Position numbers and translations under genes: made by a program
DNA from: Saprospiraceae bacterium
GTDB lineage: Bacteria > Bacteroidota > Bacteroidia > Chitinophagales > Saprospiraceae
Reading direction: 5' to 3'
NCBI GenBank assembly: GCA_013214355.1
Contig: JABSSL010000032.1
Coordinates: 1-64,000 of the forward strand
DNA length: 64,000 nucleotides
Notes under the pieces: model-generated
Told to the model about the DNA's origin: nothing
Databases searched by the model: none
The model's input: the letters and a program-made list of their open reading frames with translations, nothing else
Part shown: positions 1-64,000 of the stretch, in pieces
Numbering within the stretch: the first letter of the stretch is position 1
Layout of the letters: every line of letters begins with the position of its first letter

Positions 1-25
1 ATTCACACCCTCCTAAGCGACCAAA

Positions 26-56
26 GCGGTTACAATGGCTAACCTCACACCTCCTA
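26..56 (+). promoter_or_regulatory. Weak copy of the locus inverted-repeat element
   Basis: A left arm GCGGTTAC (26-33) is followed, after exactly 15 nt, by ACCTCCTA (49-56). The left arm matches the copy at 22343-22373 in seven of eight positions and the right arm keeps TCCTA. It ends 72 nt before the tannase start, in the range seen for the better copies at 14294, 19265 and 24151. The right arm is poor, so chance is a real alternative. Confidence 0.25.
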
Positions 57-127
57 TTAGAACAGATGATCTCTACATTACCCGTCCTTGTTCAAAGTTG
101 ACTACCTTCAGATTAAAGCCCTGAATC

Positions 128-1618
128 ATGAAAAACACCCTGCAGTTTCTTCCAATTTTGCTTTTTATGTTCGCTGGCATTCCCGTCCACGCCCAGCCCA
201 AATCCCCGTGTCAGCCCTGCGCAGATTTGCAAGAGCTGCGCCTGCCGGATGTAAAGATTAGCAGTGTAGAAGCCTTACAGGAGCCTGTTGCGTATTGTAA
301 ACTGTCGGGGGTGATCGGTAAAGAAATCCGTTTTGAAGTCGTGTTACCGGAACAGTGGAATGAACGCTTTAGTTTGAGTGGAAATGGAGGGTTTGCTGGG
401 GCTATCCAGACGGGCCATGCTAGGGTTCGGCAGGGTTTTGCCAATGCAGCTACGGATACAGGTCACCAAGGTGGCCCCTTGGACGGTAGTTGGGCGGAGG
501 GCCATCCCGAGCGACAGATCAACTTTGGGCATCTAGCCGTTCATCGTACGGCGGTTACAGCAAAGGAAATTGTGCAACAGTACTACTGCATTGCTCCGCG
601 TTATAGCTATTTTGTGGGGTGTTCCCGCGGCGGCGGGCAGGGCATGATGGCGGCTCAACGTTATCCGGATGATTTTGACGGTATCGTGGCTGGTGCACCA
701 GCTTTTACCTGGCCCGCTATGGCTGCCGAGTTCGTGCGCAATTGTCAGTCCGTTTATCCCGACACATCAGCTCCCGATCAGCCCATTATTACCACTGCTA
801 ATCTGGAAATTTTGGAAAAGCACATTCTAAATCAATGTGATACCCTGGATGGTTTGGCGGATGGGATTCTGAATGATCCTCGAGCTTGCCATTTTGATCT
901 TTCCAGTTTGCCAAAATGTCCGGTTGAACAAGCCGGCGAGGATTGCTTCACCGTGGAGCAAATTGCCGCCATCCAGGAAATATATAATGGCACAGACCTC
1001 AAGGGTAAATCTATTTATCCTGGCTTTCCCTTTGGTGGTGAAAACGAGCCCAATGGTTGGCGCGCCTGGATGACCGGGCCTAAGGAAGGAAAATCGGTGG
1101 GGAGGCACTTTTCTCTAGGTACAGAGATCTTTAAACATTTGGTTTTCCATGACGCTAACTGGGATTGCCGCCAATACGATTTTACCAACTTTTATCAGCA
1201 AACGCGCCATGCGGCTAGCTTTCTTGATGCTACTTCTACCGATTACCAGGCATTCCATAAGCGAGGAGGGAAGATGCTCTTGTATCATGGCTGGAGTGAT
1301 CCAGCGCTCTCTGCCCTAGCCACTATCGAACATTATGAAGCTGTCCAAAAACAAGACCCTAATCTACAAGACTACGTGCGACTCTATCTATTACCAGGTG
1401 TTCTCCATTGTGGTGATGGTCCCGGTCCTAGTCAGACCGACTGGCTACAACTAGTGCGCGATTGGGTCGAAAATGGACAAGCCCCGGAGAAGGTGGTGCT
1501 ATCTAGGCGAAGAAAGGGGCAACCTAGACTGTCTCGCCCCGTCTTCCCGTATCCCGCCACAGCAGTCTACGATGGAAAAGGAGATCCCAATTTGGAAAGT
1601 AGCTTCAAACGAAAATAA
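128..1618 (+). CDS. Tannase/feruloyl esterase family secreted esterase
   Basis: This is a secreted alpha/beta-hydrolase of the tannase/feruloyl esterase family (496 aa, the usual length). Residues 1-22 form a signal peptide ending at HAQ. The nucleophile motif GCSRGGGQ places Ser166; the family's acid and base fit Asp391 (HGWSDP) and His427 (GVLHCGDG). The stretch DGLADGILNDP matches the calcium-binding lid region of the family. Members release phenolic or other acyl groups esterified to plant or algal polysaccharides, so here it probably removes ester decorations in the periplasm or outside the cell. The gene stands alone on the plus strand and converges on the GH10 gene. A weak copy of the locus regulatory element lies upstream. 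The actual ester substrate cannot be read from the sequence. Confidence 0.88.
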   Translation: MKNTLQFLPILLFMFAGIPVHAQPKSPCQPCADLQELRLPDVKISSVEALQEPVAYCKLSGVIGKEIRFEVVLPEQWNERFSLSGNGGFAGAIQTGHARVRQGFANAATDTGHQGGPLDGSWAEGHPERQINFGHLAVHRTAVTAKEIVQQYYCIAPRYSYFVGCSRGGGQGMMAAQRYPDDFDGIVAGAPAFTWPAMAAEFVRNCQSVYPDTSAPDQPIITTANLEILEKHILNQCDTLDGLADGILNDPRACHFDLSSLPKCPVEQAGEDCFTVEQIAAIQEIYNGTDLKGKSIYPGFPFGGENEPNGWRAWMTGPKEGKSVGRHFSLGTEIFKHLVFHDANWDCRQYDFTNFYQQTRHAASFLDATSTDYQAFHKRGGKMLLYHGWSDPALSALATIEHYEAVQKQDPNLQDYVRLYLLPGVLHCGDGPGPSQTDWLQLVRDWVENGQAPEKVVLSRRRKGQPRLSRPVFPYPATAVYDGKGDPNLESSFKRK

Positions 1619-1656
1619 GCCACGCCCCCTCCCTTCGAGCCACACTCCAGCCGTTC

Positions 1657-1737
1657 TTTGTTAGTATCCTTACTAACAAAAAAGCCACGCCTTAGTCGTC
1701 CCTTCGTTAGTATCCCTACTAACAAAAAAGCCACGCC
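1657..1737. repeat. Two tandem copies of a hairpin repeat
   Basis: Copy 1 has arms TTTGTTAGTA (1657-1666) and TACTAACAAA (1671-1680) around a TCCT loop, a perfect 10-bp stem. Copy 2 has arms GTTAGTA (1706-1712) and TACTAAC (1717-1723) around TCCC. Each copy is followed by an A-run and then AAGCCACGCC (1682-1691 and 1728-1737). That decamer also occurs at 1617-1626 over the tannase stop codon. The unit sits between convergent genes, but no T-run follows the hairpins on either strand, so it is a REP-like intergenic repeat rather than a standard terminator. Related copies lie at 5635-5694. Confidence 0.6.
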
Positions 1738-1744
1738 CCCGCCC

Positions 1745-3280
1745 TCACATCACCACTTTCAACACTGGCCTATTCACCATCATGTTTTTATCCACCGTAA
1801 AGCGCATTCCAATTGGCGTTTTGGCTGAGCGTTTATGCTGTACCCGAGCCGTATAGTCTCCACAGAAGGCTCTAAATCGCACCTTTCCTTCAGCATCAGT
1901 CTGTAGGGTCAAAGAGGTATTCCATTCCTCATGTAGCAACTTCCATACTTTGTCATAAATGGGTGCCAAGGTATGGCCAGAACTGGGACTAGGCGCAAAT
2001 TTGACAGCAGAGCCAATAAATCCCCAGAAGTAAAAGGAATCGATATTGGGGTGACCGAAAGCACAAGTCAGGTAGTTGAGTACAAATTCATCACGGATGG
2101 CTTCAATTTGTTCAGCAGTGAGATCTTTACCTATGTTTTGCTCTTCTATGGAACGCCATTCTTCCGATTCTATACTTTGGCGATTGGCTGCATTTTGTAG
2201 GTATTTAGTATTGGCCCAAAATTCGGTGACGCTGATTGGAATACCCGCCTCGGAGAGCTCATCATACACGGCGACCTGCTGACTAGGGTTGATCCAGGCC
2301 GGACGTCCTTGTATACCTAAGAGATTAGGGGGATACCCGGCATCCCCTAGGCGCTGTACCAGCTCGACGTAGCGCTTTCGCTGCCGCGCAGCATCTACTG
2401 GGTCGCCATTCTGGTCGATTAGCCCTTCCCGGTTCACTTTGCTAATTCCATAATCATTGATGCAGAATAGTGCCTCAGGATCCTCTTCTCGGCCCCACTT
2501 CAGAATCTTGCTAATGTAGTCCACCATGTTTTCTACTGTTTCCGTATAGGGCCATACCCGTTTGGATAGATTTTTAGGGTGAGTCTCCCAAAGCATCTCG
2601 TTGACCGCATCCCATACCTTCACCCGTCCTTGAAAACGAGCGCACAGGTTGCGAATACGCACCTCTACGTAGGCCATAAAGGTATCCATGGGGTACTTCT
2701 TCAGCCACTCTGGGATGGCTTTTGGAACCGTCCAGAATAGGGGATGACCTTTGGCGGTTAAGCCGTTAGCATTCGCCCAGTTCACAGATTCCTCGAAATC
2801 TGCTAATCGTAGGTCGCCCTGGAAATCTTCAGTTTTCGTTCCATCATTGCGGGGTCGTTCTGTCCAGTATACCGTCGTATTTAGGGCATTAAGCAGCTTA
2901 GCAAAACGTTCCCGCAAATACTTGGCTCGATCGTGTTCAATCACTCCATTGCGTTGCATGGTAGCCATCCCCCAATTCTGCTCACCAAAGAGGAATTGAT
3001 GTTTCAACTGTTTAATGGATAATTCCTGATTTTGTATGGGACTCCCGAATTTGTCCAAGAGCGTCAGCTCTACCTGTCGCTTACGCACCTCCTCAATGTT
3101 CCGCTTGGCTTTTTCGATCGTTTCCTTATCTGTATCCGTTGGTAAAAAGGTCTGCGGTAGGGGAGAGGAAGGAGTAAGCACGGATCCCGCGCCTAGTAAG
3201 GGCAGAGCGGCCGTAGAAAGTAGGCCGGAACCACCTTGCTGCAGAAAATTCCTCCGATTCAATCGTTGTCTTGATAACAT
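1745..3280 (-). CDS. Tat-exported GH10 glycoside hydrolase (endo-xylanase-like)
   Basis: The protein (511 aa) is a GH10 TIM-barrel enzyme, a family that mostly cleaves beta-1,4-xylan internally with retention. The N-terminus carries a twin-arginine motif (R9-R10, NRRNFLQQGG) and a hydrophobic stretch, so export by Tat is expected. After a conserved pre-barrel segment (KRNIEEVRKRQVELTLLD) come the GH10 signatures: GHPLFW, the acid/base Glu228 in WDAVNEM and the nucleophile Glu353 in ISVTEFW. The second motif is unlike the usual ITELD, so the protein is a divergent GH10 and substrate may differ from plain xylan. A short C-terminal beta domain follows. It lies 90 bp downstream of the GH42-like gene on the same strand and converges on the tannase gene. 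Confidence 0.85.
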   Translation of the reverse strand: MLSRQRLNRRNFLQQGGSGLLSTAALPLLGAGSVLTPSSPLPQTFLPTDTDKETIEKAKRNIEEVRKRQVELTLLDKFGSPIQNQELSIKQLKHQFLFGEQNWGMATMQRNGVIEHDRAKYLRERFAKLLNALNTTVYWTERPRNDGTKTEDFQGDLRLADFEESVNWANANGLTAKGHPLFWTVPKAIPEWLKKYPMDTFMAYVEVRIRNLCARFQGRVKVWDAVNEMLWETHPKNLSKRVWPYTETVENMVDYISKILKWGREEDPEALFCINDYGISKVNREGLIDQNGDPVDAARQRKRYVELVQRLGDAGYPPNLLGIQGRPAWINPSQQVAVYDELSEAGIPISVTEFWANTKYLQNAANRQSIESEEWRSIEEQNIGKDLTAEQIEAIRDEFVLNYLTCAFGHPNIDSFYFWGFIGSAVKFAPSPSSGHTLAPIYDKVWKLLHEEWNTSLTLQTDAEGKVRFRAFCGDYTARVQHKRSAKTPIGMRFTVDKNMMVNRPVLKVVM

Positions 3281-3370
3281 GTCCTTAAGTTGATTTTTCG
3301 TCTCCAGGAATTGCCACTACTAATCCGTCCATAATTAGTGCCTTCACCAGTAGGAAAGATCGGATGGATT

Positions 3371-5581
3371 TTACTTCTCCATCCGGATCCATCTCCCATC
3401 ATCCGCATTCAATGGAATGGCATCTGGGTTGACCTGTTCTCCTGTTAACGCATCGACAGCATCGGTGTAGGTGAAATCTGAAGAGAAGGAGACTGTGGTG
3501 GCTGGTCCATCATTGATGAAGTAGTAGTGATCTGCTTCGGGACTGCTCAAGCGATAGACTAGGGCACCTTCACAATAGTACGGCGACTCATAATCTCCTA
3601 GGGCGTAGTCAATCAACAGTCTTTCCGCTAAATCCTGACCTGATTTTAGACATTGGTGAGAAAGATCTAGGCCGATCAGAACAGCTGTGCCTTCTCCATA
3701 GCTATGTGTGGTAATGGCGGGTTCACCATTGCTATAATTGGCTAATATTTGTGCCGTAGTAGACGTCATATCTACGACAAAGCCGGTCCATTCTTTCCCA
3801 TGGAGCCCTAGCGTTTTATTGGAACCTGAAAACTGATAATTATGCAGCTTTACTCCAAATAGGCGGGCAAATTGGGAGGCTTTGCCGGTCGGGAGTAAGG
3901 CGGTATACTGGTCAAATTTTCCTCCGGGAAGATCAAGAACTAATCGTCCGCCCTTTTGTACGTAATCTTCTAATATATTTAGCACATCGGTATCCAGTGC
4001 AATTGTGGCTGGAAGATAGATGATTTTATAGCGTTCAGCGAGGCCCTGTGCGAGATCATCTGGGGTGACAAATTCAAAAGGAATATTGGCATTCATCAGC
4101 GCACGAGTCACTCCAATGCGGGATTCAATGGGAAACATGCGAAAGCTCTCTCTTCCGCGCACTGACATGGCGCCCCAGGCTGCATCATTGTTCCAATCGT
4201 TGAAGACGCCTACCAGGGGTTCTTTATGCGCTTCCCAGATTTCATCCCTGTATTTTTGCATGGCTCTGCCAATCATTCCCAAACGGATGGCTCTTGGCGT
4301 CACTTCATTATTACGATCCAGTAAGGCATATTCTCCTCCTTCCTTACCCGCCGAGCGAACGCTCCAACACCAGATACCAAAACCCTTAAAGCCAGCTGCC
4401 ATCTGACTCAGATACAACTGGGTGATGGTGCCTTCATCAACATAGTAGGCATTCAGATCGCTGCTGTTCTTTTCTCCATCGAATTGCTGTGGGCCGCCCG
4501 TGGATTCCCATCCGCCGGTCCACCCCCCCTTAAACCAGTCGTTCATCAGGGAAGCCTGTATATAAAATGGACGTACAATCTCATTGCCGGTTTGATCAAA
4601 ATGCCAGGACAAGTGCGTGGAAGGATAGAAGGAGCCAAAGTCTTTCACCAGGTCGGCAATCCACTCCATGTTTACCCCCATGTAGGCCGCGGGGAGAAAT
4701 AGGCCCATTTCTCCCCCAGCACGGAAGGGTTGATTAGGATCGAAGTCTTTGAACTGTTGGGCTCTATCCCTGATATTTTCAATGCCGTGTAAGGCCTTAA
4801 ACCGGAAGACATCCATCTTGCTGCGGTAGTTACGATGCGCTACCTTTTTCTCCATATTCTCCTCGAAATCTACCCAGGAACTGAAGCTGCTACCTAATCC
4901 AGCGTGCCGGAGACTCCAGGCATGATTCAGTTGATCTACGGTACCATAGTATGACTGTACCCAGGATTTGAAGAGGGCTTCTCCTTGCTGATTCAACTCC
5001 AAACCCCGTCCTCCGATGGTCGGATCAAAAGCAGTATGTGCTCCCTTTGGTCCCTGTCCATGCTTGGCCTTGTAGGCTTTGGTCCTCAGAATTCGTTGTC
5101 GTAGCACTTCCGTCTGGTATTTCTGCATTTCCGGATGGGCTCGAATCTCTGCCATGCTTAGCTTGGCATCCATCTTGAGTTTTTTGAGCAAATTAGGAGT
5201 GATAGGTTCCCAACCGCCATCTCCATACCACCAGGGTATTATTCCTTCCTCCAGTGCAATCAATTGTACCTCTTCTAGGGTCCATCCCTCTGCTACCATG
5301 ATCTGCTTTAAACTATTGAAGCCGAGTTCTTTCATAGTCCTGAAGTGTTCCCGCATTTCTTTTTCTCCTTCCCCAGGATGTTGAATATAGACAACGCCAG
5401 CTGGCATCGGATGTAAGGCGTGGAAGATGTCTTGTTTGGGGGATTGATGTAGTTGGTTATAGGTAGAGACTAGAAAAGGATCCTTTTCCTGCCCCCATCC
5501 CGGATGTGCGAAGCCTATCAGCAGCAATAAGCCAAGAGATAAGATTCTTGGAGCTCCTGAAACTTTATAAGATACTTGCAT
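3371..5581 (-). CDS. GH42-like secreted glycosidase (paralog A)
   Basis: A 736-aa secreted enzyme of clan GH-A that resembles GH42 beta-galactosidases: a long TIM barrel (about 45-450), then a trimer/GATase-like domain (IIYLPATIALDTDVL..YVQKGGRLVLD) and a small C-terminal beta domain. Candidate acidic catalytic residues lie in RAGGEMGLF and GGWESTGGPQQ. I start it at the ATG at 5581 because that gives a clean signal peptide (MQVSYKV..HPGWGQ) with AGAGAAA upstream; the in-frame start at 5620 would add 13 residues. The protein at 30082 is a clear paralog along its whole length. Family-level placement is by motif only; GH164 or GH165, which share the fold, are alternatives. Confidence 0.72.
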   Translation of the reverse strand: MQVSYKVSGAPRILSLGLLLLIGFAHPGWGQEKDPFLVSTYNQLHQSPKQDIFHALHPMPAGVVYIQHPGEGEKEMREHFRTMKELGFNSLKQIMVAEGWTLEEVQLIALEEGIIPWWYGDGGWEPITPNLLKKLKMDAKLSMAEIRAHPEMQKYQTEVLRQRILRTKAYKAKHGQGPKGAHTAFDPTIGGRGLELNQQGEALFKSWVQSYYGTVDQLNHAWSLRHAGLGSSFSSWVDFEENMEKKVAHRNYRSKMDVFRFKALHGIENIRDRAQQFKDFDPNQPFRAGGEMGLFLPAAYMGVNMEWIADLVKDFGSFYPSTHLSWHFDQTGNEIVRPFYIQASLMNDWFKGGWTGGWESTGGPQQFDGEKNSSDLNAYYVDEGTITQLYLSQMAAGFKGFGIWCWSVRSAGKEGGEYALLDRNNEVTPRAIRLGMIGRAMQKYRDEIWEAHKEPLVGVFNDWNNDAAWGAMSVRGRESFRMFPIESRIGVTRALMNANIPFEFVTPDDLAQGLAERYKIIYLPATIALDTDVLNILEDYVQKGGRLVLDLPGGKFDQYTALLPTGKASQFARLFGVKLHNYQFSGSNKTLGLHGKEWTGFVVDMTSTTAQILANYSNGEPAITTHSYGEGTAVLIGLDLSHQCLKSGQDLAERLLIDYALGDYESPYYCEGALVYRLSSPEADHYYFINDGPATTVSFSSDFTYTDAVDALTGEQVNPDAIPLNADDGRWIRMEK

Positions 5582-5634
5582 TGGTTTCTCTATTATGCTG
5601 ATTATTAATTGAATAACCACCCAATCCCTAAGCT

Positions 5635-5694
5635 TTTGTTGGCTTCCTTACCAACAAACAAGCCCTGTCCCTGTCAATATCCCACTAACAAAAC
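5635..5694. repeat. Degenerate copies of the hairpin repeat
   Basis: Arms TTTGTTGG (5635-5642) and CCAACAAA (5651-5658) form an 8-bp stem. They match the repeat at 1657 except that A-T pairs became G-C pairs on both sides, which preserves the stem. ACAAGCC follows, as in the other copies. A second, decayed copy (5673-5694) keeps ATATCCC and ACTAACAAAAC but has lost part of its left arm. Together with 1657-1737 this makes two paired copies in two intergenic gaps of the same locus. Confidence 0.5.
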
Positions 5695-5708
5695 AAGAAG
5701 CTTCAACA

Positions 5709-8700
5709 TTACCACTCCAACACCTCCAAAAGCCCATCATTCACTCCTACCAAGATCATATTTCCTCCAGCTCCCTTTATTAATTCCAAGTCCCGAACCT
5801 CTCCTGGTAGGTATATGCCACTTTCGGCTATACTAAGCGGACTAAATTGACCGGTTCCGTCTCCCAACAGCACCAAACCATGCCCGGCATCCGCCCTTGG
5901 TGTGCGGAACTCCGTGCCGTAGTCATTACCGGCGAGTAGCACATCTAAATGGCCATCACCATTGAAATCCTCTACTAAAAAGGCGTTGATGGGAGCGGAT
6001 TGAGCAGCAATGGGCAACTGATGGGAAGTAAATTGGCCCTGCCCTTGATTCTCTAGGTATATGCTGGCGAAGTTGTGAACGGTAAAATGCTGTGCTTTAG
6101 CAAGGGCCTCTGCGTCCCAGATGTCTTTGACGGTGCTGCGAGCATAATCGGCAAAAATTGGAAATTGTCGCTTTAGGCTCACCAATTGATCCTGCATCAC
6201 ATGTCGACCGTACAGTGGATATTGTTTACCAGCAAAAGCATAACTGAGAACTAGGTCAATGCTCCCATTTTGATCAAAATCGTCTGCATGGAGTTCTAGT
6301 GGACTATCCTGACTAGCTTTAAAGCGATGATTAAGGCCAAGGTTCCCCGCCAGATAATCAATATCACCATCCTGGTCAAAATCTCCGCTAGCTAGGCAGT
6401 TATACCAGCCGGTTAGGCCGGGTAATCCAGTGGTAGGAGTAGCCAAACTAAAGTGATCCTTTTCATTTTTATAGAACTGGATCCCCATCCATTCTCCGGT
6501 CAATATAAGATCGATTTGGCCATCGTTATCAAAATCGCTCCAAAGGGCATCAGTGATCATTCCCAGGTCCTTTAGGGTGGGGAGAAGATCAGCTGAAGCA
6601 TCCCGAAATTGACCAGCTTCATTGAGCAATAAGAAACTACTGGCGGCTCGAGGATATTCCCCAGGTACTTGTCGACCTCCAACGAAAAGATCGAGGTCGC
6701 CATCGCCATCAAAATCAGCAGCTTTCACACAGGAGGAATTCTCACGGACATCAGGCAATTGTCCCGTAGCGTTGGAGAAGGAGCCTTGCCCATCATTGAT
6801 GTACAAACGATCATGCAGCAATTTGGCCCCTGCTGAGAATTCGTTGCCGCCAGATGCTACGTAAAGATCTTCATCTCCATCCTGATCCGCATCGAAGAAG
6901 AGTACATCCGTATCCTCTTGGGCTCGCTGCTCCGTCCAAGGCCCGCTAAGGGATTCCCAACCACTAGCCGTTCTTTGGTACAGCGTACCAGCTTCTCCAG
7001 CCGCTCCCCCAACAAATAGGTCTGTCAATCCATCTGCGTTCAAGTCACCAATAGCCAGCTTCGGACCAAAGCTGGATAGTTCGTGCGGTAACAAGAATTG
7101 TTGCTTGAAATCATCAAAGGCATTTTCACGATGCCGGTGCTGAAGGGCGTTTGACTTGGTTGTATTGGCGAACAGTGGGGTAGGGGATACCTGCTCCGGA
7201 ACGGATTGTTTAGACTGCTGTTGATAATCGACCGTAAGTACTTGATTGCTGCTGACGGCTGACAACTTTGATTGCTGTCCATCTGGCCAGATGATCTCAA
7301 GTTCGGCTTGTTCAGCCTGCCCTAAGCCAAAATGTAGAATAGGTTCTACCGAGGATTGGAAGCCACGCGATGGGTATAGCTGTTGAAATTGTTGGTTATC
7401 ACTGGTACGGACGTAAACCTTGGAACCCAAAGCATAAGGGTTTTCTTTAGGGCCCTTAAGTTGTACTCTTAGAAAGTGGTTCGAAGTTCCACCTGCAGTT
7501 TGATTCCGGAATAGGAAAGGAGCTTGGTCGAGGTTGTTAATGATCAAATCCAGGTCGCCGTCCAGGTCTAGATCTGCGTAGGCTCCTCCATTGGAAAAAG
7601 AAGGGGTATCTAATTGCCAGTCGGTTGTGACCTCTTGAAACTGTAGTGCTCCTAGGTTGCGGAAAGCAAAGTTAGCCACTTTTTCGGATGGCATTTCGCT
7701 GAGTAGAGCTTTAAACTGATCTTCTGAGAGTTGGCCATTGGCCCCCACCTTACGAGCGTATTGTGGGGAGGTGTTGTTAATGAAATCCAGATTGAGTACG
7801 TCCTTCCGCAATCCATTGGTAATATAGATATCCTTCCAGCCGTCATTATCGAGATCTGCGACCAGTGGAGCCCAACTCCAGTCAGTCTGCCCGATTCCTG
7901 CTAATTGCGCGTGATTACTGAAGGTCCCGTTACCATTATTTACATTCAAACTGTTGAACATGTACTGATAATGGTATCCTTTATTGATAAAACTTAGGAA
8001 TTGGTCATACTCGATGCCCGCTAGGTTACTGTGTCTACGAAAATGATCAGCGGGTGTCATATCTAGCACAAGGACATCGAGTAAGCCATCATTATTCACA
8101 TCAGAAAGGTCATTACCCATCCCAAAAAAGGAGATCTGTTTCGTAGCGGATTTAATCACTTCTTTGAAGGTGCCATTTTGCTGATTCAAATAGAGGTAGT
8201 CGTGTTCAAAGAAGTCATTGGATACGTAAATGTCATCCCATCCATCCTGATTAAGATCACCGATTCCCAGTCCAAGGCCATAACTCAAGGCTCTTTGGTA
8301 AATTCCACTCTGGGCCGTTACATCCGTAAAGCGGTTTCCATCATTTCGGTATAACTTGTCTCCGGACAATACATTTCGGCCATTGCGGTCATTCCCTTGC
8401 GGATCACGACCATAGAACTTTATACCATGGTTGGTTAAAAAGAGATCTAGATCGCCATCTTTATCATAGTCAAGAAAGGCAGCTTGAATAGAATAGCCCG
8501 GATCATCCAAGCCATAGCGGGCACCTTCTTCCGAGAAAGTGCCATCTCCTTGATTAATGTACAGTAGATTGCGGCGATTGTCTTCTTGAAGATTGCCGGA
8601 TCTACACTGATAAATATCTAGTAAACCATCGGCATTGATGTCTACCATACTAATTCCTGTATTCCAGCTTACTCTTCCTGGTAACTTCAGGCCGGCACTT

Positions 8701-9032
8701 GCCGGAACGGGCTGAAACTTAAAATCCCCTTGATTGAGAAATAAGCTCGGTGCAGCAGTATTGCTCGAAAAACACACATCTGGCAAGCCATCCTGATTAA
8801 CATCTCCTACTGCTACTCCACCGCCATTGTAATAGTATTGGTAGCGAAGTATATTTCGATAGGCATCCTCGGGTATCTGATTGATAAAATTTATACCACT
8901 TTGGTTGGCAGGAATAGTTTCAAAGCGGATGGAAACTTCCGCCGAGCTAGGCGCTTGCGGTTCTTCTGTATCGGTCGTACAGTCACTTAAGGAAAAGTAT
9001 AAGATGAGAAGTAACAAATAATTGATCTTCAT
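5709..9032 (-). CDS. FG-GAP repeat / ASPIC-UnbV (CRTAC-type) lipoprotein
   Basis: A 1107-aa lipoprotein found beside SusC/SusD systems in many Bacteroidota; its biochemical role is not settled. I chose the ATG at 9032, which gives a lipoprotein signal (MKINYLLLLILYFSLSDC). The protein has many FG-GAP/VCBS repeats with calcium-binding DxDxDG loops (for example DYDKDGDLDLF and DLDNDGWKDIY), which should form one or two beta-propellers. The ASPIC/UnbV domain lies around residues 495-580 (RVQLKGPKENPYALGSKVYV). A second set of repeats follows to the C-terminus. It is downstream of susD but separated by a terminator, so it may have its own promoter. A role in surface glycan binding or handling is inferred from context. 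Confidence 0.85.
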   Translation of the reverse strand: MKINYLLLLILYFSLSDCTTDTEEPQAPSSAEVSIRFETIPANQSGINFINQIPEDAYRNILRYQYYYNGGGVAVGDVNQDGLPDVCFSSNTAAPSLFLNQGDFKFQPVPASAGLKLPGRVSWNTGISMVDINADGLLDIYQCRSGNLQEDNRRNLLYINQGDGTFSEEGARYGLDDPGYSIQAAFLDYDKDGDLDLFLTNHGIKFYGRDPQGNDRNGRNVLSGDKLYRNDGNRFTDVTAQSGIYQRALSYGLGLGIGDLNQDGWDDIYVSNDFFEHDYLYLNQQNGTFKEVIKSATKQISFFGMGNDLSDVNNDGLLDVLVLDMTPADHFRRHSNLAGIEYDQFLSFINKGYHYQYMFNSLNVNNGNGTFSNHAQLAGIGQTDWSWAPLVADLDNDGWKDIYITNGLRKDVLNLDFINNTSPQYARKVGANGQLSEDQFKALLSEMPSEKVANFAFRNLGALQFQEVTTDWQLDTPSFSNGGAYADLDLDGDLDLIINNLDQAPFLFRNQTAGGTSNHFLRVQLKGPKENPYALGSKVYVRTSDNQQFQQLYPSRGFQSSVEPILHFGLGQAEQAELEIIWPDGQQSKLSAVSSNQVLTVDYQQQSKQSVPEQVSPTPLFANTTKSNALQHRHRENAFDDFKQQFLLPHELSSFGPKLAIGDLNADGLTDLFVGGAAGEAGTLYQRTASGWESLSGPWTEQRAQEDTDVLFFDADQDGDEDLYVASGGNEFSAGAKLLHDRLYINDGQGSFSNATGQLPDVRENSSCVKAADFDGDGDLDLFVGGRQVPGEYPRAASSFLLLNEAGQFRDASADLLPTLKDLGMITDALWSDFDNDGQIDLILTGEWMGIQFYKNEKDHFSLATPTTGLPGLTGWYNCLASGDFDQDGDIDYLAGNLGLNHRFKASQDSPLELHADDFDQNGSIDLVLSYAFAGKQYPLYGRHVMQDQLVSLKRQFPIFADYARSTVKDIWDAEALAKAQHFTVHNFASIYLENQGQGQFTSHQLPIAAQSAPINAFLVEDFNGDGHLDVLLAGNDYGTEFRTPRADAGHGLVLLGDGTGQFSPLSIAESGIYLPGEVRDLELIKGAGGNMILVGVNDGLLEVLEW

Positions 9033-9167
9033 AGTATTGTCGGTATAGAATGATAGGCTCAATATGTTCAAGTAGAGGTTCTTGAGATCGATCATCTCGG
9101 CTACCAATGTGTTTGCCTATTAGCTCTCAGTCCTCTTCTCTGTAGTTTGTCTTTCCCCATCCCAAAC

Positions 9168-9210
9168 AAAAAGTATGAGCCACCACCTAATTGGGTGATG
9201 ACTCATACCT
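9168..9210 (-). terminator. Rho-independent terminator after susD
   Basis: Outer arms GTATGAG (9173-9179) and CTCATAC (9202-9208), continuing into CACCACC against GGGTGATG around a TAATT loop, make a long stem. On the minus strand it is followed by TTTTTG (complement of 9167-9172). It lies about 40 nt past the susD stop codon, as expected for the end of the susC-susD transcript. Confidence 0.8.
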
Positions 9211-9251
9211 CTTGAAAGTTTATGAATTAGGCATTACGCATTATAGGCTAG

Positions 9252-10817
9252 TTATCCGCCCAAGCCATCATTAAGTTCAATTTCGAAAGCCGGGATATCA
9301 GAGTAGAATGGGCTGTCCCATGGCACTTCCGCACCACCACGATCCCCAGCAGGGATACTCATTCTAGCTCCTTGCAGATAGTACAAGCGGTCACCTTCGA
9401 AAGCCATTTCTTTGAAACGCTCTACGTGAATGGCATTGGGTAATTCAGCATCTGTACCGGCAAATGCAGCCAAGCCTGCTCGGGTTCGTACTGCATCTAG
9501 GTCTGCTCTAGCACCTGCCAAGTCCGTACTACTACCCAGTTCAGCACGGATAATGGCGCGAAGCAAATACATATCTGCTAGACGAATAAGAGGGACATTC
9601 GTAATTCGACGACCTGCTTTATAGTACTTGTCACACCACACATAGGGCTTTCCTGTAGCAAACTGAGAACGTGGATCTCCTCCGGCCTCAAAGCGTGCCC
9701 ACAATTGTGTATAGCGTTTGTCTTGTAAGGCTTCCGCTGTTTCATTCATGTTTTCATCTGCCCAACCTACAGTCTGCAAGAAGGCATCACTAGCTGCCAT
9801 GAAGCGACCACCGTTTTTGTCTGCACCACTGGCATCACGGTTATTAGCATTGTACCAGCTGAAACGACCTGGATGTTTCCAGTTACTAGAACCTCCAAGT
9901 CCATCACCCGCCCAAGCAGCATAATACCATAGTACTTCCTTTCCACGTGCTACACCAGTCTTATTCCAGGTCTCGACAGGATCTTCTGATAGATCATAGT
10001 CTCCACCATTTTGGTCGATTACAAAGTCCAACTCAGCCCGAGCCAGGTCGTATTCTCCCATTTGGAAATACACTTTAGCTAGTAAAGCCGCAGCAGAGAA
10101 TTTATTAGCTCTTCCGTCAGCGTAGGCGGCGGGGTGAAGATCGGCATCGAATCGCTCCGGTAACAAGTCTTTGGCTTGCTTAAGATCCTCTACAATTAGT
10201 GCATAAATATCGTTGGCAGATGCTACATCTGAAGCTTTGGCTTCTTCGAAATTCCTAGCTTGGTTGACCCGGAAAGGCAAACGCTGTTCATCACTCGGGT
10301 AAGCTGGCGCATAAACGCGTGCGATGTAGTAGTAGGCATAGGCCCTTACAAATCGTAGCTCTCCCTCCAATCGATTCGTCGCATCTGGACCAGCTTCAGG
10401 ATAGGGTACACCATCGTTATTGGCAATGTGATCCAAGGCAGCATTAGCATGGCCTACGGCGAAATAACCACTTCTCCATACTGGATTGTCGAACAAGCCG
10501 ATTACTGTACCACTTGTTGCTCGGTTGTACATGTCCTCTATATCGGTATTGACATTGAATCCTTCATTCGCGCTCGCCAATTGCATACCGTCTGCGTAGG
10601 CTTCGGCGTTCATTCGGCCTGTACCAAAGATAGAACGGTTACCGCCGTTGCCAGTTAAGGTGTAATAGGCACCAATAGCCGATTTTTCGAAATCCTCTAG
10701 GCTGAGCCAAGGTGATTCCACTGGATTGGTCAAGTCAAAGAATTCTTCGTTATCGCAGGCACTTAGCATAAAGACAACTAAGACCAGAGCTATAGATTTA
10801 AAGTTTATGTATTTCAT
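9252..10817 (-). CDS. SusD-family glycan-binding lipoprotein (RagB/SusD)
   Basis: The protein (521 aa) is a SusD/RagB outer-membrane lipoprotein that captures glycan and forms the lid of the SusC transporter. Starting at the ATG at 10817 gives a short lipoprotein signal with Cys in MLSACDNEEFF; an in-frame ATG four codons upstream is possible. Typical SusD parts are visible: the N-terminal FDLTNP..SPWLSLEDFEKSAIGAYYTL, the RFVRAYAYYYIARVYG-type TPR helix, FSAAALLAKVYFQMGEYDLA, and the C-terminal RLADMYLLRAIIRAELG and EMAFEGDRLYYLQ segments. It follows susC by 63 bp and an intercistronic hairpin, and precedes a terminator. The bound glycan cannot be deduced from the sequence. Confidence 0.95.
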   Translation of the reverse strand: MKYINFKSIALVLVVFMLSACDNEEFFDLTNPVESPWLSLEDFEKSAIGAYYTLTGNGGNRSIFGTGRMNAEAYADGMQLASANEGFNVNTDIEDMYNRATSGTVIGLFDNPVWRSGYFAVGHANAALDHIANNDGVPYPEAGPDATNRLEGELRFVRAYAYYYIARVYAPAYPSDEQRLPFRVNQARNFEEAKASDVASANDIYALIVEDLKQAKDLLPERFDADLHPAAYADGRANKFSAAALLAKVYFQMGEYDLARAELDFVIDQNGGDYDLSEDPVETWNKTGVARGKEVLWYYAAWAGDGLGGSSNWKHPGRFSWYNANNRDASGADKNGGRFMAASDAFLQTVGWADENMNETAEALQDKRYTQLWARFEAGGDPRSQFATGKPYVWCDKYYKAGRRITNVPLIRLADMYLLRAIIRAELGSSTDLAGARADLDAVRTRAGLAAFAGTDAELPNAIHVERFKEMAFEGDRLYYLQGARMSIPAGDRGGAEVPWDSPFYSDIPAFEIELNDGLGG

Positions 10818-10841
10818 TTTAACTATCATTTTGACAATAGT

Positions 10842-10865
10842 GAGAAAGCCAGGCTTGGCTCTCTC
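10842..10865 (-). promoter_or_regulatory. Intercistronic hairpin between susC and susD
   Basis: On the minus strand GAGAGAGCCA and TGGCTTTCTC pair as a 10-bp stem (one G-U) around an AGCC loop, between the susC stop and the susD start. No T-run follows. It may protect or cut the mRNA to set the susC:susD ratio; this role is inferred. Confidence 0.5.
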
Positions 10866-10880
10866 TCCATGGCATTAGAT

Positions 10881-13800
10881 TTAGAAAGAGATGTTTAGGT
10901 TAAAGTTGTAGGACTTCACCTGTGGCAGCGTTACGCCTACCCAACCTTGACCTAAGTTACGACTAGAGCTTCCTCCAAGGTTTACTACTTCGGGGTCAAA
11001 TCCTTCATAACCCGTAATCGTAAATAAGTTATTCGCTACAAAAGAAACTCGGATATTCTGCATGGACAAATTTTGTGCGATGGACTGTGGCAAGGTATAG
11101 CCTACCGTCAAGGCACGCATCCGAATGAAATCACCTTTGTGTAGGAATTTATCGTGTACTTGACCGGCACGTCGATTATCAAAACGTTGATTGGCTGAAG
11201 TGCTGCCATCCTCATTGATGACGTCGTATCTGCGATCAGCACTTAAGGCAGGCAAATCGGCGCTAGTATTACCAGGCGTCCAGTAGTTGCCAACTACACT
11301 TTGTCGGATCATTCCGCCAGTTACGTAGGACGTACTACGTTCGTGTAGGTCATAAATGTAATTGCCACCTGAGAAGCTGATTAAAGCAGAGACATCTAAT
11401 CCTTTGAACGAGAAGGTGTTATTGAATCCGCCAAAGAAAGTGGGGAGGCCAGATTTGTCCGTGTTATCAAATAAGTGGCGCTGCAGATTGGCTCGCGTGG
11501 CGGGGATCAGGTTCCCAGTAGGTATCCGCTCTCCCGTAGCTGCAAACTGCTCCAAATCCATTTCTTCAATTAGTTCATAACCTCCTTCTGGATGAATACC
11601 AGCGTACCTAGCCAGTCGGAAGAAACCAATTTTCTCACCAACTTTAGATACTAGTCCATTGCTGTTTACACTGGCAATTTCATCCGATTCCCCAACTAGC
11701 TTCGTGATTTGGTTCTGGTTCGTTGTGATATTGAAGGACATGTTCCATTTGAAATTACGAGAATTCACATTGACACTATTGAATTCAAATTCCCAACCTG
11801 AGTTCTGCATATCCCCTACATTCTGCCAAATTCGAGGGCCACTATTGAAGACACCTGCTGAGACAGGAACGGGTACTTGGTATAGCATGTCTTTCACATC
11901 CTGTTGGTAGTAACCAATACTACCGTTGATACGACCTTCTAGAATTTCAAAATCTACACCTACGTCTACCGCATCAGTGGTTTCCCAAGTTACAGCAGAG
12001 TTGCCAATACCTGTTAACAAATCACCGGCTCCAACGTCTCCATAACGTCCCCAGCCCGTGTAAGTAGTCTCCGTAGCAGTTGGACTAATAGAAGAGTTAC
12101 CCGTCTGACCAAAACTAGCTCGTAACTTTAGGAAGTTGATCAACTCCATATTCTCCAAAAAGCTTTCTTCTGTAAGTACCCAGCCTGCTGAAACAGCCGC
12201 AAAGTTACCCCAGCGCAAATCCTCGGTAAAGACAGAGGATCCATCATAGCGATAACTCAAGCCCAAAAGATAGCGATTATCTAATTTATAGTTCAACCGA
12301 CCGAAGTATCCGCGGAAGTATCTCTCTCCACCAAAGCCTGTAGAGACACGTTGTACATCGCCAGGAGCACCTAGTTCTTGGGCAGCTCCAAACAGTTGCT
12401 GTGCTTCAATATTACGCGAACGTTGTGCTTGCTCGGTAGATTCCGTACCAAATACTACGTTCAGATCGTGTCGTTGCCCGAAGCTACGATTGTAAATACC
12501 AAAGAGGTTGTAGTTCAAACGTTGGAAAGTAGAAGAGTTGTCAAAGCCATACTTGCTATCTTCCCGTATTACTGTGTTACCCCACTCAATGTTACTCGTT
12601 TGGATAATATCAGCCGCTATTTCTGAACGGATTGATAGACCTTTAACCCAAGGAATACTATACTCCACTTGGAGACCAGCCAACGCTCTATAGGTTTCTA
12701 CATCGTTGATATAGTTATCCCGGTTTAGGGTAGCTAGTACATTTCTGCCAGAAAGTGGATCGAAGAGCAGTGGTTGACCATCTGTTCCTTTCAAAGTAGG
12801 GTGGAATAAAGGAATAATAGGAAGCGCCCCCCCCAATGTCATATTATAACCACCGCGTGCAATATTTGAGTTACCTCCAGGAGCTCCACCATTAGGGGCT
12901 CGCTCACGATTAACGTAGCTCAAGTTCACCCGTGTTCCAACACTTAAGTTCTTGGCAGGCTCGAAATCTACGTTAGCTCTTACGGAATAACGTTCTTGGC
13001 GGTCACCCACTAGAATACTTTCATCTTCTCTATAGTTCGCCGAAAGGTAGTAGTTCAGTTTTTCCATACCTCTACTGGCCGAAAGGTTAATATCCGTGAC
13101 CTGTCCTTGGCGTAAAACTTGATCGAAGTAATTGACATTACCAAGCTGATCTCTGCTCAGGACAGCCGTTGGATCCCGGCTATCATCCAGTAAACTGTTA
13201 GGATCAAATGGTGCAAAATTGCGATTCGCACGTGACTCGTCGGTCAACTGTAACCAGGTTGGACCATCTACGTATCCAATTTCCTGGGGACCACGCACTA
13301 CATCCGTTACCCCGTAGTTGACACTTAAATCCAAGGTACCACGCCCTTGCTGTCCCGTTTTCGTTGTTACGATGATAACACCATTAGCACCCCTAGATCC
13401 ATATACTGAAGTAGCAGCTGCATCCTTCAGTACTTCGATGGACTCGATATCATTTGGGTTCAAACTCGCCAATGGGTTAAAAGGAGTAGTGGAAGCGTTA
13501 CGAGAAAATCCGTTGAGTTCTCCACCGCCTTGTCCACTTAAGATCATACCGTCGATAATCCATAGGGGCTCTGTACCAGAAAAAAGTGAATTGGTACCCC
13601 GTACCATTACCCGTACAGGTGCTCCTGGTACCCCGGCAGAGGACGTCACTTGCACACCTGTGGCTAGACCTTGCATCTGTTGGTCCAAAGAAGAAGCATT
13701 AAAAGCTTGCAGATCTTTGGCCTTAATGGTAGAAACAGCCCCAGTCAAATCACGCTTAACTTGTGTTCCATAGCCTACTACGACTACTTCGTCAAGTAAA

Positions 13801-14162
13801 GCACCTGCTTCCAAGGTTACTTCTAGCTGACTGCGCCCGTTTAGCGCCACCTCTTGCTCTTGGAAGCCAGTATAAGATAATATGATAACACTGTTTTGAT
13901 CAGCTACGGTCAATTGAAAATTCCCGTCCAGATCTGTAATGGTACCATTCGTTGGATTGTCTTTTTCTACAATATTTACGCCGATAAGCGCTGTACCGTC
14001 AGAATCTGTAACATTACCCTGAACAGTAAATTCAATCGCATCACTAGCCACCTTTTCTCCCTGTATTTTTGCGGGATCGGAATAGCTAGTTGCCCAAACT
14101 GCACTAGTCCCCAGCGAGAGGGCTAGTAACAGACTGAATAACTTAAGTGTAAAGCCTTTCAT
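10881..14162 (-). CDS. SusC-family TonB-dependent outer-membrane transporter
   Basis: A SusC/RagA TonB-dependent transporter of 1093 aa, the barrel partner of the SusD that follows. I start at the ATG at 14162, which yields the signal MKGFTLKLFSLLLALSLG; the longer frame adds 20 residues without a signal. The order is: signal, CarboxypepD_reg-like domain (VQGNVTDSDGTALIGVNIV), TonB box and plug (EVVVVGYGTQVKRDLTGAVS, then RGTNSLFSGTEPLWIIDG and SVYGSRGANGVIIVTTK), then the beta-barrel ending in aromatic NLNISF. It moves glycan fragments across the outer membrane using TonB energy. It is strikingly like the STN-SusC just upstream, especially in the plug. A copy of the locus inverted-repeat element lies 132 nt before the start. 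Confidence 0.95.
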   Translation of the reverse strand: MKGFTLKLFSLLLALSLGTSAVWATSYSDPAKIQGEKVASDAIEFTVQGNVTDSDGTALIGVNIVEKDNPTNGTITDLDGNFQLTVADQNSVIILSYTGFQEQEVALNGRSQLEVTLEAGALLDEVVVVGYGTQVKRDLTGAVSTIKAKDLQAFNASSLDQQMQGLATGVQVTSSAGVPGAPVRVMVRGTNSLFSGTEPLWIIDGMILSGQGGGELNGFSRNASTTPFNPLASLNPNDIESIEVLKDAAATSVYGSRGANGVIIVTTKTGQQGRGTLDLSVNYGVTDVVRGPQEIGYVDGPTWLQLTDESRANRNFAPFDPNSLLDDSRDPTAVLSRDQLGNVNYFDQVLRQGQVTDINLSASRGMEKLNYYLSANYREDESILVGDRQERYSVRANVDFEPAKNLSVGTRVNLSYVNRERAPNGGAPGGNSNIARGGYNMTLGGALPIIPLFHPTLKGTDGQPLLFDPLSGRNVLATLNRDNYINDVETYRALAGLQVEYSIPWVKGLSIRSEIAADIIQTSNIEWGNTVIREDSKYGFDNSSTFQRLNYNLFGIYNRSFGQRHDLNVVFGTESTEQAQRSRNIEAQQLFGAAQELGAPGDVQRVSTGFGGERYFRGYFGRLNYKLDNRYLLGLSYRYDGSSVFTEDLRWGNFAAVSAGWVLTEESFLENMELINFLKLRASFGQTGNSSISPTATETTYTGWGRYGDVGAGDLLTGIGNSAVTWETTDAVDVGVDFEILEGRINGSIGYYQQDVKDMLYQVPVPVSAGVFNSGPRIWQNVGDMQNSGWEFEFNSVNVNSRNFKWNMSFNITTNQNQITKLVGESDEIASVNSNGLVSKVGEKIGFFRLARYAGIHPEGGYELIEEMDLEQFAATGERIPTGNLIPATRANLQRHLFDNTDKSGLPTFFGGFNNTFSFKGLDVSALISFSGGNYIYDLHERSTSYVTGGMIRQSVVGNYWTPGNTSADLPALSADRRYDVINEDGSTSANQRFDNRRAGQVHDKFLHKGDFIRMRALTVGYTLPQSIAQNLSMQNIRVSFVANNLFTITGYEGFDPEVVNLGGSSSRNLGQGWVGVTLPQVKSYNFNLNISF

Positions 14163-14293
14163 AAATAAAGATTTTGAGTCAAAGTATTGGTGTTTAGTTT
14201 TGTATGCCTCTTCCATTGCCAAGAATTGCGGTAGATAAATGGTCGAATTCGTATTAGGCAGATGGAATGAAAACTTATCGCAACAACACTTGA

Positions 14294-14324
14294 AAGGTTC
14301 CTTCTTTAATTTGGCTGTAACCTT
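14294..14324 (-). promoter_or_regulatory. Inverted-repeat element upstream of susC
   Basis: AAGGTTCC (14294-14301), 15 nt, GTAACCTT (14317-14324). Read toward susC it is AAGGTTAC-N15-GGAACCTT. The copy at 24151-24181 has the same arms (one mismatch), the same 15-nt spacer length and a central AATT at the same place. If read as a promoter, the hexamers GGTTAC and AACCTT are 17 bp apart, the standard sigma spacing. The function is inferred; a 5'-UTR stem-loop is the main alternative. Confidence 0.5.
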
Positions 14325-14452
14325 TTAGCTCAAAATTTTTATAGAAAATATTGGAGAGAGATACAATAATGGAGTAGTAGCAGGGTAGGAAAGATGGTGC
14401 TAATGGGCAATAATGGTACAAATAGGTAAAGGAATGCGGGAGCTGGGAAAGT

Positions 14453-17400
14453 CTAAAAGTCAATATCAAGATTGAAGAAAAAACTACGAACCTGGGGCAA
14501 CTGGATACCGTTCCAGCCTTGGCCTAGATTGCGGTTGCCTTCCATATTGACGAATTCCGGGTCAATTCCTCGATATCCAGTAATTGTGAGGAGATTATTA
14601 GCCAGCAGGCCAATGCGTATCTGCTGCATTCTAAGTTGGCTGCTCCAGCGATTTGGGAGTGTATACTGGAGAGAAAGGCTGCGAATTCGCAGGTAGTCCC
14701 CTGAGTATAAATACTTGTCATGGGTATGACCAGTATGGCGGCGATCAAAGCGTTCACCCTCCATAATAGATCCGTCTTCTAGGACGATATCGTATCTACT
14801 GTCCCAACGTAGCGCAGGGAAAGCCGCTTGGGGGTATTCAGCTGTCCAGGTATTGCCAACAATTTGCTGGCGAATTTGATTCGGGCCATGGACACCGGAG
14901 GCGTCGCGTTCTGCACGATCATAGATGTAATTCCCTCCTGAGAAGCTGAGTAAGACAAAGAGCTGCCAGTTTTTATAGGTGATGGTGTTGGAAAGGCCGC
15001 CAAACCAGGAGGGTAGGCCAGATTTATTTGTAAAATCGAATAGATGAGTGGCTAAATTCTCTCTGGAAGCTGGGATGAGTCGACCAGTGGGTACTCTAGC
15101 TCCGGTAGATTGGAAGCGCTCCAGGTCCATTTCTTCGATCAGTTCATATCCACCTTCCGGATGGATACCAGCATAACGGGCCAATCGGAAGAAGCCGATT
15201 CGATCCCCAACTCGACTAACCAGAGCGCTGCGCTGCACATTATAGATTTCTGTAGTCTCTCCAGTTAATCTGGTAACTCGATTAATATTAGTAGAAAAGT
15301 TGAGGCCTGTGCGCCAACTAAAGTCTTTGCTAGAGGTAAGCAGTCCCTTAAGCTCTAATTCCCAGCCCTGATTTCGTAGGTCACCTATATTTTGCCAAAT
15401 CGTTGGGGCAGAAGTGAAAACGCCAGTAGACACGGGTACCGGAACTCGATAAAGCATATCACTAGTGTGCTGGAAATAGTAGCCCAGGTTTCCTGTCAGG
15501 TTGCCATCATAAAGACTGGCTTCTACTCCAATATCACGGGAGTCAGTGGTTTCCCAGGTGATTCCTTCGTTACCAATTCCCGTCAACAAATCACCTGCCC
15601 CTACTTCTCCATAGCGTCCCCAACCTGTGTAAGTAGTCTCAGTAGCTAGGGAATTAATAGCGGAGTTACCCGTTTGACCAAAACTGCCCTTTAATTTGAG
15701 AAAATCCAGCGCCTTCCATTTGGGCATAAAAGTTTCTTCGGAGAGGATCCACCCACCAGATAGCGCTACAAAATTTCCCCAACGGCTGTCCTTTTTGAAA
15801 ATAGATGACCCGTCTCGACGGAAGCTAACGCCCAAGAGGTAGCGGTCCGATAGTCGGTAATTGAGGCGGCTAAAGTAGCCTCGAAAATATCGTTCATTAC
15901 CCAGTCCCGCCGACGCACGCAGCACATCACTGGCTTCGCTTATTTCCTGCGGTGTTCTAATGGATCCCTGTGCTTCAAGATTTCGGCCCCGACTTGCCTG
16001 GGCTGTGGACTCAGTTCCCACTACTAAGTTAAGATAATGTTGATCTCCAATAGAGCGGTCAAAACTGGCATAGAGGTTATAGTTGAAGCGATGAAAGGTA
16101 GAGGAGAAATCAAAGCCGTAGGCGCTTTGCTCACGGATCACCGTATTACCCCATTCAAGGTTATTCGTTTGAATTAGATCAGCTGCCAGGTCTGACTTTA
16201 CACTTAATCCTTTTACGCCCGGAACTTCCCAGCGGAACTGGAGGCCTGCCAGTGCTCGATAGGTATTGATATCATTGATATAGTTGTTGCGATCAAAGGT
16301 TGCAGCCAGATTACGACCAGATAATGGATCAAATAGTAGTGGTTCTCCTGCGATGCTGCTTGCTGTGGGATGGTAGACGGGGAAGATAGGTAAACTGCGG
16401 CTTTGCGCCATATTGTAGCCGCCATTTCCCATATTGGTGTTGCCTCCCGGTTCACCACCATTGGGGGCTCTTTGACGCCTGACGTAGCTTAAGCTAACCC
16501 TGCTATCAATGGATAGGCTGGGGGTTACTTGCATATCCATATTGGTTCGAAAAGCGAAGCGTTCGAAATTATCATTTTTCAGAACACTTTGTTCATCCCT
16601 GTAATTACCGGACCAGTATAGATTCCATTTATCACGGCTCTCATTGCCAGATAAATTAACTTCCTTGACACCCCCTTGTCGTAAAATTTGATCAAACCAA
16701 TCCGTGTGACCTATTTGTGCGCGATCTAAAACAGCAGTAGGGTCCCGTGAGTTATCTAGGAGACTATTAGGGTCAAAGTTCGAAAGTCCACTATTTAACC
16801 GAGCTTCATCGGCTAGAGTCAACCAAGTAGGGCCATCCACAAATCCTAGATCGGCAGGACCTCTCAACATATCGGTAATCCCATAAGACATACTAAATCT
16901 AAGGGAAGAACCTTCCTTCTCCCCTGATTTGGTCGTGATGATGATCACGCCATTAGCACCTCGAGAACCATACACGGCTGTGGCCGCTGCATCTTTTAGA
17001 ATTTCAATAGAGGCAATGTCATTCGGATTGAGCAAAGCCAGAGGATTCAAAGGAGAGGTACTGGCATTCCGCGAAAATCCATTCAACTCCCCACCACCTT
17101 GTCGACTCAGAATCATTCCGTCTATGATCCAGAGGGGTTCTGTACCAGAAAACAGAGAGTTTGTTCCTCGAATGAGTACACGGACCGGAGCACCAGGTAA
17201 ACCAGATGCACTTTGTACTAAGACACCAGAAGCCCAAGCCTGTAATTGCTGATCCGGAGAGGTTGATTGTATTCTTTGTAAATCTTCGGCCTTAACGCTG
17301 GAGATAGCTCCCATGACATCTTGTTTTTGCTGCTGCCCGTAGCCAACCACCACTACCTCCGATAAAACAGCCGCTTGAGGACGCATCGTTATGTTTAAGT

Positions 17401-18076
17401 TTGGATTGTCCTGCACAATCACTTCCCGGGGTTGATAACCAATATAAGAGCAGATTAGCGTTTGCTGCCCGTCTTTCAATGCCAACTGGTAATTGCCATT
17501 GACATCAGTGGTAGTACCCTGAAATTGAGCTTGTTTTACTGTGATATTTACGCCGATTAAGGGCTGACCTTGCTCGTTCAAGACCCGCCCCTCCAAAATA
17601 AACTTCGAAGATTTGGGTTGATTTGGGGATACATCAAGTTGTGGCAAGGTTGTAAGTACTGGTGCTGGGCGGTTGCCAGCTGACTTTGGTTCGAGAAAGT
17701 CGCGTTGACTCAATCGCTTCTGTTGCTCTTCTTTTCGTCGATCGAATATCAGATAATTGAGTTGACTTACTTTTCTATACTGCAGTGGGGTATCGGCCAG
17801 GATCAGCCGTAGGCTTCCTTCGAGATTACTTAGATGGGATATATCCACGCCCACTTGATACGGGGCTACGACTTCCTTGAGATAGGTGAAAATAACGCCA
17901 TGCTTTTCGCTGAGCAGGCTAAGGGCTTTCTCGAGCGATACTACTTTTTCGTCAGTGTTCGCTTGGGTAGGGGATAGGCTCGTTAAGGCCACCTCTTGGG
18001 CAAAGGAGGAAAAAGATAGGAATATCAGGAACAAGAGGCTCCAAACCGTATTGGTGGAAAGCTCTTTCATGAACAT
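14453..18076 (-). CDS. SusC-like TonB-dependent transducer with N-terminal STN domain
   Basis: A 1207-aa SusC-type receptor with an extra N-terminal STN domain (about residues 45-113, LEKALSLLSEKHGVIFTYLK..LQYRKVSQLNYLIFDRR). That domain in FecA-type transducers touches the FecR anti-sigma factor in the periplasm. Then come a CarboxypepD_reg-like domain (FILEGRVLNEQGQPLIGVNI), the TonB box/plug (EVVVVGYGQQQKQDVMGAIS, VYGSRGANGVIIITTK) and a barrel ending NLDIDF. FecR and sigma genes lie directly upstream, so it should signal substrate arrival to them. It has no SusD of its own: the next gene is a second SusC. The two SusCs share long identical stretches, so a duplication is likely. The start may be the second Met (18070). 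Confidence 0.93.
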   Translation of the reverse strand: MFMKELSTNTVWSLLFLIFLSFSSFAQEVALTSLSPTQANTDEKVVSLEKALSLLSEKHGVIFTYLKEVVAPYQVGVDISHLSNLEGSLRLILADTPLQYRKVSQLNYLIFDRRKEEQQKRLSQRDFLEPKSAGNRPAPVLTTLPQLDVSPNQPKSSKFILEGRVLNEQGQPLIGVNITVKQAQFQGTTTDVNGNYQLALKDGQQTLICSYIGYQPREVIVQDNPNLNITMRPQAAVLSEVVVVGYGQQQKQDVMGAISSVKAEDLQRIQSTSPDQQLQAWASGVLVQSASGLPGAPVRVLIRGTNSLFSGTEPLWIIDGMILSRQGGGELNGFSRNASTSPLNPLALLNPNDIASIEILKDAAATAVYGSRGANGVIIITTKSGEKEGSSLRFSMSYGITDMLRGPADLGFVDGPTWLTLADEARLNSGLSNFDPNSLLDNSRDPTAVLDRAQIGHTDWFDQILRQGGVKEVNLSGNESRDKWNLYWSGNYRDEQSVLKNDNFERFAFRTNMDMQVTPSLSIDSRVSLSYVRRQRAPNGGEPGGNTNMGNGGYNMAQSRSLPIFPVYHPTASSIAGEPLLFDPLSGRNLAATFDRNNYINDINTYRALAGLQFRWEVPGVKGLSVKSDLAADLIQTNNLEWGNTVIREQSAYGFDFSSTFHRFNYNLYASFDRSIGDQHYLNLVVGTESTAQASRGRNLEAQGSIRTPQEISEASDVLRASAGLGNERYFRGYFSRLNYRLSDRYLLGVSFRRDGSSIFKKDSRWGNFVALSGGWILSEETFMPKWKALDFLKLKGSFGQTGNSAINSLATETTYTGWGRYGEVGAGDLLTGIGNEGITWETTDSRDIGVEASLYDGNLTGNLGYYFQHTSDMLYRVPVPVSTGVFTSAPTIWQNIGDLRNQGWELELKGLLTSSKDFSWRTGLNFSTNINRVTRLTGETTEIYNVQRSALVSRVGDRIGFFRLARYAGIHPEGGYELIEEMDLERFQSTGARVPTGRLIPASRENLATHLFDFTNKSGLPSWFGGLSNTITYKNWQLFVLLSFSGGNYIYDRAERDASGVHGPNQIRQQIVGNTWTAEYPQAAFPALRWDSRYDIVLEDGSIMEGERFDRRHTGHTHDKYLYSGDYLRIRSLSLQYTLPNRWSSQLRMQQIRIGLLANNLLTITGYRGIDPEFVNMEGNRNLGQGWNGIQLPQVRSFFFNLDIDF

Positions 18077-18149
18077 CGTTTGGTGGTTCGCACCCGTACA
18101 TCTTCTCTTCCATAAGTTGCGTACTCAGTAAACAACTTTGGGTTCTACA

Positions 18150-19169
18150 TCAACGGATGTATAATGTACCATCTTTTCTTGTGATTGTTACATTATATAG
18201 TGTTTCAAAAGTGAGGATCAATTCGTCTATATTCTGGATCGGCAAAACCCCTGTTACTAGGCCTTTTCCCTGGGTTTTCCCGTCTTCCAATTGTACCTCA
18301 AGCCCATATATCCGCTCCACTTCAGTAATTACCTCTGCCAGGGAAAGATCATCAACAGAGAAGTAGCCTTTGAGCCATCTGCGATACTTTGTCGGATCGA
18401 TATCCGAAATTATCATTTTTCGGCTAGGCTGATAATCGGCCAATTGTCCTGGTTTCATGATTTTAGAACCCTGCTTACTTTCCTTAGAAGTTAGTTTTAT
18501 TTTTCCTTCTTCCAGCATCACTAGTGTCCTCCCTTCCCGGGTATTTACATTGAATTGGGTACCTAAGACTTCAATATCTGGATCTTCTGTACGTACAATA
18601 AACTTAGCTTGTGTCTCCTCTTTTTTCTTCACCTTAAAAAAGGCCTCACCCTTCAATCGGACTTCTCGTTGTGGGTCAGTTTCCCAATCTCCAAGTAATT
18701 CCAAAGTAGAGTTGGCATTGAGGCTCACTTCGGTACCATCCGGCAAAACATAGGAGGCTACTTCTGAATAATTGGTAGCATACAGTCGGTCATATTTGAA
18801 ATTCCTAGAACTCAGGTACCAAACTGCTGATGCTATTAACATGAGCAGAGAGGCTGCTACCGCTAACCTTCCATTAATACCTCGGAATCTTGCTTGTTGT
18901 GGTTGGTTTCGTTCCTGATGCAGTTGGAGAATGTTTTGATAAACTGCTGCTTTATCCTGTGCTGAAGGTCTTTGTTTTTGGTAGTGCTTGTCCAAATTAA
19001 ACACCAATTCGCGAGCTTCAATTAGGTCACTACGCTTCTCTGGGAATCGTTCTAACAAGGCAGCGTAAAGCGCCTCATTAGGGCCTTCTGCTTCAAATAC
19101 GCTTTCTTTGAAATCTAGATCCAACACAAAATCACCTACCTCAAAGTCCTGATATTTTTCGAGTTCCAT
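18150..19169 (-). CDS. FecR-family anti-sigma factor
   Basis: A 339-aa inner-membrane anti-sigma factor. The cytoplasmic N-terminal part (1-100) should bind the ECF sigma factor encoded upstream. One membrane span follows (about 101-121, RLAVAASLLMLIASAVWYLS), then the periplasmic FecR domain (about 130-235, VLPDGTEVSLNANSTLEL.. and GTQFNVNTREGRTLVMLEEG) and a C-terminal DUF4974 domain (FSVDDLSLAEVITEVERIYG) that in this family contacts the STN domain of the receptor. It is followed after 73 bp by the STN-SusC gene. A 357-bp gap separates it from the sigma gene; a copy of the locus inverted repeat inside that gap suggests its own promoter and possible autoregulation. Confidence 0.94.
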   Translation of the reverse strand: MELEKYQDFEVGDFVLDLDFKESVFEAEGPNEALYAALLERFPEKRSDLIEARELVFNLDKHYQKQRPSAQDKAAVYQNILQLHQERNQPQQARFRGINGRLAVAASLLMLIASAVWYLSSRNFKYDRLYATNYSEVASYVLPDGTEVSLNANSTLELLGDWETDPQREVRLKGEAFFKVKKKEETQAKFIVRTEDPDIEVLGTQFNVNTREGRTLVMLEEGKIKLTSKESKQGSKIMKPGQLADYQPSRKMIISDIDPTKYRRWLKGYFSVDDLSLAEVITEVERIYGLEVQLEDGKTQGKGLVTGVLPIQNIDELILTFETLYNVTITRKDGTLYIR

Positions 19170-19264
19170 TCAATGCGTCTTAAGATGATCGATATAGGCT
19201 TAACCTTGCAGGAAATCTTCACTGCTTAAATCCTTTTGTAATCAGCTTGACGTCCCTGCTCAAT

Positions 19265-19295
19265 AAGGTACCTTCACAAAGCAAAGCGTAACCAA
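19265..19295 (-). promoter_or_regulatory. Inverted-repeat element upstream of fecR
   Basis: AAGGTACC (19265-19272), 15 nt, GTAACCAA (19288-19295). Read toward fecR it is TTGGTTAC-N15-GGTACCTT, ending 96 nt before the start codon. It shares the arm sequence and exact spacing of the copies at 14294 and 24151. A promoter used by the locus ECF sigma factor, or an operator, would fit; this is inference. Confidence 0.42.
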
Positions 19296-19430
19296 TTTTC
19301 GCAAGAAGTTATAATAGAACGTTTATAATATTCACCTCTAGGGAGCGTAGGGAGTATATTTTGTGCTGAACACGGCATTTTTTAAGGTTAATCGGTAGCC
19401 CTTATGTACTCAGGCAATGCAGGAACACCT

Positions 19431-19463
19431 GGAAAAAACCGTAGGTCAGCGGTGATTTTTTCC
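19431..19463 (-). terminator. Possible terminator hairpin after the sigma gene
   Basis: Arms GGAAAAA and TTTTTCC at the outside and ACCG with CGGT inside form an imperfect stem about 65 nt past the sigma stop codon. The T-run lies within the stem rather than after it, so this is a weak call. Confidence 0.3.
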
Positions 19464-19526
19464 CCAATAACCCCTAGTGTGGTTTTTAGATACGCTCGTT
19501 ATTCTTTCTAGTAGCTTTCTGGTCAT

Positions 19527-20159
19527 TTACGAGATGCCACCGGTTATGATCAACAAAATAGTTACCCAGGATTGCAGTAAAGGATAAACGCCCTCCATAT
19601 TTTTCCGCAGTCTTTGCATACCACGATAGGCATAATTTCGTACCACTTGGTGGTTAATCGACATCACCTGAGAAATCTCTTTGTAATCTAAGCCTTCAAA
19701 GAAACGCAAAAATAAGATTTCCCGCTGTCGCTCGGGGAGTTGACCAATTTTTTTCTTCAGTATTTCTATGGAATTTGGGTCAGGACCTATCTGCTCTTTG
19801 GGCATTTCGACTAAATCCTTTCTACCCAGGTAAATTTCTTGATGTCGGAGCTTGTTGGCAGCAGAATAGGAGGCTTTCCGTAGATAATTACGTAGCGCTA
19901 CAAACAAGTAGCTGCTAATGTTTTGTACTTCAATGGTCCGGTGGTCTCGCTCTAGCAGTTTGAGAAATACTTCCTGTATCGCATCCTTTACAAAGGTCTC
20001 ATCAGATACTATCGTGCAGCCATAAACAAACAAGCGATCAAAAAAGGCTTCGTACAAACCGGCAAAAGCGGATTGCCCTTCTGTCTGATACTTGCGCCAT
20101 GCTTCTTGGTCTATGGCCCGACGAGCGGCCTTAGCTTGCAGTGTCGATGGTTGTTCCAT
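19527..20159 (-). CDS. ECF RNA polymerase sigma-70 factor (FecI-like)
   Basis: A 210-aa ECF sigma factor of the type paired with FecR and STN-SusC in Bacteroidota. Region 2 is seen around residues 32-75 (FAGLYEAFFDRLFVYGCTIV..VKDAIQEVFLKLLE) and region 4 around 137-190 (LPERQREILFLRFFEGLDYKEISQVMS, then the recognition helix NHQVVRNYAYRGMQRLRK). It should direct transcription of the glycan locus when released by FecR. After region 4 there is a hydrophobic tail (PLLQSWVTILLIITGGIS) that could touch the membrane or FecR; such tails occur in some relatives. It is transcribed ahead of fecR but 357 bp away, so the two may be separate transcripts. Confidence 0.93.
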   Translation of the reverse strand: MEQPSTLQAKAARRAIDQEAWRKYQTEGQSAFAGLYEAFFDRLFVYGCTIVSDETFVKDAIQEVFLKLLERDHRTIEVQNISSYLFVALRNYLRKASYSAANKLRHQEIYLGRKDLVEMPKEQIGPDPNSIEILKKKIGQLPERQREILFLRFFEGLDYKEISQVMSINHQVVRNYAYRGMQRLRKNMEGVYPLLQSWVTILLIITGGIS

Positions 20160-20364
20160 ATGAGCAAGATGATTTTGAAGGATACTAGGGTCTAAGAAGG
20201 AGTTCTAAAGTCATTCACTGTAGGATTCAACTTCTCAAGGATATTACAATACCATTTGGAGTTTTCTTCCTACTACTAATAACAATCATTTGCTGCAATC
20301 GTTTTCACTTAGCTCTTCTTTTAGTCTCAAAGAGCTTATGCAATATATAATTTTGTTTGTGAAC

Positions 20365-20394
20365 CAAAGGTATCTTGGGCGTTAATTTATTGAA
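20365..20394 (-). promoter_or_regulatory. Possible primary-sigma promoter for the ECF sigma gene
   Basis: On the minus strand TACCTTTG (complement of 20365-20372) matches the Bacteroidota -7 consensus TAnnTTTG. A weak TTCA lies 18 nt upstream in the -33 place. It is about 205 nt before the sigma start codon. Only the -7 box is good. Confidence 0.35.
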
Positions 20395-20419
20395 TGTCCA
20401 ATTTTAGAAAGGCCCTAGT

Positions 20420-22297
20420 TTATTGACTATTTGCTTGTTGGGCTAACCACCGATTTGGGATTTGTTGTCCAATCTTGTGGTAGGTTCTTACTAGTTCTTC
20501 GTTTAGTTGATCGCTTACGGTTACTAGCCCAACGGGCTGATTTTCACCGCCATCTCCTCTGCCAGCTACTTCCTGATCCTTGTATTGATACCAGTGACTA
20601 CCCAAGGCGTAGGGAAAGTCCAGCCAGGTATAAACATAGTTTTCTACCATTTCATTTCTTTCCGCTAAGGAAAAGGCAGGCCAGTGGGGGAGTAGCTGCT
20701 TTGGGGTAATGGGAGGGATATGGTGTTCTCCCAACAAGATGGGCTTTTGTGCAGCACCATACCACTGATCCATCTGCGCTCTAATTGGAGTGGCTGCATA
20801 TACATTGATGGATAAGACGTCTAAATATTGGCCGGCTATTTGGGCCACGGTTTCCATCATCTTAAAATTACGCGTAAAGCGGCAACCCAAATACAGATGT
20901 TTATCGTCGAATTGTTCAATCGTCCGCCGTACACTAGCAAAGTATCGTTCCGCATAGCTTGCTCTTTGCGCTTCCTCGCTTGATAAGCCGGCTAAGGTTC
21001 GGCCGGTGTAGGAATTGGAATCCAACTTGGTGATGGATCGCCAACTCATTTCATTATCCACAAAATAACCTAATAGAAACGGGTCTTGCTGGAAGCGTTT
21101 GATCTCTCCGAAAGTTTGGTGCAAATGTTCTTCCCAGGCCGGATGAAAAACGTCCGGCATTCCATTGCTCATCACCAGCGAGTCAACCTTCCTGGTATCT
21201 AGGGTGTAGGTGTAGGGCATTTCTGGCTGCTGGTAGAAAATTGTATCGCTCCAATTACCAATAGTATTAAAGCCAATGGTGCGCAGTCTGTGATAGGACT
21301 GTTGGCGCCATTGGTGTAGGCTTTCGTATTTTCTTTTGACATTCCAAGCATAGTAGGAAAAATAGGTTCCTTCCTCCCGGAAGCATTCGGGACAAGTTTC
21401 TACTGATGGCACTTCCTCGAAAAGCCATTCTCGTCCTTTCACTCTGCTTACATCCGCATTTCCTCGAATGGACTTGATTCGTACCCCGTTCACCCCTAAA
21501 CTGTAGAAGGGGTTTCCATCTGGAGTAACCAACCACCATTTATTATCTACAAACTGGGTATGGAAAAAACCAGTAGCGCTTAGTGCTAGATTATGTTCGG
21601 TAAACCCACCATAGGGGTCCTTTTTCTGATCTTGAGCGAGTTGTTCCAGTAGTGCCTGCTCAGCTGCTGTCTGAGTAAGCTCATCCAGACTACCCACCTT
21701 TCCCGACCATGACTTCCTGGCCCGCTGTCCCCAACGATCCACTAGGTATGGATGCTCTAGACTTGGATCCATACTGAGCTGGCGTATGACAAGCTCTCGA
21801 CTGATGGCCGAGCTGATCCGGATATACAATGGTTTTGCTTCTATTCCGCCAAGTAAAGGAACTTCTGTAATATCAATAGTCACTTTCTGCTCTCCCTTCT
21901 CTAGGGATAAGGTGTCAATCAGACGGGTACGTGAGCCATATACTTCAAACAGTAGAGGACCGGGCTCTTCTGTTTCGACCTCCAGTTCCAAGGCCAGAAA
22001 CCTTAGCCAGGATGCGGGTAAATCCGCTGCCTTGGGGGCGAATTGGAAGCGACCGTCTGGTTCAAAGGCTATTTGCAAGCCCTCTTCTGTGAGCCGGAAG
22101 GATGCTCCCTTGGTTTCAACTGGTTTTACCTTTTTCTTCCCCGATCCTCCAAATACTCCGACTATCTGCTCTTCTCCTGCTTCTGACCATTGGGTTAGGG
22201 TCTCAAAATTGGCAACTATCGCGGGCGCTTCCTCAGATTGGCAGCTCCAGAGGCAGCAAAGGCTTAATAGGAATAGAGAGGGTAGTAAAAACTTCAT
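20420..22297 (-). CDS. GH50-like (agarase-type) lipoprotein glycosidase
   Basis: A 625-aa lipoprotein (signal ending LSLCCLWSCQ). The N-terminal 190 residues form a beta-sandwich, CBM-like part; the rest is a TIM barrel with the features of GH50/agarase-type enzymes: FVDNKWWLVTPDGNPFYSLGVNGV, the probable acid/base Glu416 in GYFVDNEMSW and the probable nucleophile Glu524 in PILLGEHHIPP. GH50 members cut beta-agarose or related beta-galactans, but many annotated relatives in sulfated-glycan loci are uncharacterised, so the substrate is open. It sits between the sigma gene and two SUMF1-fold genes, all on the minus strand, with a copy of the locus element 46 nt upstream. Lipid anchoring suggests periplasmic or surface action. 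Confidence 0.72.
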   Translation of the reverse strand: MKFLLPSLFLLSLCCLWSCQSEEAPAIVANFETLTQWSEAGEEQIVGVFGGSGKKKVKPVETKGASFRLTEEGLQIAFEPDGRFQFAPKAADLPASWLRFLALELEVETEEPGPLLFEVYGSRTRLIDTLSLEKGEQKVTIDITEVPLLGGIEAKPLYIRISSAISRELVIRQLSMDPSLEHPYLVDRWGQRARKSWSGKVGSLDELTQTAAEQALLEQLAQDQKKDPYGGFTEHNLALSATGFFHTQFVDNKWWLVTPDGNPFYSLGVNGVRIKSIRGNADVSRVKGREWLFEEVPSVETCPECFREEGTYFSYYAWNVKRKYESLHQWRQQSYHRLRTIGFNTIGNWSDTIFYQQPEMPYTYTLDTRKVDSLVMSNGMPDVFHPAWEEHLHQTFGEIKRFQQDPFLLGYFVDNEMSWRSITKLDSNSYTGRTLAGLSSEEAQRASYAERYFASVRRTIEQFDDKHLYLGCRFTRNFKMMETVAQIAGQYLDVLSINVYAATPIRAQMDQWYGAAQKPILLGEHHIPPITPKQLLPHWPAFSLAERNEMVENYVYTWLDFPYALGSHWYQYKDQEVAGRGDGGENQPVGLVTVSDQLNEELVRTYHKIGQQIPNRWLAQQANSQ

Positions 22298-22342
22298 TAG
22301 GTTGCTGTTTTATGCTTATCAAGTAAAAGTTTGGGGTGATGG

Positions 22343-22373
22343 ACGGTTACACTTGTTTGTTTTCTGTATCCTA
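22343..22373 (-). promoter_or_regulatory. Degenerate inverted-repeat element upstream of the GH50-like gene
   Basis: ACGGTTAC (22343-22350), 15 nt, GTATCCTA (22366-22373). Read toward the gene it is TAGGATAC-N15-GTAACCGT, 46 nt before the start codon. The spacing is exact and GTAACC is kept, but the outer arm differs at two positions. Confidence 0.38.
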
Positions 22374-22506
22374 TAAGTGGGAAGACCGGTGCGGCGAAAT
22401 TCAGACACAAAGAGCAAAACGAAATATATATATCAACTAAAGGATCTCCATACACAGAAATTTAAAGACTACTATACACTTGGTCTTCCCTTCTTTCTCA
22501 GCTGTG

Positions 22507-23307
22507 TTAGGGTATCTCCATCACCAATCTAAGTCCAATATTCGTATAAGGTTCGTCTGGGATATGGGCGTTGCGATTGGCACAACGAGCCGTTTTATCC
22601 AGATTGAACCAGCTGCCTCCTCTGAAGATGCGATCCTCACCTTTTGCGGGCCCCTGATAGTCTACTTGCGGCTGAGCTGGGTATTTCCCCTTCCAATCCT
22701 GACACCATTCCCAAACGTTTCCACACATATCATATAGCCCCCAGGCACTACCTTTTTTCTGACCGACTGGCTGACTACGGCCTTCTGCTCTAGGGTAAAT
22801 CCAGGCGTGCGCATTAATTTCACTATAGCTGGGATCATCACCCCAGTAATAGCGTTTCTTTTCCCCTAGTTTACAAGCGTACTCCCATTCTGCCTCCGTG
22901 GGTAGGCGAAAACGACCAACCCCCAGCGCATTCAGTTTTTCGATAAAGCGGATACAATCCTCCCAAGACACCCAATCGACGGGATAGTCCGCCCAATTCT
23001 CCTTGTCCTTGAAAACGGATGGATTCGTTCCCATGATAGCTACCCATTGCCCCTGGGTAACCTCATACTGCCCTAAATAGAAAGGCCGAGAGATCGTTGC
23101 CTCAAAAACGGGACCTTCATCTCCTTGCCGATCCTGCTCTGTTGGGGCGCTACCCATTGCAAAGGTGCCCGCTGCAATCGAAACAAATTCCATCGTTACA
23201 TTATCAGCTAGGATGATCTGCTTCGTTTCAGTCTTAGATTGTCCGGCTATACCTCCTAGCGGGAAAGCCCAAAGAAGAATCAAAAAGTATCGAAGGTTCA
23301 TTGTCAT
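22507..23307 (-). CDS. SUMF1-fold (FGE-like) secreted protein B, lacking FGE cysteines
   Basis: A 266-aa secreted protein with the formylglycine-generating-enzyme fold (SUMF1): GTFAMGS..PVFEATISRPFYLGQYEVTQGQW, FRLPTEAEWEYAC, WGLYDMCGNVWEWCQDW, FRGGSWFNLDKTARCANRN. In true FGEs the C-terminal active site is GGS-x-x-C followed five residues later by Cys. Here those places hold Asn and Ala, so sulfatase activation is unlikely; the Cys in RCANR is two positions off. I start at the ATG at 23307, which overlaps the upstream stop codon as ATGA and leaves the signal MTMNLRYFLILLWAFPLGG. It is translationally coupled to its paralog. Relatives without the cysteines may bind ligands or act as other oxidases; the function is unknown. 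Confidence 0.85.
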   Translation of the reverse strand: MTMNLRYFLILLWAFPLGGIAGQSKTETKQIILADNVTMEFVSIAAGTFAMGSAPTEQDRQGDEGPVFEATISRPFYLGQYEVTQGQWVAIMGTNPSVFKDKENWADYPVDWVSWEDCIRFIEKLNALGVGRFRLPTEAEWEYACKLGEKKRYYWGDDPSYSEINAHAWIYPRAEGRSQPVGQKKGSAWGLYDMCGNVWEWCQDWKGKYPAQPQVDYQGPAKGEDRIFRGGSWFNLDKTARCANRNAHIPDEPYTNIGLRLVMEIP

Positions 23308-24125
23308 TGTTTTTCGGACCATACCAATCGTAAACCAATAGCGGTATAGGCCTTCTCCAATCCATGCCGATGGCGATTAGCCGAGCGCTGTGTAGGAGCA
23401 AAGTCAAACCAGCTCCCGCCTCTGAATACCTTATTCTTTCCTGTATCTGGACCTTGTGGGTCTCGTTGCTTGCTAGAAGCATAAGGACCATACCAGTCTT
23501 GGCACCATTCCCAGACGTTACCATTCATGTCATAGAGCCCCCAGGCGTTGGGCTTTTTTTGGCCAACCGGATGCGTCATGGCAAAAGATCTAGAGTTAAT
23601 CCAGCCGTATTCATTGGCCTCTTTTTCTTGCTTACCTTCTCCCCAATAATACCTGCTCTGGGTTCCCGCCCGGCAGGCGTATTCCCATTCAGCCTCCGTT
23701 GGAAGCCTAAAATGGCCTATACCCAACTGATTGAGTTTTTCTATGAATGTTTGACAGGCGGACCAGGAGACAGACTCAACGGGATGCTGCAAGTGAGTGG
23801 ATTGCTGTTGAAAGATAGCCGGATTATACCCCATGACAGCCTTCCATTGCGCCTGCGTCACCTCAAATTTCCCCAGATAGAAATCCCGGCTGATCCTCAC
23901 CTGATGGATGGGTCCCTCGTCAGCATCTCGATCTATTTCCTGTTCAGGACTACCCATTGTGAAAGTACCTTTGGGGATCAAACGAAAGTGAAAAGCTAGG
24001 GTATCTCCAAGATGCACGACCTTATCAGCTAGCTGATTCGCCTTATTGACCGACCTACTGCTGCTACAAGAAAAAAGTCCTCCAACGCAAAAAATACCAA
24101 CTGCAAGTACCCAGCTTGGACGCAT
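23304..24125 (-). CDS. SUMF1-fold (FGE-like) lipoprotein A, lacking FGE cysteines
   Basis: A 273-aa SUMF1-domain lipoprotein (signal ending GGLFSCSSS). The fold motifs are clear: GTFTMGSPEQEIDRDADEGP, FEVTQAQWKAVMG, FRLPTEAEWEYACRAG, WGLYDMNGNVWEWCQDW and FRGGSWFDFAPTQRSANRH. Neither of the two active-site cysteines of formylglycine-generating enzyme is present in the GGSWFDFAPTQRSANR segment, so it should not convert sulfatase cysteine to formylglycine. It is the first gene of a two-gene unit (ATGA overlap with the paralog). It is divergent from the GH78-sulfatase operon and shares the inverted-repeat element at 24151 with it. Family membership is firm; the role is not known. Confidence 0.86.
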   Translation of the reverse strand: MRPSWVLAVGIFCVGGLFSCSSSRSVNKANQLADKVVHLGDTLAFHFRLIPKGTFTMGSPEQEIDRDADEGPIHQVRISRDFYLGKFEVTQAQWKAVMGYNPAIFQQQSTHLQHPVESVSWSACQTFIEKLNQLGIGHFRLPTEAEWEYACRAGTQSRYYWGEGKQEKEANEYGWINSRSFAMTHPVGQKKPNAWGLYDMNGNVWEWCQDWYGPYASSKQRDPQGPDTGKNKVFRGGSWFDFAPTQRSANRHRHGLEKAYTAIGLRLVWSEKQ

Positions 24126-24150
24126 ATTGAATTGAGTTTGTCTGTATTCG

Positions 24151-24181
24151 AAGGTTACGCTAGCAATTGGAAAGTAACCTT
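24151..24181. promoter_or_regulatory. Perfect inverted-repeat element in the divergent SUMF1/GH78 intergenic region
   Basis: AAGGTTAC (24151-24158), 15 nt with central AATT, GTAACCTT (24174-24181): two perfect 8-nt arms. It lies 26 nt from the SUMF1 start on one side and 68 nt from the GH78 start on the other, so it could serve both transcripts. It is the best of five copies with the same spacing in region A. Read as a promoter, GGTTAC and AACCTT are 17 bp apart on either strand. The role is inferred from position and recurrence. Confidence 0.55.
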
Positions 24182-24248
24182 GTACGAGAAAGTTTTGCTG
24201 AGTTTTGAAGAGATGTCGAGCTCATAACTAGCAGCGAATGCCAACAAA

Positions 24249-26636
24249 ATGTCAAGGAATCTAAAGATTTTGCTCCTACTATTAGGGATGTATAGCTTCC
24301 ACTTTTCTACGGCACAAAAGGAGGATCTGACGCAAGTCTGGCCGGCCAAATGGATTGTTGCAGGCGATGGACCCTGGTCTGCATATGGCGTACATCGCTT
24401 TCGCAGAACCTTTGAACTGGATACCGTACCAAGTCAACTGATTGTGCATACCAGTGGCGATAATCGATACCAATTGTACGTAAATGGTCAACGGGTCACC
24501 TGGGGTCCATTGCGGGGAGATCTTGACCATTGGTATTACGAGTCTACTGATATTTCCGCTTACCTTCAGCCGGGTAGAAATGTGATAGCAGCCCAAGTGC
24601 TGAACTACGGGGCACACCGGCCTGATGCGCAGTTGAGCGTACAGACGGGCTTCCTCTTGGCGGCGGGCGACCGTAACTTCCGATTCCTAAATACAAATAC
24701 TAAGTGGAAGGCAACTTATGATAAAGCTTATTCCCCAAATATCATTGACAATACGCAGGTGCGAGGGTACTATGGAGGAGGTTCTCGAGAGATCGTTGAT
24801 GGTCGCAAGTATCAGTGGGATTGGGAAGCGTTGAACTATGATGATCAATCATGGCCCGTAGCTACGGTGGTGGAAAGTGCTTTTGCTAAAACCTGTCGTT
24901 GGGCTAGTCGCTGGAAACTTACACCGAGGACCTTGCCGCATGAAAAGGTCACCCCTCAGCGATTTGCTTCCATTCGAATGGCAGAAGGGGTTAAGCCCGC
25001 ATCAGATTTTGTGGAGGGGGAGCATCCCTTCTCTGTCCCAGCTCATACCTCGGCGCGTCTCATTTTTGATCAAGGCGTCATGACTACCGCTTATCCGGTT
25101 CTCAAGCTCAGGGGAGGGAAAGATGCTCAAATTACGATTCGCTATGTGGAGGCGCCCATCATTGGAGATCCGAAGAGCCGAAAGAAAGGGCATCGTGCCG
25201 AGATTGAAGGGAAACATTTCTTTGGTTACTTTGACCGATATATCGCTGATGGTGGGTCCAACAGAAGCTATCGCCCCTTTTGGTGGCGTGCCTTTCGCTA
25301 TGTAGAAATGACCATTGAAACCCAAGCACAAGGCTTACAGATATTGGATTTCTATAGCGACTTCTCTACCTACCCCTTTGCGACCAAAGCGCAACTGCGC
25401 CTAGCAGGCCTGGCCCCACACCAAGCTGATACCTTGCAACAAATACTGGCCATCGGGGAAAGGACCATACGCTTAAATGCACATGAAACCTTTATGGATT
25501 GCCCCTATTACGAAGAAAGTCAGTTCGAAGGAGATACCCGTGTACAGGCGCTGGTTAGCTATGGTCTTTTTGGAGATGGCGCCCTAGGTAAGAATGCCAT
25601 TGAGCAGTTTTCTTGGTCGATCAATGGCGAGGGTTTTTTGTCGGCTCGATATCCTACTAATTCTAGCTACTATATACCCAATTACAACATCTACTGGATC
25701 GGCATGCTTCACGACTATATGATGTACTTCGGGGAGCCCGATTACCTACGATCAAAACTACCCATTGTCCGACAGCTTTTGCACTATTTCCTGGAGCGAG
25801 CTCGTCCCGATGGAACCGTTCAAAGGCCCGATTACCACAACTTTGTGGATTGGGCATTCCCACGAGGAGAAGGACCCTTTGATGAGGCTGGTTACTCTGC
25901 TTTGGTGGATCTGCATGTTCTACTTGGACTGCAATGGGCCACAGCCTTGGAAGCTTATGCCGGAGCGCCTTATTACGAACAACTGTATCGCCAGAAAGCA
26001 GAACAATTGCGAGCCACTATTCCGCAACTATACTGGAAACCTGAAAAAGGTTTATTTGCGGACACTCCCAGTAGTGATCACTACTCTGTGCACACCAATC
26101 ATCTCGCTATTCTTACGGGCTTGGTACAAGGGGAAACGGCCGCCGCGCTAATGGCTAAGACATTGACGCCAACCGAAGGGATGATTGGCCCCACGATCTA
26201 TTGGCAGTTTTATCAATTCGAAGCGCTCCATCGGGCTGGAATGGGAAATCAATATCTACAGCATCTGGGTCTATGGAAGAAAATGATCCGCGCGGGGGTG
26301 ACTACCTGGCCAGAAACGGGTTTAGAAAGCCGGTCCGAATGTCATGCTTGGGGCGCTAGTCCAAACTATCATCTCTATAAGTTGACGGCTGGTATTGAGC
26401 CTGCCGAACCGGCCTTTGCCGTAGTAAAAATAAAGCCTGGCATAAAAGAAGGGGAGCAGCTGCAGCTAGGGTATCCACATCCTAAAGGCTTAATCAAGCT
26501 AGAGCTGGAAGTGCAGAAGGGACGACTGCGCGGTAAGGTGTGGCTGCCTAAGGATCTGACTGCCGAACTCCATTGGCAGGAGCAGGTACTGAAACTGAAA
26601 GGTGAACAAGAAGTGGATATACAAGAATATGAATAG
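24249..26636 (+). CDS. GH78-type alpha-L-rhamnosidase
   Basis: A 795-aa secreted enzyme (signal MSRNLKILLLLLGMYSFHFS) with the layout of bacterial alpha-L-rhamnosidases. There is an N-terminal beta-sandwich (WPAKWIVAGDGPW..YGVHRFRRTFEL, YQLYVNGQRVTWGPLRGD), a second beta domain, a six-hairpin (alpha/alpha)6 barrel (ETFMDCPYYEESQFEGDTR, QFSWSINGEGFLSARYPTN, HNFVDWAFPRGEG) and a C-terminal beta domain (PAFAVVKIKPGI). These enzymes remove terminal rhamnose with inversion. The barrel motif DCPYYEESQ differs from the commoner DCPQRDER, so it belongs to a distinct branch. It is the first gene of a plus-strand operon with a sulfatase and a lyase, and its stop overlaps the sulfatase start by 8 nt. 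Rhamnose in the target glycan follows if the family call is right. Confidence 0.83.
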   Translation: MSRNLKILLLLLGMYSFHFSTAQKEDLTQVWPAKWIVAGDGPWSAYGVHRFRRTFELDTVPSQLIVHTSGDNRYQLYVNGQRVTWGPLRGDLDHWYYESTDISAYLQPGRNVIAAQVLNYGAHRPDAQLSVQTGFLLAAGDRNFRFLNTNTKWKATYDKAYSPNIIDNTQVRGYYGGGSREIVDGRKYQWDWEALNYDDQSWPVATVVESAFAKTCRWASRWKLTPRTLPHEKVTPQRFASIRMAEGVKPASDFVEGEHPFSVPAHTSARLIFDQGVMTTAYPVLKLRGGKDAQITIRYVEAPIIGDPKSRKKGHRAEIEGKHFFGYFDRYIADGGSNRSYRPFWWRAFRYVEMTIETQAQGLQILDFYSDFSTYPFATKAQLRLAGLAPHQADTLQQILAIGERTIRLNAHETFMDCPYYEESQFEGDTRVQALVSYGLFGDGALGKNAIEQFSWSINGEGFLSARYPTNSSYYIPNYNIYWIGMLHDYMMYFGEPDYLRSKLPIVRQLLHYFLERARPDGTVQRPDYHNFVDWAFPRGEGPFDEAGYSALVDLHVLLGLQWATALEAYAGAPYYEQLYRQKAEQLRATIPQLYWKPEKGLFADTPSSDHYSVHTNHLAILTGLVQGETAAALMAKTLTPTEGMIGPTIYWQFYQFEALHRAGMGNQYLQHLGLWKKMIRAGVTTWPETGLESRSECHAWGASPNYHLYKLTAGIEPAEPAFAVVKIKPGIKEGEQLQLGYPHPKGLIKLELEVQKGRLRGKVWLPKDLTAELHWQEQVLKLKGEQEVDIQEYE

Positions 26637-28284
26637 AATAAGTCGTCAAGTCTGGATTTACCTCCTTGTACTAAGTAGTCTACTGAGTTGCCAGTCCAGC
26701 TCGCAGGATAACAGTGAGGCCACGGAATACCAGGGGACACAACCCAATGTGCTAGTCATTTTATTGGACGACATGGGGTATGCCGATCTGGGTTGCTATG
26801 GGAGCGAGCTCGAAACGCCACACATAGATGCGCTGGCTGCAGGGGGACTGCGGATGACACAATTCTATAATGCAGCGCGCTGCTGCCCTTCCCGGGCATC
26901 TCTTCTAACCGGCCTATATCCACATCAAGCAGGAATGGGGCACCAAAATCAAGATAAAGGCTTGCCTAGCTATCGCGGTAGAATTGGGGAGCAGGCTGTA
27001 ACCATCGCGGAGGTATTGCAGCCCAGCCCATACACTACCTATCAGGTAGGGAAATGGCACGTCGGAAATGAGGAACCCTTCTGGCCAGGAAACAAAGGTT
27101 TTGATCAATATTTTTCCCTGATCGAAGGAGCGATGAGCTATTACAACCAATGGCCTTGGGTACGTAATCAAGATACACTACGGATGGTGTATAATGGAGG
27201 AGCTTACCGGACCGACAAGCATTTTTTTGCTACCGATACTTTTTCTGATACCGCCGCTGCCTTCATTGCTCGCCATCCGAAAGATCAGCCTTTTTTCATG
27301 TATCTGGCCTATAATGCTCCCCACTGGCCTTTGCATGCTAAGCCGGAAGATATTGCCCGATTTAAAGGGCAGTATGCAATGGGCTGGGATAGCATTCGGG
27401 CCCTACGCCACCAACGCATGATCGACCTAGAGATTATTCCTCCACATACCCCACTATCCAAGCGTTTTACTGAGGTGCCAGTTTGGGATGAGCTCCCCGA
27501 TAGTATGCAGCTTAAGTGGCAAGTGGATATGGAATTATACGCGGCAGTGATGTATCGCTTGGATCTCGGCATCGGTAAAGTCATCAGAAGCCTACGAGAA
27601 AGCCAACAATTAGAAAAGACGCTAATACTATTACTAAGTGATAATGGCGCTTGCCATGAAGATCCGACCGGCCCATGGAGCGTTTATCCGGAGGATGGTT
27701 CTCCAGGCTCTGAACGCTCCTTTCCGGCCTATGGCTTACCCTGGGCCAATGTGGGTAACACGCCCTTTCGGCTCTTCAAATCCTGGCTGCACGAAGGAGG
27801 TATCCGCACGCCCCTCATCGCTTACCACCCCGGTTGGATCCAAGCAGGTCAGGTTAATCATCAAACCGTTGGCCATATTATGGATCTAATGCCTACGATA
27901 TTAGAGTTAGCAGGTATGGAGTATCCGCTGCAATTTGAGGGTCGTACCATCATTCCTACGCCCGGCAGGTCCCTGGTAGCGGACTTGCTTGGCCAAGCTA
28001 CCGTAGGACATCAGACACTCTTCTGGGAGCATCAGTTTAACCGCGCGGTTCGACAGGATGAATGGAAGCTGGTGGCAGCGAATAAGATTCCAGGTAGAGG
28101 TCGGATGGGGGAATGGGAATTATATAATTTGTGGGAAGATCCTATTGAAGCCAATAACCTAGCACTACAATATCCGGAAAAAGTAGATACAATGGCGGAA
28201 CAGTATGCCAAATGGGCTATGCAAGTTGGAGCTTATGAAAAGCAAGTGATGGATAGCCTACTGCAGAAAAAAGATAAGCAATGA
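26629..28284 (+). CDS. Cys-type sulfatase (S1 family) lipoprotein
   Basis: A 551-aa S1 (alkaline-phosphatase superfamily) sulfatase. The start at the ATG at 26629 overlaps the GH78 stop and gives a lipoprotein signal (MNRISRQVWIYLLVLSSLLSCQ); a GTG nine codons upstream is less likely. The metal-binding start PNVLVILLDDMGYADLGCYG, the formylglycine motif CCPSRASLLTG with Cys85 to be modified, GKWHVG and the late LLLLSDNGACHE are all present. It hydrolyses sulfate esters on glycan chains, in the periplasm or at the surface. Being Cys-type, it needs a true FGE or an anaerobic sulfatase-maturing enzyme; the SUMF1 proteins nearby lack the needed cysteines. It is followed by the lyase gene with an ATGA overlap. 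The position of the sulfate it removes is unknown. Confidence 0.94.
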   Translation: MNRISRQVWIYLLVLSSLLSCQSSSQDNSEATEYQGTQPNVLVILLDDMGYADLGCYGSELETPHIDALAAGGLRMTQFYNAARCCPSRASLLTGLYPHQAGMGHQNQDKGLPSYRGRIGEQAVTIAEVLQPSPYTTYQVGKWHVGNEEPFWPGNKGFDQYFSLIEGAMSYYNQWPWVRNQDTLRMVYNGGAYRTDKHFFATDTFSDTAAAFIARHPKDQPFFMYLAYNAPHWPLHAKPEDIARFKGQYAMGWDSIRALRHQRMIDLEIIPPHTPLSKRFTEVPVWDELPDSMQLKWQVDMELYAAVMYRLDLGIGKVIRSLRESQQLEKTLILLLSDNGACHEDPTGPWSVYPEDGSPGSERSFPAYGLPWANVGNTPFRLFKSWLHEGGIRTPLIAYHPGWIQAGQVNHQTVGHIMDLMPTILELAGMEYPLQFEGRTIIPTPGRSLVADLLGQATVGHQTLFWEHQFNRAVRQDEWKLVAANKIPGRGRMGEWELYNLWEDPIEANNLALQYPEKVDTMAEQYAKWAMQVGAYEKQVMDSLLQKKDKQ

Positions 28285-30062
28285 TCAACATGAAGAACTG
28301 GTATAGCAAGTACTGGATGGCCTATCTAACGGTATGCCTCCTGGGCTTTTGCACTTCCCTCCAGGCCCAAGAGTTTGGGAGCTGGGATGTACCGATCCCA
28401 GATCTGGAAAGCTGGTGGAAGTCGGTGGCCCATCATCAGCCACTGCAAGCGAAAGAGCATCCTCGCCTCTTGTTTCGAAAGCAAGACCTGCCAGCCTTGC
28501 GGAAAAAGATGGCCACGCCGGAAGGGAAGGCCATACTACAACGCTTACGAGTCTTGCTCAATGGCAGTGATGGCGAAGGGATGCCGATAGCCTTTAATAC
28601 GGCTAAAAAGGCCTATACGCTCGGGCCTAAGAAGCAAAGTGTGGTCGATACGCCTGGTGTCTACACCTTTGGGCATGTGGCAGGTTATGGTCTGCTGTAC
28701 CAACTTACGGGAGAGGAGAAATACGCGGACTGGGGACGGGAGTGCTTTGAGTTGGCCCTAGCCGGACAGCGGGATAGAGATGACCGCTACAGTTGGGTGG
28801 ATCCGGGGGGGGCTTTGCGAGCTGGTCCAGTCCTAGGCTGGATGGCCGTAGGCTATGATCTTTGCTATAATGCCTGGGATGAGGCCACCCGCGAAAAACT
28901 GGGGAAGGCCATAGAAACCTATAGTACGGGTATTGTGCGCAAATGGGGTAAGGTACGCGTCAACCTAGAGAGTATGGTTAGTGGTGTGATGCCCCCCAAA
29001 AGCAATCATTATGGTATGCAGGTGGGCGGAACGGCCTTGGCGCTGCTCGCCATTGACCAAGAGCCTTGGGTAGATCAAGCGCGGATAGACAGCCTACTAG
29101 AAGTAAACACCAGAAGTATGGTGCATAACATTTCGCAAGGATTTGGGGATGGAGGCTATTTCGCCGAAGGAGACGGTACGGGATCGATGGCTTCCCAAAT
29201 TGCTTATTTAACGGCTTTGCAAGCTTGGAAACAGGCCAAAGGCATGGATTTTGTCAATGTAGATCGCCCCAATGCCCGCATGACTGCCTTGAAGTGGCTA
29301 TACCTCACCGTCGTAAAAGACGGGAATCCCGAAATATGGCCGATCCGGGGCGGGTATCCACACAATGCTTGGAGTCGGGAAGGAATTTCAGGAGCTGGTT
29401 ACTTTAGTCTCCCCTTTGGAGTGCTATCCGCCCCGCATTCGGCAGCTTTGAAGTGGTTTTATGAGCAATTTCTGTTGGAGGAAGATCTAAAGACGGGTGT
29501 GCCCTATGAAGTTAGCGATTATCCTCATTTGGTGGTATGTGCTTTCGTCAATTGGCCCACGGAGCTAAGCCCAAAAGATCCGGCAAAGGTACTCCCATTG
29601 AGCTATCGCGATAGCAAAAATGGCTTTTATGCCTGGCGTAATCGTTGGCAAGATGCCAATGACATAGTGATTACGGCCCTGACACAAGATGTGCGAGGGT
29701 TTATGAAGGAAGAGGCCGATACTTCCTTTCATATCATGGCTTTTGGAAAGAAGACCACTTGGGGCCGCATACCCGGCGAAGTGAAGCATTGGCATCATTC
29801 CCAAGATGGAGCAACTAGCACCTTGGTTTTCGAAGGCGGGCTTTCCGTGGGGGTGGATTTGTCAGGGAAAAGTGGTGCTGAGGTAGTCTTGATCGCCAAC
29901 GGTGATTTTGAAGGGGAGCAAATTAATAGGAATGGCCAACTGGTTACCATAAAATACTTGACCCAGCAGGATTCGACGCCCCGCTTGCGCGTGCGTGGAA
30001 AACACATCAAGTTAGGTAAGCGACGCATTCAATGGAAAGATGGGCAATGGATATTCCGATAG
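28281..30062 (+). CDS. Heparinase II/III-like secreted protein, probable polysaccharide lyase
   Basis: A 593-aa secreted protein (signal ends LGFCTSLQAQ). The N-terminal HPRLLFRKQDLPALRKKMATPEG is typical of heparinase II/III-like lyases. It leads into an (alpha/alpha) toroid (VAGYGLLYQLTGEEKYADWG, NHYGMQVGGTALALLAI, GFGDGGYFAEGDGTGSMASQ) and a C-terminal beta-sheet domain. Such enzymes cut uronic-acid glycosidic bonds by beta-elimination; candidate catalytic Tyr/His lie in the NHYG and GGYF segments. The start codon overlaps the sulfatase stop (ATGA), and the next gene starts 20 nt downstream, so it is in the operon. The specific PL family cannot be assigned by eye; PL21- or PL35-like families are possible. 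A uronic acid in the target glycan is an inference from this gene. Confidence 0.72.
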   Translation: MINMKNWYSKYWMAYLTVCLLGFCTSLQAQEFGSWDVPIPDLESWWKSVAHHQPLQAKEHPRLLFRKQDLPALRKKMATPEGKAILQRLRVLLNGSDGEGMPIAFNTAKKAYTLGPKKQSVVDTPGVYTFGHVAGYGLLYQLTGEEKYADWGRECFELALAGQRDRDDRYSWVDPGGALRAGPVLGWMAVGYDLCYNAWDEATREKLGKAIETYSTGIVRKWGKVRVNLESMVSGVMPPKSNHYGMQVGGTALALLAIDQEPWVDQARIDSLLEVNTRSMVHNISQGFGDGGYFAEGDGTGSMASQIAYLTALQAWKQAKGMDFVNVDRPNARMTALKWLYLTVVKDGNPEIWPIRGGYPHNAWSREGISGAGYFSLPFGVLSAPHSAALKWFYEQFLLEEDLKTGVPYEVSDYPHLVVCAFVNWPTELSPKDPAKVLPLSYRDSKNGFYAWRNRWQDANDIVITALTQDVRGFMKEEADTSFHIMAFGKKTTWGRIPGEVKHWHHSQDGATSTLVFEGGLSVGVDLSGKSGAEVVLIANGDFEGEQINRNGQLVTIKYLTQQDSTPRLRVRGKHIKLGKRRIQWKDGQWIFR

Positions 30063-30081
30063 ATATACAAAACAACGAAAA

Positions 30082-32301
30082 ATGAAAAATAGAACTTTGA
30101 ACAAGTGTAATCGATTTTTTCTCACTTTTCTTTTGCTTACCCTAGTAGCGGTGCTGGTAGGGCAAAAGGACGAATTTTATCATGACCTTTACGATTCGAT
30201 GCATGATAGCCCGATGCAGCGAAAACTCCGAAAAATTGCTCCCGTACCTTATGGTGTCGTATTTCTACCCTGGGCAGGTTGTACGGAGGAGGATATGCGC
30301 CGCCACTTCCGCATGATGAAAGAACTGGGGTTTACCAATCTAAAACAGACCATGGGTACGCCCGAATGGCCTCGGAATGAAGTCCTACGGATAGCATTGG
30401 AAGAGGGGATTATCCCCTTTTGGTATGGCGAAGGAGGCTGGGAAGACATTACCCCCGACTTACTTGGGAAAATTGGATTGGCAAAGGATATGTCCATCCA
30501 GGAGGCTCGAAAGCACCCCAAGATGATCGATTACCAAAATACCGTATTGGCCAAACACCTTTCTACCTGGAAGGCGCCCCTTCCGGGTCAAGATACCTTC
30601 CAAAGGTATGCGCACAAACCGGATCTATTCTTGTATCCCAATGATGTCCCGCTATTTAAAACTTGGGTGAAGAAGAAATACAAAACCATTGAGGCGCTCT
30701 CCAATGCCTGGAATCAGCTAGAGGTAGGCATCGCTGGAAAACCTTACACTTCTTGGGCTGATTTTGAACAGGATCCACTAATTGTCTATGATCCCACCAA
30801 GGAATATGTGATTATCCCCAAGCACGGCCGCGAATACGGTCGAGTAAGAGATATATTGCGTTTTAAGGCTGACATGTACTTAGAAAATGTCAAATTCTAT
30901 AAGCAGAATGTGTATCCGGAGCAACCGCAGCGGGCAGGAGGTGAAATGGGCTTATTTCTTCCTTTTGCTTCTCGAGCTACGGATATGGAGGGAATCGCGG
31001 AAGTAATGAAGGATAGAGGATCTTTTTACCCATCTATACATTTGGCTTGGCACTACGAGGAGGTCAAGTATGAAGTAGCTCGTTGTATCTATATGCAGTC
31101 TTCGCTAGCAACGGATTGGTTCAAAGGAGGGTGGGCAGCGACCTGGGAGAGTACGGGTGGCCCGCAGCAATTATCAGGGGGAAAAGGATGGAACATCTTA
31201 TCGCAATTTGAAACTCCCGGCTTCACCGTTAATGCAGGTACCATGACACAGCTGCTTTTGTCCTATATGGCAGGGGGCTTCAAAGGAGCAGGCCTATGGT
31301 CCTGGAACTACCGCAACGCAGGCTGGGAATCTGGAGAATATGCCCTGCTGAATCGGCAGTTAGAGGCGGGGCCTCGGGCCATTCGAGCCGGTAAGATCGC
31401 CAAGGCTGCGGATAAGTACCGCGATGAGATCTGGGCAGCGCACAAAGAACCTTACGTTGGGGTATTGGTGAATTGGGACAATGAAGCGATTTGGTCAGCT
31501 GTCGCAGGTCCAGGCCGGACACAATTCAAGCATTACCCGGTTAAAGCGCGGGTGGGGATCAGCCGGGCTTTGATCAATGCGAATGTGCCCTGGGAGCACG
31601 TGACCCCCACGGATCTAAAGAAGGGACTAGGCAAGCGCTATAAGGTAATCTACATGCCAGCTCAGAGTGCGATCAACGATGAGTTATTTCCGCTTTTGCA
31701 AGACTTCGTCCGGAATGGTGGCCGCCTAGTACTCGATGCCCCTGGTGGCTGGTGGGATGCACAAGGTCGAGTCCTGAAGACTGGCAAAGGAACACCTTTC
31801 GAACAACTTTTTGGAGCCTCCATCGCCGATATGCAGTATTCTAATAATGTCCCACAACATATAGGAGAACATGAGCTCGAAGGTTTTGTATTTGATCTCG
31901 ACGTAACTAGTGCCAAAGTAGTGGAAAGCTTTCGCTTGGGGGAACCCTCGGTCACGGAGCATGCCTATGGTAAGGGTAAGGCCGTATTGCTGGCAGCTGA
32001 CGCTAGCTTTGCTATGACGGAACCTGGGAATGAGGCCGTAGAGACCTGGACCATTAAGCACACCTTAGGTGAACTACAAACACCTTACACTTGCGAAGAG
32101 GCGATCGTATACCGCATTGCTTCACCAACGGCCGATCACTACTACTTCATCAATGATGATGAAGCCAAAGAAGTGAGTTTGGAATTTCGAAGCTATAAAT
32201 ACAAAAGTGTCAGCGACCCGATCTCGGGAGAAAGCTTGAAGCTTGGCGACAAGATTAGCCTAGAGGCCTACAGCGGCCGCTGGCTGAGGTTTGCAAAGTA
32301 A
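30082..32301 (+). CDS. GH42-like secreted glycosidase (paralog B)
   Basis: A 739-aa secreted GH42-like clan GH-A enzyme and paralog of the product at 3371-5581. The ATG at 30082 gives a signal peptide (MKNRTLNKCNRFFLTFLLLT) and avoids overlap with the lyase gene; an in-frame ATG at 30040 is less likely. The barrel shows MMKELGFTNLKQTMG, IIPFWYGEGGWE and the acidic residues Glu288 (RAGGEMGLF) and Glu356 (ATWESTGGPQQ) as catalytic candidates. The GATase-like domain (VIYMPAQSAINDELF, RNGGRLVLDAPGG) and the C-terminal EEAIVYRIASPTADHYYFIN block match paralog A closely. It is the fourth gene of the operon. Beta-galactosidase-like activity is the family default, not proven here. Confidence 0.72.
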   Translation: MKNRTLNKCNRFFLTFLLLTLVAVLVGQKDEFYHDLYDSMHDSPMQRKLRKIAPVPYGVVFLPWAGCTEEDMRRHFRMMKELGFTNLKQTMGTPEWPRNEVLRIALEEGIIPFWYGEGGWEDITPDLLGKIGLAKDMSIQEARKHPKMIDYQNTVLAKHLSTWKAPLPGQDTFQRYAHKPDLFLYPNDVPLFKTWVKKKYKTIEALSNAWNQLEVGIAGKPYTSWADFEQDPLIVYDPTKEYVIIPKHGREYGRVRDILRFKADMYLENVKFYKQNVYPEQPQRAGGEMGLFLPFASRATDMEGIAEVMKDRGSFYPSIHLAWHYEEVKYEVARCIYMQSSLATDWFKGGWAATWESTGGPQQLSGGKGWNILSQFETPGFTVNAGTMTQLLLSYMAGGFKGAGLWSWNYRNAGWESGEYALLNRQLEAGPRAIRAGKIAKAADKYRDEIWAAHKEPYVGVLVNWDNEAIWSAVAGPGRTQFKHYPVKARVGISRALINANVPWEHVTPTDLKKGLGKRYKVIYMPAQSAINDELFPLLQDFVRNGGRLVLDAPGGWWDAQGRVLKTGKGTPFEQLFGASIADMQYSNNVPQHIGEHELEGFVFDLDVTSAKVVESFRLGEPSVTEHAYGKGKAVLLAADASFAMTEPGNEAVETWTIKHTLGELQTPYTCEEAIVYRIASPTADHYYFINDDEAKEVSLEFRSYKYKSVSDPISGESLKLGDKISLEAYSGRWLRFAK

Positions 32302-32307
32302 CTGTTT

Positions 32308-32329
32308 GTGACGAGCTCCGGCTCGTCAC
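32308..32329 (+). terminator. Hairpin with TCCG tetraloop after GH42 paralog B
   Basis: GTGACGAGC (32308-32316) and GCTCGTCAC (32321-32329) form a perfect 9-bp stem closed by a C(UCCG)G loop, a very stable UNCG-type tetraloop. It is 6 nt past the stop codon. There is no T-run, so it may protect the mRNA end or slow transcription rather than terminate it. Confidence 0.5.
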
Positions 32330-32392
32330 TTGGCCCACACCTTTGTTGCGTATCTTATACGAGCAAAAACTAATATCAATCCACCCTCGCTC

Positions 32393-34606
32393 ATGAAGAA
32401 TATACTAAACATCACTCTTGCTCTACTCATCAGTCTGCCTGTCTATCTCACTGCGCAATCCCCTTGGGAGAATGCCACCTACCCGGACGAATTCGGTTTT
32501 CAGAAGCGGATGGCCCCTATGTTGCAGCGCTTGGCTGAGGGAAGTTTTGGGAAACGCTCCTTGGCCCCGTCGAAATGCCCAGATACGGGACTGCCAGTTA
32601 AAACCTGGGCCGTGGAAGGGGAAACAATTATCTCACCCTATACCGGACGTGCCTACAAGCAAGGACCAACGGGCTATTTTGGGCCGAAAAGAAGGAATGA
32701 GTCAGGGGCGATTACCGCCTTCGGTGGAGATCCGCTCAAATACGATTTGCCGCCGGCCACAGCTACCTTACTGCTCGATCCTAGCAATGAGCAAGCGAAA
32801 GCCTTTCTTAGTATACCTGGTAATCTACGGCAGCAGTACCACTTTGCCTGTAAGAATTGGGCGCGCTTCTATCCACTCTTAGCGGACGAAATGGGGGAGG
32901 AGTGGAAAAAGGCCTTTTACGAGGCCGTGGCACAATACGAAGAGGCACGCCGCCCTTCTGATGGGGCTCGCGAATGGAATCCCATGTCCTATCCCCATAA
33001 CCTTGTGGGCCAAGCGGGCCATCTCCTTGGCGGAAATACAATCGACGGTGGTACCGAGAATCATAAAACCATGTGGCGTACCTCCTGCCTGGTTTATGCG
33101 CAGTTGTTTCCGGATTCTGCCAAGATTTCTGGCTACCCGGTGCAGGAGGCCCGGGAACTGAGTCAAGAAATGATCCGAGATTACCTCAAACGGCTACTAT
33201 ATACGGGGAATGGCGAGTATGACTCGCAGATCTACTATTCTCATTCTATTGCTCCTTTTTTGAATTTATACGATTTCTCCACGGATCCAGAGATCAAAGC
33301 CCTGGCTAAGTTTGCGCTCGACTACTATTTCCTGACCTACGGACTAAAAATAGTGGATGGGGCCATCGCAGGCGCACAAAAAAGGGGATACATCCCCCAT
33401 GCCACGGCGGGAGAAACGGAAACCATGCTATGGGCATTCTTCGATGATACCTCACGCGATATGTCCAAGTCCAAAACGACCATTCAACAAACTACGACCT
33501 CCTACCGGCCCAATAAGGTGATCTACAATATCTTACAACAGAAGCTTGCTAAACCCTTTTCCGCACGGATTAGCCGGCCTTTCTACCACATGGATCGCTA
33601 CAATGCCTTTCAGGAGTCCTATTATCGATCCCAAAGCTTCGGCATGGGCAACGTATATATGAGTATAGTAGATAATCCCAATCAACAGATTGTCTGGTCT
33701 TTAGTGGCGGAAGGTACTGAGGGTCCTTTGGCCATTAGTGGAGGGCAACCTTACCCACAAGGTGCGACGGGACATAGTCCCTACACCCAAACGCTGCATC
33801 ACAAGGGGACCCTACTACTGCTCACTGCTCCCACCCATCCCAATCAAGAGGCCGATCGGGACTTTGTGGTGGACGGTAGAAGGCTCAATCCCTGGCACCT
33901 GCCAGATAGCGCCCAAGTACCAGCGTATGAGCACGCCAATCGACAGCGTTATGGGGCTGAGCCCTTGGAACCCGTGACGCCAACCGCTCCTACCGCGGCT
34001 AGTGTGGAGCAGTTTTGGAAGTCCAAAACCCGTTCTGCTGCTTCCTGGTTATGGATCCCCCGTGGGGCGGAGGAACAACAATGGATTGATGGCCGTTTGT
34101 TATTCAGACTTAATCGAACCTGGGTGGCCGTCCAGCCGCTTTCCGAAGAACACTTCTTCGTTGAATTACCCGAAAAAGAATTGGCTACCATCAAAGCGAG
34201 GGAATTGCGACGAGGGCTAGGGGAATACCAATTGTGGGTCTCTAGTGGAGAGGTCTCCGGCTACATCATAGAGGCGGTAGAAACCGAAGCTTATCCTAGT
34301 CTTAAAGCTTTTGCGGCTGCACTCGGCCAGCAAACCAAGCTAGATCGCCGCCAGCTCGCTACCCAACTCCGATTGAACTATACCTCTATCACTGGAGATC
34401 AACTCGAGATGCAATACAATCCCCAAGGACTCAAGGCTCAAGGTCAGATCAATGGCCAATCGCTGGATTTTGAGAATTGGAATGATGGTGCAGTCTATGA
34501 CAGCCCCTATCTAAAAATCAAAGAAGGTATATTGCAAGTGAAAGATGCCAAGCAAGGCTATACGATAGATTTTACAGGTGAAAAACCGGTATACCGAGAG
34601 CACTAA
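32393..34606 (+). CDS. Unrecognised secreted protein, possible alpha-toroid polysaccharide lyase
   Basis: A 737-aa secreted protein that I cannot place in a named family. The ATG at 32393 yields a signal peptide (MKNILNITLALLISLPVYLTAQ). After it come a short Cys-containing segment (SKCPDTGLPVKTW), a mostly helical half (about 130-400) with the motif GGTENHKTMWRTS and a YSHSIAPFLNLYDF segment, and a beta-rich C-terminal half. The helical half followed by beta sheets and the N/T-E-N-H motif recall (alpha/alpha)-toroid lyases, and its place at the end of a sulfatase/lyase operon supports a role in glycan breakdown. No lyase family signature is certain, so a new or divergent family is possible. 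It lies 91 nt after the GH42 stop, past a strong hairpin. Confidence 0.6.
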   Translation: MKNILNITLALLISLPVYLTAQSPWENATYPDEFGFQKRMAPMLQRLAEGSFGKRSLAPSKCPDTGLPVKTWAVEGETIISPYTGRAYKQGPTGYFGPKRRNESGAITAFGGDPLKYDLPPATATLLLDPSNEQAKAFLSIPGNLRQQYHFACKNWARFYPLLADEMGEEWKKAFYEAVAQYEEARRPSDGAREWNPMSYPHNLVGQAGHLLGGNTIDGGTENHKTMWRTSCLVYAQLFPDSAKISGYPVQEARELSQEMIRDYLKRLLYTGNGEYDSQIYYSHSIAPFLNLYDFSTDPEIKALAKFALDYYFLTYGLKIVDGAIAGAQKRGYIPHATAGETETMLWAFFDDTSRDMSKSKTTIQQTTTSYRPNKVIYNILQQKLAKPFSARISRPFYHMDRYNAFQESYYRSQSFGMGNVYMSIVDNPNQQIVWSLVAEGTEGPLAISGGQPYPQGATGHSPYTQTLHHKGTLLLLTAPTHPNQEADRDFVVDGRRLNPWHLPDSAQVPAYEHANRQRYGAEPLEPVTPTAPTAASVEQFWKSKTRSAASWLWIPRGAEEQQWIDGRLLFRLNRTWVAVQPLSEEHFFVELPEKELATIKARELRRGLGEYQLWVSSGEVSGYIIEAVETEAYPSLKAFAAALGQQTKLDRRQLATQLRLNYTSITGDQLEMQYNPQGLKAQGQINGQSLDFENWNDGAVYDSPYLKIKEGILQVKDAKQGYTIDFTGEKPVYREH

Positions 34607-34646
34607 GGCTGTATTGCAAGCCCAGCGTTTTGGGTTATGGAAGTTG

Positions 34647-34671
34647 TTTGGCCTCCCAGTCAGGTGCCAAA
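34647..34671. terminator. Possible bidirectional hairpin between convergent genes
   Basis: TTTGGC (34647-34652) and GCCAAA (34666-34671), with extra CCT/AGG pairing inside across a bulge, lie between the convergent genes at 34606 and 34676. No clear T-run follows on either strand, so confidence is low. Confidence 0.3.
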
Positions 34672-34675
34672 GGAG

Positions 34676-35083
34676 CTAAGTTTCACTGAAGAAAGCCTTG
34701 ACCTGTGCTATTTTTTGGTTTTGAGTCATTTGATCTGCTGCCTCGACGGCTCGTAGATCTATGGCCAGTTGATTACTGCCTTCAATGGCTTTTTTAAGCC
34801 CAAGCTTGGCTTCTGCTGGTCCAAAAATGTACAAAGCATCCTCTCTTTCAAGCTTTTCCATAATGGACTGGAAAAACCGTTGCAGTTGTTGCTTCTTGCG
34901 TTCCAAGTAGGTCTTTTCTTTGATGCTATCTTGTGGCCCCCAAGGTGTCTTGGAAGTGGCTCCTCCACTTGGATGATAATCTTCCACGGCTGAAGGAATC
35001 TCCTCAACGGTTGCTTCTCCTTCTTGTAAGCGTATGAAATAGGCTGTTTTATAATCTAGCCAGATGCCAATTTCTCGATTCAT
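34676..35083 (-). CDS. Small eRF1-like (baeRF-type) protein
   Basis: A 135-aa cytoplasmic protein. It begins MNREIGIWLDYKTAYFIRL, followed by a variable charged loop, and ends with an alpha/beta part: YIFGPAEAKLGLKKAIEG..AADQMTQNQKIAQVKAFF. The last part resembles the C-terminal domain of archaeal/eukaryal eRF1 and bacterial eRF1-like proteins that are often next to stress genes. It has no Gln-rich catalytic GGQ motif, so it is not a release factor. It is divergent from ftsH across 176 bp. The link to translation or ribosome rescue is a family-based guess; the genomic link to FtsH and UspA suggests a stress role. Confidence 0.6.
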   Translation of the reverse strand: MNREIGIWLDYKTAYFIRLQEGEATVEEIPSAVEDYHPSGGATSKTPWGPQDSIKEKTYLERKKQQLQRFFQSIMEKLEREDALYIFGPAEAKLGLKKAIEGSNQLAIDLRAVEAADQMTQNQKIAQVKAFFSET

Positions 35084-35259
35084 AATCTAGGTTTTTGATC
35101 CTATTTAAGAATACTACTTATAGTTGGCGGATCATCTGATTTAAGTCAATTCACTCCTTGACCAATATCATCTCTATTGACTACCAATTAGTCTAACTTT
35201 AAAAGAAATGCCCTTGGGATTCCTCCGGCAATCTACCTATTCACGAAAAAGTCAATGTT

Positions 35260-37188
35260 GTGGAAAATAAACCTTCAGCTATGCCTCCCAATGGAAACCA
35301 GAAGCGTTTGTTATTCTGGTTTTATCTGGTCATTCTCTTTTTTCTCATTACGCAAGGTTCATTAACGGGTACTTACCGGACCACGGAAACCAACTGGAGT
35401 GATCTAGAGAATAAGATGTTGGCGAAAGAGGATGTTGCGGAGATGATCGTGGTCAATAAAGAGCGAGTGGAGATTACGCTCAAGTCGGAGCCGCTGGCTG
35501 CCGGGAAGTATCCAGATTTTAGAAGCAGCAGCAGAGGGCCTCATTATTTTTTAACGATTGGTTCGGTAGAGGCCTTCGAAAGTCGCTTGCTGACCATTCA
35601 GGAGAAGCACGAACTCGCCCAACTTCCAGAAGTTAAATACGTGACCCGCACGAACTGGTTACGCTCAATATTTTCTTGGTTATTACCTTTTTTCATCATC
35701 ATCGCGATCTGGTATTACATTTTTGGTCGGATCGGTCGTAGAGGCGGTATGGGCGGCATGAATCCATTTGACTTTGGTAAGAGTAAGGCCACTCTTTTTG
35801 ATACCGCTAATCAAAGCCAACACTCCTTTGATGATGTCGCTGGACTAGAAGAGGCAAAGTTGGAAATCCAAGAGATTGTAGCCTTCTTGAAAGATCCGGA
35901 TCGATATACTTACCTAGGAGCAAAGATTCCCAAAGGCGTAATTCTGGTAGGTCCTCCCGGTACGGGGAAAACCTTATTAGCGAAGGCAGTAGCAGGGGAG
36001 GCTCAGGTTCCTTTTTTCCATCTATCTGGATCGGAGTTTGTGGAAATGTTCGTTGGGGTAGGGGCTTCTCGGGTCAGGGATTTGTTCCGCAAAGCAAAAG
36101 ATAAATCGCCAAGCATCATTTTTATTGATGAGTTGGATGCCATCGGAAGGGCCAGGGGAAATTCCTTGTCCATGCGAGCCAATGATGAAAGAGAAAGCAC
36201 CTTGAACCAATTGCTGACAGAGATGGATGGCTTTGGCACCAATACCGGTGTTATTGTAATGGCAGCTACTAACCGGGCAGATATTTTAGATAAAGCACTG
36301 CTGCGGCCAGGTCGTTTTGATCGTCATATCTACTTGGAATTACCCAATCTGGAAGAAAGGAAAGCCATCTTTGGGGTGCATGTAAAGCCACTCCGCCTGG
36401 CTAAGGATATTGATGTTGAACTTTTAGCTGGTCAAACCCCGGGGTTTTCGGGGGCTGATATTGCCAATATCTGTAATGAGGCTGCCTTAATCGCTGCACG
36501 ACAACGCAAGGAAGCCATTGATATGAAAGATTTCTCTTCGGCTACCGATCGCATTATCGCTGGCCTCGAAAAGAAGAGCAAAATTATATCGGAAGAAGAA
36601 AAACGGATCATAGCATTCCACGAAGCGGGGCACGCCACGGTAAGTTGGTTCTTGGAACATGGAGATGAATTGATGAAGGTGAGTATCGTTCCTAGAGGTA
36701 AATCACTCGGCTCAGCCTGGTATCTCCCTGAAGAACACCAGCTCTATACCAAGGGACAGTTGACAGATAAACTTTGCATGGCATTGGGAGGAAGAGCAGC
36801 GGAAGAATTGATTTTCGGAGAGATTTCATCCGGCGCCCTGGATGATCTTGAAAAAGTGACTAAGCAAGCCTACTCTATGGTTGCCTTCTACGGATTAGAT
36901 GAAAAGTTAGGACATATTAGCTTCTATGATAGCACTGGACAGTCTGATCAATCTCTGCATAGGCCGTACAGCGAAGCCACCGCCCAATTGATAGATGAGG
37001 AAGTCAGGAAGCTGGTGGATCAAGCCTATAAAGAGTCCATAACTATATTAAAGCGTCATCGTGCTAAACTAGAGGCCTTAGCCGCGTTGTTGTTGGATCA
37101 AGAAGTGGCCACTAGAGATGATCTCGTGGAAATTTTCGGGGAGCGGGGTAGCGTTCAGAAGCCACAAGCGGCTCTAACTAATGGTTGA
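35260..37188 (+). CDS. ftsH: FtsH-family ATP-dependent zinc metalloprotease
   Basis: A 642-aa membrane-bound AAA+ protease that degrades misfolded and regulatory membrane proteins. Two membrane spans flank a small periplasmic domain (about 16-32 and 131-150). The AAA domain has Walker A GPPGTGKT (231-238), Walker B IIFIDELDAIG and the second region of homology (ALLRPGRFDRH). The protease domain has the zinc site HEAGH (454-458) and GALDDLEKVTKQAYSMV with the third ligand region. The length is normal. Translation probably starts at GTG (35260); the ATG seven codons later is an alternative. Its neighbours are an eRF1-like gene and a universal stress gene, so this may be a stress-linked second copy in the genome, which the window alone cannot show. 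Confidence 0.96.
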   Translation: MENKPSAMPPNGNQKRLLFWFYLVILFFLITQGSLTGTYRTTETNWSDLENKMLAKEDVAEMIVVNKERVEITLKSEPLAAGKYPDFRSSSRGPHYFLTIGSVEAFESRLLTIQEKHELAQLPEVKYVTRTNWLRSIFSWLLPFFIIIAIWYYIFGRIGRRGGMGGMNPFDFGKSKATLFDTANQSQHSFDDVAGLEEAKLEIQEIVAFLKDPDRYTYLGAKIPKGVILVGPPGTGKTLLAKAVAGEAQVPFFHLSGSEFVEMFVGVGASRVRDLFRKAKDKSPSIIFIDELDAIGRARGNSLSMRANDERESTLNQLLTEMDGFGTNTGVIVMAATNRADILDKALLRPGRFDRHIYLELPNLEERKAIFGVHVKPLRLAKDIDVELLAGQTPGFSGADIANICNEAALIAARQRKEAIDMKDFSSATDRIIAGLEKKSKIISEEEKRIIAFHEAGHATVSWFLEHGDELMKVSIVPRGKSLGSAWYLPEEHQLYTKGQLTDKLCMALGGRAAEELIFGEISSGALDDLEKVTKQAYSMVAFYGLDEKLGHISFYDSTGQSDQSLHRPYSEATAQLIDEEVRKLVDQAYKESITILKRHRAKLEALAALLLDQEVATRDDLVEIFGERGSVQKPQAALTNG

Positions 37189-37227
37189 TTACCAAATGCA
37201 TATCGTCATCTAGCGGCTGAGGTCTTT

Positions 37228-38040
37228 CTACTCCGCCTGTAAAACCAGCAAGGGAATTTCACTTTGGAAGGCTAGGCGTTTGCTAACTGAGTTATGGAAA
37301 ATACGATCCCATAGTGGTCGTTTTGGCTTGAAAAGAGCTAGCACTTGAATCCCTTTTTCTTCCGTATATAAGTCTAAGCCCTTGACAACGGACGGATTGT
37401 TTAATATCGTAAAATCTACAAAGTCGAAGGGGTAGTTGTCTAGCTGCACCTGATCTTCCATTTCACCAAGCTGTGGTTGGGTTTCGACGTGCACAAAGTG
37501 TACCTCTGCTCCTAATAGTCCGGCCATTTTCATTAACTGTTCAACAGCCGCTCTATCCGAGGTATCTAGGTCCGTAGCATAGGCAATCTTATTGATGTTC
37601 TGATAGCTAGCTTCTGCGGGTATAGCCAAGACGGGACATTTTGCTTGACTTAGGGTGCGCGTTGTTACGCTACCCATGATCTTCTCCAAGGTAGCGTGTT
37701 CTCCCTGCATCCCCATGAAGATGGCATCATATTGCCCGATTTCAGCCTGGTTGACAATTTCCCGGGCAATCGTTGAGCTTTGGATGGCTATGGTTTTTCC
37801 GATGTAATCTGAGGGGAAAGGCTGCAAGAAGGTTTGAATGTCTTCCTCGGCCTGCTTGGCTAGCTGTTCCATCCGTTGTAGCACCATCTCTGGAGCCATA
37901 TCGCCCTCCAACCACATCTGTACTTGATATAAATGGAGGATATCCACCTTTGCTGATAGTTCCTGGGCTAGTTTTAGCGTAAATTCCAAGGCATTCCCAG
38001 CCGAGGAACTGAAATCCGTAGGGAATAGAATCTTTTTCAT
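37228..38040 (-). CDS. Tandem universal stress protein (UspA family)
   Basis: A 270-aa cytoplasmic protein with two Usp domains. Domain 1 (about 1-142) begins MKKILFPTDFSSSAGNALEF and ends with GMQGEHATLEKIMGSVTTRTL; the second begins INKIAYATDLDTSDRAAV and ends VSKRLAFQSEIPLLVL. The first domain keeps a G-x2-G-x9-G(S/T)-like ATP-binding loop; in the second it is degenerate. These proteins help cells survive starvation and other stress by unknown detail. It converges on ftsH with only 39 bp between them, and the CBM48 gene lies 108 bp upstream on the same strand. Confidence 0.9.
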   Translation of the reverse strand: MKKILFPTDFSSSAGNALEFTLKLAQELSAKVDILHLYQVQMWLEGDMAPEMVLQRMEQLAKQAEEDIQTFLQPFPSDYIGKTIAIQSSTIAREIVNQAEIGQYDAIFMGMQGEHATLEKIMGSVTTRTLSQAKCPVLAIPAEASYQNINKIAYATDLDTSDRAAVEQLMKMAGLLGAEVHFVHVETQPQLGEMEDQVQLDNYPFDFVDFTILNNPSVVKGLDLYTEEKGIQVLALFKPKRPLWDRIFHNSVSKRLAFQSEIPLLVLQAE

Positions 38041-38148
38041 GTGATAGACAGTAATTTTTAATCCGTTCCTTTATTGATTAAATGGAGGTTAAGTCATACA
38101 CCTTGCTTTCCGGGTATGCTAGGAAGGCCAGGTATTGAGCTCTATGTA

Positions 38149-38490
38149 CTAGACTTTTAACTTGGTCTTCCAGTCTTGCATATTTTTGGTTACTACCACT
38201 GAATTCTCCACCCCGATAGGACTTTCAACATATCGGTCTGCTTCCCAATCATTCTCCCAGAATTGCCCATCAATTAGATATCTAAATTCATAGACCTGAT
38301 CGGGTTTCAAATCAATAGTAGCTGTGAAATAGTTTTTCGTTTTTTTCATCGGGAACCCATTATTCTGATCCCAATTATTGAAGTCGCCAAGCAGAACAAC
38401 CTCTGTGGCCTGACTTGCCGCTTCCAAGGGTAAACGAAAGGTGACCTGGCATACCGGTCTGGACTTGAGAAATCTTTTTTTGAGACTCAT
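38149..38490 (-). CDS. Stand-alone CBM48/AMPK-type glycogen-binding domain protein
   Basis: A 113-aa protein that is almost entirely one E-set/CBM48 domain: VTFRLPLEA..ATEVVLLGDFNNWDQNNGFPMKKTKNYFTATIDL, then VYEFRYLIDGQFWENDWEADRYVE. The paired Trp and the GDFNNW segment are the usual sugar-contact features of AMPK-beta and branching-enzyme N-terminal domains. There is no catalytic part and no signal peptide, so it is a cytoplasmic glycogen- or maltodextrin-binding protein, perhaps a regulator or scaffold. It is located among stress and envelope genes rather than with glycogen genes. Basic N-terminal residues (KKRFLKSRP) are typical of this small family. Confidence 0.78.
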   Translation of the reverse strand: MSLKKRFLKSRPVCQVTFRLPLEAASQATEVVLLGDFNNWDQNNGFPMKKTKNYFTATIDLKPDQVYEFRYLIDGQFWENDWEADRYVESPIGVENSVVVTKNMQDWKTKLKV

Positions 38491-38607
38491 GTTGCATGAT
38501 TTTATTTATACTATAGTGTAAATGGAGTTTGTTGGTCATGATCTCTGTCAATTGGGGCCTTTGATTTTTTGCAAGCTTCTCTATCTTTTCGGACAGTTAA
38601 TAATGTC

Positions 38608-39672
38608 TTATTCTGATGGCTCGGGATTGAAGGTGGCCACACGTGGTTCCTGTCTTTGAGCTTTCTTGGCTTTCTTCTCCTGTTTCTTGAAGTATCGACG
38701 AAATAGAAAATTATGCTTCATCGCTTCCATATTCTCGTTGAAGCGATAAGTTCCTTCGTTGAGATTGGATAGTATCTGTCGTAAATCTTCGGCGGCAATG
38801 GAATCCTTTAGTACGGTTCCCGCTAAACCTTCTTCCAGGTTGAGGTCTTCTGTTAACTTTCGCAAAGCGGCGCTGGTGGTGGCAATATCTGCACTGGCTT
38901 CCTCCATATTTGTAAGGATGGGCTGTGTGCGTTGTAGAATTAAGGAATCTATCTCCGTACTTAGCTGATCCATCTCCTTGCCGAAGGTGGTGTCCCGCAA
39001 TAGAAAGCTTAAGGGGCTACCCTCCGACCGACTAGGGTCTAGGTCCCTGTGCAATTGCCTTGTGATAGCTTCCATATTAGTAGTAGTCTCGTTGAGCCGA
39101 CCAAGGGTTCTACTGAGGTAACTTGACCAGCTAGGATCCTCTAAGAGCTTGGCTATAGGCCCCTCGCCTGCTTGGATGGCAGTAGTTACTTCAAGGAGTT
39201 TTTGCGTGAGTAGGGCAATATTTTCGGTTGTAATCTCTAACGAATTCATTACCTCATCGGTCTCCATATTTGCAGTCGACGGAATGGTTCCCCCCTCTGT
39301 AATTGGTTCTCCAAGGCCTTCCCCGGGGTTAACATTGATGATCATATTACCGACTAGACCATCCGATCCAATTTTGGCTACCGCATTACTTTTCATAAAG
39401 GAACGAACTCGACGTTCCAACAGCATTTCTACTCGAATCGTAGTATCATTTACAATCTCGATGTGATCAACAATGCCTACATCTATACCTGAATAGCGAA
39501 CATTGTTACCGGGTTGGAGTCCCTTCACGTGCGAAAAAACCGTATTCACCCGGAAGTTAGCTCCAAAGAGATTTTGTTGATTACCTATATAGTAGACCGC
39601 TACTGTGAATAACACTACAGCAATGGTTACGAACACCCCTAGTTTGGTGACCTCAGTCTGTTCTTTTCTCAT
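38608..39672 (-). CDS. mlaD: MCE-domain lipid transport protein (MlaD-like)
   Basis: A 354-aa inner-membrane-anchored substrate-binding protein of a Mla-type lipid ABC transporter. One N-terminal span (about 11-28, GVFVTIAVVLFTVAVYYIG) precedes the MCE domain (NFRVNTVFSHVKGLQPGNNVRYSGIDVGIVDHIEI, VAKIGSDGLVGNMIINV). A long helical, coiled-coil tail follows, then a basic end (KKQEKKAKKAQRQ). The protein forms a ring in the periplasm that passes phospholipids between membranes. Its start codon lies 1 nt after the mlaF stop, so it is the last gene of the mlaE-mlaF-mlaD operon. The gene symbol is by homology of the system; the lipid and direction are not known. Confidence 0.88.
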   Translation of the reverse strand: MRKEQTEVTKLGVFVTIAVVLFTVAVYYIGNQQNLFGANFRVNTVFSHVKGLQPGNNVRYSGIDVGIVDHIEIVNDTTIRVEMLLERRVRSFMKSNAVAKIGSDGLVGNMIINVNPGEGLGEPITEGGTIPSTANMETDEVMNSLEITTENIALLTQKLLEVTTAIQAGEGPIAKLLEDPSWSSYLSRTLGRLNETTTNMEAITRQLHRDLDPSRSEGSPLSFLLRDTTFGKEMDQLSTEIDSLILQRTQPILTNMEEASADIATTSAALRKLTEDLNLEEGLAGTVLKDSIAAEDLRQILSNLNEGTYRFNENMEAMKHNFLFRRYFKKQEKKAKKAQRQEPRVATFNPEPSE

Positions 39673-39673
39673 C

Positions 39674-40483
39674 TTACCTGTTTTGTACTTCTTTGAAGAA
39701 AGCCTTTACCTTCGGGTCTTTTGATGCTGATAATTCTGTGTAGGTGCCTTCTGCGTAATTAATGCCATCCTGTAAGATGACCATCCGATTAGAAATAACT
39801 CGGGCACAATCCATATCATGAGTAATGATCAAAGCTGCTGTCTGAAAATTTCTTTGGATCGTTAGGATTAGCTGTATGATCTCGTTCGCTGTAATAGGAT
39901 CTAAACCACTTGTTGGTTCATCATATAGAATAACCTTTGGCTGAAGGATCAGCGTTCTAGCTAATGCAATTCGCCGTTTCATACCTCCAGATAGTTCTGC
40001 TGGCATGAGATCTATGGCATGGGCCAAGCCGACATTTTCTAAGGCCTCTTGGATTAAGTGGTCCTCATCCTGACCCCGCATCCGTTGACTATGGCGTCGC
40101 AAAGGGAACTGTAAATTTTCTCGTACTGTCATCGAATCATACAAGGCGCTGCCTTGAAAAAGAAAGCCCACATCAGCTCTGATTTGATCCAATTCTTCCT
40201 GATCTAAGGAGGGAATAGTATACCCCAAAACCTCTACCTGCCCTTCATCCACTTCTACAAGACGAACCAGGCATTTAATGAGTACGGATTTTCCAGAGCC
40301 TGATTTGCCCACGATTACGACATTCTCGTTGGGATATAAATCCAGATCAAAACCTCGCAGCACCTGGTTACTGCCAAACGCCTTTTTCACGCCCCTAATT
40401 CTGATCAAGGGATCTGCTGCTAGTGTCTGCTCAGGATGTTGAAACAGACTGTGACTGTCTGGTATGACTGTTTTGGTGCTCAT
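39674..40483 (-). CDS. mlaF: ABC transporter ATPase, Mla-type (MlaF-like)
   Basis: A 269-aa cytoplasmic ATP-binding subunit. Walker A is GKSGSGKS, the ABC signature is LSGGMKRR, Walker B is VILYDEPTSGLD and the switch His is in LIITHDMD. The SGGMKRR form is typical of MlaF/Ttg2A. I use the ATG at 40483 (MSTKTVIPD), five nucleotides after the mlaE stop codon; the longer frame begins with TTG at 40498 inside mlaE. It powers lipid movement by the MlaE permease. The middle gene of the operon. Confidence 0.92.
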   Translation of the reverse strand: MSTKTVIPDSHSLFQHPEQTLAADPLIRIRGVKKAFGSNQVLRGFDLDLYPNENVVIVGKSGSGKSVLIKCLVRLVEVDEGQVEVLGYTIPSLDQEELDQIRADVGFLFQGSALYDSMTVRENLQFPLRRHSQRMRGQDEDHLIQEALENVGLAHAIDLMPAELSGGMKRRIALARTLILQPKVILYDEPTSGLDPITANEIIQLILTIQRNFQTAALIITHDMDCARVISNRMVILQDGINYAEGTYTELSASKDPKVKAFFKEVQNR

Positions 40484-40487
40484 AGGC

Positions 40488-41261
40488 TTAGATTTCAAAA
40501 AAGATGTCAGCTACCAATACCGCTAAGAAGTCAATGACAAAGAGCAACAAGCTAGCTACTACGACCGCGGAATTGGCAGCGCGTCCTACCCCTTCCGTAC
40601 CTTTCTTGGAATGGTACCCTTTATAACAGCCTACTACTCCAATCGCCAGACCAAAAAAGAAGGTCTTCAAAGTGGCGGGGATTAGATCACCAAATTGGAG
40701 TGTGGCGAATACCCTATTAAAGTATAACCTGACGCTAACTTCTCCTTTTGTAGTTTCTACCAAAAAAGAACCCCAAAGGCCAATCGCATCCGCTGCAATC
40801 ACTAATAGAGGTAGCATAAGTATACAGGCCCAAATTCGGGTGACTACCAAGTATTTAAAAGGATTGGTGCCCGACACTTCCATAGCGTCGATTTGCTCCG
40901 TGACTTTCATGGACCCCAATTCCGCACCCATGCTGGAGCCAATCTTGCCGGCACAGATCAAGGCTGTTACCACAGGACCAATCTCTCTGACGATGGCGAT
41001 ACCCACCAATTGAGGCATATAGGAGACTGCACCAAACTCGATCATGGTGGGCCGAATCTGTAGGGTCAATACTAGACCCATGATGAAGCCAGTAGTGATA
41101 ACCAGGAAAAGTGAGTTGTAGCCTATTATATAACACTGGCGTAGGAATTCCCGAAACTCGAAAGGCCGCCGAAAAGCTTCACGCATGAAACGCCACGCAA
41201 ATAAGCTTATCTCGCCAGTCTGATCAAAGTAGTTCTTTAGTCCTGTAGGAATTGTAGCCAT
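40488..41261 (-). CDS. mlaE: MlaE-type ABC transporter permease
   Basis: A 257-aa inner-membrane permease of the MlaE/YrbE family. About five to six spans are visible, with the family blocks FITTGFIMGLVLTLQ, PQLVGIAIVREIGPVVTALICAGKIGSSMGAELGSM and the loop EQIDAMEVSGTNPFKYLVVTR. The C-terminal half contains GVVGCYKGYHSKKGTEGVGRAANSAVV and ends FLAVLVADIFFEI. With MlaF and MlaD it forms the phospholipid transporter that maintains outer-membrane asymmetry. It is the first gene of the operon; 178 bp without a recognised signal separate it from the regulator gene upstream. Confidence 0.93.
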   Translation of the reverse strand: MATIPTGLKNYFDQTGEISLFAWRFMREAFRRPFEFREFLRQCYIIGYNSLFLVITTGFIMGLVLTLQIRPTMIEFGAVSYMPQLVGIAIVREIGPVVTALICAGKIGSSMGAELGSMKVTEQIDAMEVSGTNPFKYLVVTRIWACILMLPLLVIAADAIGLWGSFLVETTKGEVSVRLYFNRVFATLQFGDLIPATLKTFFFGLAIGVVGCYKGYHSKKGTEGVGRAANSAVVVASLLLFVIDFLAVLVADIFFEI

Positions 41262-41439
41262 AAGTTCTCCTTAGTATAATGTACGGTATCGACTATGGTA
41301 CCGTCGTATACTTAAAATTAGTGGCTATACGGCTGAATTGTAGTGATGCAGATCAGTATCCTACTTGACGATAATCAACTCAACAAAGGAGTGGATCGGG
41401 GGGAGGCGGAACGGTTAATTGGAGATTGTAACTCCAACC

Positions 41440-44313
41440 CTAATACTCCAAAATAAACTTCGACAGATTCTGTCCCTTCTCCAGGTCCAGTTTCTTGCGT
41501 AGGCGATAGCGAGCAACTTCTACCCCTCGTAAGGAGATGTGTAGTAAGTTGGCTATTTCTTTAGTATTTAGGTTCAAACGTAAGAAGGCACAAAGCTTCT
41601 GCTCATTAGGGGAGAGATCGGGGAAATCCGTTCTCAAACGGGTCAGGAAATCTCGGTGTACTTTATTAAAGTGATATTCAAACTGTTCCCAGTCTTCTTG
41701 TAGGCGGAGCGTGGTGTCGATTTCTTTCACGAGTCGTTCTAAGGCCTGCTTGGTTTCTACACTCCTTCCCTTTTCCTTCACGGCTTGCAATTCCTCTTTG
41801 ATGGACTCGATGAACTCATTTTTTACCACAAGGTTCATCGTAGAGGCAGCCAGCAGATTATTGACATGCTGTAATTCACCTTGCATTTTCTCTTCTTTCA
41901 ATTGTTGTAGTTCCTGTTCCTTCTCTTGTTCAACTTCTATAAGTCGTTGCTGCTTAGCTGCCAATTCCACTTGCTTGGTTTCTTCTATCCTTTTGGCTTT
42001 ACGCTGGTAACGCCCTCGCTGATAGCGGAAAATCGTAAATAGACTTCCGATGCCAATGAGTAGATATAGGACCTTTGCAAAAGTGCTGCGATGGAAAGGA
42101 GGTTGCACTTTCAAGAAGAGGGTAGGGCTGTTGGTTATTTGGCCAAGATAGTTGCGCGTTTGAGCTATAAATTCATAGTTGCCTTCCCGTAGGTTGGTGT
42201 ACTCCTTTGTTGCCGATTCCGTCCATTCGCCGAAATCTTCATCCAAGCCTTTCAAGAAATATCTAAACTGTTGATTGGTCGGATCATTAAACTGGAAGGA
42301 TTCGATATCAATCTTTAAAACCTTATCCTGTGCTCCTATGACCAAGTTATCTACGCTTTCTGCTTTCTCGGCAAAAGGCTGACGGGCATACAGTTCGGTA
42401 TTTTGAGTAACGCTGTATACTCGACTAAGTACTAGTGACTGACCTACTTTTAATGGATCTTCCAGCGCGGGATTATAATGGATAAAACCTTCATTGGCGG
42501 AGAATAATACTCCATCTCGGATATTGATAGAGGCGTGAAGGAGGTCATTGTTTAGATGATACCGCAATTGATACAGTGAAGAGGGTACGTAGGCATAATT
42601 GTTATTACTGATTCGCTTGAAAAAGCCTACCGAATTATCTGTTAAGACATGCACATGGTTCTTTTTGTCTTGTTCTAGCAGGTAAACAGGCTCAGCGCCG
42701 ATATTATCGGCAAATAGTTCAGCATTTTGAACCATACCATTATTGGATTGAAGCTGATAAAGGCCTACGTTGGTGGCTAAGTAGAGATTATCGTCAATAC
42801 TGCCTAGAATGATTTGTTCATTGATGGGAAGGTCAGAATCTTGTGATATTGGCCTTACATTGGCTTGGATAAGGTCAGATGAAAGATCTAATTGGTAGAG
42901 ACCTTTGTAATATTGGCCCACCCAAATCTTACCCGTTTGATCTTCTTCAAAAAATCTACTGGAGGCATCAAAGCCTTGAATCTTTTGGATTGCCTGTAGA
43001 CCCGAATTCTGATCTACTCGAAATAAGTACAGCCCCGAGTACGTCCCTCCGATCGCATATTCTGGTTTTGACCGCAGCTGCTTGACTTTCCAAAGCCCAT
43101 CTGTCACAGCTATTCGTTGTGCCTTTCCATTCTCTAAAAGGAAAAGTCCAGTATGGTGTCCGGCATATATTTTTCCCGCAATTTCTTCCATACCATAAGC
43201 GGGGCCTTCCACCCCGGAGAGGAACTGCGATCGCTGCTCACCGCGAGCTAGGTAATAGATACCATTTGAAGTGGTATAGTAAGTCCCTTCATCCGTTTCA
43301 AAAGCTTCGTAACCGCTTCCTTGGATATTGATCTCTTGGTTGAGTAAGCGCATGGGGGAGTTGATGTGGACTAGAGCTAAACCATTTTGCATCCCGATCC
43401 ACAGGTTGCCAAAATAATCCTGGAAGGATCGAAGACATGCATTAGATGCTAGTCCTTCTTGTGTGCTGATCCTTTCTATATTATTTTCTTGTAGATCAAA
43501 GAGAAATAGACCTGCTGTTTGGGTAGAGATTGCCAACCTAGTATCGGAAAGTTGCACTACATGATTTACGTACGTTTCTCGAAGGGCCTCTACTAACTTA
43601 GGATATCGAGCTGTTACACCGAAGGGACTGGAGAATTCGATCTGCCCAGAGTTGTAGAATAATAGATAACCCTCATCCTGCTGAATGACTCCTGCAATGA
43701 TCTGCTCCTGGAGGTTCTGTGCGTAATTGCTAACCAACTTATCACCTTCTAATTCTAAAAGTTGACCACGTTGTGTCTGTGTAAACAATTTTCCATTGGT
43801 GTAAAAGGAACGTTCCAAGCCTTCGGGGTGACGGAGTACCACTATGGTATTTCCATCAAAAACGTAGATACCTTTGAAGGTGCAGAAGTACACTTGATCC
43901 TGCAATAGAAATACATCCCAGACTTCATCAAAGTCCATCGCGTCCGACGGCACCTTATCTACCAATGACACATAGGTCCAATCGCTTTCGAAGTATCCGA
44001 ACTCTCCTTGAGAACCCACATAGAGTCGATTACTTTGCTCGTCAAAAGCTAAGGAGCGCTTCTTCTTTCCCGTCTTAAAATCGTGCGTTTTCCAGTCAAT
44101 TCCATTGAAGGAAAGCACTCCTAAATTATTCGCCACAAAGAGGGTCATATCCCGGTTTTGGGCGAAATCAATGTTTTGAATACCTGCTTTATATTCTGTA
44201 GGAGTGAAATTTTGAATAGGATATTTGGCAAAGTAGCCATATAACCAACACGGCAAAATGGCAAAGATTAGCCAAACAGGTAGAATTCTGCGGGTGTAGT
44301 AATTCAGGTGCAT
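41440..44313 (-). CDS. Membrane-spanning propeller/Y_Y_Y sensor with C-terminal LuxR-type HTH
   Basis: A 957-aa one-component regulator. A signal-anchor (about 8-28) exports a long periplasmic beta-propeller of Reg_prop-like repeats (YVGSQGEFGYFES, NACLRSFQDYFGNLWIGMQN) followed by a Y_Y_Y domain (about 685-735, FRYFLKGLDEDFGEWTES). A membrane span (about 743-763, VLYLLIGIGSLFTIF) leads to a coiled coil and a LuxR-type HTH (LSPNEQKLCAFLRLNLNTKE, with VEVARYRLRKKL). There is no histidine kinase or receiver domain, so glycan binding outside is passed directly to DNA binding at the membrane, as proposed for SusR-like regulators. It is divergent from the beta-glucan genes and is their likely activator. 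Confidence 0.88.
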   Translation of the reverse strand: MHLNYYTRRILPVWLIFAILPCWLYGYFAKYPIQNFTPTEYKAGIQNIDFAQNRDMTLFVANNLGVLSFNGIDWKTHDFKTGKKKRSLAFDEQSNRLYVGSQGEFGYFESDWTYVSLVDKVPSDAMDFDEVWDVFLLQDQVYFCTFKGIYVFDGNTIVVLRHPEGLERSFYTNGKLFTQTQRGQLLELEGDKLVSNYAQNLQEQIIAGVIQQDEGYLLFYNSGQIEFSSPFGVTARYPKLVEALRETYVNHVVQLSDTRLAISTQTAGLFLFDLQENNIERISTQEGLASNACLRSFQDYFGNLWIGMQNGLALVHINSPMRLLNQEINIQGSGYEAFETDEGTYYTTSNGIYYLARGEQRSQFLSGVEGPAYGMEEIAGKIYAGHHTGLFLLENGKAQRIAVTDGLWKVKQLRSKPEYAIGGTYSGLYLFRVDQNSGLQAIQKIQGFDASSRFFEEDQTGKIWVGQYYKGLYQLDLSSDLIQANVRPISQDSDLPINEQIILGSIDDNLYLATNVGLYQLQSNNGMVQNAELFADNIGAEPVYLLEQDKKNHVHVLTDNSVGFFKRISNNNYAYVPSSLYQLRYHLNNDLLHASINIRDGVLFSANEGFIHYNPALEDPLKVGQSLVLSRVYSVTQNTELYARQPFAEKAESVDNLVIGAQDKVLKIDIESFQFNDPTNQQFRYFLKGLDEDFGEWTESATKEYTNLREGNYEFIAQTRNYLGQITNSPTLFLKVQPPFHRSTFAKVLYLLIGIGSLFTIFRYQRGRYQRKAKRIEETKQVELAAKQQRLIEVEQEKEQELQQLKEEKMQGELQHVNNLLAASTMNLVVKNEFIESIKEELQAVKEKGRSVETKQALERLVKEIDTTLRLQEDWEQFEYHFNKVHRDFLTRLRTDFPDLSPNEQKLCAFLRLNLNTKEIANLLHISLRGVEVARYRLRKKLDLEKGQNLSKFILEY

Positions 44314-44450
44314 GTGTAATTCCTTTGACTATGAAGATAACTATAAATCAGCGATTTATGTTTTGCAAAAAGCAGGTTTGATGTAGTAATGTGCAAGTTT
44401 ATTGAAAGTTTTGATGAGTCGGATAATTAAACTTAAGGCTAAAATCCTTC

Positions 44451-44458
44451 TAATTTTG
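44451..44458 (+). promoter_or_regulatory. Possible -7 promoter box of the beta-glucan genes
   Basis: TAATTTTG matches TAnnTTTG of the main Bacteroidota sigma factor and lies 98 nt before the start of the glycosidase-barrel gene. The -33 region (around 44427-44431) is only TTAA-like. This makes an activator-dependent promoter plausible. Confidence 0.4.
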
Positions 44459-44555
44459 ATTAAGATCGCAGAAAGAACGTTATGAAATTCCGCTTTGTAG
44501 TGCGACAAGATCAGGAAAGAGAAATAATAGGCACCAAGATCTAAATATCGATACA

Positions 44556-47500
44556 ATGAAAAAAATCCTTCTACAATTAATCTTATTTGCATGCACAACC
44601 ACGCTGGCAGCCCAGGCCGATAAAGTGGAGGTTGTCACTACAGATGATGGAATGAAGCTCGTAGTCAACGGCAAAGATTTCATGGTCAATGGTATGAACT
44701 GGGATTACTTCCCAATTGGAACTACCGTTACGTATAGTTTATGGCAGCAGCCAGATGATGTCATTAGAGCGGCCTTGGACGAGGAAATGTCTCTATTGAA
44801 AAATATGGGTGTAAATGTGATCCGTGTTTACACGGGTATCCAACCGCGTTGGATTCGATACATACATGAAAAGTTTGGCATCTATACCATGCTTAATCAT
44901 GCCTTCGGTAGATATGGGTTGACGCTGGACGGAAGTTGGGTCGCCAACACGGAGTATTCTGATCCAAGAGTGATTGAGCTACTTACGAAGGAGGCGACGG
45001 CAATGGCAAAGCAATACCAAGGTACGCCCGGATTGTTATTGTACTTGCTAGGTAATGAAAACAACTACGGCCTCTTCTGGGGAGGAGCTGAGACAGAAGA
45101 TATTCCCATTCAGGATCGAAAGTCCACTATTCGTGCCCGGGCCATGTACAAGCTCATGAATCAGGCCACCGTTGCTATGAAGGCTATAGACACTGGTCAT
45201 CCAGTGGCGATCTGTAATGGTGACTTACTGTTCATGGAACTGATCGTGGAAGAATGTAAGGACGTGGATATTTTTGGAACCAATATGTACCGTGGTGTTT
45301 CCTTCGGTGATGCCTTCGAACGAGTGCGGCAGGAGTTTGGCAAGCCGATCTTATTTACAGAGTTCGGTGCAGATGCCTTCAATGCGAGAAGTAATGCTGA
45401 AGACCAGTTGTCACAAGCTTATTATATGGTGAACAATTGGCAAGAGATTTATGATAATGCTGCGGGTCTAAGTGGTGCCGGTAATTCCATTGGTGGATTT
45501 ACTTTCCAGTTCAGTGATGGATGGTGGAAATATGGCCAAACCAAAAACTTAGATGTTCACGATAATACAGCATCTTGGGCAGCTGGAGGATATGAGCGCG
45601 ACTTTGAGGAGGGAGAAAATAACATGAATGAGGAATGGTTTGGTATCTGTGCCAAGGGGCCAACCGATTCTAGAGGATTGTATCAATTGTATCCAAGAGC
45701 GGCTTACTATGCCTTGAAGCAAGCGCATGAATTTAATCCTTATGGATCTGATGCAAGCGGGGAATCCGTTAGAGCCCATTTTGGCAAAATTGCTTTGATG
45801 GATGCTGTGACTCGTGCACGAGGAGACAAGGCTGCTTTGTCTGCAGAATCGACCAAGAAAGTTCGAATCAGTGACTTTAGAGCAGAGATCTCCACCTTTG
45901 TCACGGGAGGAGATATGATCCGAACGCCCGTTGATCCCGATCCTACCGCACTAACTTACCCTGATGAATTAGGTTTTGACCATATGGCTTCTTATTTCTT
46001 TGAAGTGGAAGCAAAACCCAGTAATGATGTTCGCATGAATGTCTCCTTCAACGTACTGGGGAATGTAGCAGAAAATCCAATCAACGAAATCTTCTATGAG
46101 AACCGAGGCCGGCCTCGTACAGTCAATACGAACCAAGGCGGACTTGCCTTACCAGATATTAATCGACTTAGCGTATACCGAGCGGATTTCAACTGGAACC
46201 ACAAATGGGCAGACTTGACGGGTTTCTACCGTACTGGTCACTACCATTGGGGATATGAAGGTGACTTCTTTGGCTTGTACCCAGAGGCCAACTACGGTCC
46301 AAATATTGATATCTACAACGGTACTGCTCCTTTTGGTTTTGAGGCAGAATTGAAGAGATCTCTTAAAGGCTTCAAGATCGCTTTCGGACCAGAACTATGG
46401 TGGGGAGCTAACCCAGCCGTTTTAATAAAGTACCATCGCAAGTTTGGAAAGTATGACGTAACCGGGATTTTCCACGAAGATGTGGATCGCCCAGGTAACA
46501 CGGTAAGTTCGTTTGCTATTCCGATGCCACAAACTCGTAGAGCTACTTTACACATCAAAAGAGACCTAGGTCCATTGGGCGTCGAGCTCGGTGGTATGTG
46601 GGGTGGACAACCTCTAGTGGGTCGAGAATTCCAGATTATCGATGAGGACGATGAAAAATCAGGTGTTTACCAGGATGAGATCAAAGATAGTGATACCTGG
46701 GGTGGTAAGTTCAAATTAACGCTTACTTCAGGTAAGGTTAACTGGTACGCACAAGGTGCCGCTATGGGCTTAGTAGCCAACGGTGGAGCCGATTACACGC
46801 AGACCTTTACCGGGTGGAGATTGAAAGATAGTGGAAGTGGTAATCAGGTTAACTTCTTGACTGGTTTTACCTATGCGATGGGTAATTTCCAGATTGCGCC
46901 AAACTTCTTGTGGCAAAGACCTATCGTTGCTCCGATTCCCGGTGATGTTGCTGCTCCCGGCAGACCTAGAAACATCCTTGATGATCCATTTGCTGTAAGA
47001 GGTAACCGAGAGCAGGTAGCTGGTGAGATCCTATTCACTTACGATCCTACCCCTGCAACCTGGATGTATTCTTGGGATAGTGACATGGTAGAAGATTCGA
47101 AGTTTGCGGTTAGTGCAGGTTTTGTGTATCGCCACTTGCCGACCACGATGGATGCTGGTGTCGGTATCTTTGGTGATGGTCGTACACTCTTCGTCTTCCC
47201 AGGCGCTCCACCAGCCAAAGATCTCTGGGAAGCTCACGCACGTATCGTATCTAAGGTTAGTACCAACTTTGGTATCATTGCCAATGTATATGGTGGTACT
47301 GCGCAGGCCAATGGTAGCGACCCTCGTTTACTTGAGCGCTTTGGAACTGATGTACGTTTGATCTACAACAAACTTAAGGTAGCCACGATGTTCAAATTGA
47401 ACGACTGGGGACCATTTGACTATCATCGTGACTTCAACTTAACTTTCCCACTGCAGCTAACTGCTGATATCTCTACAAACTTAGGAAGCCCAACCTGGTT

Positions 47501-47690
47501 GGATATGCCCGATACTAGAGCAGGTATTCGTGCTACTTGGCGTTCGTTGGATCAATTTTCTCCACGTTACTGCCCAACAACTGCTTTGGACGCAGCAGGA
47601 GACAGAGTTTGTGATCCACTTGCACCTGGTTTCGACGATGGTCAAGAATGGGAAATTAGAACTTATATACACTTCAACATAGGCAAATAG
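44556..47690 (+). CDS. Clan GH-A glycosidase fused to a predicted outer-membrane beta-barrel
   Basis: A 1044-aa secreted protein in two parts. Residues 20-400 form a GH2/GH5-like TIM barrel: LVVNGKDFMVNGMNWDYFPI, NMGVNVIRVYTG, the likely acid/base Glu168 in LLGNENNYG and the likely nucleophile Glu269 in PILFTEFGADA. Residues about 430-1044 have no hydrolase features. They are a succession of aromatic-rich amphipathic strands and polar loops (RADFNWNHKWADLTGFYRTG, RATLHIKRDLGPLGVELGG, VNFLTGFTYAMGNFQIAPNF) that end in EIRTYIHFNIGK, as in an outer-membrane barrel. There is no SusC plug or TonB box. As the first gene of a beta-1,3-glucan locus it may cut glucan at the surface and pass products inward. 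The enzyme part is confident; the barrel is predicted from pattern only. Confidence 0.75.
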   Translation: MKKILLQLILFACTTTLAAQADKVEVVTTDDGMKLVVNGKDFMVNGMNWDYFPIGTTVTYSLWQQPDDVIRAALDEEMSLLKNMGVNVIRVYTGIQPRWIRYIHEKFGIYTMLNHAFGRYGLTLDGSWVANTEYSDPRVIELLTKEATAMAKQYQGTPGLLLYLLGNENNYGLFWGGAETEDIPIQDRKSTIRARAMYKLMNQATVAMKAIDTGHPVAICNGDLLFMELIVEECKDVDIFGTNMYRGVSFGDAFERVRQEFGKPILFTEFGADAFNARSNAEDQLSQAYYMVNNWQEIYDNAAGLSGAGNSIGGFTFQFSDGWWKYGQTKNLDVHDNTASWAAGGYERDFEEGENNMNEEWFGICAKGPTDSRGLYQLYPRAAYYALKQAHEFNPYGSDASGESVRAHFGKIALMDAVTRARGDKAALSAESTKKVRISDFRAEISTFVTGGDMIRTPVDPDPTALTYPDELGFDHMASYFFEVEAKPSNDVRMNVSFNVLGNVAENPINEIFYENRGRPRTVNTNQGGLALPDINRLSVYRADFNWNHKWADLTGFYRTGHYHWGYEGDFFGLYPEANYGPNIDIYNGTAPFGFEAELKRSLKGFKIAFGPELWWGANPAVLIKYHRKFGKYDVTGIFHEDVDRPGNTVSSFAIPMPQTRRATLHIKRDLGPLGVELGGMWGGQPLVGREFQIIDEDDEKSGVYQDEIKDSDTWGGKFKLTLTSGKVNWYAQGAAMGLVANGGADYTQTFTGWRLKDSGSGNQVNFLTGFTYAMGNFQIAPNFLWQRPIVAPIPGDVAAPGRPRNILDDPFAVRGNREQVAGEILFTYDPTPATWMYSWDSDMVEDSKFAVSAGFVYRHLPTTMDAGVGIFGDGRTLFVFPGAPPAKDLWEAHARIVSKVSTNFGIIANVYGGTAQANGSDPRLLERFGTDVRLIYNKLKVATMFKLNDWGPFDYHRDFNLTFPLQLTADISTNLGSPTWLDMPDTRAGIRATWRSLDQFSPRYCPTTALDAAGDRVCDPLAPGFDDGQEWEIRTYIHFNIGK

Positions 47691-47728
47691 TGAGTTGATC
47701 TCATGGCCGAAGAGCCTATATCATCACA

Positions 47729-47744
47729 TTATTTGATCAAATAA
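47729..47744. promoter_or_regulatory. 16-bp perfect palindrome before the repeat lipoprotein
   Basis: TTATTTGATCAAATAA is a perfect palindrome 15 nt before the start codon of the next gene and overlaps its probable ribosome binding region. It could bind a dimeric regulator or form a small mRNA hairpin. AT-rich palindromes arise by chance, so this is a weak call. Confidence 0.3.
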
Positions 47745-47758
47745 AAAGAAATAAATAG

Positions 47759-50700
47759 ATGAAAGCTAAACCAATATTTAAAGTTTCCTCAACGCTCTGT
47801 GCAGCGCTACTACTACTACTTGCTTTCAGCTGTAGCAGAGAAATTGACGGATTGGAACCTGCTGATTTTCCCGCTGGTGGAGAGGTCTTCATTGATGGTT
47901 TCCCAGGTGGTCTGGAATACACTGCCTTTGGTGGCTCTAAAACGGACGCATTTCAAGTAGATGAAGACGTAGCCTACGATGGAGAAGCTTCCATGCGTTT
48001 TGAAATACCCGATCTTGATGACCCAAGTGGAGGGTATGCAGGTGGAGCTTACACTTTTCCAGTAGGCCGAGATTTGACTGGATTTGATGCCTTGACTTTT
48101 TGGGCCAAAGCGTCTAAGTCCGCTAACATTGATGAAATTGGATTTGGTAACGATTTGGGAGAATCCAAGTACCGAGTGGTCATCACTAGTGTTGCTGTAA
48201 ATACCAATTGGAAGAAGTATATCATTCCCATTCCTGATGCATCGAAACTAACGCAGGAAAGAGGTATGTTATGGTATTCTGAAGGACCAGAAGATGGAAA
48301 GGGCTATACCTTTTGGATTGATGAGGTGCAATTTGAGAAGTTGGGAACTGTAGCTCATCCCAAGGCTGCCATTTTACTAGGTAATGATCTTCAGCTGACT
48401 GCTGAAACAGGTGATAGATTGCTTGTTGATGGCTTGACAGCTACCGCTAACTTACCGAATGGAGTTGATCAAACTGTATTCGCTGCTCCCGGATATTTTG
48501 ACTTCACTTCTTCTAATCCATCCGTTGCTTCAATCAACGCAAGTGGCGTGCTTACTGTAATCGATGCCGGTACCACCGTTATTACAGCTAAGTTAGGGGA
48601 AGTAGATGCCACAGGTTCTTTGACCCTTGAATCTAGTGGAGACCCTATCTTGCCCGCTACGCCAGCTCCTACACCGCAGGTTAGCCAGGATAGTGTAATT
48701 TCTATGTATAGCAATGTCTATAATGATGTAGTGGTGGATACCTGGAACCCTTTCTGGGAATTCTCGACTACACTCGTGGATGATGTTAAAATCGGAGATG
48801 ATGACCTGAAGCGATATAAGCAACTCAACTTTGTAGGTATTCTTACGGAGTCGGCTAAGATCGATGCTTCTGAGATGACCCACTTCCATATGGACATCTG
48901 GACACCAGATCCTACGGACGGTGGACAGACCTTCAAGATCCTTCTAGTGGATTTCGGAGCAGATGGTAACTTCGGAGGAAATGATGATTCATCTCATGAA
49001 GTGAGCTTCACGGCGCCAACCTTGTCATCAGGAAAATGGGTAAGCCTAGATATTCCTTTGGTGGACTTTGCCGGTTTGGTGAATCGTAATAATATTGCTC
49101 AATTGGTACTTTCCGGAGAACTTCGCAACGTCTTTGTAGACAATGTTTATTACTATAATGCTGGCTCAAGTGGACGACCAGAACCAACTGAAGCTGCACC
49201 AACCCCGACGGTGGATGCTGCTGATGTTGTTTCTCTATATAGTAATGCTTATGATGATGTACCCGTAGATACTTGGTCCGCTGATTGGGACGTGGCGCAG
49301 TTAGAAGACATTCAGGTAGCTGGAGATGATGTGAAGCTGTACACCGGTTTGTCCTTTGCAGGTATTGAATTTACGAGTCAGACAGTAGATGCTTCTCAGT
49401 TGGACCGTTTCCATATGGACATTTGGACGCCAGATCCTACTGCTGTACCTGCTGCCCTGCGTATCAAGTTAGTGGACTTTGGTGCAGACGGAGCTTTTGG
49501 TGGAGGTGATGATGTAGAGCATGAACTGGCTATCGATGCTAACACAAGTCCTGCTTTGGCTACGGAACAATGGGTAGGCATAGATTTGCCGCTAAGCGCT
49601 TTTGCAGGCCTTACCACCCGTGCCAACCTCGCACAAATGATTATCTCTGGTGATCCTAACACTTTATACGTTGACAACATCTACTTCTACGCTGGTGAAG
49701 GCGGCGGAGGTGGTGGTGGCGGAGATACCGAGCCTATGGTAGCTGCTCCAGCCCCTACGCAAAGTAGTGCGGATGTTGTTTCGCTATTCAGTGATGTATA
49801 TGACGATGTGCCAGTGGATACTTGGCGCACAGATTGGTCAAATGCGACTTTCGAAGATGTCTTGGTAGCCGATAATGCGACTAAGAAGTATTCTGCACTT
49901 GACTTCGTGGGTATTGAAACGGTAGCCAACCCTGTGGATGCTAGTGGTATGACGCACTTCAGTATGGACGTATGGTCACCTGACTTCACCGTCTTTGGTA
50001 TCAAACTGGTTGATTTCGGTGCCGATGGTGCTTTCGGTGGAGGTGATGATGTCGAGCATCAGATTAATTTTGAAGCTCCGGTCCAAGGGGATTGGGTAAG
50101 TTTTGATATTCCATTGACAGATTTCACTGGTTTGACTACTACTTCCAATATTGCACAGTATATCATCGTAGGACAGCCTACAGGCGCGACTACGGTATTT
50201 GTGGATAATGTTTACTTCTTCAATAGTGAAGGAGGTGGCGGTGGTGGCGGTAATGAGCCTTCTATGGCTGCTCCAACCCCAACACAAAGTGAGGCGGATG
50301 TAGTTTCGGTATTTAGTGATGCCTATACTGATGTAGCCGTCGATACCTGGCGTACAGATTGGTCTTCAGCTACTTTCGAAGATGTAATGGTGGATGGAAA
50401 TGCTACTAAGAAGTACTCAGACTTAGACTTTGTAGGCATTGAGACGGTATCAAGCACAGTAGATGCCAGCAATATGACGCACTTCCGTATGGATGTTTGG
50501 TCACCTGACTTTACGGTCTTTGGTATCAAGCTGGTGGACTTCGGCGCTGACGGTGCCTTCGGCGGTGGTGATGATACAGAACATCAAATCAACTTCGATG
50601 CTCCGGTGCAAGGAGAATGGGTAAGCTTCGATATCCCATTGACTGACTTTACTGGGCTTACTACGACAGGTAATATTGCGCAGTTTATTTTAGCGGGACA

Positions 50701-51796
50701 ACCAACAGGAGCCACTACAGTCTTTGTAGATAACATCTACTTCTATACGGATGGAAGTGGTGGCATGTTAACGGAGCCAGCCATGGCCGCTCCGATGCCT
50801 ACTCAAGATGCTGCGAATGTAGTTTCGGTATTTAGTGATGCCTACGATGATGTAGCTATAGATACATGGCGTACAGACTGGTCGGCTGCTACTTTCGAGG
50901 ATGTTACGGTTGCAGGAAATGCGACTAAGAAGTATTCTGCACTGGATTTCGTCGGAATTGAGGCCGTTTCTAGTCCTGTAGATGCTAGCAATATGACTAA
51001 CTTCCGCATCGATATATGGTCTGCTGACTTCGAGTTGTTCGGTATTAAACTGGTAGACTTTGGTGCTGATGGTGCCTTTGGTGGTGGCGATGATGTAGAG
51101 CAACAACTGGACTTCAACATGCCAATGCAAGGGGAATGGGTGAGCCTAGACATTCCACTGAGCGACTTCACGGGGCTAACAACTACGGGTAATATCGCTC
51201 AATTCATCTTAGTAGGTCGTCCCGCAGGAACTACTACTGTCTTTGTAGATAATATGTTCTTCTATGGAGAAGGAGATGGTGGTGGTGGAAACCTTACGGA
51301 GCCAGCAGAAGCTGCTCCAGCACCAACCCTTGCCGAAGCAGATGTGATTTCGCTTTTCAGCGATGTGTACACAGATGTACCTGTTGATACTTGGCGTACA
51401 GACTGGTCTTCGGCGACTTTCGAAGATGTGATGGTAGCCGGTAATGCCACGAAGAAGTATTCTGCCTTAGATTTTGTGGGTATCGAAACAGTGGCCAACA
51501 CCGTTGATGCCAGTGAAATGACCCACTTCCATATCGATGTATGGTCTGCTGATGCTACCTTCTTTGGCATCAAAATCGTTGATTTTGGAGCAGATGGTGC
51601 TTTTGGTGGTGGTGATGACGTAGAACACCAAATCAACTTTGAAGCGCCTCAACAAGGAGGCTGGGTAAGCTATGATATTCCATTGACTGACTTCACAGGA
51701 TTGACGACACAAGGAAATGTGGCACAGTATATCTTGGTAGGTCAGCCTACTGGTGCAAATACCATTTTCGTGGATAACATGTATTTCCACAAATAA
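47759..51796 (+). CDS. Multimodular surface lipoprotein with six tandem CBM-like repeats
   Basis: A 1345-aa lipoprotein (signal ending LLLLLAFSCSREIDG). After an N-terminal CBM-like beta-sandwich (about 35-200) and a BIG2-type Ig domain (about 215-297, SSNPSVASINASGVLTVID) come six copies of a domain of about 165 residues, starting near 301, 475, 658, 833, 1006 and 1181. Each copy carries VVSxFSDxYxDVxxDTW, MTHFxMDxW, KLVDFGADGAFGGGDD, a VSFDIPLxDFTGLTT block and VFVDNxYF; the FGADG..GGGDD loop may bind calcium. Poly-Gly linkers join several copies. Similar repeats occur beside laminarin enzymes of marine Bacteroidota. It lies between the glycosidase-barrel gene and the GH16 gene and probably replaces SusD as the surface glucan binder; this is inference. 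Confidence 0.85.
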   Translation: MKAKPIFKVSSTLCAALLLLLAFSCSREIDGLEPADFPAGGEVFIDGFPGGLEYTAFGGSKTDAFQVDEDVAYDGEASMRFEIPDLDDPSGGYAGGAYTFPVGRDLTGFDALTFWAKASKSANIDEIGFGNDLGESKYRVVITSVAVNTNWKKYIIPIPDASKLTQERGMLWYSEGPEDGKGYTFWIDEVQFEKLGTVAHPKAAILLGNDLQLTAETGDRLLVDGLTATANLPNGVDQTVFAAPGYFDFTSSNPSVASINASGVLTVIDAGTTVITAKLGEVDATGSLTLESSGDPILPATPAPTPQVSQDSVISMYSNVYNDVVVDTWNPFWEFSTTLVDDVKIGDDDLKRYKQLNFVGILTESAKIDASEMTHFHMDIWTPDPTDGGQTFKILLVDFGADGNFGGNDDSSHEVSFTAPTLSSGKWVSLDIPLVDFAGLVNRNNIAQLVLSGELRNVFVDNVYYYNAGSSGRPEPTEAAPTPTVDAADVVSLYSNAYDDVPVDTWSADWDVAQLEDIQVAGDDVKLYTGLSFAGIEFTSQTVDASQLDRFHMDIWTPDPTAVPAALRIKLVDFGADGAFGGGDDVEHELAIDANTSPALATEQWVGIDLPLSAFAGLTTRANLAQMIISGDPNTLYVDNIYFYAGEGGGGGGGGDTEPMVAAPAPTQSSADVVSLFSDVYDDVPVDTWRTDWSNATFEDVLVADNATKKYSALDFVGIETVANPVDASGMTHFSMDVWSPDFTVFGIKLVDFGADGAFGGGDDVEHQINFEAPVQGDWVSFDIPLTDFTGLTTTSNIAQYIIVGQPTGATTVFVDNVYFFNSEGGGGGGGNEPSMAAPTPTQSEADVVSVFSDAYTDVAVDTWRTDWSSATFEDVMVDGNATKKYSDLDFVGIETVSSTVDASNMTHFRMDVWSPDFTVFGIKLVDFGADGAFGGGDDTEHQINFDAPVQGEWVSFDIPLTDFTGLTTTGNIAQFILAGQPTGATTVFVDNIYFYTDGSGGMLTEPAMAAPMPTQDAANVVSVFSDAYDDVAIDTWRTDWSAATFEDVTVAGNATKKYSALDFVGIEAVSSPVDASNMTNFRIDIWSADFELFGIKLVDFGADGAFGGGDDVEQQLDFNMPMQGEWVSLDIPLSDFTGLTTTGNIAQFILVGRPAGTTTVFVDNMFFYGEGDGGGGNLTEPAEAAPAPTLAEADVISLFSDVYTDVPVDTWRTDWSSATFEDVMVAGNATKKYSALDFVGIETVANTVDASEMTHFHIDVWSADATFFGIKIVDFGADGAFGGGDDVEHQINFEAPQQGGWVSYDIPLTDFTGLTTQGNVAQYILVGQPTGANTIFVDNMYFHK
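48659..51793 (+). repeat. Six in-frame tandem repeats of about 520 bp
   Basis: Repeat starts are near 48659, 49181, 49730, 50255, 50774 and 51299. Copies 3, 4 and 6 are nearly identical in protein over most of their length, copies 5 and 2 differ more and copy 1 is the most divergent. This order suggests recent expansion from the C-terminal side. Such DNA can recombine and may be misassembled in short-read data. Confidence 0.85.
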
Positions 51797-51810
51797 GAAT
51801 TAGTGTAGTT

Positions 51811-51851
51811 AAAAGGAAGCTATCTTTTCTTGGAAAGATGGGCTTCCTTTT
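51811..51851 (+). terminator. Terminator hairpin after the repeat lipoprotein
   Basis: AAAAGGAAGC (51811-51820) pairs with GCTTCCTTTT (51842-51851), and ATCTTTTC with GGAAAGAT inside, giving a long stem 15 nt past the stop codon. The right arm ends in TTTT. It could end or attenuate the transcript before GH16, so the genes downstream may be expressed at a lower level. Confidence 0.7.
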
Positions 51852-51907
51852 ACACAGATCTAAAAGGGTAAATCCCTCTTACTAATTACACTTAAAATAA
51901 AAGCAAA

Positions 51908-52741
51908 ATGCAATTTAAATATAGCACGATAAAGCCCTTAGCTGGCCTGACACTTCTCTTTTTAGTAGCCTTCGCTTTTTCTTCTTGCGAGGATGACAAC
52001 GTGGCTTTGGCAGATCGCAATTATCAGCTTGTATGGCAAGATGAATTTGATGGACCTGCTGGTCAATTGCCGGACGCGACCAAGTGGAATTTTGATGTGG
52101 GTACAGGTTGGGGTAACAACCAGCTAGAATACGATACAGACCGTGCCGAAAATGCTTCTACTGATGGTAATGGCAACCTAGCTATCGTAGCTCGTAGAGA
52201 ATCTTTTGCCGGTTCTGCTTTTACTTCCGCTAGAATTACAACCTTAGGAAAATTTGACCGCACCTACGGCCGATACGAAGCCCGTATCAAAATGCCTTGG
52301 GGTCCCGGAATTTGGCCTGCTTTCTGGTTGTTGGGTTCAAATTGTGACCAGCAAGAATGGCCGCTATGTGGCGAGATAGACGTGATGGAGTATCGTGGCC
52401 AAGAGCCAAATATTATTCACGGATCTGTGCACGGACCTGGATATTCAGCAGGAGGAGCAATCACCAAGAACTTTAGCTTCGAAAATGCACGCTTTGACAC
52501 GGATTTTCATCTATTCGCGGTGGAGTGGGGAGAAGAATTTATCAACTACTATGTAGACGATACGCTATACTTCTCCATTACCCCGGCAGATTTGCCAGGC
52601 GAATGGGTATATGACCACCCTTTTCATATTATCCTGAACGTGGCCGTTGGGGGTGACTACGTAGGTTTTCCAACTATCCAGACACCTTTCCCACAAACCA
52701 TGTTAGTGGATTACGTGAGAGTATATCAGGAAGTAAATTAG
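51908..52741 (+). CDS. GH16 beta-1,3-glucanase (laminarinase-type) lipoprotein
   Basis: A 277-aa GH16 enzyme with a lipoprotein signal (VAFAFSSCEDD). The catalytic motif GEIDVMEYRG gives nucleophile Glu156, helper Asp158 and acid/base Glu161; the extra Met in EIDVME is the beta-bulge form typical of laminarinases. Other family blocks are YQLVWQDEFDGPAG, WGNNQLEYDTDRAEN, MPWGPGIWPAFWLLG, HGSVHGPGYSAG and the final PQTMLVDYVRVYQ. It cleaves beta-1,3-glucan internally by a retaining mechanism, near the membrane surface. The protein is a single catalytic domain of normal size. It lies between the binding lipoprotein and the phosphorylase gene, which supports laminarin as the substrate. Confidence 0.95.
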   Translation: MQFKYSTIKPLAGLTLLFLVAFAFSSCEDDNVALADRNYQLVWQDEFDGPAGQLPDATKWNFDVGTGWGNNQLEYDTDRAENASTDGNGNLAIVARRESFAGSAFTSARITTLGKFDRTYGRYEARIKMPWGPGIWPAFWLLGSNCDQQEWPLCGEIDVMEYRGQEPNIIHGSVHGPGYSAGGAITKNFSFENARFDTDFHLFAVEWGEEFINYYVDDTLYFSITPADLPGEWVYDHPFHIILNVAVGGDYVGFPTIQTPFPQTMLVDYVRVYQEVN

Positions 52742-52794
52742 CACTAACTTAGAGGACAAAAGTTTTAGACGGCTAATACAGAACAGAATCAACA

Positions 52795-55700
52795 ATGGAA
52801 ACCGTACAGTCAACAACAGAACTGGTAGAAATCAGCCAGGTAGAATTTGAGGGCGAAGCTTACTTCAAAATTGCTAATAGTGACGCCATGCGTCCTTTCT
52901 TCATGAGCCTTGTTAGTCATTCCAATCACTGGATGTTTATCTCCAGTAATGGCGGACTGACAGCGGGTCGGAAGAATTCGGAGAACCCACTGTTCCCTTA
53001 TTACACAGATGACAAGATTACCGAGTCGGCTGAAATTACCGGCAGCAAATCGATCTTCTGTGTGCACAAGGAAGGTAAGGCCTTGATTTGGGAGCCATTC
53101 TCCGAGCGATTCGAAGGTAGATACATGGTTCGGAGAAACCTGTACAAGAGTATCTATGGTAACAAGCTGCTTTTTGAAGAAGTGAATTTAGACCTAGAGC
53201 TGAGCTTTCGATATCAATGGTGTACTAGTGAAAAGTACGGTTTTGTCCGAAGATCCATCCTGACCAATATGTCTGGAGGAGAGGTGGTTGTGGAATTATT
53301 AGACGGTCTTCAGAATATCATGCCTTACGGCGTACCAAGTGATCTGCAAATGCGATCTAGTAACTTGGTAGATGCCTACAAGAAAAGTGAACTGGAAAAA
53401 GACTCGGGCTTAGGAATCTATAGCCTAAGTGCCATTATTGTTGATAAGGCCGAACCTAGTGAAGCCTTAAAGGCTAATATCGTCTGGTCGCTTGGTTTAG
53501 ATAATCCGAAATATCTTTTGTCCTCCCGACAACTAAAGAACTTCAGGAAAGGACTACCCTTACAAGAAGAAATTGATGTGCGTGCCGAAAAAGGGGCGTA
53601 TTTGTTGAATACCGAAGTCCAGCTTGCGGCCAACGCGGAAAAATCCTGGATGATTATCGCCGATGTAAATAAAAACCACTCAGCTTTAGCCAGAATATCG
53701 GAAACCATTGGTGGGGAAAAGGAATTGGAGAATTTGATTAAACAAGACATTGCGGCCTGCACCGAAAGCCTGATTGCACTCAATGCGGCTTCTGACGCTT
53801 TGCAGCTGACTGCAGACAAGTTTAGAGATGCTCGTCATTTCTCCAATGTGTTGTTCAATATCATGCGAGGAGGGATTTTCGATGACAATTATCAAATCGA
53901 AAAGCCCGATTTTGCGAGCTATTTGGAAAAGGCTAATCGTAATTCCTACGAGCAAGCCAAAGCCCAATTAGACAAGCTTCCTGACCTTTTCTCCTTTGCT
54001 ACGCTCCAAAGAATAGCCAGTCAAAGTCAAGATGATGACTTCAAGAGGCTTTCTTTGGAGTATATGCCTTTGAAGTTTAGTCGTCGGCATGGTGACCCCA
54101 GCCGTCCCTGGAATAAGTTTTCTATCAATACCCGAAGTGAACTGGACGGTTCGAAGATCTTAGACTATGAAGGCAATTGGCGCGATATTTTCCAGAACTG
54201 GGAGGCCTTAGCCTTAGCCTATCCTATGTTCATCGAGAGTATGTTCCAGAAGTTTCTCAATGCAACGACCTTCGATGGCTATAACCCTTATCGGGTGACT
54301 AAAGGTGGTTTTGATTGGGAAATCATCGAGCCGGATGATCCTTGGTCGTACATTGGTTATTGGGGAGATCACCAGATCATCTATCTGCTGAAATTCTTAG
54401 AGTTTTCAGAGAAGGTGTTCCCTGGCAAACTTGCTACCTACTTCTACAAGGATCTATTTGTCTACGCAAATGTGCCTTATCGAATCAAATCCTTTGAGGA
54501 AATCCTCAAAAACCCAAAGGACACCATTGATTTCGATCATGAGTTGGATCAACGTATACGCGAACGTAGAGATGCCATCGGGGCAGATGGCGCATTACTG
54601 TGCAATGCAGAGGGTGAAATCTTTCGGGCGAATTTCATTGAGAAGATCTTAGCTACACTACTCGCTAAGTTGTCTAACTATATCCCTGAAGGGGGTATTT
54701 GGATGAATACACAACGTCCAGAGTGGAATGATGCTAATAATGCCTTAGTAGGGAATGGCGTTTCGATGGTCACTTTGTATTACCTGCACCGTTTTCTACA
54801 ATTCTTTAAAGGCTTATTGAAGGAAGCTAAGCAGGAGGAATTCATGGTGGCGGAAGAACTCATGGAGTTCTTCGGAAAAATCCAATCCACCTTTGAGCAA
54901 AATAAGTCGATCCTTACAGGAGCGATCAATGATAAGGATCGAATGCAAGTATTGCGTGGAGTAGGGGAGGCAGGTTCTACTTACCGAGACAAGATTTACG
55001 ACCAAGGCTTCTCGGGTGTCAAGGCCCCGATGAAACTTGGCGCGTTACAATACTTCATTGATATCAGCATCGACTATCTTACACACGCCATCGATGCTAA
55101 CAAACGCTCCGACAACCTCTATCACGCCTACAACTTAATGACCGTAGAAAGTGATACGGAGACTTCCATATCATATTTGAGCGAAATGCTAGAAGGTCAA
55201 GTGGCGGTCTTGAGCGCGGGCCATCTTTCTGGGGAGGAGTCTCTCGCGGTGTTGGATGCCATGCGAGAAAGTAAGTTGTACCGTGCAGATCAACATAGCT
55301 ACCTGCTGTATCCTAACAAGGACCTACCGCGCTTCACCAAGAAAAATACTGTCCCGACAGCCGCTGTTGCTGATTGTGCACTTCTACAAAAGTTAGTGCA
55401 AGATGGCCAGGCTCAGATCATTGAACAAGACATTAAAGGGGAGTATCACTTTAATGGCAATTTTAGAAATGCTAATGATTTAGAGGCAGCTCTAGGTGAA
55501 CTTGCAGAAGGGCCTTACGCTGATCTTCTACAGCAGGATAAGCGCAAGATCCTCGATATTTTTGAGGATATGTTTGACCATAAAGCTTTTACCGGTAGAT
55601 CGGGGACCTTCTTCGGCTATGAGGGTTTAGGTTCTATCTATTGGCATATGGTTTCCAAGCTATTATTGGCGGTCCAAGAAAGTTACCTACGTGCTAGGAA

Positions 55701-56241
55701 AGAGGGGGCGACTCCCGCTACGCTAGATGCACTCGCTGCCCATTACCACGAGATTAACAAGGGTATTGGCGTACATAAAGCTCCAGCCGTTTATGGCGCA
55801 TTCCCAACTGATCCATATTCACATACTCCTGCCGGCAAGGGGGCTCAGCAACCCGGCATGACCGGACAGGTTAAAGAGGATATTCTTAGCCGATTTGGAG
55901 AACTAGGTGTATTTGTGAAAGGGGGGCAATTATCCTTTGATCCGACTCTCCTGCAGGAGGCAGAGTTCTTAGGAACACCCCAAATCTTCTCCTATTTGGA
56001 TGTCGAAGGCCAGGCACAAGAAGTTCAACTGCCCGCTGGGGCTCTAGCATTTACCTACTGTCAGGTGCCGGTTATCTATCAGCTAGCTGAATCAGAAAGC
56101 TTAGCGGTTACCTTTAAGGACGGCCGTTTGGAGAAATCAGAAACGCTTGCCCTTGACCCGGCAGCCAGCCAACAGCTTTTTGAAAGGACGGCCCAAATTG
56201 AGCAGATCGTCGTTCAGCTACAGAAAGCGAGAATGAGATAG
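52795..56241 (+). CDS. GH94-clan glucan phosphorylase, probably GH149 (beta-1,3-glucan phosphorylase)
   Basis: A 1148-aa protein without a signal peptide, hence cytoplasmic. It has the layout of the inverting phosphorylases: an N-terminal beta-sandwich (MSLVSHSNHWMFISSNGGLT, NPLFPYYTDD), a helical linker and an (alpha/alpha)6 barrel with the catalytic Asp646 in PEWNDANNALVGNG. The length (about 1150 aa against 800 for GH94) and the start with ISSNGGLTAGRKN fit GH149; GH161 is the main alternative. The reaction splits beta-1,3-gluco-oligosaccharides with phosphate to give glucose 1-phosphate, saving ATP. The surrounding GH16, GH17 and GH30 genes support a beta-1,3-glucan substrate. No truncation or frameshift is seen. 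Confidence 0.82.
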   Translation: METVQSTTELVEISQVEFEGEAYFKIANSDAMRPFFMSLVSHSNHWMFISSNGGLTAGRKNSENPLFPYYTDDKITESAEITGSKSIFCVHKEGKALIWEPFSERFEGRYMVRRNLYKSIYGNKLLFEEVNLDLELSFRYQWCTSEKYGFVRRSILTNMSGGEVVVELLDGLQNIMPYGVPSDLQMRSSNLVDAYKKSELEKDSGLGIYSLSAIIVDKAEPSEALKANIVWSLGLDNPKYLLSSRQLKNFRKGLPLQEEIDVRAEKGAYLLNTEVQLAANAEKSWMIIADVNKNHSALARISETIGGEKELENLIKQDIAACTESLIALNAASDALQLTADKFRDARHFSNVLFNIMRGGIFDDNYQIEKPDFASYLEKANRNSYEQAKAQLDKLPDLFSFATLQRIASQSQDDDFKRLSLEYMPLKFSRRHGDPSRPWNKFSINTRSELDGSKILDYEGNWRDIFQNWEALALAYPMFIESMFQKFLNATTFDGYNPYRVTKGGFDWEIIEPDDPWSYIGYWGDHQIIYLLKFLEFSEKVFPGKLATYFYKDLFVYANVPYRIKSFEEILKNPKDTIDFDHELDQRIRERRDAIGADGALLCNAEGEIFRANFIEKILATLLAKLSNYIPEGGIWMNTQRPEWNDANNALVGNGVSMVTLYYLHRFLQFFKGLLKEAKQEEFMVAEELMEFFGKIQSTFEQNKSILTGAINDKDRMQVLRGVGEAGSTYRDKIYDQGFSGVKAPMKLGALQYFIDISIDYLTHAIDANKRSDNLYHAYNLMTVESDTETSISYLSEMLEGQVAVLSAGHLSGEESLAVLDAMRESKLYRADQHSYLLYPNKDLPRFTKKNTVPTAAVADCALLQKLVQDGQAQIIEQDIKGEYHFNGNFRNANDLEAALGELAEGPYADLLQQDKRKILDIFEDMFDHKAFTGRSGTFFGYEGLGSIYWHMVSKLLLAVQESYLRARKEGATPATLDALAAHYHEINKGIGVHKAPAVYGAFPTDPYSHTPAGKGAQQPGMTGQVKEDILSRFGELGVFVKGGQLSFDPTLLQEAEFLGTPQIFSYLDVEGQAQEVQLPAGALAFTYCQVPVIYQLAESESLAVTFKDGRLEKSETLALDPAASQQLFERTAQIEQIVVQLQKARMR

Positions 56242-56274
56242 CATTAACCCGAAATTACCACTGTTAGGCTAGCC

Positions 56275-57621
56275 ATGATTCCTTACCTCGCTGTAAGGGG
56301 TTACACTCTAATAACTAGACAAAACGATAGAACCTTGAATCCTACAAAGCTCATAGCAATCCTTTTCGGTTTAACTCTATGTTTTTCTTGCAATCCCAAG
56401 GAGACACAGGAGGAAAACTCATCACCCATAACATCAACAGTCTTGGCTAAAGATATTCTAGGAAACCCTGAATATTTGGCGATCTCCTACGGAGGATACC
56501 GTCAAAATAGTAGAGATGTTCAACCCACCGTAGCGCAGTTGAAAGAGGATATGAAAATTCTCTCTGCCATGGGCATCAAGGTTCTACGAACTTATAATGT
56601 GGAGTTGCCGCATGCATCGAATGTCGTGGCTGCCATCGCTGAGCTAAAGAAGGAAGATCCTACTTTCGAAATGTATGTAATGCTGGGGGCTTGGATCGAC
56701 TGTAAAGGAGCATTTACGGATAATCCTGATCACAACGAGGAAGATGTCGAAGCCAATGCTGCCGAAATTCAGCGCGCTGTGGAATTAGCTAATCGCTACC
56801 CCGATATCATTAAAATTATTGCGGTGGGGAATGAGGCTATGGTTAAGTGGGCAGCCAGTTATTTTGTACAGCCAGGCGTGATATTGAGATGGGTGAATTA
56901 TTTGCAAGAGCTAAAACAAGCTGGAGATCTACCAGCGGATCTTTGGATCACAAGTTCTGACAACTTTGCTTCCTGGGGGGGAGGAGGTGAGGAATATCAT
57001 GTAGAAGACCTCACTGCTTTAATTAAGGCGGTTGATTTTGTTTCTCTACACACCTATCCAATGCACGATACGCACTACAATCCAGACTTCTGGGGTAATG
57101 CCCCCGATGAAGCGTCGAAGTCAGATAGTGCGAGAATTGCCGCAGCCATGGATCGGGCACTAGCCTATGCACAGACCCAATACCGAAATACAGCAGAATA
57201 CATTAGAAACCTTGGGGTTGATAAACCGATCCACATTGGAGAGACAGGTTGGGCTAGTTTTTCCAATGGGCACTATGGCAATGAAGGTTCCAAGGCTACA
57301 GATGAGTACAAGGAGGGCATCTATTATCACCTCCTACGTGACTGGACCAATAAAGAAGGGATATCCTGCTTTTACTTCGAGGCCTTTGACGAGAACTGGA
57401 AAGACGCTGGCAATCCAGGAGGCTCTGAGAACTATTTTGGACTATTTACCATCGACGGTAAAGCCAAATATGTTTTATGGGATCTAGTGGATCAAGGTAC
57501 TTTCGAAGGATTGGGCAGAGGAGGGCAACCGATCACTAAGACTTTCAATGGTGAACTATCGGAATTGCTTAAGGAGGTGGCTACTCCACCCGTGAAAGAA
57601 TCACTGACTGCTCAACAGTAA
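56275..57621 (+). CDS. GH17 beta-1,3-glucanase/transglycosylase lipoprotein
   Basis: A 448-aa GH17 enzyme. A lipoprotein signal is seen (LIAILFGLTLCFSCNP); the ATG at 56275 leaves 20 extra residues ahead of it, so the in-frame TTG at 56335 may be the true start. Catalytic residues fit acid/base Glu187 in IAVGNEAMVKW and nucleophile Glu323 in IHIGETGWAS. GH17 members hydrolyse beta-1,3-glucans or rearrange them by transglycosylation. The enzyme is about 130 residues longer than the two signal-less GH17 proteins downstream, mainly at both ends. It lies 33 bp after the phosphorylase and 95 bp before GH30 on the same strand. Confidence 0.9.
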   Translation: MIPYLAVRGYTLITRQNDRTLNPTKLIAILFGLTLCFSCNPKETQEENSSPITSTVLAKDILGNPEYLAISYGGYRQNSRDVQPTVAQLKEDMKILSAMGIKVLRTYNVELPHASNVVAAIAELKKEDPTFEMYVMLGAWIDCKGAFTDNPDHNEEDVEANAAEIQRAVELANRYPDIIKIIAVGNEAMVKWAASYFVQPGVILRWVNYLQELKQAGDLPADLWITSSDNFASWGGGGEEYHVEDLTALIKAVDFVSLHTYPMHDTHYNPDFWGNAPDEASKSDSARIAAAMDRALAYAQTQYRNTAEYIRNLGVDKPIHIGETGWASFSNGHYGNEGSKATDEYKEGIYYHLLRDWTNKEGISCFYFEAFDENWKDAGNPGGSENYFGLFTIDGKAKYVLWDLVDQGTFEGLGRGGQPITKTFNGELSELLKEVATPPVKESLTAQQ

Positions 57622-57716
57622 TTGAGCTTCCGACGGGCTGAAATCACTAAGCTATCCATAATTATGACCCCATAAAATCTGAACTATTTTACCCAGTGCA
57701 CTTAAAACACCTAAAA

Positions 57717-59192
57717 ATGAAATACCCTTATCTACTACTAGTGCTTATGCTTGCTGCCTGTAACACTGTCGAAGAATTAGATGTCGAGGTATATGAGACC
57801 TCAGCAGCTGGAAACCAGCTAACCGCATTGACTGAATTTTCTGAAGCTCAGGAGGCTACGGAAATCAAATTAAAGCCTGATGAATCATTTCAAACCATCA
57901 CGGGTTTTGGCGGTTCCTTTACCGAATCATCAGCCTATTTGCTAAATAAATTAGGAGCAGAAAATAGAGCCAAGATTTTGGAAGCCTACTTCGGGGAAAG
58001 TGGGGCCAAGTACTCCTTGACTAGAACACACATGAACTCCTGTGACTTTTCCGTTAGCAATTACTCCTACGCCCCGGTGGAGGGGGATGTGAAATTAGAT
58101 AGTTTCTCCATCGAAGAAGATCGAGATGATATCATCCCAATGATCAAAGAGGCAATGGCCGTTTCTAAGGATGGCTTCAAGATCCTTTCTTCTCCCTGGA
58201 CTGCTCCTCCGTGGATGAAAGACAATAAAGACTGGCGCGGTGGAAAATTACTGCCAGAGTACTATGAAACCTGGGCACTTTTCTTTTCCAAATACTTAGA
58301 TGCCTATAAAGCTGAGGGGATTGATATTTGGGGATTTACCGTTGAAAATGAGCCTCTGGGAAATGATAGCAACTGGGAGAGTATGCACTTCACTCCTGCT
58401 GAAATGACGCACTTTGTCCAACAATATTTGGGTCCTAAGCTAGAGGCTGATGGCCATAGTGTCAATATCTTAGGCTATGACCAAAACCGAGAACACCTGA
58501 AGGAATGGGTGGATGAAATGTACAAAGACGAGGGAACTTCTAAATATTATGATGGAACAGCGATACACTGGTACGCTAGTACTTTTGAAGTGTTCCCAGA
58601 AGAACTACAATATGCCCACCAGAAGGCCCCAAATAAATATTTGATCCAGTCAGAAGCTTGTGTGGATGCCCAAGTACCCGTGTGGCAGGATGATCAATGG
58701 TATTGGTCCAAGGAAGCTACGGATTGGGGTTGGGACTGGGCTCCAGAGGACCAAAAACATATGCACCCCAAGTATGTGCCGGTTTACCGCTATGCTCGCG
58801 ATATCATCGGTTGTCTAAACAATTGGGTAGACGGGTGGATCGATTGGAATATGGTACTGGATCGCCAGGGCGGCCCTAACTGGTTCAAGAACTGGTGTGT
58901 TGCGCCGGTCATTGTTGATCCGGATGCGGATCAAGTCTACTTCACGCCGCTTTACTACACCTTATCTCATTTCAGTCGATATATCCGACCTGGTGCTAAA
59001 AGAATTGGTTTTGAGCACACTGATGAGGATCTACTCGTAACTGCTGCCCAAAACCCTGATGGCTCCCTTGCCGTGGTATTGCTCAACCAAGGGAGTGAAG
59101 AAAAACAGATTTCTCTTTCTCTCGGCGAGAAAGTCAAAAATATCTCCATTGATGCCCAAGCCATACAAACGATTATAGTTCCCAATCAATAG
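57717..59192 (+). CDS. GH30 beta-glucosidase/beta-1,6-glucanase lipoprotein
   Basis: A 491-aa GH30 enzyme with a clear lipobox (MKYPYLLLVLMLAACNTV), which decides the start at 57717 over the in-frame GTG at 57696. The family start TITGFGGSFTESSAYLLNKL and SLTRTHMNSCDFSVSNYSY are present. The acid/base is Glu212 in FTVENEPLG and the nucleophile Glu313 in LIQSEACVD. A C-terminal beta domain (LLVTAAQNPDGSLAVVLLNQ) completes the family layout. GH30 members of laminarin loci remove beta-1,6-linked glucose branches, which would prepare the chain for phosphorolysis. The transporter gene starts 23 bp downstream. Confidence 0.93.
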   Translation: MKYPYLLLVLMLAACNTVEELDVEVYETSAAGNQLTALTEFSEAQEATEIKLKPDESFQTITGFGGSFTESSAYLLNKLGAENRAKILEAYFGESGAKYSLTRTHMNSCDFSVSNYSYAPVEGDVKLDSFSIEEDRDDIIPMIKEAMAVSKDGFKILSSPWTAPPWMKDNKDWRGGKLLPEYYETWALFFSKYLDAYKAEGIDIWGFTVENEPLGNDSNWESMHFTPAEMTHFVQQYLGPKLEADGHSVNILGYDQNREHLKEWVDEMYKDEGTSKYYDGTAIHWYASTFEVFPEELQYAHQKAPNKYLIQSEACVDAQVPVWQDDQWYWSKEATDWGWDWAPEDQKHMHPKYVPVYRYARDIIGCLNNWVDGWIDWNMVLDRQGGPNWFKNWCVAPVIVDPDADQVYFTPLYYTLSHFSRYIRPGAKRIGFEHTDEDLLVTAAQNPDGSLAVVLLNQGSEEKQISLSLGEKVKNISIDAQAIQTIIVPNQ

Positions 59193-59215
59193 TACCTTCA
59201 ACAAAACGCATTATC

Positions 59216-60646
59216 ATGAGTCAATACAAAACCGCAGCCAAGGATAGAGTACCCGTGGTGCAGAAGTTTGCCTTCGGCGCCGGACACCTCGTAAATAACC
59301 TGCTACCCGGAGCACTCGGTATTTTCATGTTCTTCTTGCTAACAGCTTTCGGAATGGACCCCTTTTTAGCAGGGCTTCTAGGAGGCTTACCCAGGATTTT
59401 CGATGCCTTGACGGATCCGATCATGGGTTTTATTTCAGACAATACGAAATCCAAATACGGACGAAGACGTCCCTATATATTTGTAGGAGCAATCCTTAGC
59501 GGGGTGTTTTTTGTGATTCTGTGGCAATTAGATGAAAACAATACGCAATCCTATAACTTCTGGTATTTTTTACTGTTTTCACTCGTTTATTTGATCGGGA
59601 ATACGATTTTTTCCACTCCTTTAATTGGACTGGGGTATGAAATGACCTCGGATTACAACGAGCGAACGCGTCTGATGGCCTTCTCCCAAACCATGGGCCA
59701 AATTGCTTGGATGATCGTTCCTTGGTTTTGGGTATTGATCGCTGACCCGGATCTATTTAATAATCAAGCAGAGGGGGTTCGGAAGCTCTCCGTGGTAGTT
59801 GGAGCGGTCTGTATTGCCCTAGGAGTACTACCAGCTATCTTTTGTAAAGGTATTGATGCCTCGGAGATGGCAAATCGGAAAGAAATTTCCTTTGCTACCT
59901 TATTTACCAATCTTGTAGATCTTTTTAAGGGGATCGTACAAGTGGCCAAGAATAAACCCTTTGTGAAACTGTGTGGCGCAACCTTCCTGGTCTTCAATGG
60001 CTTCCAAATGGTAGCTTCTTTTAGCTATTTCATCATCGTATTCTACATGTTTGATGGAGATTATGGGGCGGCAGGAAATTGGCCAGCATGGTTCTCTACC
60101 ATAAGTGCCTTTGCTACCGCCTTTTTGGTAATACCTATCATTTCCTGGATGTCTAATCGGATGGGAAAAAGAAAAGCATTTATCCTGTCCACAGCCATCT
60201 CCATCGTAGGTTATGTGTTGAAATGGTGGGGATTCAATCCAGATAACCCTTGGCTGCTTTTCATGCCACTTCCATTTATCGCCTTTGGAGTTGGTGGTCT
60301 ATTCACCTTGATGATGAGTATGACGGCCGATGTATGCGATTTAGATGAATTGGAGAATGGGATGCCACGCCGAGAGGGAACTTTTGGAGCTATCTATTGG
60401 TGGATGGTGAAATTGGGGCAAGCGCTTGCTCTAGTAATGGGCGGATTGGTCTTGAAGATTGTTGGTTTTGACCAGAATTCGCAATTGCAAACTGTCGAAA
60501 CATTGACCCGCCTGCGCTTGGCAGATATCATTGTTCCTGCCTTTACCGCAGGCCTAGCCATCTGGGTTATGTGGAGTTATGACCTGACCGAAGATAGAGC
60601 ACGTGAAATTCAAGAAACATTGGTGGAAAGAAGAGGTGAGCTTTAG
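59216..60646 (+). CDS. GPH-family (MelB-type) sugar:cation symporter
   Basis: A 476-aa inner-membrane transporter with about 12 spans. The GPH signature is clear near the N-terminus (FDALTDPIMGFISDN followed by YGRRRPY), and FSTPLIGLGYEMTSDYNERTRL is also typical of this family. It imports oligosaccharides with Na+ or H+. In this setting it most likely brings laminari-oligosaccharides to the cytosolic phosphorylase. It follows GH30 by 23 bp and precedes a GH17 gene, so it is inside the run of glucan genes. The substrate is inferred from neighbours. Confidence 0.92.
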   Translation: MSQYKTAAKDRVPVVQKFAFGAGHLVNNLLPGALGIFMFFLLTAFGMDPFLAGLLGGLPRIFDALTDPIMGFISDNTKSKYGRRRPYIFVGAILSGVFFVILWQLDENNTQSYNFWYFLLFSLVYLIGNTIFSTPLIGLGYEMTSDYNERTRLMAFSQTMGQIAWMIVPWFWVLIADPDLFNNQAEGVRKLSVVVGAVCIALGVLPAIFCKGIDASEMANRKEISFATLFTNLVDLFKGIVQVAKNKPFVKLCGATFLVFNGFQMVASFSYFIIVFYMFDGDYGAAGNWPAWFSTISAFATAFLVIPIISWMSNRMGKRKAFILSTAISIVGYVLKWWGFNPDNPWLLFMPLPFIAFGVGGLFTLMMSMTADVCDLDELENGMPRREGTFGAIYWWMVKLGQALALVMGGLVLKIVGFDQNSQLQTVETLTRLRLADIIVPAFTAGLAIWVMWSYDLTEDRAREIQETLVERRGEL

Positions 60647-60719
60647 GGCTTGTCTATTCTTCTGGCCACGAGAATAATCATACACTAAATCCTGTAGTCT
60701 TAGAATTAACAAAACTGAT

Positions 60720-61604
60720 ATGTCATTTAGGTACCGTAAATCATGGGACATCAAGGGCGTCGACCTTAATAGCAAATCGGCAGCAGAAATTGAGGCTCTT
60801 TTCAAAGGAGTATTGGAGGATGGTATGCATGGCCTATGCTTTAGTGCATATGTGGAAGGCCAAGAGCCAGGCTCAATTTTGACCGATGAACAAGTCCGCC
60901 GTCGTATGGGGATCATTGCACCTTATACCAGTTGGGTACGTTCTTTTTCCTGCATTGAAGGGAATGAATTGATACCAAAAATCGCCAAAGAATTTGGCAT
61001 TAAAACCTTAGTGGGAGCCTGGATTGGAGATGATCCAGAAAAGAACGAAGAGGAAATTGTTGCGCTAATTGATTTGGCCAAACAAGGAGTGATCGATATT
61101 GCGGCAGTCGGTAATGAGGTCATGTATCGTAAAGATGCCACGGAAGATGAACTGCTAAGCTATATCTATCGCGTGAAGGAGGCTTTACCAGATATCCCGG
61201 TGGGGTACGTAGATGCCTATTATGAATTCAGCCATCGCCCCCGCATTACCGAAGCTTGTGATGTGATTCTAGCAAATTGTTACCCTTATTGGGAAGAATG
61301 CCACATTGACTATAGCTTGTTACATGCCAAGCAGATGTATTATCAAGCATTAGCAGCCGGTCAGGGTAAGAAGGTAATCGTCACCGAAACGGGATGGCCA
61401 AGCCAGGGCACTGCCCTAGGTGATGCAGAGCCTTCCAGAAGCAATGCCCTACGTTACTTCTTGAACATGCAGCAATGGTCAGCGCAGGAAAATATCGAAA
61501 TGTTCTACTTCTCCTCCTTTGATGAAGCTTGGAAAGTGGGCGCAGAGGGAGATGTTGGTGCCTACTGGGGACTTTGGGACAAAGATGAACAACTTAAATT
61601 CTAA
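60720..61604 (+). CDS. GH17 enzyme without signal peptide (cytoplasmic), copy 2
   Basis: A 294-aa GH17 TIM-barrel protein that starts directly with MSFRYRKSWDIKGVDLNSKS and has no export signal. The acid/base fits Glu133 in AAVGNEVMYR and the nucleophile Glu223 in IVTETGWPS; the C-terminal YFSSFDEAWKVGAEG..YWGLWD is the usual family end. A cytoplasmic GH17 next to a phosphorylase and an importer suggests hydrolysis or transglycosylation of imported beta-1,3-gluco-oligosaccharides, for instance to resize them for phosphorolysis. It differs clearly from the lipoprotein copy and from copy 3, so the three are not recent duplicates. Confidence 0.88.
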   Translation: MSFRYRKSWDIKGVDLNSKSAAEIEALFKGVLEDGMHGLCFSAYVEGQEPGSILTDEQVRRRMGIIAPYTSWVRSFSCIEGNELIPKIAKEFGIKTLVGAWIGDDPEKNEEEIVALIDLAKQGVIDIAAVGNEVMYRKDATEDELLSYIYRVKEALPDIPVGYVDAYYEFSHRPRITEACDVILANCYPYWEECHIDYSLLHAKQMYYQALAAGQGKKVIVTETGWPSQGTALGDAEPSRSNALRYFLNMQQWSAQENIEMFYFSSFDEAWKVGAEGDVGAYWGLWDKDEQLKF

Positions 61605-61819
61605 TACTGTTTTACTAAGGTTAAATGCTTGGGTTGTGGAGCGATTCTTTTGCTTCATGACCCAATCTGCAATAAGGATATTGACGAACGGATCTAAACT
61701 TATTCCAGCTCATAGGAGTATAATAAGGTGAAATCAGTTCTCTCATTGAAAGATACCGTTCTCCGACAATTTTGTGGTCAGCGTTTTAGCTAGGAGAATT
61801 ACGCCCAACGGAAGTAAGA

Positions 61820-61833
61820 CTTTTAGCTAAAAG
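61820..61833. promoter_or_regulatory. 14-bp palindrome in the 277-bp gap before GH17 copy 3
   Basis: CTTTTAGCTAAAAG is a perfect palindrome 49 nt before the GH17 start. The rest of this gap (61605-61881) shows no gene and no clear terminator. It could be an operator; chance is also possible. Confidence 0.25.
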
Positions 61834-61881
61834 GGTGACTCCAAAACACAAAAATTGTCAGAGAACCAAAGATACAAGTAC

Positions 61882-62823
61882 ATGACTCACAGCAATAAAC
61901 AGCCCTTCCCCTTTGCCGCAGCCATATGCTATTCGGGTTTTCGAGAAGGGCAGCACCCGGGAGGAGAGCATCCGACTTATGAGCAGATTAAGGAGGATCT
62001 ATTGATCTTACAAGGTCATTGGAAGTACCTTCGCTTATATGATTGCGATCAGCACGCCCTGACTACTTTGGAAGTGATCCGTCAGGAGCGGCTCGACTTC
62101 CAAATTATGCTAGGAGCCTATATCGAGGCTGAAATGAACAACTTTGGTTGCCCCTGGGGTGGAGGAGTATATTCGGAAGAGCAATTAGACAAGAACAGAA
62201 CAAGTAATCTACAAAAGATCAATAAATTGATTGATCTCGCTAATCAGTATCCTGATATTATTTGTTCGCTATCTGCCGGAAATGAAGCTTGCGTAGATTG
62301 GACCGACCATTACGTTCCCGTCAATCGAGTAGTGGAGTACGTGAAACTCATCAAAAGGGGAGCAAAACAACCGGTGACCTTTTGCGAGAACTATGTTCCC
62401 TGGCTACATAAACTCAAGCCTCTAGCAGAAGTGGTAGATTTCATTTCTATCCATACCTATCCCGTTTGGGAATACAAGCACATTCATGAGGCTATCGGGT
62501 ATACTAAGGAAAACTACCAATCCGTAGCTAGCTTGTACCCCAATACGCCAGTTGTGATCACAGAAGCAGGCTGGACCACTCAATCCAATGGCCATGGCAT
62601 CAATCCTCAAAACGTCAATGAGGAGCTGCAAAAGACTTACTTCCAAGACCTCATGGAATGGACGGAAGCCGAACAGATCACAACCTTCGTCTTCGAAGCT
62701 TTTGACGAACCCTGGAAAGGTTCCGCTGATCCGATGGAGCCAGAGAAACACTGGGGTTTGTTTAAAGTAGATCGAAGCCCGAAGCTGGTGGTTGAACACT
62801 TGAGTCAGCAGCCCATTACATAG
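61882..62823 (+). CDS. GH17 enzyme without signal peptide (cytoplasmic), copy 3
   Basis: A 313-aa GH17 protein. I choose the ATG at 61882; an in-frame TTG at 61855 adds nine residues. Neither start gives a signal peptide. The acid/base fits Glu135 in LSAGNEACVDW and the nucleophile Glu228 in VITEAGWTT, and FVFEAFDEPWKG precedes the C-terminus. It has an insert with GCPWGGGVYSEEQ not seen in copy 2. It is separated from copy 2 by 277 bp, the largest gap among the glucan genes, so it may be transcribed separately. The role is likely processing of imported beta-1,3-glucan fragments. Confidence 0.87.
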   Translation: MTHSNKQPFPFAAAICYSGFREGQHPGGEHPTYEQIKEDLLILQGHWKYLRLYDCDQHALTTLEVIRQERLDFQIMLGAYIEAEMNNFGCPWGGGVYSEEQLDKNRTSNLQKINKLIDLANQYPDIICSLSAGNEACVDWTDHYVPVNRVVEYVKLIKRGAKQPVTFCENYVPWLHKLKPLAEVVDFISIHTYPVWEYKHIHEAIGYTKENYQSVASLYPNTPVVITEAGWTTQSNGHGINPQNVNEELQKTYFQDLMEWTEAEQITTFVFEAFDEPWKGSADPMEPEKHWGLFKVDRSPKLVVEHLSQQPIT

Positions 62824-62827
62824 TTAG

Positions 62828-62862
62828 ATAGCTGTCCGTAGTTTCAAACTACGGACAGCTAT
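62828..62862. terminator. Strong bidirectional terminator hairpin
   Basis: Arms 62828-62844 and 62846-62862 are exact reverse complements over 17 bp (ATAGCTGTCCGTAG... on the left), with TTTCAAA as the realistic loop. It starts 5 nt after the GH17 stop and lies 18 nt from the stop of the convergent GH78-like gene. Inward T/A runs are short, but position and stem strength fit a shared terminator. Confidence 0.7.
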
Positions 62863-62879
62863 GTAGTTGTTGATCCGTA

Positions 62880-64000
62880 CTAAAAAAGGATGCGGTACTT
62901 GCCATCACTTAGGGGTAGATGAGTTCCTTGTTGATGCTTGAGGGAAAGCTGCTGATCGTTGACCCTCATCCTTTTCTTTTCTTTGGGAGAGAAACCTTCT
63001 AGATCCAATACTACTTCCATGTTTTTGGGAATATCTAATGTCAACTCTTGAGTTTGACCTGTATTGCGCAGCCATTTTACCGACAGGATTCCCTGTGGAC
63101 AGGGAATTTGCCCTTGTGTATCAACGAGGGAAGTGGACGTAGGACGTATAAGCACTTTTTTCATGCCGGGCCGAATGGGTTGAACACCCAGCAGGAACTC
63201 CCCGAAAAGAGCAGGAGGGAAGCAGCTTTCCGTTTGCGCATCGCTACGACTGTGAGGCCTTACCTGACCGCTTCGGCCCGTTTTGTCGAGCCACCATTCC
63301 TCAAAGAGCGTTTGGTTGGTGTTGGGAGCCAGCATTTTGTCGAAGCGACGGCGGAACAGGGCTAGAGATTCATCAATATAGCCATAGTTGCACAATCCTT
63401 TATGTAGGAAATAGGACATAGCTGGCGTAACCATGATCATTCCGTTGGCCCTTTTGACATAGTTGAGTTCATCTTCCTCCAATAGTTGCTCGGCGACAGC
63501 CAGGGCTTGTTCTGGCGTGGCAATTTGTAGGGCGAGAGCCATGGCATTGGCGTGCTCCCCGGATTGGGGAGAGCGCTCTCCGTCGATTAAAGCGTCTGCG
63601 AATAATTGCTTTTCTTCATCCCAAAAGTATTCGCGAATGGATTGCCGGGCTAGCATTGCTCTTTCCCGAAATTGGTCTCCTGCTTTTTCCCCCAGCCAGT
63701 CCAAAACTTCGGCAAAATCTTCTAGTGCGCCTAGGTAATGACCATTGAGGTTGAGGTTGGCCCCTCGCCGATCAATGATGGCGTGATCCAGCCAGTAAGG
63801 GTAGGGCGGGTTATCAATAAGACCTAGATTGTTGGTATAGCTATGTAATAGGGCCATGAGCTTCCGAGCGGCGGGGAGCAACTGCCGAACCGTAATCTCA
63901 TCTCCTGAATGCAGGAAGTATTCCCGCAAGCTTCTGATCCAAAGGCAGTTGGAATCCATGATGATCATATAGTCATCTGCAGCTAAGGGAGCGTAGGCAG
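62880..64000 (-). CDS. GH78-like alpha-L-rhamnosidase, 5' part beyond the window
   Basis: The reading frame runs open to the window edge (AYAPLAADDY before the Met at 63968), so only the C-terminal 373 residues or so are seen. They contain the end of a six-hairpin barrel (DSNCLWIRSLREYFLHSGD, LDHAIIDRRGANLNLNGHYL, GEHANAMALALQI, TLFEEWWLDKTGRSG) and a C-terminal beta domain (GVQPIRPGMKKVLIRPT..PCPQGILSVKW) as in bacterial alpha-L-rhamnosidases. Related six-hairpin enzymes cannot be ruled out from this part. It is not closely similar to the GH78 protein at 24249. It faces region C and shares the hairpin at 62828, so it belongs to another unit to the right. Confidence 0.78.
   Translation of the reverse strand, partial: AYAPLAADDYMIIMDSNCLWIRSLREYFLHSGDEITVRQLLPAARKLMALLHSYTNNLGLIDNPPYPYWLDHAIIDRRGANLNLNGHYLGALEDFAEVLDWLGEKAGDQFRERAMLARQSIREYFWDEEKQLFADALIDGERSPQSGEHANAMALALQIATPEQALAVAEQLLEEDELNYVKRANGMIMVTPAMSYFLHKGLCNYGYIDESLALFRRRFDKMLAPNTNQTLFEEWWLDKTGRSGQVRPHSRSDAQTESCFPPALFGEFLLGVQPIRPGMKKVLIRPTSTSLVDTQGQIPCPQGILSVKWLRNTGQTQELTLDIPKNMEVVLDLEGFSPKEKKRMRVNDQQLSLKHQQGTHLPLSDGKYRILF

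Follow-up and report, generated by a model that had tools for sequence, protein, structure and literature searches.

A single open reading frame (44556..47690, forward strand) in the window, the 64,000-nucleotide stretch of Saprospiraceae DNA analysed here, encodes a protein of 1044 residues in which a signal peptide and a putative clan GH-A glycosidase are followed by a predicted outer-membrane beta-barrel. This fused protein probably serves the uptake of beta-1,3-glucan (laminarin-type) oligosaccharides across the outer membrane without recourse to SusC/SusD, the pair that is regarded as the signature of polysaccharide uptake in Bacteroidota and on which PUL annotation depends.

The type I signal peptide, recognised by eye (residues 1-20, 44556..44615, +), leads straight into the glycosidase domain (residues 21-425, 44616..45830, +), for which GH158 is the nearest solved family. 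The profile matches that place this domain among the clan GH-A TIM barrels are weak yet consistent. Pfam Glyco_hydro_2_C was barely above its cut-off with the whole protein (21.1 versus 21 bits) and reached 25.1 bits with the domain alone, while the best PDB matches of the glycosidase profile were GH158 endo-beta-1,3-glucanases, with whole-sequence E values of 2.4e-5 and 7e-5 and single-stretch E values of only 0.37 and 0.0022. The presumed acid/base, Glu168 in an NEN motif (45057..45059, +), and the presumed nucleophile, Glu269 in a TEF motif (45360..45362, +), were unchanged in all 130 rows of an alignment composed of the window's own copy and 129 distinct sequences. On alignment to solved GH158 enzymes, the nucleophile paired with the TEW glutamate of 6pal and the acid/base with 9oro. 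An earlier note on this DNA had named the same fold and the same catalytic pair, and both are borne out. By profile the closest solved relatives of the domain are the GH158 endo-beta-1,3-glucanases such as BuGH158, the similarity being weak (E about 1e-5); in contrast to the fusion in the window, BuGH158 combines a TIM barrel with an Ig-like domain behind a lipoprotein-type signal and has no membrane barrel, according to excerpts of its description (PMC7157763). The 'GH0' protein reported beside GH149 in laminarin PULs (PMC10108472, in excerpt) may be a barrel-less form of the fused enzyme.

The two-part layout described in the earlier note stands, but the boundary that it set at residues 400-430 lies nearer 426-435, and the C-terminal domain accordingly spans 619 residues (426-1044, 45831..47687, +). 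An AlphaFold2 model of this domain built with 85 sequences was all-beta (pLDDT 81.6, pTM 0.79), with 26 strands of at least seven residues, one hairpin of which may sit outside the membrane, and with the last strand (604-618 of 619 in domain numbering) at the chain end. In two structure comparisons, one of them with Foldseek, all 50 top rows of each were outer-membrane barrels, the matches listed including porins, TonB receptors and pilus ushers, and no soluble family was present among these rows; the Foldseek superpositions were loose (TM-scores 0.24-0.40). Sugar and general porins (OprD/Occ, maltoporin, AlgE) matched with Z of 13-16, mostly over model residues of about 61-473, the model being larger. 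General and sugar porins have 16-18 strands, and SusC-like TonB-dependent transporters have a 22-stranded barrel. The alternation of inward and outward residues along the strands exceeded that of every shuffle (0/5000 reached it). The C-terminal part is thus predicted to be an outer-membrane beta-barrel, with a signal peptide at the start of the protein and a strand at the chain end, as the earlier note had proposed from the residue pattern; a soluble beta-sandwich, a propeller or a known carbohydrate-binding module was rejected on the model, the structural matches and Pfam.

Neither Pfam nor NCBIfam gave a significant match to the C-terminal part, and PDB sequence searches with the whole protein, with the C-terminal part, both as a single sequence and as a profile, and with the neighbouring CBM lipoprotein returned nothing relevant. 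The barrel appears to form an undescribed family without a Pfam, NCBIfam or PDB sequence relative. As the earlier note had said, a plug is absent: the Plug profile (PF07715), which does match the SusC proteins of loci L111 and L112, failed to match either the window protein or 10 aligned relatives at E<=1, and no TonB box was visible by eye. Descent from SusC detectable by profile was rejected, as an alignment of the barrel compared by hhalign with one of six SusC barrels, a small comparison set, gave a probability of 0.19 percent and E of 0.31.

The connections between the predicted strands fall into two kinds, those after odd strands averaging 19.8 residues with an entropy of 0.97 bits and those that follow even strands 4.8 residues with 1.65 bits, so that the outer loops would on average be the more conserved. 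By loop parity both ends of the domain would lie in the periplasm, and with this pattern the enzyme at the N-terminus would face the periplasm; cutting, which the earlier note had placed at the barrel's own mouth, would then take place at the inner mouth and not at the outer. With 10 sequences, AlphaFold modelled the full-length protein poorly (pLDDT 51). Conserved stretches include a long loop at residues 559-592 (HYHWGYEGDFFGLYPEANYGP; 46230..46331, +; mean column entropy 0.33 bits, model confidence about 57-69), which is a candidate glucan-contact or constriction loop, and two shorter ones at residues 613-619 (ELWWGAN; 46392..46412, +; 0.19 bits) and 951-963 (WGPFDYHRDFNLT; 47406..47444, +; 0.16 bits). 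The conserved loops might block the pore.

The genes downstream of the fusion, all on the forward strand, form what their sequence matches identify as a laminarin-digestion locus. A partner lipoprotein (47759..51796) with tandem CBM11/CBM30-like modules, just below the Pfam cut-offs, is presumed to bind glycan at the surface. It is followed by a GH16 with a lipoprotein-like N-terminus by eye (51908..52741), a GH149 beta-1,3-glucan phosphorylase in which no signal peptide was seen (52795..56241; NCBIfam 1784 bits, cut-off 1150), a GH17, again with a lipoprotein-like N-terminus by eye (56275..57621), a GH30 (57696..59192), an inner-membrane MFS_2 sugar transporter (59216..60646) and two further GH17 genes (60720..61604 and 61855..62823). 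Upstream, a putative divergent regulator (41440..44313, reverse strand) gave Y_Y_Y, propeller and LuxR-like matches, all weak and below Pfam cut-offs. The single GH149 detected in this genome, like its three detected GH17 genes, is part of the cluster. The gene after the fusion was the CBM lipoprotein in 78/78 readable retrieved loci and 30/31 readable sampled fused loci, usually followed by GH16 and GH149; it was the next gene in none of 12 barrel-less loci, by eye. A lipobox pattern run on the partner lipoproteins misplaced the cysteine in a few rows. Among 32 sampled fused relatives a lipobox pattern fitted none, and a looser pattern fitted two.

The fusion is widespread and conserved, being carried by many environmental Bacteroidota. 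A search for homologues found the same layout in 80/80 retrieved loci, a biased set as these are the best-scoring 80 of 510, and intact or contig-cut in 33 of 395 sampled genomes, all Bacteroidota, with one broken gene and one remnant besides. Three of the 80 retrieved loci appear to come from genomes that are also in the sample (G001, G002, G016). A chance or assembly fusion was rejected on this recurrence. No free-standing barrel was found in the 395 genomes, where up to three candidates per genome were scored after a loose first look; a second barrel piece at a contig end in G260 is taken as the remainder of a contig-cut gene. A tree of 125 rows requires six changes between fused and bare forms, many of its branches being weakly supported; the sequence set excludes L002, L003 and L008 as well as L011 and L012, which are truncated at contig ends or close to them.

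No SusC/SusD was found among the genes at 44556-62823, and the nearest SusD match in the window is the ORF at 9255-10874. SusC together with SusD occurred in none of the 80 retrieved loci (flanks of up to 6 kb, some shorter), L073 having SusD alone and L074 and L083 weak SusC matches. With recognition by phmmer using four SusC/SusD pairs of this genome and a limit of 90 bits, which remote members may escape, four of the 32 sampled fused loci had SusCD nearby (G282, G411, G110, G160), and in the other 28 the two were not recognised together. A swap was seen in G010, G015, G161 and G360, where SusC-SusD stand ahead of GH16 and a barrel-less glycosidase in an otherwise similar cluster. Across the 12 barrel-less loci (these four with G019, G424, G176, G392, G180, G353, G298 and G388; several near contig ends), SusCD was adjacent in four and not in eight, by eye; outside the count of four are a SusC-like match about 12 kb off in G180, a weak SusC-like match in G353 and a weak SusD match about 19 kb off in G424. 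As SusCD is near four fused loci and adjacent in only 4/12 barrel-less loci, the contrast between SusCD and the barrel is not significant alone (Fisher p 0.18). A SusC-SusD-GH16-GH16 locus stands apart from the cluster on contig C101 of this genome, so the fused protein need not be its sole glucan route. Strict replacement of SusCD is opposed by these four fused loci, the eight barrel-less loci and the separate locus. Gene order gives circumstantial support to the earlier proposal of an uptake mode other than SusCD.

The cluster shares GH16, GH149, GH17, GH30 and an MFS transporter with the SusC/SusD laminarin PUL of marine Flavobacteriia (variant B or variant 1), as far as the consulted parts of PMC6246565, PMC10108472 and PMC6298971 describe it. 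Where that PUL would have SusC, SusD and a PKD lipoprotein, the window has the pair of fused gene and CBM lipoprotein, whereas the barrel-less clusters of G010 and G015, with SusC, SusD and a PKD lipoprotein, resemble the marine PUL. A CAZyme-transporter fusion likewise occurs in the laminarin locus of Formosa, where FORMB_24740 (FbGH17B) joins MFS to GH17, a fusion that its authors knew from no other bacteria, by the part of their report available (PMC6246565); that fusion belongs to the inner membrane and involves a known MFS with GH17, whereas here an unclassified barrel of the outer membrane is joined to a GH158-like enzyme. An MFS_2-GH17 fusion is present in L117 and L122 too. Polysaccharide use without a canonical SusCD, as in the window, is described for the atypical PUL chu_1276-1280 of Cytophaga hutchinsonii, which comprises an endoglucanase, a barrel predicted for the outer membrane (CHU_1276) and CHU_1279, a surface-type protein that bears a CBM11-like domain (PMC12016534). 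The likeness is by description; that system acts on cellulose through separate genes, and an enzyme-barrel fusion goes unmentioned in the excerpts of PMC12016534. We found no account of an outer-membrane barrel joined to a glycosidase in open-licence PubMed Central literature.

From these observations the following route can be envisaged. The GH16 and CBM lipoproteins would cut and hold glucan at the cell surface, and the fragments would pass through the plugless, 24-26-stranded barrel, steered by the highly conserved aromatic and charged loops at its outer entrance. In the periplasm the fused GH158-like enzyme would cut the fragments on exit and so maintain an inward gradient. Further trimming would fall to GH30 and GH17, the products would cross the inner membrane via MFS_2, and GH149 with the other GH17s would finish the process in the cytoplasm. 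More tentatively, and with rather less confidence than we place in uptake itself, the protein could represent a third kind of Bacteroidota outer-membrane glycan importer, in which a large barrel without a plug, from an undescribed family, is permanently joined to its own periplasmic glucanase and paired with a CBM-type surface lipoprotein; this importer would replace the whole SusC/SusD machine without TonB and draw laminarin fragments in by cutting them on arrival.

It is also conceivable, though unlikely, that the barrel does no more than tether the glycosidase to the outer membrane, in the manner of a lipid anchor, the fragments entering via other transporters. Some barrel-less relatives do have the look of lipoproteins, L013 according to a lipobox pattern and L140 and L146, which the pattern missed, on reading by eye; the separate SusCD/GH16 locus of this genome and the SusCD near four sampled fused loci also count in favour. 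A pure anchor, however, would need neither the near-invariant long loops nor co-retention with a presumed glycan-binding lipoprotein (30/31 versus 0/12), and in 28/32 sampled fused loci no SusC with SusD was recognised.

Display of the glycosidase on the cell surface by an autotransporter-like barrel is less probable still. Type Va autotransporters run from signal peptide through enzyme and helical linker to a C-terminal, 12-stranded beta-domain, and the order of parts in the fused protein fits; BuGH158 was moreover taken as surface-anchored by its authors, although their predictor could not place it (PMC7157763, in excerpt). Against this, the model has about 26 strands rather than 12, no match to the Autotransporter Pfam beta-domain was obtained, near-invariant aromatic loops are not needed for plain passenger export, and loop parity would set both domain ends in the periplasm. 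Very improbable is the reverse direction, in which the barrel exports cell-made glucan and the glycosidase is a periplasmic trimming hydrolase, like AlgE or PgaA in exopolysaccharide secretion. Exopolysaccharide systems do combine outer-membrane barrels with periplasmic hydrolases, and AlgE is among the best structural matches listed (Z 16.1), but the recognised operon genes (GH16, GH149, GH17, GH30, MFS_2, lipoproteins) are a degradative set with no glycan synthase recognised among them.

Laminarin is a major algal carbon store and among the most abundant algal sugars. The occurrence of the fused protein in a laminarin cluster usually lacking SusC/SusD suggests another way of laminarin uptake, and since this conserved unit usually has no adjacent SusCD, its loci would be annotated as nothing more than CAZyme clusters. 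Laminarin users could therefore be undercounted when PUL annotation depends on SusC/SusD. The operon, which occurs both with the fused protein and with a barrel-less one, lends itself to a natural comparison, and if the protein is an importer, a plugless channel joined to an enzyme would do work that is otherwise done by a TonB-driven pump.

The gene at 44556-47690 (+) encodes a protein of 1044 residues in which a signal peptide, type I by appearance, is followed by a GH-A TIM-barrel domain (GH; about residues 21-425) and a C-terminal domain of 619 residues (426-1044). The enzyme domain alone narrowly exceeded the Pfam cut-off for Glyco_hydro_2_C (25.1 vs 21 bits), and its nearest solved relatives, using a 13-row profile, were the GH158 endo-beta-1,3-glucanases 6pal (E 2.4e-5) and 9oro (E 7e-5). 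The profile alignment placed Glu269 onto the TEW glutamate of 6pal and Glu168, within NEN, onto the NES glutamate of 9oro, the single stretches being weak (E 0.37 and 0.0022). Both residues, named as the catalytic pair in an earlier note on this DNA, were invariant in 130/130 aligned rows, the window's copy counted in.

The same note had read the C-terminal domain as an outer-membrane beta-barrel devoid of a plug. No significant match to this domain was obtained in Pfam or NCBIfam, or among PDB sequences, profile query included. AlphaFold2 gave a poor full-length model from 10 sequences (pLDDT 51); the model of residues 426-1044, built with 85 sequences, reached pLDDT 81.6 and pTM 0.79. It contains 26 strands of at least 7 residues, or possibly 24, as hairpin 266-283 of the model perhaps lies outside the membrane. 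The best 50 PDB matches from Foldseek were all outer-membrane barrels (among them TonB receptors, MOMP, OprC, PapC and AlgE; lowest E 9.5e-10), with loose superpositions (TM-scores 0.24-0.40, rmsd 12-17.5). Among the matches listed by a structural aligner, OprD/Occ porins, AlgE, Wzi, maltoporin and further porins scored Z 12.8-16.2, the aligned part being mostly model residues about 61-473; FimD/PapC ushers, at Z 12.7-13.9, aligned over nearly the whole model. Hydrophobicity alternation in the strands was 1.29 vs 0.715 (sd 0.103) for shuffled sequences, above all 5000 shuffles, and connections averaged 19.8 residues after odd strands and 4.8 after even (Mann-Whitney p 1.6e-4). Pfam found no Plug domain in the fused protein, and the barrel showed no profile kinship with SusC in a comparison with six SusC barrels. 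The note's reading of a glycosidase joined to an outer-membrane barrel was correct, on the predicted structure of the barrel.

The barrel was used as query against genome_contigs, and the best 80 of 510 related stretches were kept. All 80 carried the GH in frame with the barrel, seven of them cut by a contig start. The GH was present in 43/395 Bacteroidota genomes (own genome counted), fused in 33, barrel-less in nine and broken in one, while the barrel profile matched 35 of the 395, namely the same 33, the genome G291, where the fused gene is present as broken pieces (L165), and a remnant in G176. Neither these 395 genomes, searched with the barrel profile, nor the best 80 of 510 stretches yielded a free-standing barrel, and its linkage to the GH is constant in this sample; an extra barrel piece in G260, located at a contig end, is probably the remainder of that genome's contig-cut gene. 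Matches occurred in 20 of the 60 nearest genomes (own included): ten with the whole fusion, two cut within the barrel at or near contig ends, three with the GH alone and five weak or partial only. The GH tree (125 rows) required six changes between the fused and bare states. The bare GH of G176 (L155) was placed inside a fused clade (SH-aLRT 94) and is followed, after a stop, by a 61-residue barrel remnant, which together point to loss of the barrel in G176. Three barrel-less relatives (L140, L146 and L013) have a lipoprotein-type signal, two of the three judged by eye, and from these signals the bare enzyme seems to be lipid-held at the membrane in some relatives. Fused copies were also seen in records labelled Thermoanaerobaculia, Calditrichia and Balneolia/Balneolaceae (L034, L060, L088, L099), reflecting either transfer beyond Bacteroidota or binning errors.

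Downstream of the fused gene lies a tandem-module lipoprotein (47759-51796), CBM11/CBM30-like by matches just below the Pfam cut-offs, followed in order by GH16, a GH149 beta-1,3-glucan phosphorylase, GH17, GH30, an MFS_2 transporter and two more GH17; upstream is a divergent regulator with a weak Y_Y_Y match. The CBM lipoprotein directly follows the fused gene in 78/78 genome_contigs loci whose downstream sequence was readable, and was the next gene in 30/31 sampled fused loci (one further at a contig end) vs 0/12 barrel-less loci (Fisher p 8.5e-10). A loose lipobox pattern was met by 102/122 rows of this lipoprotein, mostly followed by an acidic stretch of the C-E-R-D-x-D-D-L-E type, which we take to resemble the surface-export signals of Bacteroidota lipoproteins. 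The window's copy, of 1345 residues, has one module in several tandem copies; complete-looking relatives range from roughly 470 to 1430 residues.

Neither SusC nor SusD was found among the cluster genes of the fused gene in the window. In the genomes G010 and G015 the order is regulator, SusC, SusD, PKD lipoprotein, GH16, barrel-less GH, GH149, GH17, GH30 and MFS (with one extra GH17-like gene between GH149 and GH17 in G010), and Pfam confirmed SusC with Plug, SusD and PKD in these clusters. G360 is arranged similarly, except that a 741-residue protein occupies the PKD position and GH30 was not seen; in G161 the order is SusC-SusD-GH16-GH-GH149. The GH-barrel and CBM lipoprotein precede GH16 and GH149 in the window and in G007, G033, G047 and G025, and this occupation of the place held by SusC-SusD in related clusters is the chief ground for our functional reading. 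The contrast is imperfect: SusCD is also near four sampled fused loci, all of one family (G282, G411, G110, G160), no SusCD adjoins 8/12 barrel-less loci, and the association was not significant (4/32 fused vs 4/12 barrel-less; Fisher p 0.18). The window's own genome has a separate SusC-SusD-lipoprotein-GH16-GH16 locus on contig C101 (L215:1899-9361), a second candidate beta-glucan PUL; the sole GH149 and all three GH17 found in this genome belong to the cluster of the fused gene. The window also has a minus-strand SusD/SusC pair at 9255-14324, some 30 kb away from the glucan genes and with further large ORFs next to it.

The short turns of outer-membrane barrels are, as a general rule, periplasmic, and in most porins the outer loops are the fastest-varying parts. 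If the short turns of the model are periplasmic, both ends of the barrel domain, and hence the fused enzyme, would lie on the periplasmic side. Average conservation was higher in the connections that follow odd strands than in those that follow even ones (mean column entropy 0.97 vs 1.65 bits, p 0.0096). Variable long loops follow strands 1, 9 and 25, and three loops are near-invariant: a long one at residues 559-592 with HYHWGYEGDFFGLYPEANYGP (0.33 bits), ELWWGAN at 613-619 (0.19 bits) and WGPFDYHRDFNLT at 951-963 (0.16 bits). Their abundance of Trp, Tyr, His, Asp, Glu and Arg would fit a sugar-contacting mouth. Against a periplasmic enzyme counts the nearest characterised enzyme, BuGH158, regarded as surface-anchored by its authors (PMC7157763).

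We infer the transport role of the barrel, its substrate and the side of the enzyme, and the fused protein probably works as follows. Laminarin-type glucan would be cut and held at the surface by GH16 and the CBM lipoprotein, and fragments would pass into the barrel through its mouth, with its conserved aromatic residues. On emergence they would be cleaved by the fused endo-glucanase, positioned at the inner side, a step that we propose keeps diffusion one-way. Trimming by GH30 and GH17, import by MFS_2 and phosphorolysis by GH149 would then follow; the roles of GH16, GH17, GH30, MFS and GH149 are those given by their families and by work on marine laminarin loci (PMC6246565, PMC5827456). The fused protein would act like the uptake unit of a PUL, yet it is not a SusC, having neither a plug nor profile kinship with the six SusC barrels compared.

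An inner-membrane MFS-GH17 enzyme-transporter fusion has been reported from the same kind of locus (PMC6246565). MFS_2-GH17 fusions within the same operon also occur at L117:13978-16404 and L122:5036-7408, as has been reported in Formosa; MFS and GH17 are separate genes in the window. The closest analogue in logic is the SusCD-independent cellulose locus of C. hutchinsonii, which encodes a predicted outer-membrane barrel as well as a protein carrying a CBM11-like domain (PMC12016534); a laminarin PUL without susCD is noted in PMC10108472. No description of a glycosidase-outer-membrane barrel fusion turned up in searches of open-licence PubMed Central papers. The fused protein is widespread, is without a name in the family libraries used, and sits in a laminarin locus at the place where SusCD would be expected, as a candidate hydrolytic porin.
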